Below, one piece after another: positions 1 through 64,000 of a stretch of DNA of 64,000 bases. The stretch is from NCBI GenBank assembly GCA_032622095.1, contig CP136068.1, forward strand, positions 135,911,989 to 135,975,988. The letters run 5' to 3'. This stretch comes from Siphonodentalium dalli (lineage: Eukaryota > Mollusca > Scaphopoda > Gadilida > Siphonodentaliidae). The translations under genes were made by a program, and so were the position numbers. Below the pieces are notes generated by a model. It had not been told where the DNA came from. It ran no database searches and worked only from the letters and a program-made list of their open reading frames with translations. The stretch's first letter is position 1. Each line of letters starts with the position of its first letter.

Positions 1-1550
1 TATCTCCACTCTTGCTGAGGTTGATATCAACAATCCTTGCGGGTGATGGGGACTCTTTCAGGGTATGAATGTCTGAAATCAGTAGGTTAGATAAAAGTAT
101 ACACAGAATTAGAACAATGAGGTTTATTGAAGTTGAGCAGTAGAACATATCATCAAATGATTGAAAATTTACAAATAAATAATTTGTTAAAAATTTAATA
201 CAAATACCGATATCCCAAATATAACAACAAAACATCAGTTGGAATGATTCAACATGTAAGTCAGGTCTGGGATTTTTGAGAAGTACTGGGGTGCTACATG
301 CCTTTTAGGAATGCAATTATTTAAATATTACGTTTCAGCTGATGGACTAAAATATGGTACAGGTACATGTATGCCTTGATCACAAAGGTTTACAATGCAC
401 CATCATAAATAAAAATAATGTTAAGACTAAGAATTTTTTTTATGACATACTGTCAGAACAATATGTTCTTGCACTAGCAGTTAACAAGAAATTTACATGT
501 CAAAGCAATAGCAGGAGTTGTTCATGGTTCCAGAATGGTTCTATTCAGTCCCTCTAAAAAGTGGACGATAATCTTCTCAGATTAACGCCTCTAGAATTCC
601 TATTCAGATCCCATTTCTCTATTAATGAGATTCCTATGTAAGCATTGGTGATGTCGGCAACTACATGTACATGTACATGTATGTGCAATTTCATTGGTTA
701 GTGATGCAACAGATCATTGCAAGGTGGAATCCAGTCTTTTAAAAAGCTGATGACAATTACAAACACAGATTCACGATTAGTTATATTTAAATTATGAGAT
801 CAGAAGTCAATGACATGCTGACAATTTTCTCACACATAGTGAGACACAACAAATTTTATGATACAGAATACAGGCGATATACATGCAATAAAAATTCTCA
901 TCACAATCCAGGAGACATTATCCTCGAGATTTTATCAGTCAATGGTATTTATTACCAGTAAAGTGATGTGAAACAATCCGGTAGGGTGATCAAATAGAAA
1001 TGGAGAATAATCTTGCTCAGTGTAGTTATTGTTACAAATATTAATCCAAACTGACAACACACACCGTCATTCTGATATATTAATTAAATGCAATGACTCT
1101 CGATGGCGAAATACATGTAATTTGTGTGTTTTGATCTTTGATAGTTGCGTCCCGATTCGAGATGTAAATATTTACAATTGAGCGTAGTTCAGACGATGTT
1201 TTCTATGGAGTGGTATGGTCGATTTCTCCGAAATTTTTGGCAGTGTTAGTAGAACGCTACATTCCCCGGGTTGGCATGCCTGAATACTAACTTATCAGTT
1301 TCATGCACCCGCACAAGTCAATAACATGTCTTTAATACTCATTATTTGTTCGCATCCTCTTGTTTTTATAACTAATACTGAATATTACGTAGCTCACAAA
1401 CATTTACTGTCCCAGGCATGCGCTCCATATTTGGATTTTTGAAACAATTCATTGCATCATCTTGGGAATAGGAATTCTAGAGACAATCTGATAAGATTAT
1501 CATTGGCTTTGTTAAGAGACTGGGTTCTATTCATTTCTAAAATACATGTA

Positions 1551-1751
1551 CAGTAATTGACCACTTAACCACAGCAGAATTATGGGTAATATTTCAGGAT
1601 TTAGTCGGAAATATGGCTTGTTGCCATTCATCGGAAAGCTCTCCCTGAGAGCTTTCCGATGAATGGCAACAAGCCATATTTATGACTAAATCCTGAAAAA
1701 TTACCCATAATTCTGCTGTGGTTAAGGAGTCGATTACTTAGAGCATTACTG
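1551..1751. mobile_element. Palindromic MITE, family A (TA target site)
   Basis: Almost the whole element is one inverted repeat of about 100-bp arms meeting at GAAAGCTCTC/GAGAGCTTTC. The ends are CAGTAATtgacc and gagCATTACTG, flanked by TA on both sides (1549-1550 and 1752-1753), which fits a Tc1/mariner-type miniature element. Seven copies occur in the window. Confidence 0.85.
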
Positions 1752-1923
1752 TACATGGAATGGTCTATTCTCTATTTTTAGGATTGCTCAGATATTAGAA
1801 GCAGAAAGGATTAGAAATAGATGATGGATTTTCATTCATTCGTTTATAGGGATAATCAGATATGTTCATGAAACAGGCTTATGTCGTTACAAATTATTAG
1901 CTGAAAACTCCTACATACTGGTA

Positions 1924-2410
1924 CAGCTATGCTCTAAGTAATTAACCCCGTAATACCACAAGTTCACTGCGGTCAAATCACCTCACCGCAACAACACCGT
2001 GTCGGACCGTATTCGGACCGAAATTACTTTATTAATTTGCAACCAAATAATAGACGTCTACCATGTATTCAGTACTAGGTTAAGGATCTAATTATACATA
2101 TATCATGCACACAAGTTTCCCCAGGACCTCGATGTTGCATCGTGTTTTCCCTGGTGATCATCATCAGTTTTTTTATTTTGAAATTTGACGGTACCGGTAC
2201 CAGTGAAATAAATAGATTGCACTCTATTTAAATACCTGTTGGCTCTGATTATCACCAAATAATTTTTAATTCAATGAATTATTGTGGGTATTTTTGGAAT
2301 TAAGTCTTGATTGGGTGCAAGCCACTAACAACACAGTGGTACAGCGGTATCAACAGTCGATCGCAGTAATACCACAGGTCAAGCTCGGTCAATTAATTAG
2401 AGCATAGCTG
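1924..2410. mobile_element. MITE, family B (TA target site)
   Basis: The ends are CAGCTATGCTCTAA and TTAGAGCATAGCTG, inverted and flanked by TA at 1922-1923 and 2411-2412. Homology between the arms extends further inward (GTAATACCACA and its complement). It is non-coding. The duplicate at 13580-14158 contains 92 additional bases. Confidence 0.75.
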
Positions 2411-2582
2411 TATGTGTTTCTCTACTTGTCGTCTGCTCAAAGAATATACCATTCAAATGCATAATTTTTATAGCTGAATACTTCAGTGTTAAAGACCCCT
2501 CTGCCAAGTACTTTCAACATCACAAGATCTGTCAACAATTATAATAAGAAACAAGCCCTTCATGAAGTTAAAGCTCAAGACT

Positions 2583-3770
2583 TGAAATAGTGTGTCTGTC
2601 ATTTGCAGAATGAGGTCCCCAGAGGGTGAATTTGGTGACGCTATCCCGCACGGCGCATCATCAAATTCACCTTCTGGGAACCTAACACTTAGGACTCAAC
2701 TGCAATGGGAGACCTTGAATCAGATAGAAGTTTCCCAGTTGAAGTTGTGATGTTCACCCCATCAGATTATGCATTTTATCTTCTGCAAATTAGGCAATAA
2801 AGAAACTGAACAGAAGTAATTAAAAACAATGTTAATTTGAGACTATAGATACTTTCCAGAAGATGAGGAGAGGTACTGCAAATTGCTATTATTTCATTGG
2901 TATTAATGTTTATAGTTTGGCAAATTACCACTTTTTTTGTGGGCTCGAAAATATGTGGGTCTGCCACTATTAACTATCGCCCCCACATCCATAATAATGG
3001 CCAGCAAGCTCAACTATTAGAAATACAGACATGGTGAGCTTAACAAGAATTGAGCAGGTGAAATTAACACATCCCGGGATCAAGCATGGATATATATAGT
3101 GTGTCTGGCATTTGCAGAATGAGGTCCCCAGTGGATATAGTGACGCTATTCTGCACAGCGGCTAGCACCTCCAAATTCACCATCTGCTTAGGACTCAACT
3201 GCTATAGGAGACCTACATGTAGGATCAGATTGAAGTTTGTGAAGTTCAACCATTAATCACCTCGATTATGCATTTTATCTTCTGCAAATTAGGGGATATA
3301 GAAACTGAACAGAAGGCAAAAAGTAACTAAAAACAATGTTAGTTTGAGACTAGATAATTCCCAGAAGATGAGGCCTAAGCAGAATGAGGTTCCCAGAGGG
3401 TGAATTTTTTGACACTAGCCTTCTGTGCAGAGTAGCATCACAAAATTCAACCTCCGGAGACCCCATTCTGAAAATGTCAGACACACTATATCCAGACATG
3501 CCCGGGATTAGGCTTTTGTCGCCTACATGTATCATCGAGAAACTACTAGTAACATGATGGTCTTTTTACATAAGTCATCATAAAAGGACTCGTTCCTCAA
3601 AACACAATGAGAATAGAATTTATTTACTGTGTTCAAGCTCAAGCCCAAAGCAGAATGAGGTCCCCAGAGGGTGAATTTAGTGATGCTAGCCCACCGCACG
3701 TGCGGGATAGCGTCACTAAATTCACCGTCTGGGGACCTCATTCTGCAAATGACAGGCACACAGAACTCAG
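2583..3770. mobile_element. Cluster of family C palindromic MITEs
   Basis: Three related units share the outer sequence GTGTCTGTCATTTGCAG followed by AATGAGGTCCCCAGAGGGTG. They are a partial unit at about 2583-2889, a full-length unit at about 3096-3496 with inverted ends, and a short hairpin at about 3640-3766. Related copies lie at 24220-24465 and 36511-36969. All are non-coding; short ORFs across them are accidental. Confidence 0.7.
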
Positions 3771-6284
3771 ACTTGTTCAAACTGTTCTTTCTGTTTGAAA
3801 TTGAATTAATTTACTTTTCCACCCTAGACCACTCGTACAAAATTGTCCAAAATGACAACAGCATGGAGTAGTTTAAAGTCAGCAAAAATTTTCATGATGA
3901 ACATTTTGAGGGGATCTTACATTCGTGGCTGTACACAACCACGAAAACCACGAAAATTGGAGCACCATTGAAAAATGTGCTGTTACAGTATGCACCAAAA
4001 AGAGTGGTCGAGTTGTGATTGCATGAAGGAATGTGTGCATGAACAAAAGCCACAAACCTAATTTGTTCAAGCTATCTACCTTATATTGTGAAATGGACAC
4101 CCACAAAATGATCTAATAGCTACTGAGAGGCATAATTCTTGAAAAGCAATTCAAGCAAGACTGGTTTCGAAATCATCCAAGATATCCATGAGTAGAGGCC
4201 ATGAAGCAAATTTGGTAAAAATTGGAAAACGTTTGTTGGAGTCATACTTATGTCGCAACACAGACATATGGATGGATAGATGCCCACCATCTAATCTTCA
4301 GACCATAAGTCAAGTTTCGTTACACAATAACAAATTTAACCAAAAAAATATTGAATAATTGTTACGATGGTTACAGTTTAGATTCCTCCAATAGATGTCA
4401 TATATGCCATGAAATTGAAAGACTGGTGTATCATTGCTTTAATTTATTTGTTTAACTTTAAGTAGTACTAATATATGCCATCATCCGAAATAAAAATTCT
4501 GAGTTTTAATGCATTGTGTAATAAAGATTCAGAAATCTGCCAGGTTGTAGGAAGCTTAGCATGTTTACAATTCTAACCAGGTTGAGAAGCTGGCTATAAA
4601 TACGTTCTTCGTCTTGTCATAAATGTGATCAGATCCTTCTGACATGATCCCTTCCACATCAGTATGCACATGTCCACACATATTACGAGAATATAATTAT
4701 CATCCATGAAGCTAAAGCTTGCTAGTCACCAGTGTATCTGTATTAATAATTTAGATGAGATGAAATCCCTCCATGAATTCAAAACTCTCCCTACACCAGA
4801 GTCTGTGTCCACAGTTCATATGAGAAAGAAACCCTCCATAATGTTAAAGCTTTCCCTACACCAATGTTTCTGTGCATAAACAAATCCTCCATGTAGAGTT
4901 TACTGAATCTGAATGCGGATATTAACATCAAACATTCTCTTCAGGATCTGGTATCTCCATCTGCAGATCAGAATCACTCTCTGTGTGAAGCAGTCTGATT
5001 GATATTAGTGTTGAAACGACTATGAGATTCTGGAGTCGACCCCCAAAAGTCAAGGTCGACTAGTCGGTACCTGCGGCTTAGACTTGTATAGATATACCCA
5101 TATCGTTATTTCCCTCCTCTCCTATTCGCAATTTTTTCCCATTATTACCACTGTTCAAAGAACAATTATTCAGCGGAAAAACGTTGATTTATTCATCAAA
5201 TCACGTGATAGAAATCTTCATAATTGATTCAATTGACAAAAAGAACACAGTCATGTAATGATTATGTTCACAGATGTTGAAAGCAAGAGATCAACACAAC
5301 AGGTATAACAAATTGTAAAATATCAGCTTTTTCACATGCTACTAAACCGGAAGTATTTAATCACATGATTGGTGTTCTTCAACCACTCATATTGATAAAA
5401 AAAGTTCCGTTGAAACTGAGTTCCGAATGTCAGTTTCACAGTCATCAAACTTGGATCACCTGGAGATCCAGTTATCTCACGATTAGTACACGACTTATGT
5501 GCTACATTTTGAGCATACTGAGTATGTTGCATTATTAACACTGTCACATCCGCGGCAAGTGTTTGATCAACATGTCATGTACCTACACTATATTCTTATT
5601 GTGGGAAGTATATACACTGTTCCGACTAGTGGAGGGCAAAATATAGAGTCGACATTGGGAGCTATCGGCATTTATGTCGGTTACTCTACTAATCTTTTCA
5701 ACACTAATTGATATACAGACTATTGATATAAGCTACGTGTTCCAAAGTCTGAAACATTTCACCATCATTCATATTAATGCTGCTATAAATAGCTTCCCTA
5801 GGCAATCCCTGCAGCATGATGTCACCACCCAGAATTCACATTAAAAATAGATTTACGATTGACAGATATCTGTTTTCAGTTTAGTTTTCGCGAATAACAA
5901 ATATGGTGCTTAACTGTTGAAATTCTTGGAAATGCTTAATTCTATTCTCCTTGCATGGAATTATTGGCCAATTCTTGACTCTTCATAGATGCTTTTTAGT
6001 GTCTAATTAGTTGTCACAATCTCTAAATTTGTAAACGCTGTGTGAATTAGCAGGAATGTGACAGAAAATTTATTACGATATTTTTAGCTTTGTGGTGAGG
6101 TTTACTGAAATTTCAGTCACTGTACTGCACTGTATAGGAAATTGCGACAAACTTCTGATTAGTTTCATCGCTTTACCATGAATGTTTTGATTGGCTGACA
6201 CTGACGTAATGCTTCTTGGAAACAATGGGATTCTCTGCTATTTGTTTCAGACTCTAGAATGCTTAGCTTGTTCAATAGTCTGTA

Positions 6285-6497
6285 CAGTAATGCCCTAAAT
6301 AATTGACTCATTAACCACAGCAGAATTATGGGTAACTTTTCAGGATTTAGTTGGAAATATGGCTTGTTGCCATTCATTGGAAAGCTCTCACTGAGAGCTT
6401 TCCGATGAATGACAACAAGCCATATTTCCGACTAAATCCTGAAACGTTACCCATAATTCTGCTGTGGTTAAGGAGTCGATTATTTAGGGCATTACTG
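6285..6497. mobile_element. Palindromic MITE, family A
   Basis: Near-perfect inverted repeat with ends CAGTAATGCCCTAA and TTAGGGCATTACTG, flanked by TA. It lies just downstream, in the minus direction, of the duplicated kinase terminal exon, so it would fall in that exon's 3' untranslated region. Confidence 0.88.
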
Positions 6498-6630
6498 TAT
6501 TTCAATCAGACTGTGTGAGAGAAGACATGCACATCTCCTATTTAAGTTGAATTATACACCAATTCAACTCAAATTTCCAGGTAACGACCATCACCTTTTC
6601 TGAATAGATTTTCCATTCATCATCGTAGGT

Positions 6631-6757
6631 TCACACTCTGTTTTCTGCGAGGACAAGCAGAGTATCAAGTTTATGAAGAATATCATCAATGAAAGGTCTC
6701 TCTAGTACATTCACTGTCATCATCAAACGTACCATCTCCTCCAAAGAAGTGCTGTAC
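6631..6757 (-). pseudogene. Duplicated terminal exon of STK16-like kinase (orphan copy)
   Basis: Identical over its 127 nt to the functional terminal exon at 18384-18510, with the splice acceptor (TTTGGTTTCAG) at its right edge and the same TGA stop. It encodes the C-lobe end, including MVRLMMTVN and a following RPF motif. It lies in copy 1 of the tandem duplication, farther from the other exons than copy 2. It is either an unused alternative last exon or an artefact of joined haplotypes; no other exons accompany it in copy 1. The copy is intact but orphaned, so 'pseudogene' is only the closest label. Confidence 0.85.
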
Positions 6758-6987
6758 CTGAAACCAAATATTTGGGAAGTTTAGATTCTGTATCTGTAGA
6801 TATTTCAGTGCAGGAACTAATTCTGGTTATAGACGCACTGGTCCAGATGCTACCATGGTCAAGTAACTTTATAATCCTGTGGTGAACCCAGTAGCGGTAT
6901 TTAACGTGCACACCGAGGTGTGTACACGGGTCAGCCATTAATGTCTGCTCCCGATCGGACAGCATACTGCACCCATGACACCATACC

Positions 6988-9900
6988 TGAGGGGGACCAC
7001 CCCACCCCCTCCGGCATCTGGCCTAAAATGGGGGTTGGCATCTGGAATACTCTATAACAGAGGGTGGCATCCGGAATACTATTTATACCAATTTAACCCA
7101 TTGTTGCCAAACGTTTATAGCTAAAGTAACGCATTGGTAGTATCAAATGTACAATTCATTCTATATGACCATATATACTCAAAGAAAGAATGAGACGTGG
7201 GAGTGCTATGCAACTATCCCTTTACGTTGCTCCATTCTGTCTCCGTGTCACAGCATAAAAACCTTCCATGGGGGAATTCTGGGTCGGGTTTTAGCCTCTT
7301 CAATGATATTTTTGTTTTGAAATTCGCCACACCCAACAATGCGACCCACTGAGTAACACCGTACTCTTTGATGGGGAGGGTTTTTAGCTCCGATAATGAA
7401 ATATTGGTTCCGTTTGACAGAGACAAACAATAACACGGCTGTTCCGGGCGGCGTGATGAACTGAATTCCATCCGGAACGATTAGTCCAGGAGATATTGGT
7501 CGACCTCTGCAACCCCCCCCACCCCCCCCCCCCCCCCCCCCCGGCAGGACTAAACTTGACCCCACTAATTTTCTTTCTTGATGTCTCCTCTAATTTTTTT
7601 CTGTTGTTACCAAAAAAAAAGTGGCAGAGACTCCAGACAAGATGGCGTCCATCATGGCGGCCATTTTTTTTATATGCACCAGGTATCTTTGATCACCATT
7701 ATAGTAAAGATGATATCACATGCGGTCTTGTTTCCGCTCGATTCGTTATGCTAATATACAACCATTACAAATTAGCCAAAAAATCCGACACCATAATCCA
7801 ATATGGCTGTCAAGATGGCCACCGAAATGTTAAAATATGCTATTTTTCTGACATTTCACCACCTTTCGTTTGTCTCTGTGGGAAAATATTGGCATCTTGG
7901 CGTAAATTTATACATTTAACATATAGAAGAGTCATTAGCGAACGCAAGTCGACCATAATATACATTCATTGTGGGATATTTTTGTCCGATATCACGTTTT
8001 CCCAAATACCGGTATATAGGTCAAAGCCGAATCGACGCTAATGTTTCGAATCAATGAATGTTATATGCTAACAACACCTATGCATATATATATGTCAGGA
8101 GATACTCGAGCTAGGATTCCTCTTATACCTGATTTGAGGAATATTCACCCAAATCCAAGATGGCGGGCAAAATAGCCACAGAAATGGAAAAATCGCCGAA
8201 AATCACTGATTTTAACATCAGTGAGCGTTATTGTCACGACAACTCCATACCTGCTTACTATTGTGAGTTGGGAACACTTAGACCAAGAACTGTCCTTGTA
8301 CCATATCCAAATAAAAGTCTCCCAAATCCAAAATGACGCCCACAATGGCGGACAGATTTTGAAAAATCACTGAAATTCCGTCATATTCACACCATTGAGC
8401 ATAATTGTCGAGACAACTCACCGATTCTTACAGTTGTGTTGGAAATACTGAGGTGAAGTAATTACCTTACATCTCATACAAGAAATTATTTTCCAAATCG
8501 AAGATGGCGGCCAAAATGGCGACCGAAATTTGAAAACACGCCTACATTCATTTACTTTCTTACAATGGGCGTTACTGTTTCGCGATTTCTACCCACCATT
8601 ACATATTGATATGGAATATTGATATGAAGTATATATTCATTTGAGTTTGGCAATTGATACTCACAGTCAAGTAGGCGGTCAAGAAGTGTGGGTATATATG
8701 CATTATGGTCTTCTACGCCTTAGCAGAAAGGCATCCGTCAAATGTCAGGCTTTCAACATTCGAAGCCATATACAGAAGTTTTCCGGGTACGTCAGTGCAT
8801 TAGATGAGAATGTGAATTGATGAACCATATATTGAGAAGTGGCTGTTTGGGAAGATCACCAGGTGTACATGTTTTATCCCCATTTTGTCACCAAAGCTGA
8901 AAATACGCAGATAGAGACCGGCACCAGCCTATGCATTGTTTGAAACATTCCGATTAGTGGGACCTTTCTATATAGAAGTTCAGAAAACTGTGTTGGTATG
9001 AGCGAGATAGATTAATCTGCGAAGAGACGGAAACTGGTCCAGATAATGCTGAATGTGGTAAATCAGAATAAACTCAGATACTGTTGTTTTGATTATTTGA
9101 AGTCAAAATATGACTATTCGGCGCACCTATATACGGTTATGGCCATTATGGGCGCTTAGTGGAGAATGGATTTAGAATGCCACATCGCGATTATTAATTG
9201 TGGGTTTTCATCCTTCCAGAGGGCTACGACTTTTGTTGGAACTAATAGATGGCTTATATTATATACCGTTTTGTCCATCGAAATAATGACAAAAAGTTAA
9301 AATTAGTATGTGATAATATCGATTTCCTTTCAATTTCTGGCCGCCAGTTTGATCGCCATCTTGACTGTGAGAATTTGCCAAATTCAATTTAGTACTTCAT
9401 ATAAATTTTCCATATCAACATGTAATTGTGGGCATAAATCGCGTAACAATAAGGCCCATCGTAAGAAAGTAAAGGAATGTGAGCTTGTTTTCAAATATCG
9501 GTCGCCATTTTGGCCGCCATCTTCAATTTGGAAAACAATTTCTTGCATGAGATGCAAGGTAATTACTTCACCTCAGTATTTCCAACTCAACTGTCAGCAT
9601 GAGTCCAGTTGTCTCAAAAATAATGCCCAATGATGTGGAAATGAGGGAATTTCGGTGATATTTCAAAAATATTTCGGCCATTATGGGCGCCATTTTAGAT
9701 TTTTGGGGACTTTTATTTGGATATAATATAAGGACAGTTCTTCGCCTAAGTGCTCCCAACTCACACTAGTAAACAGGTGTGGATTTGTCGTGACAATAAC
9801 GCTCACTGATGTTAAAATCGGCGATCTTTCTATTTCTGGTGGCTATTTTGACCGCCATCTTGGATTTGGGTGAATATTCCTCAACGCAGGTATAAGAGGA

Positions 9901-10861
9901 ATCCTAGCTCGAGTATCTACTGCACATATATATGCATGGGTGTTGTTATAATATCAATAACAATCATTGATTCGAAACATTACATCGCCTTCTTAGCGTC
10001 AATTCGGCTTTGACCTATTATACCGGCATTTGGGAAAATGTGATATCGGACAAAAAAATCCCACAATGAATGTATATTATGGTCGCCTTGTGTTTGCTAG
10101 TGACTCTTCTATACGATAAATGTATAAATTCACACCAAGATGCCAATATTTTTCCACAGAGACAAACGAAAGGTGGTAAAATGTCAGAAAAATAGCATAT
10201 TTTAACATTTCGGCGGCCATCTTTGCCGCGATATTGGATTCTGGTGTCGGATTTTTGGCTAATTTGTAAGGGTTGTATATTAGTATAACGAATCGATCGG
10301 AAAACAAGATCGCATGTGATATCATCTTTACTATAACGGCGATCAAAGAGACCTGGTGCATATACAAAAATGGACGCCATCTTGTCTGGAGTCTCTGTGG
10401 CCACTTTTTTTTTTCTGGTTAACAACCGAAAAAAATTAGAGGAGACATTAAGAAAGAAAATTAGTGGGGTGAAGTTGAGTCCTGGGGGTGCAGAGGTCGA
10501 CCAATATCTAAATTTGAGCGCCATGTTTACTAAGGTCGCATGTCGAAGTCTCGAAAGCGATCGAGTTATCGCTCGTACTATACATTTTGCGTTTACAGTC
10601 TACACTATTGTTGTCATTGTTTCTATTGACACGGGACTATTGTGAAATGCCGTCGTTGGACGGGTAGGAAAATGAAATATGTGACAACCATAGTTAATTA
10701 TGAATGCAAAAAACAACACTAAATAATATCTGTCATTGTAATTTCGGCATCCGGAATACGAAATATACAGGTTTCGACATCCGGCATACTGACACTCGGC
10801 ATCCGGAATACTCTATATTAACCCCGGAATCCGGCGTACGAAAAGGGGGTGGTCCCCCTCA
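6988..10861. mobile_element. 3.87 kb foldback (long inverted repeat) transposon, copy 1
   Basis: Both ends read TGAGGGGGACCACCCC in inverted orientation, and TACC lies immediately outside each end (6984-6987 and 10862-10865), a convincing 4-bp target duplication. The arms are about 1.7 kb (to roughly 8690) and 1.5 kb (from roughly 9335). They pair through many landmarks, for example the poly-C/GTCGACC region at 7500 with 10500 and the AAATCCAAGATGGCGG region at 8155 with 9860. The central 640 bp is not part of the inverted repeat. No transposase is visible, so it is non-autonomous. Four-bp target sites occur in several DNA transposon superfamilies and I cannot assign one. Confidence 0.88.
7507..7542. 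repeat. Poly-C tract within foldback arm
   Basis: A homopolymer C run interrupted by one A. The equivalent tract in copy 2 (19265-19299) has a different length. The opposite arm has only a short G run here (about 10484). Confidence 0.95.
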
Positions 10862-11155
10862 TACCTGGACACATGTTCAGCCCTCATAATTGGCTACGGC
10901 AATGCCGAAGCCATTTGCTGAAGCAAACTGGGCCACGGTAAAGGGTTGCCGTAGCAGATTGCCGAAGCCAAACAATCTGAATTAAAAGGGCTGCATGTTG
11001 TAATGGGGAAAGTTGGCATTTTGCATTCAGATATTTATTCATTGATCTCGAATGAGACTTTTCAGCCTGACAAACTTGGTATCTGACCGAGTTCTGATTT
11101 TTGTCAGAATACCCTGACCAGGTTGCAATCCCGGTCCACTAGCATGAGAAACCAG

Positions 11156-11656
11156 AAGAGATTTACATGAACTAATAAATGATAGAATTAGAATGTGATC
11201 GCTCTGGTTAATATTTTGTAAGAAATCGTGCCATGTGACATTGCTGAATGACACTACATGTACCGGTACATTGTAGCTCAGCAAAGGCTTCCAATTTTTA
11301 TGTATGACACAAATTACTCAATAGTTATCACCACACAAGTTTTCAGAATGTGCTTTTATTTTTAGCATACCGGGTATACATGTAGGCACTTTATACAGTA
11401 AAATAAAGATTATAAATTTTCACTAAAAAATCTGAGTGTAGTTACATGTACATGTATGCAGTGGGAAATTGCTAAATTTACTGACTCAACGCGAACATGC
11501 AAATAATTATTTCATTGACATGACAAATTAACCAATTTTGTGAGATAGGCTACACTTGGTTTTGAATACAATGAGAATTTATATATTTTCCACCAATAGC
11601 ACAATAAAAATTGAATCAATTCAATTTATTTGCAGACAACAAAGAATTTTCATTAA
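11156..11656. other. Junction segment between duplication copies
   Basis: This roughly 500-bp stretch lies between the matched parts of the two copies and has no counterpart in the window. It is AT-rich and contains a short ACATGT microsatellite near 11450. If the duplication is a simple head-to-tail one, it is the left end of copy 2, whose copy 1 equivalent lies before base 1. No coding signal is visible. Confidence 0.6.
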
Positions 11657-13206
11657 TATCTCCACTCTTGCTGAGGTTGATATCAACAATCCTTGCGGGT
11701 GATGGGGACTCTTTCAGGGTATGAATGTCTGAAATCAGTAGGTTAGATAAAAGTATACACAGAATTAGAACAATGAGGTTTATTGAAGTTGAGCAGTAGA
11801 ACATATCATCAAATGATTGAAAATTTACAAATAAATAATTTGTTAAAAATTTAATACAAATACCGATATCCCAAATATAACAACAAAACATCAGTTGGAA
11901 TGATTCAACATGTAAGTCAGGTCTGGGATTTTTGAGAAGTACTGGGGTGCTACATGCCTTTTAGGAATGCAATTATTTAAATATTACGTTTCAGCTGATG
12001 GACTAAAATATGGTACAGGTACATGTATGCCTTGATCACAAAGGTTTACAATGCACCATCATAAATAAAAATAATGTTAAGACTAAGAATTTTTTTTATG
12101 ACATACTGTCAGAACAATATGTTCTTGCACTAGCAGTTAACAAGAAATTTACATGTCAAAGCAATAGCAGGAGTTGTTCATGGTTCCAGAATGGTTCTAT
12201 TCAGTCCCTCTAAAAAGTGGACGATAATCTTCTCAGATTAACGCCTCTAGAATTCCTATTCAGATCCCATTTCTCTATTAATGAGATTCCTATGTAAGCA
12301 TTGGTGATGTCGGCAACTACATGTACATGTACATGTATGTGCAATTTCATTGGTTAGTGATGCAACAGATCATTGCAAGGTGGAATCCAGTCTTTTAAAA
12401 AGCTGATGACAATTACAAACACAGATTCACGATTAGTTATATTTAAATTATGAGATCAGAAGTCAATGACATGCTGACAATTTTCTCACACATAGTGAGA
12501 CACAACAAATTTTATGATACAGAATACAGGCGATATACATGCAATAAAAATTCTCATCACAATCCAGGAGACATTATCCTCGAGATTTTATCAGTCAATG
12601 GTATTTATTACCAGTAAAGTGATGTGAAACAATCCGGTAGGGTGATCAAATAGAAATGGAGAATAATCTTGCTCAGTGTAGTTATTGTTACAAATATTAA
12701 TCCAAACTGACAACACACACCGTCATTCTGATATATTAATTAAATGCAATGACTCTCGATGGCGAAATACATGTAATTTGTGTGTTTTGATCTTTGATAG
12801 TTGCGTCCCGATTCGAGATGTAAATATTTACAATTGAGCGTAGTTCAGACGATGTTTTCTATGGAGTGGTATGGTCGATTTCTCCGAAATTTTTGGCAGT
12901 GTTAGTAGAACGCTACATTCCCCGGGTTGGCATGCCTGAATACTAACTTATCAGTTTCATGCACCCGCACAAGTCAATAACATGTCTTTAATACTCATTA
13001 TTTGTTCGCATCCTCTTGTTTTTATAACTAATACTGAATATTACGTAGCTCACAAACATTTACTGTCCCAGGCATGCGCTCCATATTTGGATTTTTGAAA
13101 CAATTCATTGCATCATCTTGGGAATAGGAATTCTAGAGACAATCTGATAAGATTATCATTGGCTTTGTTAAGAGACTGGGTTCTATTCATTTCTAAAATA
13201 CATGTA

Positions 13207-13407
13207 CAGTAATTGACCACTTAACCACAGCAGAATTATGGGTAATATTTCAGGATTTAGTCGGAAATATGGCTTGTTGCCATTCATCGGAAAGCTCTCC
13301 CTGAGAGCTTTCCGATGAATGGCAACAAGCCATATTTATGACTAAATCCTGAAAAATTACCCATAATTCTGCTGTGGTTAAGGAGTCGATTACTTAGAGC
13401 ATTACTG
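13207..13407. mobile_element. Palindromic MITE, family A (duplicate of 1551-1751)
   Basis: Same element as at 1551-1751, carried along in copy 2 of the tandem duplication, with TA on both sides. Confidence 0.85.
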
Positions 13408-13579
13408 TACATGGAATGGTCTATTCTCTATTTTTAGGATTGCTCAGATATTAGAAGCAGAAAGGATTAGAAATAGATGATGGATTTTCATTCATTCGTT
13501 TATAGGGATAATCAGATATGTTCATGAAACAGGCTTATGTCGTTACAAATTATTAGCTGAAAACTCCTACATACTGGTA

Positions 13580-14158
13580 CAGCTATGCTCTAAGTAATTA
13601 ACCCCGTAATACCACAAGTTCACTGCGGTCAAATCACCTCACCGCAACAACACCGTGTCGGACCGTATTCGGACCGAAATTACTTTATTAATTTGCAACC
13701 AAATAATAGACGTCTACCATGTATTCAGTACTAGTATGTGAGTTTACCTCGAGCTTGTCACCATGGGGTAGGCATGACCTATAATTTCCCACATGCCTAT
13801 CCAGTTTACGAAGTTCGAATTTGAGGGTTAAGGATCTAATTATACATATATCATGCACACAAGTTTCCCCAGGACCTCGATGTTGCATCGTGTTTTCCCT
13901 GGTGATCATCATCAGTTTTTTTATTTTGAAATTTGACGGTACCGGTACCAGTGAAATAAATAGATTGCACTCTATTTAAATACCTGTTGGCTCTGATTAT
14001 CACCAAATAATTTTTAATTCAATGAATTATTGTGGGTATTTTTGGAATTAAGTCTTGATTGGGTGCAAGCCACTAACAACACAGTGGTACAGCGGTATCA
14101 ACAGTCGATCGCAGTAATACCACAGGTCAAGCTCGGTCAATTAATTAGAGCATAGCTG
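13580..14158. mobile_element. MITE, family B, with extra 92 bp
   Basis: Same ends as the element at 1924-2410, but with 92 additional bases at about 13735-13826. The extra segment includes CTTGTCACCATGGGGTAGG and lies between ACTAG and GGTTAAGG. Confidence 0.75.
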
Positions 14159-14330
14159 TATGTGTTTCTCTACTTGTCGTCTGCTCAAAGAATATACCAT
14201 TCAAATGCATAATTTTTATAGCTGAATACTTCAGTGTTAAAGACCCCTCTGCCAAGTACTTTCAACATCACAAGATCTGTCAACAATTATAATAAGAAAC
14301 AAGCCCTTCATGAAGTTAAAGCTCAAGACT

Positions 14331-15527
14331 TGAAATAGTGTGTCTGTCATTTGCAGAATGAGGTCCCCAGAGGGTGAATTTGGTGACGCTATCCCGCACG
14401 GCGCATCATCAAATTCACCTTCTGGGAACCTAACACTTAGGACTCAACTGCAATGGGAGACCTTGAATCAGATAGAAGTTTCCCAGTTGAAGTTGTGATG
14501 TTCACCCCATCAGATTATGCATTTTATCTTCTGCAAATTAGGCAATAAAGAAACTGAACAGAAGTAATTAAAAACAATGTTAATTTGAGACTATAGATAC
14601 TTTCCAGAAGATGAGGAGAGGTACTGCAAATTGCTATTATTTCATTGGTATTAATGTTTATAGTTTGGCAAATTACCACTTTTTTTGTGGGCTCGAAAAT
14701 ATGTGGGTCTGCCACTATTAACTATCGCCCCCACATCCATAATAATGGCCAGCAAGCTCAACTATTAGAAATACAGACATGGTGAGCTTAACAAGAATTG
14801 AGCAGGTGAAATTAACACATCCCGGGATCAAGCATGGATATATATAGTGTGTCTGGCATTTGCAGAATGAGGTCCCCAGTGGATATAGTGACGCTATTCT
14901 GCACAGCGGCTAGCACCTCCAAATTCACCATCTGCTTAGGACTCAACTGCTATAGGAGACCTACATGTAGGATCAGATTGAAGTTTGTGAAGTTCAACCA
15001 TTAATCACCTCGATTATGCATTTTATCTTCTGCAAATTAGGGGATATAGAAACTGAACAGAAGGCAAAAAGTAACTAAAAACAATGTTAGTTTGAGACTA
15101 GATAATTCCCAGAAGATGAGGCCTAAGCAGAATGAGGTTCCCAGAGGGTGAATTTTTTGACACTAGCCTTCTGTGCAGAGTAGCATCACAAAATTCAACC
15201 TCCGGAGACCCCATTCTGAAAATGTCAGACACACTATATCCAGACATGCCCGGGATTAGGCTTTTGTCGCCTACATGTATCATCGAGAAACTACTAGTAA
15301 CATGATGGTCTTTTTACATAAGTCATCATAAGCTCGATAAAAGGACTCGTTCCTCAAAACACAATGAGAATAGAATTTATTTACTGTGTTCAAGCTCAAG
15401 CCCAAAGCAGAATGAGGTCCCCAGAGGGTGAATTTAGTGATGCTAGCCCACCGCACGTGCGGGATAGCGTCACTAAATTCACCGTCTGGGGACCTCATTC
15501 TGCAAATGACAGGCACACAGAACTCAG
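14331..15527. mobile_element. Cluster of family C palindromic MITEs (copy 2)
   Basis: Duplicate of the cluster at 2583-3770, with the 9-bp insertion (AGCTCGATA) just before the third unit at about 15331. Confidence 0.7.
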
Positions 15528-17820
15528 ACTTGTTCAAACTGTTCTTTCTGTTTGAAATTGAATTAATTTATTTTTCCACCCTAGACCACTCGTACAAAAT
15601 TGTCCAAAATGACAACAGCATGGAGTAGTTTAAAGTCAGCAAAAATTTTCATGATGAACATTTTGAGGGGATCTTACATTCGTGGCTGTACACAACCACG
15701 AAAACCACGAAAATTGGAGCACCATTGAAAAATGTGCTGTTACAGTATGCACCAAAAAGAGTGGTCGAGTTGTGATTGCATGAAGGAATGTGTGCATGAA
15801 CAAAAGCCACAAACCTAATTTGTTCAAGCTATCTACCTTATATTGTGAAATGGACACCCACAAAATGATCTAATAGCTACTGAGAGGCATAATTCTTGAA
15901 AAGCAATTCAAGCAAGACTGGTTTCGAAATCATCCAAGATATCCATGAGTAGAGGCCATGAAGCAAATTTGGTAAAAATTGGAAAACGTTTGTTGGAGTC
16001 ATACTTATGTCGCAACACAGACATATGGATGGATAGATGCCCACCATCTAATCTTCAGACCATAAGTCAAGTTTCGTTACACAATAACAAATTTAACCAA
16101 AAAAATATTGAATAATTGTTACGATGGTTACAGTTTAGATTCCTCCAATAGATGTCATATATGCCATGAAATTGAAAGACTGGTGTATCATTGCTTTAAT
16201 TTATTTGTTTAACTTTAAGTAGTACTAATATATGCCATCATCCGAAATAAAAATTCTGAGTTTTAATGCATTGTGTAATAAAGATTCAGAAATCTGCCAG
16301 GTTGTAGGAAGCATGTTTACAATTCTAACCAGGTTGAGAAGCTGGCTATAAATACGTTCTTCGTCTTGTCATAAATGTGATCAGATCCTTCTGACATGAT
16401 CCCTTCCACATCAGTATGCACATGTCCACACATATTACGAGAATATAATTATCATCCATGAAGCTAAAGCTTGCTAGTCACCAGTGTATCTGTATTAATA
16501 ATTTAGATGAGATGAAATCCCTCCATGAATTCAAAACTCTCCCTACACCAGAGTCTGTGTCCACAGTTCATATGAGAAAGAAACCCTCCATAATGTTAAA
16601 GCTTTCCCTACACCAATGTTTCTGTGCATAAACAAATCCTCCATGTAGAGTTTACTGAATCTGAATGCGGATATTAACATCAAACATTCTCTTCAGGATC
16701 TGGTATCTCCATCTGCAGATCAGAATCACTCTCTGTGTGAAGCAGTCTGATTGATATTAGTGTTGAAACGACTATGAGATTCTGGAGTCGACCCCCAAAA
16801 GTCAAGGTCGACTAGTCGGTACCTGCGGCTTAGACTTGTATAGATATACCCATATCGTTATTTCCCTCCTCTCCTATTCGCAATTTTTTCCCATTATTAC
16901 CACTGTTCAAAGAACAATTATTCAGCGGAAAAACGTTGATTTATTCATCAAATCACGTGATAGAAATCTTCATAATTGATTCAATTGACAAAAAGAACAC
17001 AGTCATGTAATGATTATGTTCACAGATGTTGAAAGCAAGAGATCAACACAACAGGTATAACAAATTGTAAAATATCAGCTTTTTCACATGCTACTAAACC
17101 GGAAGTATTTAATCACATGATTGGTGTTCTTCAACCACTCATATTGATAAAAAAAGTTCCGTTGAAACTGAGTTCCGAATGTCAGTTTCACAGTCATCAA
17201 ACTTGGATCACCTGGAGATCCAGTTATCTCACGATTAGTACACGACTTATGTGCTACATTTTGAGCATACTGAGTATGTTGCATTATTAACACTGTCACA
17301 TCCGCGGCAAGTGTTTGATCAACATGTCATGTACCTACACTATATTCTTATTGTGGGAAGTATATACACTGTTCCGACTAGTGGAGGGCAAAATATAGAG
17401 TCGACATTGGGAGCTATCGGCATTTATGTCGGTTACTCTACTAATCTTTTCAACACTAATTGATATACAGACTATTGATATAAGCTACGTGTTCCAAAGT
17501 CTGAAACATTTCACCATCATTCATATTAATGCTGCTATAAATAGCTTCCCTAGGCAATCCCTGCAGCATGATGTCACCACCCAGAATTCACATTAAAAAT
17601 AGATTTACGATTGACAGATATCTGTTTTCAGTTTAGTTTTCGCGAATAACAAATATGGTGCTTAACTGTTGAAATTCTTGGAAATGCTTAATTCTATTCT
17701 CCTTGCATGGAATTATTGGCCAATTCTTGACTCTTCATAGATGCTTTTTAGTGTCTAATTAGTTGTCACAATCTCTAAATTTGTAAACGCTGTGTGAATT
17801 AGCAGGAATGTGACAGAAAA

Positions 17821-17826
17821 TTTATT
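17821..17826 (-). promoter_or_regulatory. Candidate polyadenylation signal of STK16-like gene
   Basis: TTTATT on the plus strand is AATAAA on the minus strand, about 560 nt past the stop codon of the kinase. It is the candidate I noted downstream of the coding end; a 3' untranslated region ending here would contain the family A MITE at 18038-18250. Confidence 0.35.
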
Positions 17827-18037
17827 ACGATATTTTTAGCTTTGTGGTGAGGTTTACTGAAATTTCAGTCACTGTACTGCACTGTATAGGAAATTGCGAC
17901 AAACTTCTGATTAGTTTCATCGCTTTACCATGGAATGTTTTGATTGGCTGACACTGACGTAATGCTTCTTGGAAACAATGGGATTCTCTGCTATTTGTTT
18001 CAGACTCTAGAATGCTTAGCTTGTTCAATAGTCTGTA

Positions 18038-18250
18038 CAGTAATGCCCTAAATAATTGACTCATTAACCACAGCAGAATTATGGGTAACTTTTCAGGATT
18101 TAGTTGGAAATATGGCTTGTTGCCATTCATTGGAAAGCTCTCACTGAGAGCTTTCCGATGAATGACAACAAGCCATATTTCCGACTAAATCCTGAAACGT
18201 TACCCATAATTCTGCTGTGGTTAAGGAGTCGATTATTTAGGGCATTACTG
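18038..18250. mobile_element. Palindromic MITE, family A (in probable 3' UTR of the kinase)
   Basis: Copy 2 counterpart of 6285-6497, with inverted CAGTAATGCCCTAA ends flanked by TA. It lies 134 nt past the stop codon of the minus-strand kinase gene, so it would be transcribed as a long hairpin if the 3' UTR extends this far. Confidence 0.85.
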
Positions 18251-18383
18251 TATTTCAATCAGACTGTGTGAGAGAAGACATGCACATCTCCTATTTAAGT
18301 TGAATTATACACCAATTCAACTCAAATTTCCAGGTAACGACCATCACCTTTTCTGAATAGATTTTCCATTCATCATCGTAGGT

Positions 18384-18510
18384 TCACACTCTGTTTTCTG
18401 CGAGGACAAGCAGAGTATCAAGTTTATGAAGAATATCATCAATGAAAGGTCTCTCTAGTACATTCACTGTCATCATCAAACGTACCATCTCCTCCAAAGA
18501 AGTGCTGTAC
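18384..18510 (-). CDS. STK16: STK16-like kinase, coding exon 7 (terminal)
   Basis: 127 nt including TGA (complement of 18384-18386), with acceptor TTTGGTTTCAG. It completes the phase-2 codon left by exon 6 and encodes the end of the kinase C-lobe (EEMVRLMMTV, then a conserved RPF). An identical exon exists at 6631-6757. Intron 6 is 5193 bp and contains the copy 2 foldback transposon. Confidence 0.92.
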
Positions 18511-21500
18511 CTGAAACCAAATATTTGGGAAGTTTAGATTCTGTATCTGTAGATATTTCAGTGCAGGAACTAATTCTGGTTATAGACGCACTGGTCCAGA
18601 TGCTACCATGGTCAAGTAACTTTATAATCCTGTGGTGAACCCAGTAGCGGTATTTAACGTGCACACCGAGGTGTGTACACGGGTCAGCCATTAATGTCTG
18701 CTCCCGATCGGACAGCATACTGCACCCATGACACCATACCTGAGGGGGACCACCCCACCCCCTCCGGCATCTGGCCTAAAATGGGGGTTGGCATCTGGAA
18801 TACTCTATAACAGAGGGTGGCATCCGGAATACTATTTATACCAATTTAACCCATTGTTGCCAAACGTTTATAGCTAAAGTAACGCATTGGTAGTATCAAA
18901 TGTACAATTCATTCTATATGACCATATATACTCAAAGAAAGAATGAGACGTGGGAGTGCTATGCAACTATCCCTTTACGTTGCTCCATTCTGTCTCCGTG
19001 TCACAGCATAAAAACCTTCCATGGGGGAATTCTGGGTCGGGTTTTAGCCTCTTCAATGATATTTTTGTTTTGAAATTCGCCACACCCAACAATGCGACCC
19101 ACTGAGTAACACCGTACTCTTTGATGGGGAGGGTTTTTAGCTCCGATAATGAAATATTGGTTCCGTTTGACAGAGACAAACAATAACACGGCTGTTCCGG
19201 GCGGCGTGATGAACTGAATTCCATCCGGAACGATTAGTCCAGGAGATATTGGTCGACCTCTGCAACCCCCCCCCACCCCCCCCCCCCCCCCCCCCCCCGG
19301 CAGGACTAAACTTGACCCCACTAATTTTCTTTCTTGATGTCTCCTCTAATTTTTTTCTGTTGTTACCAAAAAAAAAGTGGCAGAGACTCCAGACAAGATG
19401 GCGTCCATCATGGCGGCCATTTTTTTTATATGCACCAGGTATCTTTGATCACCATTATAGTAAAGATGATATCACATGCGGTCTTGTTTCCGCTCGATTC
19501 GTTATGCTAATATACAACCATTACAAATTAGCCAAAAATCCGACACCATAATCCAATATGGCTGTCAAGATGGCCACCGAAATGTTAAAATATGCTATTT
19601 TTCTGACATTTCACCACCTTTCGTTTGTCTCTGTGGGAAAATATTGGCATCTTGGCGTAAATTTATACATTTAACATATAGAAGAGTCATTAGCGAACGC
19701 AAGTCGACCATAATATACATTCATTGTGGGATATTTTTGTCCGATATCACGTTTTCCCAAATACCGGTATATAGGTCAAAGCCGAATCGACGCTAATGTT
19801 TCGAATCAATGAATGTTATATGCTAACAACACCTATGCATATATATATGTCAGGAGATACTCGAGCTAGGATTCCTCTTATACCTGATTTGAGGAATATT
19901 CACCCAAATCCAAGATGGCGGGCAAAATAGCCACAGAAATGGAAAAATCGCCGAAAATCACTGATTTTAACATCAGTGAGCGTTATTGTCACGACAACTC
20001 CATACCTGCTTACTATTGTGAGTTGGGAACACTTAGACCAAGAACTGTCCTTGTACCATATCCAAATAAAAGTCTCCCAAATCCAAAATGACGCCCACAA
20101 TGGTGGACAGATTTTGAAAAATCACTGAAATTCCGTCATATTCACACCATTGAGCATAATTGTCGAGACAACTCACCGATTCTTACAGTTGTGTTGGAAA
20201 TACTGAGGTGAAGTAATTACCTTACATCTCATACAAGAAATTATTTTCCAAATCGAAGATGGCGGCCAAAATGGCGACCGAAATTTGAAAACACGCCTAC
20301 ATTCATTTACTTTCTTACAATGGGCGTTACTGTTTCGCGATTTCTACCCACCATTACATATTGATATGGAATATTGATATGAAGTATATATTCATTTGAG
20401 TTCGGCAATTGATACTCACAGTCAAGTAGGCGGTCAAGAAGTGTGGGTATATATGCATTATGGTCTTCTACGCCTTAGCAGAAAGGCATCCGTCAAATGT
20501 CAGGCTTTCAACATTCGAAGCCATATACAGAAGTTTTCCGGGTACGTCAGTGCATTAGATGAGAATGTGAATTGATGAACCATATATTGAGAAGTGGCTG
20601 TTTGGGAAGATCACCAGGTGTACATGTTTTATCCCCATTTTGTCACCAAAGCTGAAAATACGCAGATAGAGACCGGCACCAGCCTATGCATTGTTTGAAA
20701 CATTCCGATTAGTGGGACCTTTCTATATAGAAGTTCAGAAAACTGTGTTGGTATGAGCGAGATAGATTAATCTGCGAAGAGACGGAAACTGGTCCAGATA
20801 ATGCTGAATGTGGTAAATCAGAATAAACTCAGATACTGTTGTTTTGATTATTTGAAGTCAAAATATGACTATTCGGCGCACCTATATACGGTTATGGCCA
20901 TTATGGGCGCTTAGTGGAGAATGGATTTAGAATGCCACATCGCGATTATTAATTGTGGGTTTTCATCCTTCCAGAGGGCTACGACTTTTGTTGGAACTAA
21001 TAGATGGCTTATATTATATACCGTTTTGTCCATCGAAATAATGACAAAAAGTTAAAATTAGTATGTGATAATATCGATTTCCTTTCAATTTCTGGCCGCC
21101 AGTTTGATCGCCATCTTGACTGTGAGAATTTGCCAAATTCAATTTAGTACTTCATATAAATTTTCCATATCAACATGTAATTGTGGGCATAAATCGCGTA
21201 ACAATAAGGCCCATCGTAAGAAAGTAAAGGAATGTGAGCTTGTTTTCAAATATCGGTCGCCATTTTGGCCGCCATCTTCAATTTGGAAAACAATTTCTTG
21301 CATGAGATGCAAGGTAATTACTTCACCTCAGTATTTCCAACTCAACTGTCAGCATGAGTCCAGTTGTCTCAAAAATAATGCCCAATGATGTGGAAATGAG
21401 GGAATTTCGGTGATATTTCAAAAATATTTCGGCCATTATGGGCGCCATTTTAGATTTTTGGGGACTTTTATTTGGATATAATATAAGGACAGTTCTTCGC

Positions 21501-24500
21501 CTAAGTGCTCCCAACTCACACTAGTAAACAGGTGTGGATTTGTCGTGACAATAACGCTCACTGATGTTAAAATCGGCGATCTTTCTATTTCTGGTGGCTA
21601 TTTTGACCGCCATCTTGGATTTGGGTGAATATTCCTCAACGCAGGTATAAGAGGAATCCTAGCTCGAGTATCTACTGCACATATATATGCATGGGTGTTG
21701 TTATAATATCAATAACAATCATTGATTCGAAACATTACATCGCCTTCTTAGCGTCAATTCGGCTTTGACCTATTATACCGGCATTTGGGAAAATGTGATA
21801 TCGGACAAAAAAATCCCACAATGAATGTATATTATGGTCGCCTTGTGTTTGCTAGTGACTCTTCTATACGATAAATGTATAAATTCACACCAAGATGCCA
21901 ATATTTTTCCACAGAGACAAACGAAAGGTGGTAAAATGTCAGAAAAATAGCATATTTTAACATTTCGGCGGCCATCTTTGCCGCGATATTGGATTCTGGT
22001 GTCGGATTTTTGGCTAATTTGTAAGGGTTGTATATTAGTATAACGAATCGATCGGAAAACAAGATCGCATGTGATATCATCTTTACTATAACGGCGATCA
22101 AAGAGACCTGGTGCATATACAAAAATGGACGCCATCTTGTCTGGAGTCTCTGTGGCCACTTTTTTTTTCTGGTTAACAACCGAAAAAAATTAGAGGAGAC
22201 ATTAAGAAAGAAAATTAGTGGGGTGAAGTTGAGTCCTGGGGGTGCAGAGGTCGACCAATATCTAAATTTGAGCGCCATGTTTACTAAGGTCGCATGTCGA
22301 AGTCTCGAAAGCGATCGAGTTATCGCTCGTACTATACATTTTGCGTTTACAGTCTACACTATTGTTGTCATTGTTTCTATTGACACGGGACTATTGTGAA
22401 ATGCCGTCGTTGGACGGGTAGGAAAATGAAATATGTGACAACCATAGTTAATTATGAATGCAAAAAACAACACTAAATAATATCTGTCATTGTAATTTCG
22501 GCATCCGGAATACGAAATATACAGGTTTCGACATCCGGCATACTGACACTCGGCATCCGGAATACTCTATATTAACCCCGGAATCCGGCGTACGAAAAGG
22601 GGGTGGTCCCCCTCATACCTGGACACATGTTCAGCCCTCATAATTGGCTACGGCAATGCCGAAGCCATTTGCTGAAGCAAACTGGGCCACGGTAAAGGGT
22701 TGCCGTAGCAGATTGCCGAAGCCAAACAATCTGAATTAAAAGGGCTGCATGTTGTAATGGGGAAAGTTGGCATTTTGCATTCAGATATTTATTCATTGAT
22801 CTCGAATGAGACTTTTCAGCCTGACAAACTTGGTATCTGACCGAGTTCTGATTTTTGTCAGAATACCCTGACCAGGTTGCAATCCCGGTCCACTAGCATG
22901 AGAAACCAGTAAGCTACCGACATGGAATAGTGAATGTCACTTTTTAAGTATTCGGCAGACTATATATAATTCCCTATGCATGTCGAGGGAAAATATCCGG
23001 CAGCAGAATGATAGCACAAAGCAGTTGCAGAACTATAATCTGTCAATAAGCTCATCATAATCTGCATGATTAACGGTCCCATATCAGATGATAAATACAT
23101 CTCATGCCTCATTTCACACTTAGGAAATCGATGGGAACTGTTTCAGGACATTGTGTGTGAATAGAACAACAGGCCATATGATAATAGTAGGGCTATAAAT
23201 TGGTAATTATTATGAAAATGAGTTTATGACTCGAGTCGTTAACTCATTTTCATTATAATTACAATGTTGTTTATATCCTTCATAGAGGACATGAGTGTGC
23301 ATTGCACTCATCCATGGCTCAAATTCATTCATTTGTTGCATATATTATGTTGAGTATAATAGGAGATGGTCCCATAAATGGCCAGATTTAGTGTATAGTC
23401 CCCCTTTAACAAATCGCTATAACATGTCTGTATATCGCTAACCTGCGATTCTGGAGAAATCTGACAGATGCTAATGCAACCACCTCACACAACCAACCCA
23501 GATGCTCCCTCCTTGCTCCTCCTTGTCATCAATATATCTTGACTAATTTCTACATATACATTAGCTAACCTGCGATTCTGGGGGAATCTCATATTTCAGT
23601 TGACCGATGCTAATGCAACCACCCCACACAACCAACCCAGACGCTCCCTCCTTGTCATCAGTATATCTTGACTGATCTCTATATATATAGTCATGTAGCT
23701 AACCTGTGATTCTGGGGGAATCTTATATTTCCACTGACGGATGCTAACGCAATGCTGTCACCCTTCTGGTAAGCTCGTTCATACGGTGGCTCGAGGAAAG
23801 CCATAGCATAGAGGACACTCCCTAGCGACTGAAAATAAGATGAAATGGTAATGTTAACCCTTTCATTACTAAATGAAATCTCGCACCCAGTTATAAAAGC
23901 ATACATTGGAATGATTTGTTTTAATTTGGAGGGATGCTTGGCAAATATAAGCAGACGACAGACAGACGAAAAGCAAATACAAGTGCAGAAGGATTCATAT
24001 TCTTTGGTGGGAAATTTTCAGATAAGTTCAACAATGACCTATGTTTGTTGAACTTATTATCTGAACATTGCCAAAGGGAACTACTCATCAATGAGTTTTT
24101 AGTAAAGAAATAGTAATGTTGAGATAGTAGGTTGAAAGCTGGGCAAAACTTTAAATAATCAGCAACTTTTCGCTTCGTCGATCAAAATGCCATGACCATA
24201 TTGAATACAATGTTCTCTGCCTTGAAATAGTGTGTCTGTAATTTGCAGAATGAGGTCCCCAGAGGGTGAATTTAGTGATGCTACCCCGCATAGCGGGCTA
24301 GCATCACCAAATTCACCCTTTGGGAACCTCATTCTGCTGAGGTGTAAGCAGAATGAGGTCCCCAGAGGGTGAATTTGGTGATGCTAGCCCACTATGCGGG
24401 GTAGCATCACTAAATTCACCCTCTGTGGTCCTCATTCTGCAAATGACAGACACCCTATTTCAAGGCTTGAAAGTTCTCTGCCTAATAAAGAGTAACAAGT

Positions 24501-27500
24501 GAGGACTATATTTTAATATATTAATTGTATAAGCACTGGCTCAGGTATGAGGAGGTCATTGCTTTGTAGTATAAAGATATTCCAATTTATTATCAAAATG
24601 ACAAGTCAAGAGGGCTTCGCGGAATAATACAGTATGTTGTTCGTCAAGTGATACATCTGTAGGCTCATAAGGTAAATCAACCGAAAAACAAAGTTGATGG
24701 CATATTCAAATGTTTTTTCTGCTTAATGAGACATTTGCTTGAAGTCTAAAATCTTTTACACATTCATGACAGGAGCTGCGCTGGTGCAGCATTAAAGATC
24801 CTGTGCCAGTGCATTCTCCATAGGGAGCCTTGCATATATATAAAAGAATGCACTGGCATACAAGGTAAAGGTAAATATTGTTAGGCCAATGCATTCTCGT
24901 ATATATGCGAGGCTCCCTATGGGAGACTTGCATATATAAGAGAATGTATTAGCTCAGGGTTTTTTCACAAAAAATGCAGGAAGCTCCAGTCATAGAAGGG
25001 TTGAGATAATTACCCATATGTCTGTTCGCTCATCTATGGTTGATCCCGATTCAGCATTGAATAATTCTGGTGCTCTGTAAAGCATAGAACACTTCTCTGC
25101 TGCAACATCCTATAATAAAAATAGTACACTGTTATTAAAGGGATACTGTACCCAAAATGTTGTTGTTGGTTTCTATAGTCTCCGAGTCGGAGAATAAGGT
25201 AACCGTTTTTCCATTATTTGAAAGTCTGTTGAGTACGAAGTAGTGTTACGGATGGCAAATTTACCGGAATGCAAAAATACCAATTTTCATTGTCGAGTAA
25301 TTTTTTTACAGTTTTCAACCAAATAAATCAAATAAAAGTTATATTATATGCATACTAGTCCCATATAATCATTTAAGTTATTGTATCGTCACTAGTCAGT
25401 GAGTGGCTTGAGTTTTCTCCCCGTATCAGCATAATGTTTCAAACGATCGTGTGTCCAATGGGTTTACTAGTCCAGTATCCCTCAATTGTAGTTTGATTAC
25501 GTTTTGTACACGGAAATTCGTATTTCAATTGACGCCATTTTATGGCTCCAGCCATAAATTCAATTTATATTAAATTATTAAATTTTAAATTATTAAATTT
25601 TAAGATAGCCTATTAACCTGAGCATTTACAGAATACATCTTCGACTCAAATTGCTTATGTTTCTATATGTTATCGATAATAGATCGTTGTTATCACCAGA
25701 AATTTATTGAAAATGGCGTACAGTACCCCTTTAAGGCTAGATTTTTCCATCTACAGTAATGCCCTAAGTAATCGACTCCTTAAACACAGCAGAATTATGG
25801 GTAACTTTTCAGAATTTAGTCGGAAATATGCTTTGTTGCCATTCATCGGAAAGCTCTCCCCGAGAGCTTTCCGATGAATGGCAACAAGCCATATTACTTA
25901 GGGCATTACTATATTTAAAGATACAGCAACCAGGTTTGGGCCGCAGCCATATAAAAAATTCATGTCTACTAGAGTTATGCCTATTTTCACATTGCTTTAT
26001 GGCCTATTTATTTCATAAAAATCCATTTTGGTTCGATTTTATTCCAATATATGTCACATGACCACGATTTAGAAAAAAACCTGTTTTCACCCTTATTTAA
26101 TTTTTTTTGTAAAATTTTGCCTCTGTTGGAGTAATTGGACCCTCAATTAAAAAAATACAGATTTGTGCATTTCAACCACAGGGGCCTGTAACGCGCTCCG
26201 CTGTCCGCCTCCCTTTTGCATTTCCCATATACGCCGCTCTATATACGAGCCTTCTTCGCGTTAATGGAACTTTATATAGACAAGGGTAACTGAAATTCAA
26301 CGTTTCACCATCGGGAGTCGCACAAATTTAGCCCATTCACCCCAGTAATGATAACGATATATATATACACGGATGGATCGGCAAAGAATTCATCTTTCAA
26401 TAAATACCACAAACTCCCATCAGAAACATTCATACACGTTGCATTTGATAAAATTTTAACCACCGAATATTGTCTCCGGAGAGCGTATTTTTTTGGTTTG
26501 ATCCGGCTCAGACAGCAATGTCGGACATGTGTCTCTAAATTCACCACCTATACAGTTTACTATCATTAAAAATCGGTCAAACGATCAACTAAATATCTGG
26601 AACTTAGTGATTTCTTGTCGGCTAATAATTTATTTACTCATACAAATCAACACATTGTCAGTAAACAATTCTAATAGAGGAGAAATCTGTCGATAATTCC
26701 AACTTTAAAAAAGATATTTGTCAAGTGACACAGTTCCTAATTTTAATATTCATTGTGACCTGTCCTGTCCATGACTGACATAGTAGAAACAGCCAATCAC
26801 CGCTCAGTGTTAGAATCGAGGTCAGGTCATAATGAATATTAAAATGAGGACCTCGATTCTAACACTGAGCGTGTGCGGAGGTGTGTGTGCGTGTGTGATG
26901 CGTCAACAATATACAGTTGTCGCCGGCTGTCGAGGGAGACATTGAGATTTGTCACCCGCTCGAGAGCGGAATGTCTCCCGAGAAAAAGGGCAACAACTGT
27001 TTTGTTATCCGATTATACCACCACAAAAAAAAATCCTTGTCATCCACACGCACGATGTTGCACTGAGTCACGAGTGCTATTTTTCCCGATTATGTATATT
27101 TTCAGTAACTACTTATCGTCCTATAGGATTTCTTTTCCATAAACGATAGTCAAGCCGTTAAGCATTTGATAATCAGCGTTTATTTACGATCATTTTGGTG
27201 GTAAAATTGTCAATATTGGTCCATGCAATGTAACCAATAAGCCATAAGGTATGTTATCGCCATCTGCAATGTGGCATATTCAATATTCGCGACAAACGTA
27301 TGCTTTACGTTATCCACCAGCAAACATTTATAACCAACCAACCTCAACTCTTTCAATCTTGCACCATAATGTCGACATGAACATATTGAATCACCGAGAT
27401 GTTTCGATGTAAAAAGGACATAATAACGCTTGTCTGATAAAAGTATCCACTTAAAAGTTCGAATATTAGTTTTCACTAAATATATGCAAATTAGCAAACA

Positions 27501-30500
27501 CCACAACTGGTGTGTTTTGCGAATCCGTGGGGTATATAAGATCTATGATTTTAGTAGATAGTAGTTATGTGAAATAGATGAGTTACTGCAGTGTGTGTTT
27601 GGAGATATTCTTCCAATATAACATCAGGCGGGCGACAAAAACAATGTCTCCCTACTCAGTGGGCGACAGTGTGATTTGTCGCCCGGCACGTGACAGGACA
27701 TGGGCCAATCAGAAGGGTCGAAAATAGGGAGGAGGGTAACAATTTCCTTTAGCACGGGCTACAGGTCGTACCTTTGGTCGGATCATTATAAAATTTGTCA
27801 TAGCTGTTGACATTGACATGTAGATGGGAATGAGTCATTTTGGGGTTATTCGGGAAAAAAACATGGCCGCCAGTGGCCATCTTGGATTTCAAAATTCAAT
27901 CCATTAGCACGGGCTACAGGTCGTACCATTTGTCTGATCATCATGAAATTTGTCATAGATGTTAATATTGACATGTAGATGGGAACGAGTAATTTGGGGT
28001 CGTTTGGCCAAAAAACATGGCCGCCAGCAGCCATCTTGGATTTTACTCTTTGCATGACTAAATTGTTTGGCACGGGCTACAGGTCGTACCTTTGGTCGGA
28101 TCATAATAAAATTTGTCATGGATATTAACAATGACATATAGATGGGAACGAGTAATTTTTGGGTCATTTGTCCATAAAACATGGCCACGGTCAGCCATCT
28201 TAGATTTACTCTTTGCATGACTAAATTGTTTGGCACGGGCTACAGGTCGTACCTTTGGTTGGATCATAATGAAATTTGTCATGGATGTTAACATTGACAT
28301 GTAGATGGGAACGAGTAATTTTGGGGTCATTCAGCCAAAAAACATGGCCGCCAGCAGACATCTTAGATTAACTCTTTGCATGACTAAATTCTTTGGCACG
28401 GCCTACAGGTCGTACCTTTGGTCTGATCATCATGAAATTTGTCATGGATGTTAACATTTACATGTAGATGGGAACGAGTAATTTTGGGGTCATTCGGCCA
28501 AGAAACATGGCCGCCAGCAGCCATCTTAGATTTACTCTTTGCATGACTAAATTCTTTGGCACGGCCTACAGGTCGTACCTTTGGTTGGATCATAATGAAG
28601 TTTGTCATGGATGTTAACATTGACATATAGATGGGAACGAGTCATTTTGGGGTCATTCGGCCAAAAAACATGGCCCCCAGCAGCCATCTTGGATTTTACT
28701 CTTTGTATGACTAAATCCTTTAGCACGGGCTACAGGTCGTACCTTTAGTCTGATCATCATGAAATTTGTGATGGCTGTTTAAATTGGAATGTAGATGGGA
28801 ACAATCATGGCCACTGGCAGCCATCTTGGATTTTACTCTTTGCATGACTAAATCCTTTAGCACGGGCTACAGGTCGTAGCTTTAGTCTGATCATCATGAA
28901 ATTTGTGATGGCTGTTTAAATTGGAATGTAGATGGGAACGAGTCATTTTGGGGTGATTCGGACAAAAAACATGGCTGCCAGCGGCCATCTTGGATTTCAA
29001 AATTCAATCCATTAGCACGGGTTACAGGTCGTACTGTTCGTCTGATCATCATGAAATTTGTCATGGGTGTTAATATTGACATATAGATGGGAACAAGTAA
29101 TTCTGGGGTCGTTCGGCCAAAAAACATGGCCACCGGCAGCCATCTTGGATTTTACTCTTTGCATGACTAAATGCTTTGACACGGGCCACAAGTCGTACCT
29201 TTGGTCAGATCATCATAAAATTTGTCATGGATGTTAAATATGACATGTAGATGGGAACGAGTCATTTTGGGGTCGATTGGCCAAAACACATGGCCGCCAG
29301 CAGCCATCTTGGATTTTACTCTTTGTATGACTAAATCCTTTAGCACGGTCTACAGGTCGTAGCTTTAGTCTGATCATCATGAAATTTGTCATGGCTGCTT
29401 AAATTGGAATGTAGATGGGAACGAGTCATTTTGGGGTCATTCGGACAAAAAACATGGCTGCCAGCGGCCATCAATTTAACTTCTTCCCAAAGTTGAGCTA
29501 CAGTGTCATTGACACTTTCATCTGATTAGCCTACTTTGTTGGATTACTGCATCAGATGCACAACTCTTTTGGACAGGAATGCAATTTAGGCAGATCCGGA
29601 CATCAAGACACCATTAATCTTGATGACTCAACAGAGATCAAGCCATAAAGGTAAGAGAAATAAGTCTGGCAGCTTGTAGACAATTAAAGTAACAACCAAA
29701 TAAGCCTATTTACAGAACCTGGTATAATAAACATGATCAAAATTCATTTCTGTCAAAAATAGTGTCCAAATACAACATTTTCACTGGAAACACTACTTTT
29801 TTAAGGCCTAACTCTAGAATGGAAAAAATGCGAACAATGCCATATGTCCCTCTTTTGAAAGCAATCATGAAGGCGAATCTGCATACCAAATTTTATTCAA
29901 GTCTGATATACACAATGACTGAGATATCTGCAGACAGACAAAAAACCCACATTTCCAGAAGGGTACCTAATTATAGAATGGAAAACTCGAACAAAGTCAT
30001 TTGCCCCTTTTTAAGGCAATCATGATGGCAGATTGAGAGACACACTATTTCAAGGCTGGTGCAAATGAAGTGTTTGGTCAATACATTTACTTAGGTGGTG
30101 GGTCTTATATTAACGATGCCTTAATAAAGGATACTACACGGTATAGTATGCAACATTGTTCTTTGGGATGTGGCATTCCCTGTGAAGCAGTCTATTTTCT
30201 TTGTTGAGCCTTACTTGCAGCTTTCTACCTTCTGATGCAGTGTTTATTGTCACTCTCGCCTCTGCTGACGACCCCAGATCCATTATGATGGCTTTACCAT
30301 CATCCTTGATCATAACATTACCTGGCTTCAAATCTCTGGAAGAAAATATGAAAAATGGTCAAGCATGGAAAATTATACCATATAGATAAACCTCAGAAAC
30401 AAAACTGGACTGGATATTAAAACTTCAGATTAGACATCCAGAGGGCAACACCTTCGGGTGACATTTATAAATAAACCAGTTTTGAAATCCGCGAAATCAA

Positions 30501-33500
30501 TGCTAGACAGAGACTCAGAAAAAAACTCTGAAATTTTCTTTGTTCAGTGTAAAAGTACAGAACCCCATGTGACCTATGATAATCATCTAAGCATGACATC
30601 CTACAGAAACCTGCATCTTGGTGCACAAAGAAACTTGAAAGCGAGTATCAAAGCCCAATCCCCCCAGGTACTTGGATAGAGGGTCTCCATTGTGTGTGTG
30701 TGAGGGTGTGTGTGTGTGGGGGGGGGGGGGGGGGGTGGGGGTTGGTGTCCACCTACCTGGCTGCCCATCTGGAATTGGAGAAAATATCATACAATTTAAG
30801 AACATGGCTAAAAATTTATTTGAAACAACACAAATATTAACGCAGGTCGCTATAGCAAAAGATGTTCCATCTGTCTATTTATAATTTTAAAAAAATATTA
30901 ATGGTCGCACACAGTGATGCAAAAATTCATTGATGAAAGATGCTGCATCTAACGTTTCCATACTTGTGGACTATTGGTGATATGAGATTATCCGATCATC
31001 TGACATTAACAAACCTATAAACAATTTATGATGACGAGTCAGTAACATTGCCATATCTGTGAAATTTTCGGGTGAGTTAATACTTTCATGACGGGAACAG
31101 CACTGGTGCAGCATTAAAGATCCTGTGCTAGTGAATTCTCTCATATATGTGAGTCTCCCATAGGGAGCCTCACATATTATATATAAGAGAATGTATTGGC
31201 ACATGGTTTTCGCAAAATTTCAGGAAGCTCCAGATACAAGGATAGAAGGGTTAATGGTTTGTTGCTGAGCTTCTTAACTATGAGACATAGGTGGAGAATT
31301 TACCTGTCATCTTCTTACCTATGGGCTATTGGTGGTGAATTTGTATGCATAGCCTTGACACCTCGGCATATATCTGCAAACAATCGCCATATTTCATTTT
31401 CATGCATTTTTTCTGATTTCTTTGACAGGATATCAATTTTGTCCTGTAGTGAACCTCTCTGGAAAATAATAATAATCATTTCTTTAAGAATATACATATA
31501 CAGGGACCAGCCTAGAGGGTGACTTGGGAGACATGTTCTCCCTCAAACTTGCCACTTCTCCCTATTTTAGTCACAGCAAGATTAGTCGCCGCTCACTTGT
31601 GTAATATTTAATATCCCACAACAGTGGCTTTGTCGCATTAAGCGATGTGTGGATGTCCGGTCATATGCTGTTCAAATCTTGTGCCAAGTTGTGTCCCTTC
31701 AGCAAAGTCGCATTCACAGTGAATGATTTGCACCACTTGTGCATTAAAATGTGTATAAAGCAACTTAGAGCTCATTAGTGGACTAGGCACTATATACAAC
31801 TAATTATTATTAATTCTATTTTTAGCTGTGATATTCCAATAACCAAAGATGTCTGGGAAATCATTTGAGATGGTCGACCACAAACAATTCGATCTTAGAC
31901 CGAATGACCGATTATTAATAATTAGCTTTGGCAGTGTACCAGAAGGAGCCTGTTATTGGACTAACTGATATTGCATATGAATGAATTGAGATTATCCACT
32001 CCAAGGATTCCATCAATATTGAACAAATAATTATGGTTTTGATGATATGAAAAACTTAAATTGTAATAGTTAGGTATGTAAATAGTAGTAAAAAATTATG
32101 TTTTCAATGTGGTCATGGGTTTTGACTGTGATAATAATTCTGTAAGCTCTTCATGAAACCTGAAAGTTGGCTGAAACCACAATCAAATACACAGTACCCA
32201 CATTGCAGAAGTGAAATAAGTTGCTGTATTTACACCGATTTTAAATCCAACACTACCGAATGGACAACATCTTGTTGGTCCATTGCCGATTCCACACTTT
32301 AACAATTGTGATATAAAGATTATCATCTGAAGATATTATTAGTAGATGCCAATGCTATAGATAAATAGTATTTTGGTGTATCCTCCAAAATTTATTTTTC
32401 AAGGACTCAACTCTTTAGAAGATCACCGACAACATTGGCTACTTCACAACTTTCAAATAATTCCCATGTGATTTAGGCCTAGGCCTATTAGTTTCATTTA
32501 GACTAATTACATTTGTTAACTTAATGAAACCAGCGAAGATGTCATGGTACGGTTCATGACGTCATCTACATTATTTGGCTTTGTGGGCTAAAGCCCAGAC
32601 AAGAGTGCACTTGTCATGTTGTCTCCACCAGGCCACTGCATGACATTACATATTATTGTTAGCGTTATGTCGCTGAAAAAATAAAGCAGGAATAACAATG
32701 ATGACTATAAATGTGCCATGTGATCGCCAGGATGCAAGATTATAGTACAAAATGTGTGCTGAAAACATCAGCGGTCAAGGTTGGTACTCAAAACACCTTC
32801 TTGTAAAGCATGGTACACAACCAGGGTTCGCGCTGGCCCAAAATTCCCAGGTGCCAACACTGTTGCCAATTACATTATTTTTAGAGCCACTTTATACTTT
32901 CTGTTGCCACTTTTTTCCGACCAGTATTTTTTGGTGCCACTTTTGAATTTGGTATTCCAAAAAAAAACAAACAAGCAAATTACCTATTATATGTATATAT
33001 TTATTTTATCAATGATGTGCAACAATTAACAAGAAATACAAAGTATTTGGACTATCGGTAATGTCTGAATGTCCGAAGAATTCAGTAACTTTCTTCATTT
33101 TAGAAGGATGTTGCGTGTCTGATGCATTGTTGCTGAAATCTAACTTGCGCTTACGATTCATATTTGCTGTATGTCACAGTTTGTGAAAGCTGAGTTACGA
33201 AGGACATGTTTATGATAATTTATCTAACACCAACTATCAATGCACAGCTTCCTAACGATGTAGACTTCAGGAAGCCCTTTGTTTGACTAATGTTTGTCAA
33301 ATTGGAGTCAATAGCCGTACTTTGTGTTATTATCGAGTAGAAATTCGAAACCCTTTCACCACAGCGATAAAATAAGTCGATCTGACATAAGCTGCGAATA
33401 TATTATACGCTTTCAATTGGGACCCAATTAGCTATGTCGCGACCGGATATCAATGTGTGTTTTGTTTCCGACCGATTGACTGCAAGCTTTATTATATGCC

Positions 33501-36500
33501 AGATGGGTACCAATTGCCAGATAGGTGCCACTTTTTGTAGCCAATCAGGATTATTTTGGAGCCATTTCATTTTTAGCTCAACTTTACTTTGTAAAGTTTG
33601 AGCTATTGCCATGGCTTTGTCATCCGTGTGTACGTGTGTACGTAAGGCGTCAACAATGCAGGCTACAGGTCGTACCTTTGGTCAGATCATTATGAAATTT
33701 GTCATAGCTGTTGACATCAACATTTAGACCAGAATGATTAATTTTGGGGTCATTCGGAAAAAAAACATGGCCGCCAGTGGCCATAATGGATTTCAAAATT
33801 CAATCCATTAGCACGGGCTACAGGCCGTACTGTTTGTCTGATCATCATGAAATTTGTCATGGATGTTAATATTGACATGTAGATGGGAACGAGTAATTTT
33901 GGGGTCATTCGGCCCAAAAACATGGCCGCCAGCAGCCATCTTGGATTTTACTCTTTGTATGACTAAATTCTTTAGCACGGGCTACAGGTCGTACTTTTAG
34001 TCTGATCATCATAAAATTTGTCAAGAATGTTAATAATGACATATAGATAGATGGGAACGAGTCATTTTGGGGTCATTCGGACAAAAAACATGGCCACCAG
34101 CAGCCATCTTGGATTTTACTCTTTGTATGACTAAATCCTTTAGCACGGGCTGCAGGTCGTACCTTTAGTCTGATCATCATAAAATTTGTCATGAATATTA
34201 ACAATGACATGTAGATGGGAACGAGTAATTTTGGGGTCATTCGGCCAAAAAACATGGTCGCCAGCAGCCATCTTGTATTTTACTCTTTGTATGACTAAAT
34301 CCTTTAGCACGGGCTGCAGGTCCTACTTTTAGTCTGATCATCATAAAATTTGTCATGGTTGTTGAAATTGGAATTTGGAGTGGCCATCTTTGTTTTCAAA
34401 ATTCAATCCCTTAGCACGGGCCGCAGGTCGCATTGTTCGTCTGATCATCATGAAATTTGTCATGGCTTTTGAAATTGGAATGTAGATGGGAACGAGTCAT
34501 TTTGGGGTCATTCGGACAAAAAACATGGCCGCCGGTGGCCATCTTTGTTTTCAAAATTCAATCCATTAGCACAGGCCACAGGTCGCATTGTTCGTCTGAT
34601 CATCATGAAATTTGTCATGGATGTTAATATTGACATGTAGATGGGAACGAGTAATTTTGGGGTCATTCGGCCCAAAAACATGGCCGCCAGCAGCCATCTT
34701 GGATTTTACTCTTTGTATGACTAAATCCTTTAGCACGGGCTACAGGTCGTACCTTTAGTCTGATCATCATAAAATTTGTCATGGATGTTAACAATGACAT
34801 GTAGATTGGAACGAGTCATTTTGGGGTCATTCGGCCAAAAAACATGGCCGCCAGCAGCCGTCTTGGATTTTACTCTTTGTATGACTAAATCCTTTAGCAC
34901 GGGGCTACAGGTCGTACCTTTAGTCTGATCATCATAAAATTTGTCATGGCTTTTGAAATTGGAATGTAGATGGGAACGAGTCATTTTGGGGTCATTCGGA
35001 CTGGCCATCTTTGATTTCAAAATTCAATCCATTAGCACGGGCCACAGGTCGTACTGTTTATCTGATCATCATGAAATTAGTCATGGATGTTAATATTGAC
35101 AAGTAGATGGGAACGAGTCATTTTGGTGTCATTCGGCCCAAAACATGGCCGCCAGCAGCCATCTCGAATTTTACTCTTTGTATGACTAAATCCTTTAGCA
35201 CGGGCTACAGGTCGTACCTTTAGTCTGATCATCATAAAATTTGTCAAGGATGTTAACAATGACATGTAGATGGCAACGAGTCATTTTGGGGCTCATTCGG
35301 CCAAAAAACATGGCCGCCAGCAGCCATCTTGGATTTTACTCTTTGTATGACTAAATCCTTTAGCACGGGCTACAGGTCGTACCTTTGGTCTGATCATCAT
35401 GAAATTTGTCATCGATGTTAACAATAACATGTATATGGGAATGAGTCAATTTGGGGTAATTCGGTCAAAGAAATGGCCGCCAGCAGCCATCTTGGATTTT
35501 ACTCTGTGTGTGACTAAATTCTTTACTGCTCATTTTTACACTCCTTTTTAATCTCTCTATTCATTGCTCATCACAAAAAAATTACCTTCTTTACAAAGTT
35601 GAGCTACAGTGTCATTGACACTTTCATTATTATAGCAATTTGCTAAATTGGCAATGGGCAGCGCGAACCATGTACACAACACACCAAAATATGGTGACAA
35701 TGATCCCTTCAGTGTTATGAGTAGTGGTGCTAAACATAATTATCATCCTATCATTGTTGTAATATTGAATAAAAGGTCGTTGAACAAAATGTCCCCCGAC
35801 GAAGGTGGCAGGTAGGAGTTGATTACACTAATATGATACGAATTGTATATTCATTAAATATGTTGCACATCTTCAATGTGTCTGTAACAATGTCCTGAAA
35901 TTTTAGGTACAAAGGACACAAATTGTAGGAAAAGTTGATTCACAGTGATGGCATCCAAGTGCATATTCACTCAATTTTTTTTAACCCTTTACCCAACAAA
36001 CCGGCCAAAACCGGCCAAATAAAGCTTCAACAGCCTAAAATATCTTCGGTCTGTCTCAATAGAACCATACAAATATGGATATCAGTGGAACCGGCTCCTT
36101 GACCACATTGTGATAGTTATGCCCTGTGCCAATGCATTCTCTTATATATGCGAGTCGACCATAGGTCGCCTCGCATATATAAGAGAATGCATTGGCCTAA
36201 AAAAAATCTTTTTTTTACCATTTTTTCTTACATTCATTAACAATTTTATAATTTTTAATGTGTTAAGCCAATGCATTCTCTTATATATGCGAGGCGACCT
36301 ATGGTCGACTCGCATATATAAGAGAATGCATTGGCACAGGGCCCTTCTGTTGGGTAAAGGGTTAAGACGAGAAAGAGTCAATAACTCTAAAATATAAAAC
36401 ATTTTCAGTCAACACAATACATGTTACACATCTTCAATGTGTCAGTAACAATGTCCTGATGTTTTCGATAAATAGGATATGAACTGTAGGAGGAGTTGAC

Positions 36501-39500
36501 TTCACAGTTATGGTACCAAGCCTGCAAATAGCGTGTCTGTCATTTGCAGAATCAGGTCCCCAGAGGGTGAATTTAGTGATGCTATCCCGCAAAGTGGGCT
36601 GCATCACCAGATTCACCCTCTGGAGACCTCATTCTGCTTAGGCTTCATCTTCTGGGAAGTATCTATAGCATCAAATTAAGATTGTTTTTAGTTACATTTC
36701 CCTTCTAGGAAGTTTCTATATCTCCTAATTTGCACAAGATAAAATTCATTATTGTGGTGCCCAATGGGTGAACATCACCAACTTCAACTGGGGAACTTCA
36801 ATCTGATCCTAGGTCTGCCATATCAGTTGAGGGCCTAAGCAGAATGAGGTCCCCAGAGGGTGATTTTAGTGATGCTAGCCCGCTATGCGGGATAGCGTCA
36901 CTAAATTCTCCCTCTGGGGACCTCATTCTGCAAATGACAGACACGCTATTTGCAGGCTTGTATGGTACCCAAATATGGATGGAAGGATGCCCCCGAAAAC
37001 GGACAGAAGGATGGATGAAGATCATTTCTACAGTCCCCCGAACTTTGAAAAACAGCATGTGTGGTTGCTCCACTATGCGTCTCATACGATCATATTATCA
37101 GTCCTCGAATATGGTCATGGCAATAAGCAATGCCGTGGGAAATGCCGTGGAAACATGTGGAATCTAACACAGCATTAAATTTTCCATGGGACATTTTTCC
37201 TAATTTCGAGGGCTATTTTATTTATACATGTTTATCAACTGGTTGATAACAAAAACATGAATTTATGGTTTCATAAATCAATTTAGAAGTCATGCGATTT
37301 TACATTTTAGTTTTGACGATTTCCATGGGTAATATTAGTCTTCGTTAACCCTTTGAGTGCCAGGTCGATTTTTGTATCAACCCATATACCCTGTGCCAAT
37401 GCATTCTCTTATATATGCGAGTCGACCATAGGTCGCCTCGCATATATAAGAGAATGCATTGGCCTAACATTTTTTTTTTTTTTTTTTTTTTTTTACAATT
37501 TTAATAATTTATTCTTATATTCTTTAACAGACTTATTTTGTAGGTTTAGGGCCGATGAGATCGGCCCCTGGCACTCAAAGGGTTAAGGATAAGGAGCAAA
37601 CTTTACATACCTGATAAAATGGCAGTATGATGAGTATTTCACTATGGATATCCACACTTTTGGAATGAAAGTTAACTGGAATGACTGCATGCTCCTCAAG
37701 TGGGATAACATTTGGGTGGTTAAACAGCTCCATGATATGAACTTCGCTGAGTGCGGCCTCTTCATCTGGCGGAGAATGATTGCTCACTCGCTTTAGAGCA
37801 TACAGCTTGTGAGATCTCGAGTCTTCAACTAGGTCAATATAACTGAAGCCCCTGTATTAAAGATGCACAATCCGAATTAACACTCATAAATTACTATTTC
37901 TTTGGCTTTGGGGGTAAAAAAATATTTGATTCAAGTTGAGGAACCCACCCATCAAAGCTCAGAGTTATCAGATAATGATTTTTGAAATCTATTATTTTTC
38001 ACAACCTGGAATATTTGGCGTCCTGGCAAATATTCAACGAATGCCGACCAACATACTCTTGATACAAAATTGGGTTGAACAAAATGTTGATATATAATAC
38101 TTTTTGGGTAATTTTATACTATAGTTGACAGTGCTTAGCATTATTTTTTGTCAATTAATCGATTCTGATAACTGAAGCGGCATTTCAAAAAAAATTGTGG
38201 TTTTTGGAATCTGATGATATGGGGACCATCGAATCAGGTTGTGTACCTTTAATGGAAAGAAAATAATGATGCCGTCAAAGAAGAAGCATTGATTCTAAGT
38301 CCACTATTTTTTAATTTGTTGGTTAACAGATAATTAGTTTAAAGATAGGGAAGGAGGAGGGGGGGGGGGGGATAAAACATAAAATTGGTTTAGAATTTTT
38401 AAATGTTTTGATAATTTTAATCCAAAAATCAGCTAGGAAAATAAAAGCTTAATCTTAAATTATATTTAATATTAGATATAAATTTAGAAGAAATGGTGAA
38501 ATGAGTCTGATGTGAAAGAAAGCCATTGGGGAGTTGTTAAATATTAGCAAAGTGTGCTAGCACTGCATTTGTTCAGAAAGGCTCCTTCTGAATGGTGAAC
38601 AATAGAATTTCTGGGAGGTTAATCCCAATTACAGTAATGCCCTAAATAATTGACTCCTTAACCACAGCAGAATTATGGTAACTTTTCAGAATTGCCATTC
38701 ACCGGAAAGCTCTCAGTGAGAGCTTTCCGATAAATGGCAACAAGCCATATTTCCGACTAAATCCTGACAAGTTACCCATAATTCTGCTGTGGTTAAGGTC
38801 TTAAGGAGTATTATTTAGGGCATTACTGTACAGCCAATGATAAGAAATAGATTTATTTGAAGTGTGGTTTGAAAATTATTATTACTATTTTTTTCTTTTT
38901 GCTATAGTTCCCATAACCCCATCATACTCAGAGGAAATAAAATAATTTAATTTTTTTCTACTCAGTTGATTTTTTGGATAGAAGGATCCGTACAAGATCA
39001 ATTTTGTGTGGAAAATTGAAAAACAACTTGTAAATTTTGATGGCTTTGGTTGGTAAGTATTTTAATGTGATGTGGAACACTCCGCTGGGGTGATCTAATG
39101 GAAATACAGAATAAATTGTTATTTTCACAAATTTTGATTGAACCCAAATTAGTAGAGCATGCAACATCTATCTTATACATGTATTATATGGAACTACTCT
39201 ATTTGGCAGAATCATTGTCATTCGTTTATTGGAGAAAATTCATCAAATATTTATATTTGCGAGGAGTTCAGACATTGTGTTTTCTGAAGTGGTACATACT
39301 TATAAGTTTGTTTCACTGAAATAAGCATATACTACAGTAATGCTCTAAATAATCGACTCCTTAACCACAGCAGAATTATGGGTAACTTTTCAGGATTTAG
39401 TCGGAAATATAGCTTGTTGCCATTCATTGCAACAAGCCATATTTCCGACTAAATCCTGAAAAGTTACCCATAATTCTGCTGTGGTTAAGGAGTCGATTAT

Positions 39501-39964
39501 TTAAAGCATTACTGTATGTCTATATGAGTATACTGAGTGTGTATGTTAGTATTTTCTGTATTTATCATCCTATGTTGATCAGCGGAATATGATAAAACTG
39601 AGAAATTACTATGTCTAGTTTGATGTCCGGAGGTTACGAGTTGCTTTAAAATTGCTAGTAGTGCACATAGCCACAAACCATATGTCAGAATAGTGTGAAT
39701 TCAACATCCAAATTAGAACACTGAGAAAATTTGGTTATGGGGTGGTTGTAACAACAACTTAAATAACGCACACTGTAAGCTGTGCTGTATTAAATTTGGT
39801 ATGTCAATAATCAGGCACTCAACGAATTGGGCATCATGTTGTGCTTGTATACTGAAAGCCTGCAAGTGAAAATAACAAATAACTTACCCTTCCCCCAGTC
39901 TTGAGCGAACAACAAATTTCCTTCCATTAATTGTCACAGATTCCCTTGTGCACACGCAGCCCAT
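18384..39964 (-). CDS. STK16: STK16-like (NAK family) serine/threonine protein kinase, whole gene, 7 coding exons
   Basis: Joining seven exons (39888-39964, 37611-37851, 31319-31458, 30215-30335, 25014-25109, 23704-23828, 18384-18510) gives 927 nt, 308 residues plus TGA, close to the roughly 305 residues of human STK16. All introns are GT-AG and phase is kept throughout. Visible motifs are an N-terminal MGCVC (family myristoylation at Gly2 and palmitoylation at Cys3/5), a glycine-rich loop LGEGGFSY at 23-30, ATP-binding Lys46 in YALKR, helix-C Glu62, HRDLKPGN at 152-159 with catalytic Asp154, a DLG instead of DFG at 172-174 as in STK16, APE at 206-208, DERTDIWSLG and QKGDSIALA. The family acts as a membrane-anchored Golgi/secretory-pathway kinase. 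The introns are loaded with transposons. The identification is from family motifs, not from a search. Confidence 0.93.
18741..22615. mobile_element. 3.87 kb foldback transposon, copy 2
   Basis: Same element as 6988-10861, with TGAGGGGGACCACCCC ends and flanking TACC duplicates. It sits in intron 6 of the kinase gene. The arms are about 18741-20445 and 21090-22615. It differs from copy 1 by poly-C and poly-A lengths and a few substitutions. Confidence 0.88.
22910..23436. other. Single-copy part of kinase intron 6
   Basis: About 530 bp after the end of the tandem duplication. It contains a hairpin at about 23205-23265 (ATGAAAATGAGTT ... AACTCATTTTCAT) and otherwise no recognisable gene or repeat. 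Confidence 0.5.
23437..23697. repeat. Two decayed tandem copies of the exon 6 donor region
   Basis: GCTAACCTGCGATTCTGG begins at 23437 and again at 23564. Each is followed by sequence matching the 3' end of kinase exon 6 (GATGCTAATGCAA resembling GATGCTAACGCAA) and by a shared CACACAACCAACCCAGA segment in the two extra copies. The spacing is 127 and then 134 bp to the true exon boundary at 23704. On the minus strand both extra copies keep a CAG|GTTAGC donor, but they are only partial exon copies. Confidence 0.75.
23704..23828 (-). CDS. STK16: STK16-like kinase, coding exon 6
   Basis: 125 nt, acceptor ATTTTCAG, donor GTTAGC. It encodes SLGSVLYAMAF, PPYERAYQKGDSIALA and IRFPQNH, matching the C-lobe of STK16 (family pattern SLGCVLYAMMF ... 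QKGDSVALA). It ends in phase 2. Confidence 0.93.
24220..24465. mobile_element. Family C double-hairpin MITE
   Basis: The ends CCTTGAAATAGTGTGTCTGT and the matching inverted ACAGACACCCTATTTCAAGG enclose two head-to-head hairpins built from GAATGAGGTCCCCAGAGGGTG arms. It lies in intron 5 of the kinase gene. Confidence 0.8.
24760..24960. repeat. Family D palindromic repeat in intron 5
   Basis: Two imperfect hairpins built on CATTCTC..TATATATGCGAG and its complement. Together with the flanking text (GGTGCAGCATTAAAGATCCTG upstream, AGGAAGCTCCAG downstream) it is related to 31085-31235, so both are copies of one interspersed repeat. Confidence 0.65.
25014..25109 (-). CDS. STK16: STK16-like kinase, coding exon 5
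   Basis: 96 nt (32 codons, phase 0 at both ends), acceptor TTATTATAG, donor GTAATT. It encodes the activation-segment end with YRAPELF and DERTDIW, two hallmark subdomain VIII-IX motifs. Confidence 0.93.
25139..25730. mobile_element. TTAA-flanked non-autonomous DNA transposon
   Basis: Inverted ends AGGGATACTGTACCC and its counterpart GGCGTACAGTACCCCT are flanked by TTAA at 25135-25138 and 25731-25734. TTAA targets point to a Kolobok- or piggyBac-type element. It is 592 bp, has no transposase, and lies in kinase intron 4. Confidence 0.72.
25754..25911. mobile_element. Palindromic MITE, family A, internally deleted
   Basis: The left arm is complete (CAGTAATGCCCTAAGTAATC...). The right arm lacks most of its outer half, jumping from GCAACAAGCCATAT to TACTTAGGGCATTACT. 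Kinase intron 4. Confidence 0.8.
25912..27720. other. Kinase intron 4, no gene seen
   Basis: No coding signal. Around 26725-26872 an unusual nested inverted repeat is visible: TTTTAATATTCATTGTGACC pairs with a complement near 26835, and CGCTCAGTGTTAGAATCGAGG (26801-26821) pairs with CCTCGATTCTAACACTGAGCG (about 26850-26870). Confidence 0.5.
27730..29520. mobile_element. Tandem-repeat element 1 (about 162-bp monomers, roughly 10-11 copies)
   Basis: Monomers start at GCACGGGCTACAGGTCGTAC near 27753, 27907, 28070, 28233, 28396, 28558, 28723, 28859, 29017 and so on, one of them shortened. Each runs through TGATCATCATGAAATTTGTC, GATGGGAACGAGT and GGCCGCCAGCAGCCATCTTGG. The right end matches that of the complete relative at 33574-35626 (AAGTTGAGCTACAGTGTCAT); the left end is missing. 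The plan (array of about 160 bp between fixed ends) resembles pearl/Helentron-type elements of bivalves, by inference only. Kinase intron 4. Confidence 0.8.
29521..30214. other. Kinase intron 4, right part
   Basis: About 700 bp with no recognisable gene or repeat boundary. AT-rich. Confidence 0.4.
30215..30335 (-). CDS. STK16: STK16-like kinase, coding exon 4
   Basis: 121 nt, acceptor TTTTCTTCCAG, donor GTAAGG. It completes the Arg of HRD and encodes DLKPGNVMIKDDGK and the metal-binding MDLGS segment (DLG replaces DFG, as is usual in this kinase). It ends in phase 0. Confidence 0.94.
30700..30746. repeat. GT microsatellite and poly-G tract
   Basis: A (TG)n run followed by about 18 consecutive G residues and further G-rich sequence. 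Intron 3 of the kinase. Confidence 0.95.
31085..31235. repeat. Family D palindromic repeat in intron 3
   Basis: Shares GGTGCAGCATTAAAGATCCTG, a TATATAAGAGAATGTATTGG hairpin arm and AGGAAGCTCCAG with 24760-25000, in the same order. Confidence 0.6.
31319..31458 (-). CDS. STK16: STK16-like kinase, coding exon 3
   Basis: 140 nt, acceptor TTATTTTCCAG, donor GTAAGA. It encodes residues 107-152, from RGSLQDKI (start of helix D, equivalent to the family's RGTLWNEI) through ICRGVKAMH to the H of HRD, and ends in phase 2 inside the Arg codon. Confidence 0.94.
31530..33570. other. Kinase intron 2, left part
   Basis: About 2 kb without a recognisable gene. A poorly defined repeat may lie at about 32820-33560, where GTGCCACTTTT-like segments recur (near 32930 and 33525). 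No target duplication or coding domain was found. Confidence 0.4.
33574..35626. mobile_element. Tandem-repeat element 2, complete (about 162-bp monomers)
   Basis: The left end is AGCTCAACTTTACTTTGTAA with a self-complementary AAAGTTTGAGCT. The right end is AAGTTGAGCTACAGTGTCAT followed by a short TGTCATTGACA hairpin. Between them lie about 11 monomers of the same roughly 162-bp family as 27730-29520, some truncated (for example near 34380 and 35000). Non-coding. Kinase intron 2. Confidence 0.85.
35985..36361. mobile_element. piggyBac-like MITE with two nested hairpins
   Basis: Terminal inverted repeats CCCTTTACCCAACA and TGTTGGGTAAAGGG are flanked by TTAA at 35981-35984 and 36362-36365. Inside are two family D palindromes (about 36125-36196 and 36265-36338) in mirror arrangement, each with GCCAATGCATTCTCTTATA arms, so the element can fold at two levels. 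Confidence 0.85.
36511..36969. mobile_element. Family C MITE, long form
   Basis: Inverted outer ends GGTACCAAGCCTGCAAATAG and its complement near 36945-36969. Each side holds a GAATGAGGTCCCCAGAGGG hairpin, and the centre is related to the middle of the unit at 3096-3496. Kinase intron 2. Confidence 0.75.
37349..37582. mobile_element. piggyBac-like MITE containing a family D hairpin and poly-T
   Basis: Terminal inverted repeats CCCTTTGAGTGCCAGG and CCTGGCACTCAAAGGG are flanked by TTAA at 37345-37348 and 37583-37586. One family D palindrome (about 37389-37465) is followed by a run of about 24 T. It ends only 24 bp from the 3' edge of kinase exon 2. Confidence 0.87.
37611..37851 (-). CDS. STK16: STK16-like kinase, coding exon 2
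   Basis: 241 nt, acceptor TTTAATACAG, donor GTATGT. It encodes residues 26-106: the end of the glycine-rich loop, YALKR with Lys46, helix C with SEVHIMELFNHPNVI (Glu62), and the hinge ILIILPFYQ. It ends in phase 0. Confidence 0.95.
38632..38828. mobile_element. Palindromic MITE, family A
   Basis: CAGTAATGCCCTAAATAATT and TTAGGGCATTACTG ends with the usual central AAAGCTCTC/GAGAGCTTT. It has a small deletion in the left arm (TTCAGAATTGCCATTC) and a short insertion in the right arm. Confidence 0.85.
39335..39514. mobile_element. Palindromic MITE, family A, lacking the central loop
   Basis: CAGTAATGCTCTAAATAATC and the inverted TTTAAAGCATTACTG ends, flanked by TA. The usual GGAAAGCTCTC centre is missing, and the arms meet at GCCATTCATTGCAACAAGCC. 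Confidence 0.85.
39888..39964 (-). CDS. STK16: STK16-like kinase, coding exon 1
   Basis: 77 nt from ATG (complement of 39962-39964) to donor GTAAGT. It encodes MGCVCTRESVTINGRKF and the start of the glycine-rich loop. The Gly2/Cys3/Cys5 arrangement matches the family's myristoylation and palmitoylation signal. The ATG follows TTTTGAAA, giving A at -3. No 5' UTR exon or promoter element could be placed with confidence. Confidence 0.93.
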
Positions 39965-40198
39965 TTTCAAAAGGTCCCAGATTCTGTACATCTCCTGGCC
40001 TGATCACGCTAGATGATCATCAGCTGATTCTTCGTGAGCTGCACGTGTTGACTGCAACCATAAATCAATAATGCTGTATCACATTAAGATATTAGGAGAC
40101 ATGTGTGTTATTGCTACATTATTTCAGGATTCTTGGATTTTATTATTGAAACTAAAAGATGCCTTATACTATTTCACACCATTAAAACTACAACATGT

Positions 40199-40330
40199 AT
40201 CTGGGGAGCCTTGCATATATAAGAGAATGCACTGGCTTACAAGATCATGCTAAATGTTGTTAGGCCAATGTATTCTCTTACATATCCGAGGCTCTATATG
40301 GGAGACTCGCATATATAAGAGAATGCTCAA
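40199..40330. repeat. Family D palindromic repeat upstream of the kinase gene
   Basis: Two arms with TTGCATATATAAGAGAATGC and its diverged complement, related to 24760-24960. It lies about 240 bp before the kinase start codon. Confidence 0.55.
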
Positions 40331-40586
40331 TGGTGAATTCTGTTGACACCTCCTGTTTGTTTGCTTAAGCATTGGTTAACATTTTAGGTAGAAGGCTTGT
40401 TTTGATCAATACAATGAGAAACCAACTTCAAATAATTGACAATAGATCACAATAATAAATCACTCTTATGATCATGTTTTATTATCTCCATCTGATACTG
40501 AATGGTACATATGCTATGGTAGAAATTCATACCAACCATTGTTAATGCTATGAACATGTCTACAAAAAATCTGGCAGCATTTTGAT

Positions 40587-40697
40587 ATGCTGAAAGACAC
40601 ATCGTGTCCTATGAAAGCGAAGTGCAAATTTTGCCCAACTACAATCTCCAGTTCCAAAAAAGTTACCTCCAATTTTGTGACACATCTGAAGTTAAGT
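40587..40697 (+). pseudogene. BED-type zinc finger fragment
   Basis: The reading frame gives AKCKFCPTTISSSKKVTSNF followed by VTHLK. The C-x2-C pair, the VTSNF-type core and the His look like a BED finger of ZBED/hAT transposase proteins. No further transposase or gene domains follow, and the frame then becomes hydrophobic nonsense. It is either a lone exon of an unplaced gene or a transposon remnant. The identification rests on the motif only. Confidence 0.4.
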
Positions 40698-40699
40698 TT

Positions 40700-41358
40700 C
40701 CATTTCTATGTATTAGTATTGTTTAATTCTATTGACATATTACTTCAGTCATATGGCGATATTATTGGTATATGCATTGTTTCTTGTCCCTTCTAATTTG
40801 CAACTGAATGACAAAGTGGGGACAAATAACTGCCTCAATACTAGTAATCCCCCAATTAGCAATGTCTAGTGGAGGCATTGTGTCACCAGTAAGCTGGTGG
40901 CCACAAATGCTAATTATGTTTATGACTCTAATTAACAATCAGAGTGTTGATTATCACATTGTCCTTTACAATGGCCTGGTTGTGTGTCTAACTTAATACT
41001 GAGACAGGCTTATTTCCTTAATAATTAAATGATGGATACATGTATGTGTTACTAAAGTACTCTGTTATTTTCATTTTATAGCGAAAGCATCAAGATGTCT
41101 ATGCTTCATTATTGTGCTTCTTGTGTATTTTATCTTGCTTGTATTAAATTGTTTTGTTATAAAATAAAGTTCATATAATTTATAAATAAAAAGTGTTCCT
41201 ACTTCAATTCTGTACTGAAATGTAATTGTAATTTAATTAATACATTTCAAAGTAATTGTAATTAATTACATTGTGAAATTGATGTAATGGGAATTGTGAT
41301 TGAAAAATGTTGAAGTAATTGTAATTAATTACATTCACAAGTAATTCCCTCAAGCCTG
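40700..41358. other. Intergenic AT-rich sequence
   Basis: No gene visible. From about 41205 to 41345 the motif GTAATTGTAATTAATTACATT recurs several times as a degenerate low-complexity array. Confidence 0.5.
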
Positions 41359-41366
41359 CGTGGTTC

Positions 41367-42759
41367 TAGACACTACGCGGCAAAAATGTCCAGTCCAAAC
41401 TGCCCATTTTAGCGGCTGATGGCCCTAGACACTACGCCGCCAAAATGTCCAGTCCTAACTGCCCATTCTGGCGGCTGATGGTCCCCATTGACCTGCTGAG
41501 TGTTATCTGAACAAACAAACATTACTCCTAAATAACAACAAATATCAACAAAATAAGCCTTGATATTTTCTTATAGATATATAATAAACATGACTGGTAT
41601 AAATTTACCTTTAGAAAGCATAGCATAATCCACAAAATCACAATGTTTATAAATTGTTTCCTAGAATGACACACAAAAATGGTGAATCCCCACAATATTT
41701 CCAGGAAAGACACCACATGTTTTGGGGAAAACCGGGGTCCACTTTTGCATTTCAAGGAAAATTCTTGGGAAATTTCCACTTCTGACCAATGACATGGCCT
41801 GATCCTGTCCATGTGACTTCTGACCTGGTCAGCTGCTTGATGACATCACATTTATCAGCTGCCATGCCACATGCTCATCATGGCAGTCAATTTCAGGAGT
41901 TTGAAATAATGTTTTTATTTTGGATTATGCTATCCTTACAAAAGGTAAATTTATACCAGTCATGGTCATTATACATCCATAAGAAAATATCAAGGCTTAT
42001 TTTGTTGATATTTGTTGTTATTTAGGAGTAATTTTTGTTTGTTCAGATAACACTCAGCGGGTCAATGGAGACCATCAGCCGCCAGAATGGGCAGTTAGGA
42101 CTGGACATTTTGGCGGCGTAGTGTCTAGATGGCCCCCATTGACCAGCTGAGTGTTATCCGAACAAACACAAATTACTACTAAATAAAACAAAATATCAAC
42201 AAAATAAGCCTTGATATTTTCTTATAGATATATAATAAACATGACTGGTATAAATTTACCTTTGGTAAGCATAGCATAATCCAAAATAAAAAACATTATT
42301 TCCAATTCCAAAAATGGAGTGCCATCTTGAACATGTGGTATAACAGGTGATGTCATCAGGCAGTGACCAGGTCAAAAGTCACATGGAAAGGATCAGACCA
42401 TGTCATTGGTCAAAAGTGGAAATTCCCCCAAAATATTCCCTGCCACACAAGATGTCGACCCCGGTTTTCCCAAAAACATGTGATGTCTTTCCTGGAACTT
42501 TTTTGGGGATTCACCATTTCTGTGTGTCATTCTAGGATACAATGTGTAAACATTGAGATTTCTTGGATTATGCTATGCTTACCAAAGGTAAATTTATACC
42601 AGTCATGTTTATTATATATCTATAAGAAAATATCAAGGCTTATTTTGTTTTATTTAGTAGTAATTTGTGTTTGTTTAGATAACACTCAGCAGGTCAATGG
42701 GGGCCATCAGCCGCTAAAATGGGCAGTTTGGACTGGACATTTTCGCGGCGTAGTGTCTA
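41367..42759. mobile_element. hAT-like palindromic MITE (outer, disrupted by a self-insertion)
   Basis: Inverted ends TAGACACTACGC and GCGTAGTGTCTA are flanked by an 8-bp direct duplication CGTGGTTC (41359-41366 and 42760-42767), as expected of hAT elements. Arm features include GGACATTTT, CAGCCGC, a GAGTGTTATC block and TTATACCAGTCATG. No transposase. At 41425/42128 it is split by a second copy of the same family. Confidence 0.87.
41426..42127. mobile_element. hAT-like palindromic MITE (inner, nested copy)
   Basis: 702 bp with ends TAGACACTACGCCGCC and its complement, flanked by 8-bp GATGGCCC at 41418-41425 and 42128-42135. Removing it and one duplicate restores CGGCTGATGGCCCCCATTGA in the outer element, the same order as within the inner copy (there GGTCCCC), so the insertion into a sibling element is clear. 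Confidence 0.87.
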
Positions 42760-42767
42760 CGTGGTTC

Positions 42768-44890
42768 CCATATTACTGATTTTACAAATTTTTATGACAT
42801 CCGCGAATTCGCCGACTTCCGTAAACGAGGACCTACTGCAAATACGGGTTGAGACTAGAGTGACCACTTCAGAAGTTCAGCGTTCACAAACCTTGTACAG
42901 TCAGTAGAAAGGTCTTACATCATACTGAATGTATATTTTTCTTGATATGATGTCGACGTTTTCAGTGAAAATCTGACATTTTATTGGCTGTACTCGATAT
43001 GCGTTCTTCGCGACCTGGAGTAAAAAAGAGACTAAGTCAGTCTACATAGCTTATAAAGGGACGTCGATATTCGCGACCAAGTATTTAAAATGTTTTTATG
43101 ATAATCTTAACCTCAACAGAGCACTTCAAAAATAAACTAGTCACAAGCACGGGGAAACATTAGCAGGCATCGAAGATTAATTAGGTATGTCTCAATGTCA
43201 TTATGTTAACTGCACTACTGCACTTACGATCCACCAACTCCTCACTCGGATTCGATCAGCACCCCAAAGAAGAAAAAGCAAAACTTGCCAAAAAAGAAGA
43301 AATAATAAATTATGTCAAAAATGCTCTTTTTTTTAGTACCACCGCAGACGCTGCGATTAAAATTGTAATTGAGGAAAATCGCAGATAGAGAAAAGTGGCT
43401 TTCCCGCAGACGCTACAGTGCTGCGATGTCTGCAGCTACGATTTTATCCATTTGATCTAACACGTGGCGTGCTAGCATGTAAATTGTGAGCCCAGTGCGA
43501 CCATGTCCATAAAAAATAAAATATTGCTTGATCGCTACGATATGGCTGCGATATTGTCGTGAGCATGCACAACGCAGCGTCTGCATTGGCTCTTATAATT
43601 TAGATATATATGTTCTAATTAAAGTCATTAATATGAAATATTAATCATAATTAAGGGCCCTGCGAGGCTGCAAGCTATACTTCGGTGGGGTCCTGTTGTT
43701 GAATGTTGTATTTATAATATATTCTTTATTATCAAATAAATTACTGTACTAGTGGTAATTAAGTACTGGTATTTTGAATTTGAGAGGTGAGGTACATCTG
43801 GCCCTTTTGAGCATCCCCGGCTAGCCACGTGAAATACTTCTCTCGGTAATGACTAATGCCAGTGCCAGTAAATGATTGAGTTCAAGTCGTGCAGATTGTT
43901 TTACTGCGAGCTCAGTAGAATTAACTCTTCCCACCCGGTGATCAGATTACTCACTTCAGTAGCTAGACTATGGATTTATCTATAATCCCTGCTGAAGTCA
44001 GGCTTGTGTTTAGCTCACTCAACCTGGATCCATGACTGACCTGGAATCTACACTGGTCATGCAGTTGAGGTGTTTATGGAATACTGGGTTACACCATCAT
44101 GGTCCTCTGCAGGACCATATGTTGGCTGCAACCTGGTAGCTGGAGTCCACCAGTAACCCACTACGGAGAAGAAGCAAAAAAGAACAAGATCCCTTCACGC
44201 CATCTGAGGGAAGGAGCTATGGCCTATCACCCTCTCAGTGCTGAATCCACTGACAGCTCGCCACCTCAGTGGCCGATCACAGTCATCCAGGTCACCCCTG
44301 TGGAGACAAGATGGAGACAGATCCACCATTACCACAGTCTGCACCGAAGACACTGCATATGCATGATATGAAGAGTGGCGTGATATGAAGAGTGGCTGGC
44401 ACCATACATGTACCTGTACCTTCAGCTGAAAAAAGATAAAAGTGACTTGAAATTCATAAAAGGCGACATAAGAGCATTCTTTTTGATAAAACAATATATA
44501 AAGGCCCAGATGCCGGCGATCCAACTAAAGGGCAAATTAAATTCTCAGTGCGCGATGAAGCTGGAATCCGATGGCCGTACATATACAAACCTCTCCCTTG
44601 TGACTCCCAATCACAGCCTCAAAAGAACAAAAAGAAGAAATCCTAATACATTTTGAAATTAAGTCAATGAAGTTACGCCTCTACTGCATCAAGTCGATTT
44701 GTTGAAAGTGTCTAAATTCTATCTCGCTTTGGATTTTGGGCATGAATTCTATTGTTAGATATATGTAACTTATGAGTATTTGTGAGCGATCAGGTCAAAG
44801 GTTATCAATAAAGGAATATACTGTGTGAATCTCCATCATGCTAATTACATATTTTGATGCCAAAATAGTCCATTCCTCAATTCGGCACTG
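42768..44890. other. Intergenic stretch, no gene identified
   Basis: About 2.1 kb. Several short open frames exist (for example 44099-44371 and 43203-43388) but none shows a recognised domain, conserved motif or duplicate. Short CGCAGACGCT and GCTGCGAT motifs recur between 43340 and 43580. Confidence 0.4.
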
Positions 44891-44894
44891 CGTT

Positions 44895-45002
44895 TACAGC
44901 AAATATATCATTAGAGAACAACAAGAGTCCATAGAATGTGACAGATGTTCTCGCTGGAACGTAACCACTACCAAAACTGGACTCATCGAATATGCAACAC
45001 AG
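44895..45002 (+). pseudogene. Possible decayed PHD-like finger exon
   Basis: The reading frame gives ESIECDRCSRWN, then TKTGLIEYATQ directly before a perfect CAG|GTAAGT donor, with TTTACAG as a possible acceptor near 44899. The CDxC-x2-W core followed by TG(I/L)..Y resembles the PHD-like exon found with FLYWCH-type domains in invertebrate multigene families. The later His and Cys zinc ligands are absent, so this looks degenerate. Confidence 0.3.
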
Positions 45003-45088
45003 GTAAGTCATTTAAAATTTGAATTTTGATGATTCTCCCCGAACTTTAATTTTTTCCAATTTTCTTAAGGATATGAACTTTCATTTTT

Positions 45089-46580
45089 AGCTCAACTTTA
45101 CTTTGTAAAGTTTGAGATATTGCCTTGGGTTGGCATCCGTCGTCCGTCTGACTGTCCACCCGTCTGTCCATCAACAATTTCCTTTGGCTTACCCTACAGA
45201 CCGCATCTCTCATCCCATCATCACCAAACTTCAAAATGGATCTTCAGGGTGATCTCTAGATGGGTGCCATCAATTTTTTCCAAAAAAAAAAAAATGGCTG
45301 CAGATAGCCATTTTGAATTTCAAAGTTGAATCCATTGGCACACATTGCAGCCCACATTTAATGGAGAAATGTTTTGAAAATTTGCAGGTATGTGTAGGAT
45401 CACCTCTAGATGGGAGCTATCGAATTTTAGCGATTTTCAATGAAAAACATGGCTGCCGGTAGCCATCTTGGATTTTACTCTTTGCATGACTAAATCCTTT
45501 GGCTCACCATACAGACCACATCCCTTATCCGATCATCACCAAACCTCGTATGGGACTTTGGGATGACCTCTAGATGGGAGCCATCGATTATTTCCAAAAT
45601 TCAATTAAACACATGGCCACCAGCAGCCATCTTGGATTTTACTCTTTTTACCAAATCCTTCGGCACACCCTATAGGCCACATCCTTCATCTGATGATCCG
45701 ATCATCATCAAACTTCATATGGATCTTTGGGGTGACCTCTAGACGGGAGCCATCAATTTCTTCTGAAATTTGTTAAAAAACGTGGCCGCCAGCAGCCATC
45801 TTGGATTTCAAATTTGAATCAATCGGCTCAGCCCACAGCCCGCATTTATTGGAGAATTGTTATCGAAAACTTGCAGGCATGTTTACGATCATGTTTAGGG
45901 AGCCATCGAATTTGAACAATTTTCTATAAAAAACATGGCCGCTGGCCGCCATCTTGGATTTTACTATTTGCATGACTAAATCCTTTGGCACACCCTACAA
46001 ACCACATCCCTCATCTGATCATTACCAAACTTTATATGGATCATCATGGTGACTTCTTTTTCAAAATTCATAGAAAAACATGGCTGCCAGTGGCCATATT
46101 GGATTTTACTCTTTGCATGACAAAATCCTTCAGCACACCCTACAGGCCACATCTGGCAAACCGATTGTCACCAAACTTCACATGGATCTTTGAATGACCT
46201 CTTGATTGGAGCCATCGATTATTCCCAAAATTCGTTAAAAAACATGACTGCCTGACTACATCCTTCGGCACACCCAATCCCTCATCCAATCATCACCAAA
46301 CTTGATATGGATCTTCGGGGTGTTCTCTAGATTGGAGCTATCGATTATTTCCGAAATTTGTTATAGAACATGGCCAGCAGCCATCTTGGATTTCAAATTT
46401 GAATCCACCTGCACACCCTGCAACCCACATTTATTGGTGAAATGTTTAAAATGAAAATAATTTCATCTACACAATACAAGATCTTTACTGTCACTTTTTG
46501 GCTTTCCTTCTTCTTTATCATTCTATTCATTGCTCAGCAAAAATAAATTCCTTCCCAAGTTGAGCTACTGTGTCATTGAC
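45089..46580. mobile_element. Tandem-repeat element 3 (diverged monomers), plus orientation
   Basis: The left end is AGCTCAACTTTACTTTGTAA as in 33574-35626, followed by CCGTCGTCCGTCTG. The monomers carry CTAGATGGGAGCCATCGA, ACATGGCC/TGCC..CAGCCATCTTGGATTTTACTC and TGACTAAATCCTTTGGC. The right end GAGCTACTGTGTCATTGAC abuts an inverted relative. It is a sister family of elements 1 and 2. Confidence 0.75.
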
Positions 46581-47290
46581 AAAGAGTATATTCCAAGATG
46601 GCTGCTGGTGGCCATGTTTTTCAACGAATTTCGGTCCGAATAGGAGGCTCCCATCTAGAGGTCATCCGAAGATCTATATGAGGTTTGGTGATGATCGGAT
46701 GAGGGATGTGGCCTGTAGGGTGTGCCGAAGGATTTAGTCATGCAAAGAGTGAAATCCAAGATGGTTGTTGGTGGCCATGTTTTTTTTTTAAAGAGTTTTT
46801 AGAAAAAAATCGATGGCTTCCATCTAGAAGTCACGCCGAAGATCCATATGAAGTTTGGTGATGATCGGAAGAGGGATGTGGCCTGTTGGGTGTGTTAGGA
46901 TTTAGTCATACAAAGAGTAAAGTCCAAGATGGCTGCCAGCAGCCATATTTTTCATCGAAAATTGCTAAAAATTTGATAGCTTCCATCTAGAGGTGATCCT
47001 AAACATGCCTGTAAATTCTCAAAACATTTCTCCAATAAATGCAGGCTGCATGTTGTGCCAATGGATTCAACTCTGAAATTCAAAATGGCTGCCGGCAGCC
47101 ATGTTTTTAACGAACATCGGAAAAAATCGATGGCTCCCATCTAAAGGTCACCCCGAAGATCCGTATGATATTTGTTGATGATCAGATGAGGGATGCGGCC
47201 TGTAGGGTGAGCCAAAGAAATTGTTGACACACGGACAGATGACGGACAACAACCCACAGCAATAGCTCAAACTTTACAAGTTGAGCTAAA
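46581..47290. mobile_element. Tandem-repeat element 4, inverted relative to element 3
   Basis: The same monomers in reverse complement (for example CCAAGATGGCTGC, GATGGCTTCCATCTAGA, GATTTAGTCATGCAAAGAGT). It ends at 47285 with CTCAAACTTTACAAGTTGAG, the complement of the left end. It lies tail-to-tail with element 3, forming a large imperfect inverted repeat. Confidence 0.7.
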
Positions 47291-47703
47291 AAATAAAGTA
47301 AATCTGTGATATATGAGCTTCGAATGAGTTTGTTATATAAATTTCTTTGGTTTTATTGTAACAGAACGATGTGCGCCCCTGTCTGATCACGCCCCTGTAA
47401 ACTATTGCATCAGTTCCAACTATTACGATGCATGAATAACAGGCGTGGGATTGTTAGTCGGACAGCCGTACTTAGCACGATGACGAGATCACGCGATGCT
47501 GATTCTAGCTAGTTCTCAGGAAGGTTCCCAGTCGAACCAGTGCAGAGGTCTAAAAGTTATTAGTTGTTTTGGTACACTGCACTGGTCATGATATACGAAA
47601 GCTATACTAAAGCTAACTTTAGTGACGAGCCGTTGACAACTAGTTGTCAAGCCTGGCCAGTAACATCGTCACATGATTTTGGAAAGTAGGTTACCACTTT
47701 TAC

Positions 47704-47730
47704 ATATAAGCACTGAGGTTTTACCCATCA
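47704..47730 (+). promoter_or_regulatory. LTR promoter: TATA box and initiator
   Basis: ATATAA at 47704-47709 lies 26 bp before a TCAGTG initiator-like motif (A at 47730). Spacing and position in the LTR fit a pol II start, defining the U3/R border near 47730. Confidence 0.55.
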
Positions 47731-47849
47731 GTGTTCAGTTGACTGAGTCCTCCTATGAGTACCGCCCTGGGAAAGACTTACTGATCCAGAAGAGCCTGAG
47801 AATGCTAGCATCAGCTGACCTATCTTGAGAAGCGAAATTATGCACTAGA

Positions 47850-47855
47850 AATAAA
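47850..47855 (+). promoter_or_regulatory. LTR polyadenylation signal
   Basis: AATAAA about 120 bp after the presumed start site, so R would be present at both ends of the genomic RNA. The same motif is at 60093-60098 in the next LTR. Confidence 0.55.
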
Positions 47856-48010
47856 CAGATATCTACGGTTCCATGAGTTGTCGTCATACCAAAAATAATA
47901 CACAACGTGAAGTCCGGTCGGAACGTCGTATCTCCAACGTACGGGGTTCTGCCACATAGAGATTAACTGGTTGCAGTGAGCACGGATCAACCACGACGAC
48001 AATTTCAAGG

Positions 48011-48020
48011 ATGAAGATAG
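48011..48020 (+). CDS. env: Probable first coding exon of env (ATG plus splice donor)
   Basis: An ATG at 48011 is followed after ten coding bases by a near-consensus donor GTGAGT (48021). The exon leaves one base of an open codon, exactly the phase required by the acceptor at 55803/55804. A splice of 7783 nt would remove gag and pol and provide the start codon and start of a signal peptide for env, as in errantiviruses, where env is made from a spliced RNA. Inferred from signals and phase only. Confidence 0.65.
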
Positions 48021-48120
48021 GTGAGTACACCTAAGACCCTAGAATCTGACGTTTTCTAGCCCACCTTTTCTAAAAAAACCATGGCTCATAAAAACGAATT
48101 TCTGACACCCTGGGTTCTAA

Positions 48121-48489
48121 AAATCAAAATCTAACATCCTGGCTTCCCAAATTCAAGACGAATTAAAACCAGATTTATTAGCTAAAATTCATGCAGCATT
48201 AAAAACCGTTCCGTCCTGGCCTGACGAAAATTATGACGATTTTCTGCCGGACTGTTTTGAATTGGAAAAGCTAACGTATGATGAATATTGCGCCATTTTA
48301 AAACCACAAATATATCAATTAGAAAATACACGGTACGGGACCGTCTCCGAAATTAAAATAATTCGAAAATGTATACTATTTAGAGACTGGGTCCACGTCA
48401 TAGAATTCTCCGTGTGGATTAAAAATAACAACATTTGTCACACGTTTGAAAGTGGTCGATGTATAAAGTATCCGTTTAAAACGAGTTAA
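48121..48489 (+). CDS. Short open frame in leader (pre-gag ORF)
   Basis: Open for 122 codons after the stop at 48118-48120, ending TAA at 48487, 14 nt before gag. It contains acidic and aromatic-rich segments such as WPDENYDDF and FRDWVHVIEFSVW, a composition unlike random sequence, but it has no ATG of its own near the start. The donor at 48021 joined to an AG at 48157 would be in phase, although that acceptor has a weak pyrimidine tract. No family recognised. It could also be non-coding leader. It is repeated without change at 60364-60732. Confidence 0.35.
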   Translation, partial: KSKSNILASQIQDELKPDLLAKIHAALKTVPSWPDENYDDFLPDCFELEKLTYDEYCAILKPQIYQLENTRYGTVSEIKIIRKCILFRDWVHVIEFSVWIKNNNICHTFESGRCIKYPFKTS

Positions 48490-48503
48490 AGATATTTTAA
48501 ATA

Positions 48504-49661
48504 ATGGCTCAAATTGTTGATGATATACAAGGTGCGCATTTGAACGTACCCTTACCCGCGGACGAAGCAAATATGGACGCACCTGTTCAACAACAACAAC
48601 CGCAAAATCCTCAACCACAACCCGGGCAACAAGGCGACTTAAATGCCGCCTTACATTTGTTGAGACAAAACGAGCAAATCGGGCTCGTCTTGGCAGGAAT
48701 CCAGCAGCAATTTGCTGGATTCAATTTGAATCTGGGACAACAAACCAATGCGATTCGTACGCAAACCGCCGCGCAAAGCGCGTTGACTTTATCTACAATG
48801 GTAGAAAAGTACGAGGGACAACCTCGGAAATTAAGGGAATTTTTAAAACAAATAGACCGGTATTGTAATATACTCGGTACACCAGAAGAAGAAAGATGGT
48901 TAGTCGCACTTCAGCGTACAGGCGGCCCTGTAGCTGAATTTCTCACGCGATATCAACACGAAAATCAAGGGGTCACGTGGAACCAAATAAAACGCGAACT
49001 AACGATTAGATTCGCGGAAATAACAGACAAACATCAGGCTCTTGCAAAAGTAAGAAGCTTCAAACAAAAAGCAGGGGAAAATATACATATATATGTAGAG
49101 GCAGTTCGCCAATTAGCAGTGGATGCTTTCGAGTATGAAGAATTAGCCATCCCTGCAATACAACGTCAGTTGGTACAGTATTTCACTGACGGGTTAAATG
49201 ACACAAACCTCAAGATGAAAATCTTGAGAGAAGATCCACAAACATTGGATCAAGCAGCTTTCGTAGCTGTGGAGGAATTTAATATCCTTAAACGATTTTC
49301 AATGCGTTTCAATCGCACACCGACGAATGAAACCCCATCGGGACAAGAACCGATGGATGTAAATAGGGTCAAACCAAAAATAGTGCAGTGTAATTACTGT
49401 CACAAATTGGGCCACAAATATGAAGCTTGTAGACTCCGCCCAAGACAAAATACACATGTTCACACAATAAATAACTCTCCTCAACCGCCAACCAAATTTT
49501 GTCGAAGCTGTTGGAAGCTAACATATCATGATACTCGTGAATGTTGGTACAAGGACCACTTGTACGATTATGGGACAACGAACCCAAACTTTAAACGCCG
49601 AATGCGTAACGAGTTGGACGAGCAGCAAAACAGAAAACCGAATCCCTCTTTAAACGAGTAG
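48504..49661 (+). CDS. gag: Gag polyprotein
   Basis: 385 residues forming the particle core. The ATG has A at -3 and G at +4. A Gln/Pro-rich N-terminal segment (residues about 20-50) precedes a capsid domain of the Retrotrans_gag type (about 95-270, with EKYEGQPRKLREFL and FKQKAGENIHIYVEAVRQL). A CCHC zinc knuckle follows at C296-x2-C299-x4-H304-x4-C309, and a second, variant one at C333-x2-C336-x5-H342-x4-C347. It ends at TAG 49659. The pol frame overlaps its last 52 nt in the -1 frame. Confidence 0.93.
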   Translation: MAQIVDDIQGAHLNVPLPADEANMDAPVQQQQPQNPQPQPGQQGDLNAALHLLRQNEQIGLVLAGIQQQFAGFNLNLGQQTNAIRTQTAAQSALTLSTMVEKYEGQPRKLREFLKQIDRYCNILGTPEEERWLVALQRTGGPVAEFLTRYQHENQGVTWNQIKRELTIRFAEITDKHQALAKVRSFKQKAGENIHIYVEAVRQLAVDAFEYEELAIPAIQRQLVQYFTDGLNDTNLKMKILREDPQTLDQAAFVAVEEFNILKRFSMRFNRTPTNETPSGQEPMDVNRVKPKIVQCNYCHKLGHKYEACRLRPRQNTHVHTINNSPQPPTKFCRSCWKLTYHDTRECWYKDHLYDYGTTNPNFKRRMRNELDEQQNRKPNPSLNE

Positions 49662-49679
49662 AACCTGTTCGTGACAAGG
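49649..49679 (+). promoter_or_regulatory. Probable -1 ribosomal frameshift signal between gag and pol
   Basis: The heptamer TTTAAAC (49649-49655) is in the correct X XXY YYZ register for gag and ends three bases before the stop codon. Eight bases later a small stem can form (CCTGT 49664-49668 with ACAAGG 49674-49679), followed by a GC-rich CGCGCGCGCG run. TTTAAAC is among the best-known slippery sites. Pol lies in the -1 frame, open across this point. Confidence 0.75.
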
Positions 49680-52600
49680 CGCGCGCGCGGGTTAACCATA
49701 TTAAACATAAATCAAAGCCTTACAAAACTGTATCCAATAAAGCACTCTATCCAAATTTAACACGTAAAAATTTACCCTCAACGAATGTAATTCCATTAAA
49801 TTCGCACAGATTTACTAGAACGTATGACAACCGTTACGATTCACATTGTAAAAACATATCTGGTCATGGGAGTACAAAGCATATACACTATGCCAGACCC
49901 ACAGTAAAAATGATTGACAACGCGCGACCCAACGCCGACCTTCATGTCAAACCGGTGCACCATCACTTGCATTCCGAATTGTCATATGCTGATCGAGTAA
50001 AATCGAACAAGAAATCATTGGAGAACACAAATAAGTTAAATAAAGTGAAGAATACTTATGTCATGGGTCACAAGACGCCAAATACAATTGACACTAAACG
50101 TGCGGATCCACGAACGCGAAAATTCGACAACCGTGGGTCTAACTCCCATAAACATGGTAAATCACTGAATAATCCGCATAAAAAATATGCGAATCGAGAG
50201 AGACACTCCATAAATCCGCGATTCGCCTCGCCATGGGATAATAAAACTGAAAAAGCACAGCAAAACTCGAAAAATAGGAGTTTTCAAAAATCACATATTG
50301 AGTGCCCATTTAAGGGACAAAACACTCAGAAACAACCAAATCAAGCCTACAGTAACTTATTACATTACGGGAAATCGAAAAATTCACAAAAACAAAAAAT
50401 AAAAAAAATTCTGTATGATGGCGACCAAAATGGCCAACAAGATGGCACAAAATTGAAAAACACAAAAAATGGAATAAATCAATTTCCAAACAAAAATCTT
50501 AGTCCCAAACAACGAATTCCGTATTCTCAAGGTCAAACGAACTCAAACAAGACTGAACATCGTAATAAAACTCAAAAACTTAAAAATCAGCCCAATTTTC
50601 AAATTTCTTATCCAAACAACAGGTATAGTGTACTGGAACAAGACTATTGTCCTCCAGACTATACAAATATACATGTGCCTGATAGTCCAATGCCTTCAAG
50701 GCCACAACACCGTCGTAAAACAAAGGATTTTATGAAAAATCAAAATTCCAACTCCAAGTTCAAACTTGTTGAGACTAATGATAAATACAATGTACTTAAA
50801 ATGAAATTACCCAAACCGAATGTACGGTACACAAAACACAATAAACCTAGTAAAACTACTAAAATAGTTGAAAAGTCTCATAAAACAAATGATGTTGCAA
50901 ATCAACTTAAAGATAGAAAAGAATGGTTAAACCAAGTTAAAAAGTTAACTAAAACAAGCAAGCAAACAGATACTCAAATGAAACATACCATACATGGTCG
51001 TGGAGTCTCTCATAACCCCAAATCAAATAAAAATGGAAAAACTTCTGAAAAATTCAAAAATGAAACATCCAAAGAAGTGAATGTTACAGGTACGCCTGTG
51101 CCATCCTCAATATTGCTTCAAATAGGCAAACAACGTGTTCGTGCCCTTTGTGATACTGGAGCACAGTGCTCCATAATTAGCAACCGTTTATATAAACAAA
51201 TCACAAATAGACCCAAACTTAACAGAAGGAAGGATAATTTGACTTCAGTCACAGGAAGTGAACTCAAATGTATCGGTCAAATTGAATTACCTTTCAAAGT
51301 TAGTGGGTTAAAGATGAAACATGATTTTTATATCGTGGAAAATATGACCCGCAATATAATCTTAGGTACTGACTGGATGGTTCAAAACTGTGTGCGAATA
51401 TTCTTCGACTTACAATGTTTGAAGATTAATCATCGCATCGTTCCAATGGTACCTGACTTAGAGATTGCAAGCCTTGTTAGACTTAAGAAGGAAGCACTTC
51501 TCAAGCCCCAGAGTTGTCTCTTAACTTGTGCTCACATCGTTGGCGGATGTGGCTTATTCGACACTAACCTGTTACAAGTTAGTTCTCTGGATCATGGGTT
51601 CTTGTCTGAACAACCCGGCTTGAACTTAAGTGATGCAGTCATTAATGTTAATGACCTTACTTCTTTAGGCAGCATCCCTGTATACCTTGTCAATGATACT
51701 GACAAGTTCTATAAACTTAGAAAGGGATGTGTCTTAGGCAAGGTTGAACCTCTTGAGACAGCTCAGATTTCTGACGTCTCCCAGTCACCCACTCAGTCAT
51801 TTTCCCGTGACACCAAGCCATCAAAAATTAATTATGCTGAGGTTGATGTGCCCTCAGATAAGAAACAAATAATCACAGATCTTCTTAAAAGTAATGAAGG
51901 TCTCTTTGCTGCAACTGATGCAGACCTAACCTTTACTGACACAGTAAAGATGAAAATAGATACACAAGGTAATGCACCCATCAAGTGCCAACCATACCGT
52001 GTTCCATTGGCTAAAAAGCAGATCATGGACCAGGCAATTGATGATATGCTTGAATCAGATATCATTACCCCTGCTAGATCACCATGGTCCTTTCCTTGCT
52101 TACTTGTGGGCAAGAAAGATGGTTCATCAAGATTTTGTGTTGACTTTCGTAAGCTCAATGCTATTACTAAACCAATTACTTGGCCACTCCCGGTCATTGA
52201 TGACATATTGAATTCTCTAAATGGCTCTAAATACCTGACAGCGCTTGATCTTAAGTCAGGCTACTGGCAAATCTTATTAGATGAAGATGCCCGTGAAAAG
52301 TCTACATTTACTTGCCATAGAGGGACCTATTCTTTCAAGGTAATGAGTTTCGGTCTTTCAAATGCCCCAAGTTTGTTTCAAGAGCTAATGTCCGTCGTCT
52401 TAGATGGCCTACAAGATCGCTCATTAGCCTACTTAGACGATATTTTGATATTCTCGCCGACGGAGGCTCAACATCGTAAAGACATTCAAACTGTCTTCGA
52501 TCGCCTTCGACAACATAAATTGAAACTCAAATTGAAAAAGTGTAAGTTTTTCCAAACTGAGACCAAGTACTTAGGTTTTGTTATTAACTCAGATGGTGTC

Positions 52601-55126
52601 AAACCCGACCTTGATAAAGTCAAGGCCATTCGAGATGTTCCACCACCTACCAATATTAAAGGAGTTAGATCATTTATGGGAATGACATCATACTATCGTC
52701 GTTTCATTCCTGGTTTTAGCGCCATCGCTACACCTCTGATTAATCTCACTAAAAAGTATTCAAAGTTTAAATGGACTGATGAATGCCAAAGAAGCTTTGA
52801 TACCATGAAATCAAAACTAACTGGAGTATCTTATCTTGCATACCCAGACGTCAACAAACCATATTGGTTATATACTGATGCCTCTGACAATTGTATCGGG
52901 GCATGTCTTACTCAACCTTATGAAGACCCAAGTCTTGATCCCACCATCGCTGGTGAATTGGAAAGACCAATCTATTTCCTCTCACACAAACTTAGTGATA
53001 CTCAACGCCGCTGGGCCACAATTGAAAAGGAATGCTTCGCCATTCACTATGCCCTTCGAAAGTTTGATCATTACTTATCAAATGCTCAGTTTACCATTCG
53101 TACTGACCACAAACCTCTTGAACATCTTCTTAAAGGCCCTCTTAGTGCCAATAAGAAACTTCAGAATTGGGCACTGGATATTGCTGGCTATAATTGCCAG
53201 ATTGAATACATACCAGGTCCTTCGAATCTCTGTGCAGACTGGCTCTCTCGTCCACCTGCACCTTCTCCGTTAAATCCTCATACTCATACTGATTCCTCAG
53301 ATGGTGAAGACATTCCTGAGATCAGTGATAAGGCTTATCAAGTGACAGCCATAAATTCTAACAAATTTGAACCCAAAGAATTTGCTAAGTGCATAATTCC
53401 TCCTGATGACTTACCTCGTCAATCTCAACTCACACATGTTGATTTCAACATGACTCTAGAACAAGATAAAGACGCTGAGATAGTAGAGCTTAAGAAACAA
53501 TATAATTGCAACAATCCACCCCCCTCCATTTGGGAAAAATACATACTTATCAATGACATCTTGCATTATATTAGTCATGCCAAGGATGACCCTGTTCTTC
53601 GCATGTGCATTCCATCTCATTTACAAGCTCACATTATGCAGCAGTACCACGATGATAATGGGCATCTAGGTACCGATAAAATGTTTTCCTCAATCAAATC
53701 CAAGTATTATTGGAAGAATCTTTACAAAGATATATATGCATATTGTGAAAAATGCATTCCCTGCCAAAGTCGAAAACTTCAGAAAAAGAAATCACCTCTT
53801 CAAGAAACAGACATAGCACCTTACCCCTTCGCTAAAATTGGTCTCGATTTAAGTGGACCCTACCCTAAGACGTTAAGTGGGAACGTCTACATCGTCACTT
53901 TCATCGACCTCTATAGTGGTTGGCCAGAAAGTTTTGCAGTACCAGACAAATCTGCCTCCACTATTGCCAATTTGTTACTAAGTGAGATTTTTCCTCGTTT
54001 CTCAGCACCGCTGGAACTGGTAACTGATAATGGCACCGAGAATATTAATCAAGTCATGCATGATGTCTTAGAAGAACTTCGTATTCATCACGTCACTTCT
54101 TCTTATTATCATCCTCAGAGTAACGCCAAAGTTGAACGCGTTCACCGGACTATGCATGACATTCTTTCCAAGTTGCTTAAGAATCAACTTGAGACATGGG
54201 ATCTGTATCTTCCCCAAACACTGGCTAGTATACGATTCAGTGTGAATGAATCTACTAAATACTCGCCATTCTACCTGCTATATCAACGTGACCCCATTTT
54301 ACCAATTGACAATTTGCTCCGCCCTCATCACAAGTATGTGGGTGAAGACTTTCACAAGGTCGCACTTCAAGAAATGCATCGTTCATTTCGTTTGATGCAT
54401 CGTCATCTACAGTCTGCTAAAAAGCGACAGAAAACCTACCAAGATAAGAAGGCGACCGATAACTCTTTTGAAGTGGGCGACCCTGTCTATTATAAAGACA
54501 ATCGCACCAAAAATAAGTTAGCCCTTAAGTGGCAACCATATTTTCGCGTCATTGAAAAGCGGTCCCCTGTTTCATACCGCATCCGTAATCAACTTACAGG
54601 TCGTGTGACTAAGAGTCATGCTGACCTCCTCCGCAGAGCTGCCATAGATTGGACTCTGCCTGTCAAAACTGACAAAGAAGCTGCTGTCAGAGCGCAGCGC
54701 TATGTTGTACCCCCCTCCTCATCTGATTCTGACTCCGACTCCGAGGATAACATACCTCTTCAGCGTCTTCGTACAATGAAACGCCAGGTCAGATCAGATT
54801 CGGAGGACGAAGACGATATACCCCTTAACGAGCTTCGCACCAAGCTGCGTGCTCGTAAACTAGCTCAAGAGGCTCAGAATGATTATAATGCCTCTACTGA
54901 AGAGTACAGTGATGATATGCACAATGCATATAACGCATCTACCGACGATTATGATGTACCTCCCAATCTGGGATTACAAGACATCACCATGGCTGCAGAC
55001 ATTGAATCTGTTCATGCCAAATTATCAACAGCAGAGGACGACTCAGCTGAATCTCAGTTTGAACCTGGTCGCCTGCTTACCATTGAACCCCTGACAGTTA
55101 TCCCCCTTCTAGAGACTGATCTCTAA
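49655..55126 (+). CDS. pol: Pol polyprotein (protease, RT, RNase H, integrase)
   Basis: 1823 residues if entered by frameshift; the first ATG at 49910 is probably not the start because the frame is open back to 49610. Numbering from that ATG: about 400 residues rich in Asn, Lys and Gln; protease with D415 in CDTGAQCS; RT with YLDD at 841-844; RNase H with LYTDAS (D990); integrase HHCC zinc-binding region (about 1240-1287), then D1313, D1373 and E1409, giving exact D59D35E spacing. A GPY/F-like module (WQPYFRVI ... SYRI) follows, and the C-terminus is acidic and Ser/Asp-rich. No frame breaks. Confidence 0.95.
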   Translation, partial: RVEPVRDKARARVNHIKHKSKPYKTVSNKALYPNLTRKNLPSTNVIPLNSHRFTRTYDNRYDSHCKNISGHGSTKHIHYARPTVKMIDNARPNADLHVKPVHHHLHSELSYADRVKSNKKSLENTNKLNKVKNTYVMGHKTPNTIDTKRADPRTRKFDNRGSNSHKHGKSLNNPHKKYANRERHSINPRFASPWDNKTEKAQQNSKNRSFQKSHIECPFKGQNTQKQPNQAYSNLLHYGKSKNSQKQKIKKILYDGDQNGQQDGTKLKNTKNGINQFPNKNLSPKQRIPYSQGQTNSNKTEHRNKTQKLKNQPNFQISYPNNRYSVLEQDYCPPDYTNIHVPDSPMPSRPQHRRKTKDFMKNQNSNSKFKLVETNDKYNVLKMKLPKPNVRYTKHNKPSKTTKIVEKSHKTNDVANQLKDRKEWLNQVKKLTKTSKQTDTQMKHTIHGRGVSHNPKSNKNGKTSEKFKNETSKEVNVTGTPVPSSILLQIGKQRVRALCDTGAQCSIISNRLYKQITNRPKLNRRKDNLTSVTGSELKCIGQIELPFKVSGLKMKHDFYIVENMTRNIILGTDWMVQNCVRIFFDLQCLKINHRIVPMVPDLEIASLVRLKKEALLKPQSCLLTCAHIVGGCGLFDTNLLQVSSLDHGFLSEQPGLNLSDAVINVNDLTSLGSIPVYLVNDTDKFYKLRKGCVLGKVEPLETAQISDVSQSPTQSFSRDTKPSKINYAEVDVPSDKKQIITDLLKSNEGLFAATDADLTFTDTVKMKIDTQGNAPIKCQPYRVPLAKKQIMDQAIDDMLESDIITPARSPWSFPCLLVGKKDGSSRFCVDFRKLNAITKPITWPLPVIDDILNSLNGSKYLTALDLKSGYWQILLDEDAREKSTFTCHRGTYSFKVMSFGLSNAPSLFQELMSVVLDGLQDRSLAYLDDILIFSPTEAQHRKDIQTVFDRLRQHKLKLKLKKCKFFQTETKYLGFVINSDGVKPDLDKVKAIRDVPPPTNIKGVRSFMGMTSYYRRFIPGFSAIATPLINLTKKYSKFKWTDECQRSFDTMKSKLTGVSYLAYPDVNKPYWLYTDASDNCIGACLTQPYEDPSLDPTIAGELERPIYFLSHKLSDTQRRWATIEKECFAIHYALRKFDHYLSNAQFTIRTDHKPLEHLLKGPLSANKKLQNWALDIAGYNCQIEYIPGPSNLCADWLSRPPAPSPLNPHTHTDSSDGEDIPEISDKAYQVTAINSNKFEPKEFAKCIIPPDDLPRQSQLTHVDFNMTLEQDKDAEIVELKKQYNCNNPPPSIWEKYILINDILHYISHAKDDPVLRMCIPSHLQAHIMQQYHDDNGHLGTDKMFSSIKSKYYWKNLYKDIYAYCEKCIPCQSRKLQKKKSPLQETDIAPYPFAKIGLDLSGPYPKTLSGNVYIVTFIDLYSGWPESFAVPDKSASTIANLLLSEIFPRFSAPLELVTDNGTENINQVMHDVLEELRIHHVTSSYYHPQSNAKVERVHRTMHDILSKLLKNQLETWDLYLPQTLASIRFSVNESTKYSPFYLLYQRDPILPIDNLLRPHHKYVGEDFHKVALQEMHRSFRLMHRHLQSAKKRQKTYQDKKATDNSFEVGDPVYYKDNRTKNKLALKWQPYFRVIEKRSPVSYRIRNQLTGRVTKSHADLLRRAAIDWTLPVKTDKEAAVRAQRYVVPPSSSDSDSDSEDNIPLQRLRTMKRQVRSDSEDEDDIPLNELRTKLRARKLAQEAQNDYNASTEEYSDDMHNAYNASTDDYDVPPNLGLQDITMAADIESVHAKLSTAEDDSAESQFEPGRLLTIEPLTVIPLLETDL

Positions 55127-55803
55127 ATATCTGACTACACCGTCAAATAGTCTGTTGTTCCCTTTTCCATTAATGGATATGGATTAGCCGAAATCACATG
55201 CATTTCTACTGCATGTCCTTGATTATTTACAAGGTCCCATTAATGGCCGAGCTTATTCCGCGGTTTGTTTATCCCCGCTGCTCATTTATTCTTTGCCTTC
55301 TTTAGCTCTGCTAAAGAATTCCTTGTTAGGGAGGATTGTGCAGCGTTGACATGTGCGACGGCACGGTGTTGACCTGTATACGTCTTTGGAAGAATTGACC
55401 TGAGTACGTCTGTCACGTACACCTCTTCAGAAGACCTGTCCTCTTTCAAACAAATATCAAACAAATATTTTTTTTGTCTGAACTCCTCCCTGTGACTGCA
55501 GTCTGATTCCTTCTTTGTAAAAATAGATAGGTGTAAAAGTAAGAAGGGAAATTTGATTTTATTGACTTAACTTTAAATAGTACCATTGCACGCCTGAAAT
55601 TCGCCAATCTAAATAATACCATAGATAGGAATGTTTGAATTAATATTAGTTTTTGGAGAAGTGCACATCTCCAACAACGAGTGTATTTAAGTTAAGTAAC
55701 TAGTTACAATTACAAGGATAACAAAGGCAACCAGACACAACAACTAGACACACCCCAACCCTAACCTACGAGATCACTCTAATCATGTGACTTCTATTTT
55801 CAG
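55127..55803 (+). other. Non-coding segment between pol and env, ending in a splice acceptor
   Basis: About 680 bp without a credible gene. The motif TGAGTACGTCTGTCACGTAC followed by AAGACCTGTCCT (55401-55442) recurs with small changes after the SGNH gene at 58601-58640. The right end is CTTCTATTTTCAG (acceptor AG at 55802-55803). Confidence 0.6.
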
Positions 55804-57902
55804 CAATACTAGTACTCTGTGTGACCTTAATCTCACTAGAATTGGGTCAAACGAATAGCATTATTGTGACGCGACATAATGTGATTTTCCAAAAACTTAA
55901 AGATATATATATGACCAATGCAGATTGGACAATAGGTTTCGTAGTAAACTTAGAACCATTTCAAACCTACTTGAAATCCCTGTCAAGACAAATAAAAATA
56001 GCTCGAAAAGAGTTGGACCGAACAAAGTTAAAAACAATACAAACAAACGGACATGAGTCGTTTAACTTGACAGGTACAACTAAACAATTCGACGATCTCT
56101 TCGCGAGTTTCAGTGAAAACTTAGAGATACTGAACACCGAATACTTAGAAGTTGTTTCGCAATTTGTCGAATACAAAACGCTTCACGATGATTCGCCGCA
56201 TAAGATTAAAAGGTCGCTGCTCCCCTTCATAGGAGAAGGATTATCCTGGCTGTTTGGAACAGTCAGTGAGAGCGACCTCAATAATATTAATAATAATATT
56301 AATAAATTGGCTAATAATCAACGAAAAATTGAGCACACTCTCAAAGAAAGTTTTAGCCTAATGGACGTCTCCCGGAATTACATCCGTGAAAATAGAATGA
56401 AAACTAATCAGTTGGTTGAAACAGTTAAATATATTCAGCATGTACTCACTGAGGCATTCAACAAGCAATCACACAAATTAACGACATTGGAATACTACGC
56501 TAATTTGCATAATCATATTGACCTAAGAATTACAGAGATAAATCAAATGATTACTGCTGCTAGATTTCATGTAGAACACATGCATACGCAAATAAGTATC
56601 TTAACTACCAAACGAATTGCTCCAAGTGTGGTTCGTATTAATACCTTACGACGAGTGTTATCTGACTTGGACAAACATCTTCCAGATCATCTTAAATTAC
56701 CATTTGATCCCAACACTGAATTGTGGAAGTATTATCAAAACTTTAAGTGTTCTACTCTGTTGACAAACAGTCGACTAATTGTACTAGTGAAAATTCCTCT
56801 GATCAACATAAGGAACAAATTCGAACTCTTTAAGATTCATTCGTTCCCATACACACCTAATAACAAATCTTTATCTTCGGATTTAAGACAAATGATTGCT
56901 GAATATCGGTTTGACCATAAACACTTAATAATAAATGCTGGTCGTACTCAATTCATAACATTACCCGATAACTCGCTCTGCTTAATGAATCCATTGCCAT
57001 TCTGTCCTTTTGATGGTGTTATTCGAACGCTTTACAACGATAAACCATGCCCTATCGCATTACTCATGAATGACACGAGGTCAATAAAAGACCAGTGCAT
57101 TATAGAAGTGCAACCGAGCGTTAAACTACCATATGTCAGAAATGTAAACACTGGACTCTTTGTCATTAGCTTAGCTAAACCAATAACTTTCTCGGTAATG
57201 TGTAAAGATTATGTAAGTTCTCAAGAAGTGACATTATTTCCGCCTATTGGATTATTAACTTTACAACCTACGTGTATCGCTTCTGCCCCGAATGTGAAAA
57301 TTGAGAGTCACTTCTCAGGTGACAACTCTCAGCTTATAAATGCGTTTGATAACGAGATTCTTCCTAAATTTAATCTTTCCAAGTTCTACCTTTGGAAACC
57401 TGTCTTGGACAGAATTGATCGTTTTAGGAATTTTACATTACCAATCGCATTAAAAGGTGTTACTAAAATACCTTTACATCAGTTAATTGATTCATTGGAC
57501 AAACTGGAAAGCATAACACCCCTTAATTCGGAAATTCCAAAATATGTTTATGTAATTATAATTGTGGCAATGTTAGCTTCGGTGCTTGCCCTCTGTCGTT
57601 ACCGGAATAAAGTTATGTCCCTCTTATGCAAACATAAACGCCGCAATAGGCGCCATAACGTCAGATTTGGGTCACTAGGTGTACGTGAAGACGCAGGTAC
57701 CTTGAACGAAGAACCAACCACGTCTTCATCACTTACATCAGAAACTAAGCGATCAGCCGAATCGCCATCCACTCCTGTAACTATCAAACGTACCAAAATT
57801 CACCTAACTGAAAATGATATTGCCTATTTACAGCAGCACCAACTCATGGAACTGCCAGAACTGATTACCACTGACGAAGCTTCTTCAACATCTACCTTAT
57901 AA
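55804..57902 (+). CDS. env: Env-like fusion glycoprotein, main exon (baculovirus F/errantivirus type)
   Basis: The frame is open from 55791 after a TGA, with no ATG near its start; the acceptor at 55803 suggests the start comes from the exon at 48011. Numbering from 55821, the protein has a hydrophobic N-terminus, an N-linked site at 82, a furin-like KIKR at 128-131 followed by a hydrophobic LLPFIGEGLSWLFG segment typical of the F-type fusion peptide, a heptad-like Asn/Leu region (150-180), a single membrane anchor at about 575-594 and a basic cytoplasmic tail of about 100 residues. Predicted to mediate membrane fusion at the cell surface. The frame is unbroken. Confidence 0.88.
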
Positions 57903-57906
57903 GAAA

Positions 57907-58545
57907 ATGTCCAAAATCAACGTTGTCATCTTCGGATCCAGCCATATTCAACGACTGGCTCAACATTTACTATCAACGGAGAAGAAGATGACGCTATATC
58001 CCAACAACTTCCGCAGAGCATTGGATTTAGTCGACCCCAATATTACAGTAACTATGTATGGTATTAGTGGATTGCGACTCCACGACCTACAAACGTCAAC
58101 CATCAGCCAACTACAACAACTACGTCCGTCCATAATAATAATAATGTGTGGAGGCAATGACCTCTCCTCTAGGTCAGTAGAAGATACATACTACGACCTA
58201 ACCCAACTAATCCACAAACTACAAGACCCAACTCCTACCAAAATAATTGTCTGCGAGCTACTTCAGAGAAGAAAAGTCCGACTTCCAGGTCCAGAAAAGA
58301 AGACCAGTACTCGCAGTAGCGATGTCAATCAATATAATGACCGTGTGAGTCAATTAAACCAATTACTTCGGAGCGGGTTACATAAAAATTACCCAGCAGC
58401 ATATTACTGGCCGCTTCGAAGACTATCCACCTTCGTTGAGGAATCAGCCTTGAATCATGATAAAGTTCACCTCAACGAAGAAGGAAATATCCGACTATCC
58501 CGGAATATAAAACATGCGATTGTGTTCGCATTAACACATTCATAA
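57907..58545 (+). CDS. SGNH/GDSL-hydrolase-like protein, third gene of the element
   Basis: 212 residues beginning four bases after the env stop (TAAgaaaATG, A at -3). The SGNH blocks are in order: VVIFGSSH with the presumed nucleophile S12, GISG with G55, IIIIMCGGND with N84, and DKVHLN with the D185-x2-H188 pair near the C-terminus. The alternation of hydrophobic strands and helices fits the flavodoxin-like SGNH fold. There is no signal peptide or membrane segment, so it is probably cytosolic or particle-associated. The family contains esterases and acyl- or acetyl-hydrolases; the substrate is unknown. It is in a different frame from env and could be translated by reinitiation or from another RNA. 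I know SGNH domains from CR1-type LINEs and Ngaro elements, not from this position in gypsy elements. Confidence 0.82.
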   Translation: MSKINVVIFGSSHIQRLAQHLLSTEKKMTLYPNNFRRALDLVDPNITVTMYGISGLRLHDLQTSTISQLQQLRPSIIIIMCGGNDLSSRSVEDTYYDLTQLIHKLQDPTPTKIIVCELLQRRKVRLPGPEKKTSTRSSDVNQYNDRVSQLNQLLRSGLHKNYPAAYYWPLRRLSTFVEESALNHDKVHLNEEGNIRLSRNIKHAIVFALTHS

Positions 58546-59599
58546 CCATTAGAACCGCTGGATTGGATCAAGAATTTAACCACTTGCGCTTGGGGATTCT
58601 TGAGTACGTAGTCACGTACGTCTCCGCCAAGACCTGTGCTTGGACTTGTATCCGGTTCAGCTGAATCATGTTCATTACAGAAGAGGATTAGATGAAGAGT
58701 ATATACAATAAATATATGACATTCCCTGAATATGATGTCCAGAAAAGATGAAGAGTATATACAATAAATATATGACATTCCCTGAATATGATGTCAAGAA
58801 AGCAACAAGTGTATATAAAATAAATATATGACATTCCACGAAGACGATGTAAAAAAGAAACCTTGTGATTTAAAACACGAACTTATTGTGATGTGATATA
58901 ATTCCAAATACGGTATTGTATACCAGGATATTATGTGCATGCTCAAATTAATTCGTCGCATGCCATAGGATTATATAAAGACCACGGTCTAAGGCTAAAA
59001 ATTAATCAGATATAATAAGTAGATTAGCTCATTATAGCTGGATACGTGAGATAGGTAGTATCATAGTTGTTCCATAAATTATAACAGACTTTAAAGTCTT
59101 TAACATATAAACACAACTTATGGTTTACTTTTGAATCAGGCTATCATGCCAATTAGATGTTCTGCACAGCCAGATTTTTAATGGAGTAAAAATCTAATTT
59201 TATCCATACATCTAAACCCTGCTAACATGCAAAGGTCATATCCTCTTTTCAACAAGCAGGTACACACATGTGTTCTCATTTAACTATAGTTAACTCTGCT
59301 TAGTAACTGGATGGAGATGTACTACTCACGTATCCTGCCCATATTTTCCTTTTTCAGCAATTGAAAAAACATATATAGATGTATTAACAATAGAAGTCTT
59401 GCCTTAGACCTTGGCCGTCATTGTGCTCAGTCTGTCCTTCAATGGCAACCAGAAAGGTTGCCTTTTCACTAAAGGATAACAAATCCTAATAATAATAATA
59501 ACTTAAACTTAAACTAACAGTGTGCCATCTTTCTGTTAACGATTCCTGCTAGGATGATTTCGCATCAGCCTATGCGAAATCCTCTTGGTATGGGAGGTA
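58546..59599 (+). other. Non-coding tail with tandem repeats, hairpins and polypurine stretch
   Basis: It holds the shared motif at 58601-58640, a 56-bp tandem repeat (58692-58852), a hairpin GGCAACC/GGTTGCC at about 59444-59462, and a perfect 10-bp stem GATTTCGCAT/ATGCGAAATC (59556-59565 with 59572-59581). The short purine-rich GGGAGG just before the LTR (59592-59597) is the candidate polypurine tract for plus-strand priming. Confidence 0.65.
58692..58852. repeat. 56-bp tandem repeat, almost three copies
   Basis: GATGAAGAGTATATACAATA starts at 58692 and 58748, and a diverged third copy (CAAGTGTATATAAAATAAAT) follows at about 58804. Each copy carries ATAAATATATGACATTCC. Confidence 0.9.
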
Positions 59600-60199
59600 T
59601 GTAACAGAACGATGTGCGCCCCTGTCTGATCACGCCCCTGTAAACTATTGCATCAGTTCCAACTATTACGATGCATGAATAACAGGCGTGGGATTGTTAG
59701 TCGGACAGCCGTACTTAGCACGATGACGAGATCACGCGATGCTGATTCTAGCTAGTTCTCAGGAAGGTTCCCAGTCGAACCAGTGCAGAGGTCTAAAAGT
59801 TATTAGTTGTTTTGGTACACTGCACTGGTCATGATATACGAAAGCTATACTAAAGCTAACTTTAGTGACGAGCCGTTGACAACTAGTTGTCAAGCCTGGC
59901 CAGTAACATCGTCACATGATTTTGGAAAGTAGGTTACCACTTTTACATATAAGCACTGAGGTTTTACCCATCAGTGTTCAGTTGACTGAGTCCTCCTATG
60001 AGTACCGCCCTGGGAAAGACTTACTGATCCAGAAGAGCCTGAGAATGCTAGCATCAGCTGACCTATCTTGAGAAGCGAAATTATGCACTAGAAATAAACA
60101 GATATCTACGGTTCCATGAGTTGTCGTCATACCAAAAATAATACACAACGTGAAGTCCGGTCGGAACGTCGTATCTCCAACGTACGGGGTTCTGCCACA
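59600..60199 (+). repeat. Shared (second) LTR
   Basis: I saw no difference from 47357-47956 in the parts compared (offset 12243). It serves as 3' LTR of the complete copy and as 5' LTR of the following partial copy. TATA at 59947-59952 and AATAAA at 60093-60098. Confidence 0.9.
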
Positions 60200-60363
60200 T
60201 AGAGATTAACTGGTTGCAGTGAGCACGGATCAACCACGACGACAATTTCAAGGATGAAGATAGGTGAGTACACCTAAGACCCTAGAATCTGACGTTTTCT
60301 AGCCCACCTTTTCTAAAAAAACCATGGCTCATAAAAACGAATTTCTGACACCCTGGGTTCTAA

Positions 60364-60732
60364 AAATCAAAATCTAACATCCTGGCTTCCCAAATTCAAG
60401 ACGAATTAAAACCAGATTTATTAGCTAAAATTCATGCAGCATTAAAAACCGTTCCGTCCTGGCCTGACGAAAATTATGACGATTTTCTGCCGGACTGTTT
60501 TGAATTGGAAAAGCTAACGTATGATGAATATTGCGCCATTTTAAAACCACAAATATATCAATTAGAAAATACACGGTACGGGACCGTCTCCGAAATTAAA
60601 ATAATTCGAAAATGTATACTATTTAGAGACTGGGTCCACGTCATAGAATTCTCCGTGTGGATTAAAAATAACAACATTTGTCACACGTTTGAAAGTGGTC
60701 GATGTATAAAGTATCCGTTTAAAACGAGTTAA
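60364..60732 (+). CDS. Pre-gag open frame, second copy
   Basis: Same as 48121-48489; unchanged and equally uncertain. Confidence 0.33.
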   Translation, partial: KSKSNILASQIQDELKPDLLAKIHAALKTVPSWPDENYDDFLPDCFELEKLTYDEYCAILKPQIYQLENTRYGTVSEIKIIRKCILFRDWVHVIEFSVWIKNNNICHTFESGRCIKYPFKTS

Positions 60733-60746
60733 AGATATTTTAAATA

Positions 60747-61904
60747 ATGGCTCAAATTGTTGATGATATACAAGGTGCGCATTTGAACGTACCCTTACCC
60801 GCGGACGAAGCAAATATGGACGCACCTGTTCAACAACAACAACCGCAAAATCCTCAACCACAACCCGGGCAACAAGGCGACTTAAATGCCGCCTTACATT
60901 TGTTGAGACAAAACGAGCAAATCGGGCTCGTCTTGGCAGGAATCCAGCAGCAATTTGCTGGATTCAATTTGAATCTGGGACAACAAACCAATGCGATTCG
61001 TACGCAAACCGCCGCGCAAAGCGCGTTGACTTTATCTACAATGGTAGAAAAGTACGAGGGACAACCTCGGAAATTAAGGGAATTTTTAAAACAAATAGAC
61101 CGGTATTGTAATATACTCGGTACACCAGAAGAAGAAAGATGGTTAGTCGCACTTCAGCGTACAGGCGGCCCTGTAGCTGAATTTCTCACGCGATATCAAC
61201 ACGAAAATCAAGGGGTCACGTGGAACCAAATAAAACGCGAACTAACGATTAGATTCGCGGAAATAACAGACAAACATCAGGCTCTTGCAAAAGTAAGAAG
61301 CTTCAAACAAAAAGCAGGGGAAAATATACATATATATGTAGAGGCAGTTCGCCAATTAGCAGTGGATGCTTTCGAGTATGAAGAATTAGCCATCCCTGCA
61401 ATACAACGTCAGTTGGTACAGTATTTCACTGACGGGTTAAATGACACAAACCTCAAGATGAAAATCTTGAGAGAAGATCCACAAACATTGGATCAAGCAG
61501 CTTTCGTAGCTGTGGAGGAATTTAATATCCTTAAACGATTTTCAATGCGTTTCAATCGCACACCGACGAATGAAACCCCATCGGGACAAGAACCGATGGA
61601 TGTAAATAGGGTCAAACCAAAAATAGTGCAGTGTAATTACTGTCACAAATTGGGCCACAAATATGAAGCTTGTAGACTCCGCCCAAGACAAAATACACAT
61701 GTTCACACAATAAATAACTCTCCTCAACCGCCAACCAAATTTTGTCGAAGCTGTTGGAAGCTAACATATCATGATACTCGTGAATGTTGGTACAAGGACC
61801 ACTTGTACGATTATGGGACAACGAACCCAAACTTTAAACGCCGAATGCGTAACGAGTTGGACGAGCAGCAAAACAGAAAACCGAATCCCTCTTTAAACGA
61901 GTAG
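60747..61904 (+). CDS. gag: Gag polyprotein, second copy
   Basis: The 385-residue product is the same as that of 48504-49661, with both zinc knuckles, followed by the same TTTAAAC frameshift site at 61892-61898. Confidence 0.93.
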   Translation: MAQIVDDIQGAHLNVPLPADEANMDAPVQQQQPQNPQPQPGQQGDLNAALHLLRQNEQIGLVLAGIQQQFAGFNLNLGQQTNAIRTQTAAQSALTLSTMVEKYEGQPRKLREFLKQIDRYCNILGTPEEERWLVALQRTGGPVAEFLTRYQHENQGVTWNQIKRELTIRFAEITDKHQALAKVRSFKQKAGENIHIYVEAVRQLAVDAFEYEELAIPAIQRQLVQYFTDGLNDTNLKMKILREDPQTLDQAAFVAVEEFNILKRFSMRFNRTPTNETPSGQEPMDVNRVKPKIVQCNYCHKLGHKYEACRLRPRQNTHVHTINNSPQPPTKFCRSCWKLTYHDTRECWYKDHLYDYGTTNPNFKRRMRNELDEQQNRKPNPSLNE

Positions 61905-64000
61905 AACCTGTTCGTGACAAGGCGCGCGCGCGGGTTAACCATATTAAACATAAATCAAAGCCTTACAAAACTGTATCCAATAAAGCACTCTATCCAAATT
62001 TAACACGTAAAAATTTACCCTCAACGAATGTAATTCCATTAAATTCGCACAGATTTACTAGAACGTATGACAACCGTTACGATTCACATTGTAAAAACAT
62101 ATCTGGTCATGGGAGTACAAAGCATATACACTATGCCAGACCCACAGTAAAAATGATTGACAACGCGCGACCCAACGCCGACCTTCATGTCAAACCGGTG
62201 CACCATCACTTGCATTCCGAATTGTCATATGCTGATCGAGTAAAATCGAACAAGAAATCATTGGAGAACACAAATAAGTTAAATAAAGTGAAGAATACTT
62301 ATGTCATGGGTCACAAGACGCCAAATACAATTGACACTAAACGTGCGGATCCACGAACGCGAAAATTCGACAACCGTGGGTCTAACTCCCATAAACATGG
62401 TAAATCACTGAATAATCCGCATAAAAAATATGCGAATCGAGAGAGACACTCCATAAATCCGCGATTCGCCTCGCCATGGGATAATAAAACTGAAAAAGCA
62501 CAGCAAAACTCGAAAAATAGGAGTTTTCAAAAATCACATATTGAGTGCCCATTTAAGGGACAAAACACTCAGAAACAACCAAATCAAGCCTACAGTAACT
62601 TATTACATTACGGGAAATCGAAAAATTCACAAAAACAAAAAATAAAAAAAATTCTGTATGATGGCGACCAAAATGGCCAACAAGATGGCACAAAATTGAA
62701 AAACACAAAAAATGGAATAAATCAATTTCCAAACAAAAATCTTAGTCCCAAACAACGAATTCCGTATTCTCAAGGTCAAACGAACTCAAACAAGACTGAA
62801 CATCGTAATAAAACTCAAAAACTTAAAAATCAGCCCAATTTTCAAATTTCTTATCCAAACAACAGGTATAGTGTACTGGAACAAGACTATTGTCCTCCAG
62901 ACTATACAAATATACATGTGCCTGATAGTCCAATGCCTTCAAGGCCACAACACCGTCGTAAAACAAAGGATTTTATGAAAAATCAAAATTCCAACTCCAA
63001 GTTCAAACTTGTTGAGACTAATGATAAATACAATGTACTTAAAATGAAATTACCCAAACCGAATGTACGGTACACAAAACACAATAAACCTAGTAAAACT
63101 ACTAAAATAGTTGAAAAGTCTCATAAAACAAATGATGTTGCAAATCAACTTAAAGATAGAAAAGAATGGTTAAACCAAGTTAAAAAGTTAACTAAAACAA
63201 GCAAGCAAACAGATACTCAAATGAAACATACCATACATGGTCGTGGAGTCTCTCATAACCCCAAATCAAATAAAAATGGAAAAACTTCTGAAAAATTCAA
63301 AAATGAAACATCCAAAGAAGTGAATGTTACAGGTACGCCTGTGCCATCCTCAATATTGCTTCAAATAGGCAAACAACGTGTTCGTGCCCTTTGTGATACT
63401 GGAGCACAGTGCTCCATAATTAGCAACCGTTTATATAAACAAATCACAAATAGACCCAAACTTAACAGAAGGAAGGATAATTTGACTTCAGTCACAGGAA
63501 GTGAACTCAAATGTATCGGTCAAATTGAATTACCTTTCAAAGTTAGTGGGTTAAAGATGAAACATGATTTTTATATCGTGGAAAATATGACCCGCAATAT
63601 AATCTTAGGTACTGACTGGATGGTTCAAAACTGTGTGCGAATATTCTTCGACTTACAATGTTTGAAGATTAATCATCGCATCGTTCCAATGGTACCTGAC
63701 TTAGAGATTGCAAGCCTTGTTAGACTTAAGAAGGAAGCACTTCTCAAGCCCCAGAGTTGTCTCTTAACTTGTGCTCACATCGTTGGCGGATGTGGCTTAT
63801 TCGACACTAACCTGTTACAAGTTAGTTCTCTGGATCATGGGTTCTTGTCTGAACAACCCGGCTTGAACTTAAGTGATGCAGTCATTAATGTTAATGACCT
63901 TACTTCTTTAGGCAGCATCCCTGTATACCTTGTCAATGATACTGACAAGTTCTATAAACTTAGAAAGGGATGTGTCTTAGGCAAGGTTGAACCTCTTGAG
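61898..64000 (+). CDS. pol: Pol polyprotein, second copy, 5' part
   Basis: Same frame as 49655-51757. It includes the Asn/Lys-rich region and the protease (CDTGAQCS) and is cut by the window edge before the reverse transcriptase. Confidence 0.92.

What the first reader, a model, noticed from the sequence alone, without database searches (positions are those of the whole stretch)
57907..58545. SGNH-hydrolase gene placed directly after env in a Ty3/gypsy retrovirus-like element
The ORF shows the four SGNH blocks in order (S12, G55, N84, D185/H188) and starts four bases after the env stop, inside intact LTRs. SGNH domains are known in CR1 LINEs and Ngaro elements, and several enveloped RNA viruses carry receptor-destroying esterases of SGNH-like fold. 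A separate SGNH gene next to a fusion protein in an LTR element would be an independent pairing. Because it lacks a signal peptide, an intracellular role (lipid or acetyl processing, nuclear entry, RNA or protein deacetylation) is as likely as a surface role.
Basis: partly seen in the sequence, partly recalled or inferred. Interest (0 to 1): 0.88.

Follow-up and report, generated by a model that had tools for sequence, protein, structure and literature searches.

The report
Esterase gene beside a retroelement envelope
A virus-like jumping element in an unnamed, probably animal, genome carries, right after its envelope gene, an intact-looking gene for a small fat- or acetyl-cutting enzyme; such enzymes are known in other jumping elements, but this pairing with a baculovirus-type envelope did not turn up in the papers searched.

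Summary
The core observation is real. Window 57907-58545 (+) encodes 212 residues above Pfam's cut-offs for two SGNH/GDSL families, with S12, G55, N84, D185 and H188 in order and an SGNH-like predicted fold of low confidence. It starts four bases after an env gene with a Baculovirus-F domain, furin-type site and TM segment, in an element with gag, Ty3-type pol, a frameshift-like heptamer and candidate splice sites for env. "Inside intact LTRs" was not shown: a second, letter-identical copy starts at 59600 and runs off the window. Sibling copies and dN/dS could not be tested (13 of 13 own-genome searches unanswered), and no relative of the SGNH protein was found. GDSL ORF3s are published in bdelloid LTR elements in place of env (PMC5408684), so only the pairing with env looks new, provisionally: the main metazoan errantivirus survey was not held. 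Best reading: a basic, apparently non-secreted accessory acyl/acetyl hydrolase acting at membranes; function inferred.

The parts
47357..47956 (+). Putative 5' LTR (about 600 bp) of copy 1; starts TGTAACAGAAC, proposed end GTTCTGCCACA; AATAAA at 47850, no TATA[AT]A match
   Evidence: Left end from the 12243-bp repeat; right end inferred from a 9-of-11 inverted terminal match.
48011..48020 (+). Predicted short leader exon (ATG, two codons, one base) ending at a consensus donor AG|GTGAGT; its phase fits the acceptor at 55803
   Evidence: Sequence; only GGTRAG match in 47357-49700. Not the first ATG: four others lie at 47755-47873. Splicing predicted, no RNA seen.
48504..49661 (+). gag, 385 aa (Ty3_capsid PF19259 6.3e-9; Retrotrans_gag 3.3e-5)
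49649..49655 (+). TTTAAAC heptamer in the phase for a -1 frameshift from gag into the pol frame
   Evidence: pol frame open from 49610
49910..55126 (+). pol: aspartic protease, RT, RNase H, integrase (frame open from 49610)
   Evidence: best PDB match Ty3 Gag-Pol 7q5b, 4.4e-95
55804..57902 (+). env main exon after predicted acceptor TTTTCAG ending at 55803: Baculovirus F protein (PF12259 9.9e-18), furin-type KIKR site, fusion-peptide-like stretch, TM about residues 574-592 of the 693-aa ORF, long tail
57907..58545 (+). SGNH/GDSL hydrolase ORF, 212 aa, pI 9.69, four catalytic blocks
58546..59599 (+). 3' non-coding region ending in a purine-rich stretch (GGGAGG 59592-59597) before the next LTR start
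59600..64000 (+). Second copy, letter-identical to 47357-51757 and cut by the window end inside pol; its env/SGNH region is not visible

Best explanation
The ORF is a fourth gene of an envelope-carrying Ty3/gypsy (errantivirus-like) element: a small, basic, apparently non-secreted SGNH acyl- or acetyl-hydrolase made in the cytosol. Shown by sequence: SGNH family, catalytic residues, position, absence of a hydrophobic signal. Inferred: env comes from a spliced subgenomic mRNA, and the SGNH protein from the same mRNA by reinitiation after the env stop or from a further spliced mRNA. Inferred and least certain: it binds anionic cytosolic membrane faces and hydrolyses lipid acyl or acetyl groups, helping particle assembly, budding or traffic, much as proposed for the esterase of the ZfL2-1 LINE.
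Confidence: 0.5

Rival explanations
1. Passenger: an SGNH gene captured from the host or from another retroelement by one recent lineage, translated poorly or not at all, without benefit to the element.
For: No relative found for the protein: 0 of 98 candidates at E <= 10 in 5.77 billion clusters (database size), none in viral contigs, only one chance-level row each in phage and plasmid records at E <= 10; one complete copy seen; codon fit at background; awkward expression. The extra ORFs of bdelloid LTR elements showed no significant departure from neutrality within genomes (PMC5408684, passages).
Against: Open frame and all catalytic blocks intact; 4-nt spacing after env; SGNH domains recur in LINE, Penelope-like, Ngaro and LTR elements, which suggests use.
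Confidence: 0.27
2. Receptor-destroying or surface O-acetylesterase that works with the F protein at entry or release, like viral haemagglutinin-esterases (recalled).
For: Adjacency to a fusion protein; the top VIA rows are CE3 acetyl esterases.
Against: No signal-like or TM segment, two cysteines, strongly basic; own frame, not fused to env.
Confidence: 0.1
3. Membrane-targeting or RNP-binding protein in which the SGNH fold is used mainly for binding (lipid or RNA), catalysis being secondary.
For: Basic protein with a basic stretch 120-137 that is mostly of low model confidence; liposome binding by the ZfL2-1 esterase does not need its active site.
Against: All catalytic residues are kept, which binding alone would not require; the ZfL2-1 esterase did not bind oligo-(A) RNA (abstract as shown).
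Confidence: 0.1
4. Assembly artefact: the tandem copy or the env-SGNH junction is a misjoin.
For: Copy 2 is letter-identical over 4401 bp, and another tandem duplication at 99.7-100% lies at 1-22913.
Against: That concerns the join at 59600, not the env-SGNH junction; the 3' end of copy 1 (purine-rich stretch, then LTR start) is as expected downstream of the SGNH gene.
Confidence: 0.03

Closest known systems
Bdelloid rotifer Vesta-type LTR retrotransposons with a GDSL esterase/lipase ORF3 (Rodriguez et al. 2017; PMC5408684)
   Same: Retrovirus-like LTR element; separate GDSL/SGNH ORF downstream of pol with catalytic residues; no TM or coiled-coil domain in that ORF.
   Different: There most Vesta and Juno members lack a bona fide env and have GDSL or DEDDy ORF3s instead, and pol carries a dUTPase; GDSL clones of 1.3 kb. 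Here 0.64 kb, beside an F-type env, no dUTPase match in pol.
Errantiviruses / insect endogenous retroviruses (ZAM, Beagle subclades; PMC12992720)
   Same: Ty3-type pol, F-type env with furin site and TM; predicted env splicing from a short exon upstream of gag.
   Different: Described with env as the third ORF; the search listing counts 0 occurrences of GDSL and SGNH in that paper, and a later insect paper has 0 of GDSL and hydrolase (PMC13172572).
CR1/L2/RTEX non-LTR ORF1p esterase, ZfL2-1 (PMC3905857)
   Same: SGNH hydrolase encoded by a retroelement; basic surface.
   Different: Part of an ORF1p with a coiled coil, upstream of pol; S-G spacing 22 against 43 here; transposon-specific His at N-4 is Met80 here.
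Ngaro-like elements with an extra SGNH ORF (PMC9210276)
   Same: SGNH ORF at the 3' side of a retroelement.
   Different: Tyrosine-recombinase element with split direct repeats; its ORFs are given as gag-like, RT/RH, YR and SGNH, with no env among them.

Membership tests
SGNH/GDSL hydrolase (PF13472, PF00657) | Score above the curated family cut-off | tested here: met
   48.2 against 32.9 bits; 36.4 against 23.6 bits
SGNH/GDSL hydrolase (PF13472, PF00657) | Catalytic S, G, N, DxxH in order | tested here: met
   S12, G55, N84, D185, H188; S12 lies outside the Pfam alignment 31-194
SGNH/GDSL hydrolase (PF13472, PF00657) | SGNH fold | tested here: met
   model confidence is low (pLDDT 61)
SGNH/GDSL hydrolase (PF13472, PF00657) | Hydrolytic activity | not testable with these tools
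   -
Errantivirus-like env-carrying Ty3/gypsy element | Ty3-type PR-RT-RH-IN | tested here: met
Errantivirus-like env-carrying Ty3/gypsy element | F-type env: furin site, fusion peptide, TM | tested here: met
   PF12259 9.9e-18; cleavage/fusion region with invariant R131 S132 L133 P135 ... L144 F145 G146 V148 across 15 aligned env proteins; TM by hydropathy
Errantivirus-like env-carrying Ty3/gypsy element | env from a spliced mRNA | tested here: inconclusive
   Consensus sites 48020|48021 and 55803|55804 in matching phase; two other acceptor-like sites have more pyrimidines; no RNA
Errantivirus-like env-carrying Ty3/gypsy element | Two LTRs, tRNA primer site, target-site duplication | tested here: inconclusive
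   Next copy follows at 59600; TGG at 47968, 11 nt after the proposed LTR end, tRNA not assigned
Errantivirus-like env-carrying Ty3/gypsy element | RT phylogeny inside the errantivirus clade | not tested
   No named reference pol set at hand
Bdelloid Vesta GDSL elements | dUTPase domain between PR and RT | tested here: not met
   No dUTPase among 13 Pfam families at E <= 1 in pol
Bdelloid Vesta GDSL elements | GDSL ORF3 in place of env | tested here: not met
   env present
CR1/L2 ORF1p esterase | Transposon-specific His four residues before catalytic Asn | tested here: not met
   Met80; equivalence by motif offset, not by superposition
CR1/L2 ORF1p esterase | Esterase in ORF1 upstream of pol | tested here: not met
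   Here downstream of pol and env
Ngaro SGNH elements | Tyrosine recombinase instead of DDE integrase | tested here: not met
   rve and H2C2 integrase domains in pol
Viral haemagglutinin-esterase type (recalled) | Secreted or membrane-anchored glycoprotein | tested here: not met
   No signal-like or TM segment by hydropathy

The most novel reading that the evidence does not exclude
Some envelope-carrying errantivirus-like elements keep a dedicated lipid- or acetyl-esterase as a conserved fourth gene, read from the env mRNA, so that a fusion protein and a cytosolic membrane-modifying enzyme form one release/entry module that arose independently of the CR1, Ngaro and rotifer esterases.
Probability: 0.3. 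Interest if true: 0.72.

Novelty: new variant of a known kind. Interest (0 to 1): 0.5.

Why it matters
SGNH/GDSL esterases have been taken up by LINEs, Penelope-like elements, Ngaro elements and rotifer LTR elements (papers), and their role for the element is unproven in the papers seen. For rotifers the authors left it formally open that such ORFs stand in for env. An element with both a bona fide F-type env and an SGNH gene argues that the enzyme does something other than replace env, and offers a natural system to ask what.

Tried and rejected
Rejected: chance ORF; SGNH protein as an env fusion by -1 frameshift (frames do not allow it); simple transfer from CR1/L2 esterases or from Ngaro (features not met), though with no tree this is only an inference; surface receptor-destroying enzyme disfavoured.

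Led nowhere: homologue searches for the SGNH protein, 98 candidates, none at E <= 0.001 or E <= 10; NCBIfam none at E <= 1 and PHROGs one row at 0.054; PDB by sequence, 3 rows at E 0.052-1.4; env against PDB by sequence, 2 rows at E 0.15 and 0.62; viral contigs with SGNH, a pol piece, the env alignment and gag; prokaryote genome contigs with the env alignment and a pol piece, not with SGNH; phage tblastn with SGNH none at 1e-5, and one row each in phages (E 6) and plasmids (E 9) at E <= 10. A pol piece matched 3 plasmid records at under 60% identity (best 32% over 99%), which I take for eukaryotic contamination. Rfam at gathering threshold and ARAGORN: 0 matches in the window. Literature: all 10 paper searches used; no listed title or abstract start names an LTR element with both an F-type env and an SGNH gene; the listings are capped at 12-30 papers and show only the start of abstracts. 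Passages of PMC12440569 (with abstract), PMC7264820 and PMC5718144 were looked at without finding the pairing. Chary and Hayashi (eLife 108449) was not held.

Full report
What is there. ORF 57907-58545 on the + strand encodes 212 residues. Pfam gives Lipase_GDSL_2 (PF13472) at 2.4e-12 and Lipase_GDSL (PF00657) at 8.1e-9, both above the curated cut-offs; DUF459 (0.00083) and OSK (0.0026), which to my recall are SGNH-like too, fall below theirs. The four SGNH blocks are in order: S12 (VIFGSSHIQRL), G55, N84 (CGGNDL), D185 and H188 (HDKVHLN). The Pfam alignment begins at residue 31, so the serine block rests on its motif, on its place between a first strand (4-10) and helix (12-22) in the model, and on structural alignments that start at residues 1-4 of the model.

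More than chance. One of 5000 second-order Markov sequences modelled on the 57903-59599 stretch holds an ATG ORF of 212 codons or more. Codon fit to gag, pol and env is best in the true frame of six, but at -0.025 per codon it is no better than base composition alone.

The element. [quoted passage not shown] best PDB match Ty3, 4.4e-95) and env (Baculo_F PF12259 9.9e-18) are open. The gag and pol frames overlap, and TTTAAAC at 49649 is in the phase that a -1 frameshift needs. The env frame opens at 55791 without an ATG near its start and holds an acceptor-like TTTTCAG ending at 55803. Upstream of gag, an ATG at 48011 is followed after two codons and one base by the only GGTRAG donor match of 47357-49700, and the phases fit, which would supply the env start and a hydrophobic signal. 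Against this, sites at 55305 and 55430 have more pyrimidines, and other ATGs lie upstream of 48011. [quoted passage not shown] Fourteen env homologues of 6794 candidates were found, best E 5e-77, 22-29% identical to ours in the alignment; 6 of the 15 aligned members match Baculo_F and 2 the Gypsy env family at E <= 0.001. Their genome context is not available, so whether they too have an SGNH neighbour is unknown.

LTRs and copies. 'Inside intact LTRs' is not shown. The repeat starts at 47357 and again at 59600, letter-identical for the 4401 bases up to the window end, so copy 1 is followed head to tail by copy 2, and the SGNH region of copy 2 lies outside the window. LTR length (about 600 bp) is inferred from a 9-of-11 inverted terminal match. 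The identical tandem may be real (recombination between LTRs) or an assembly product; a second tandem duplication occurs at 1-22913.

How it may be made. The SGNH ATG lies four bases after the env stop, with A at -3. The SGNH frame is +1 relative to env, so an ordinary -1 frameshift cannot produce a fusion. Left are reinitiation on the env mRNA or an own splice; an acceptor-like site lies at 57741 and a weaker one, ending AAG, at 57903. None is shown.

What it may do. The protein has no signal-like or TM segment by hydropathy, pI 9.69 and net charge +8.5. Secreted receptor-destroying esterases are therefore a poor match. [quoted passage not shown] By analogy I favour a cytosolic, membrane-acting acyl or acetyl hydrolase; this is inference.

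What is known. Bdelloid LTR elements of the Vesta group carry a GDSL esterase/lipase ORF3, most Vesta and Juno members lacking a bona fide env; the authors suggest help in penetrating membranes, note the lack of TM or coiled-coil domains, and report no significant departure from neutrality within genomes (PMC5408684, passages). Terminons carry GDSL ORFs as well (PMC6431247, passages), and Ngaro elements an SGNH ORF (PMC9210276, passages). The present protein lacks the His that marks LINE-type esterases (Met80 at that offset) and has a different S-G spacing, 43 against 22; it was probably taken up independently, but no tree was possible. In ten paper searches no listed title or abstract start names an LTR element with both an F-type env and an SGNH gene; the most relevant survey (eLife 108449) could not be read, so novelty of the pairing is provisional.

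Limits. 13 of 13 own-genome searches were unanswered; viral contigs (SGNH, pol piece, env alignment, gag) and prokaryote contigs (env alignment, pol piece) gave no relatives, though these collections are not where animal elements would be expected. Hence no conservation test, no dN/dS, no host name. Verdict: a real SGNH gene in an env-carrying element; a new variant of a known kind; function open.

Noticed in passing
1-11158 and 11657-22913: Tandem duplication of about 11.7 kb at 99.7-100% identity; recent duplication or assembly product. Each unit holds inverted copies of a 1.1-kb repeat, about 86% alike.
   Followed up: partly
27745-29472 and 33661-35525: Two arrays of about 164-bp tandem repeats, alike between arrays; from memory similar in unit length to bivalve 160-bp satellite/Helitron repeats, which would hint at a mollusc host. 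Not tested.
   Followed up: partly
41426-42759: Imperfect palindrome: the stretch matches its own reverse complement at about 85% (shorter arms).
   Followed up: no
49649-49655: TTTAAAC heptamer in -1 frameshift phase at the end of gag.
   Followed up: yes
49910-51115: Pol begins with a K/N-rich stretch of about 400 residues before the protease, without a Pfam match at E <= 1.
   Followed up: no
48011-48020 and 55803: Consensus donor after a short start exon and an acceptor-like site in matching phase: predicted spliced env mRNA.
   Followed up: partly
58690-58860: Short tandem repeat with AATAAATATATGACATTCC-type units downstream of the SGNH gene (seen by eye).
   Followed up: no
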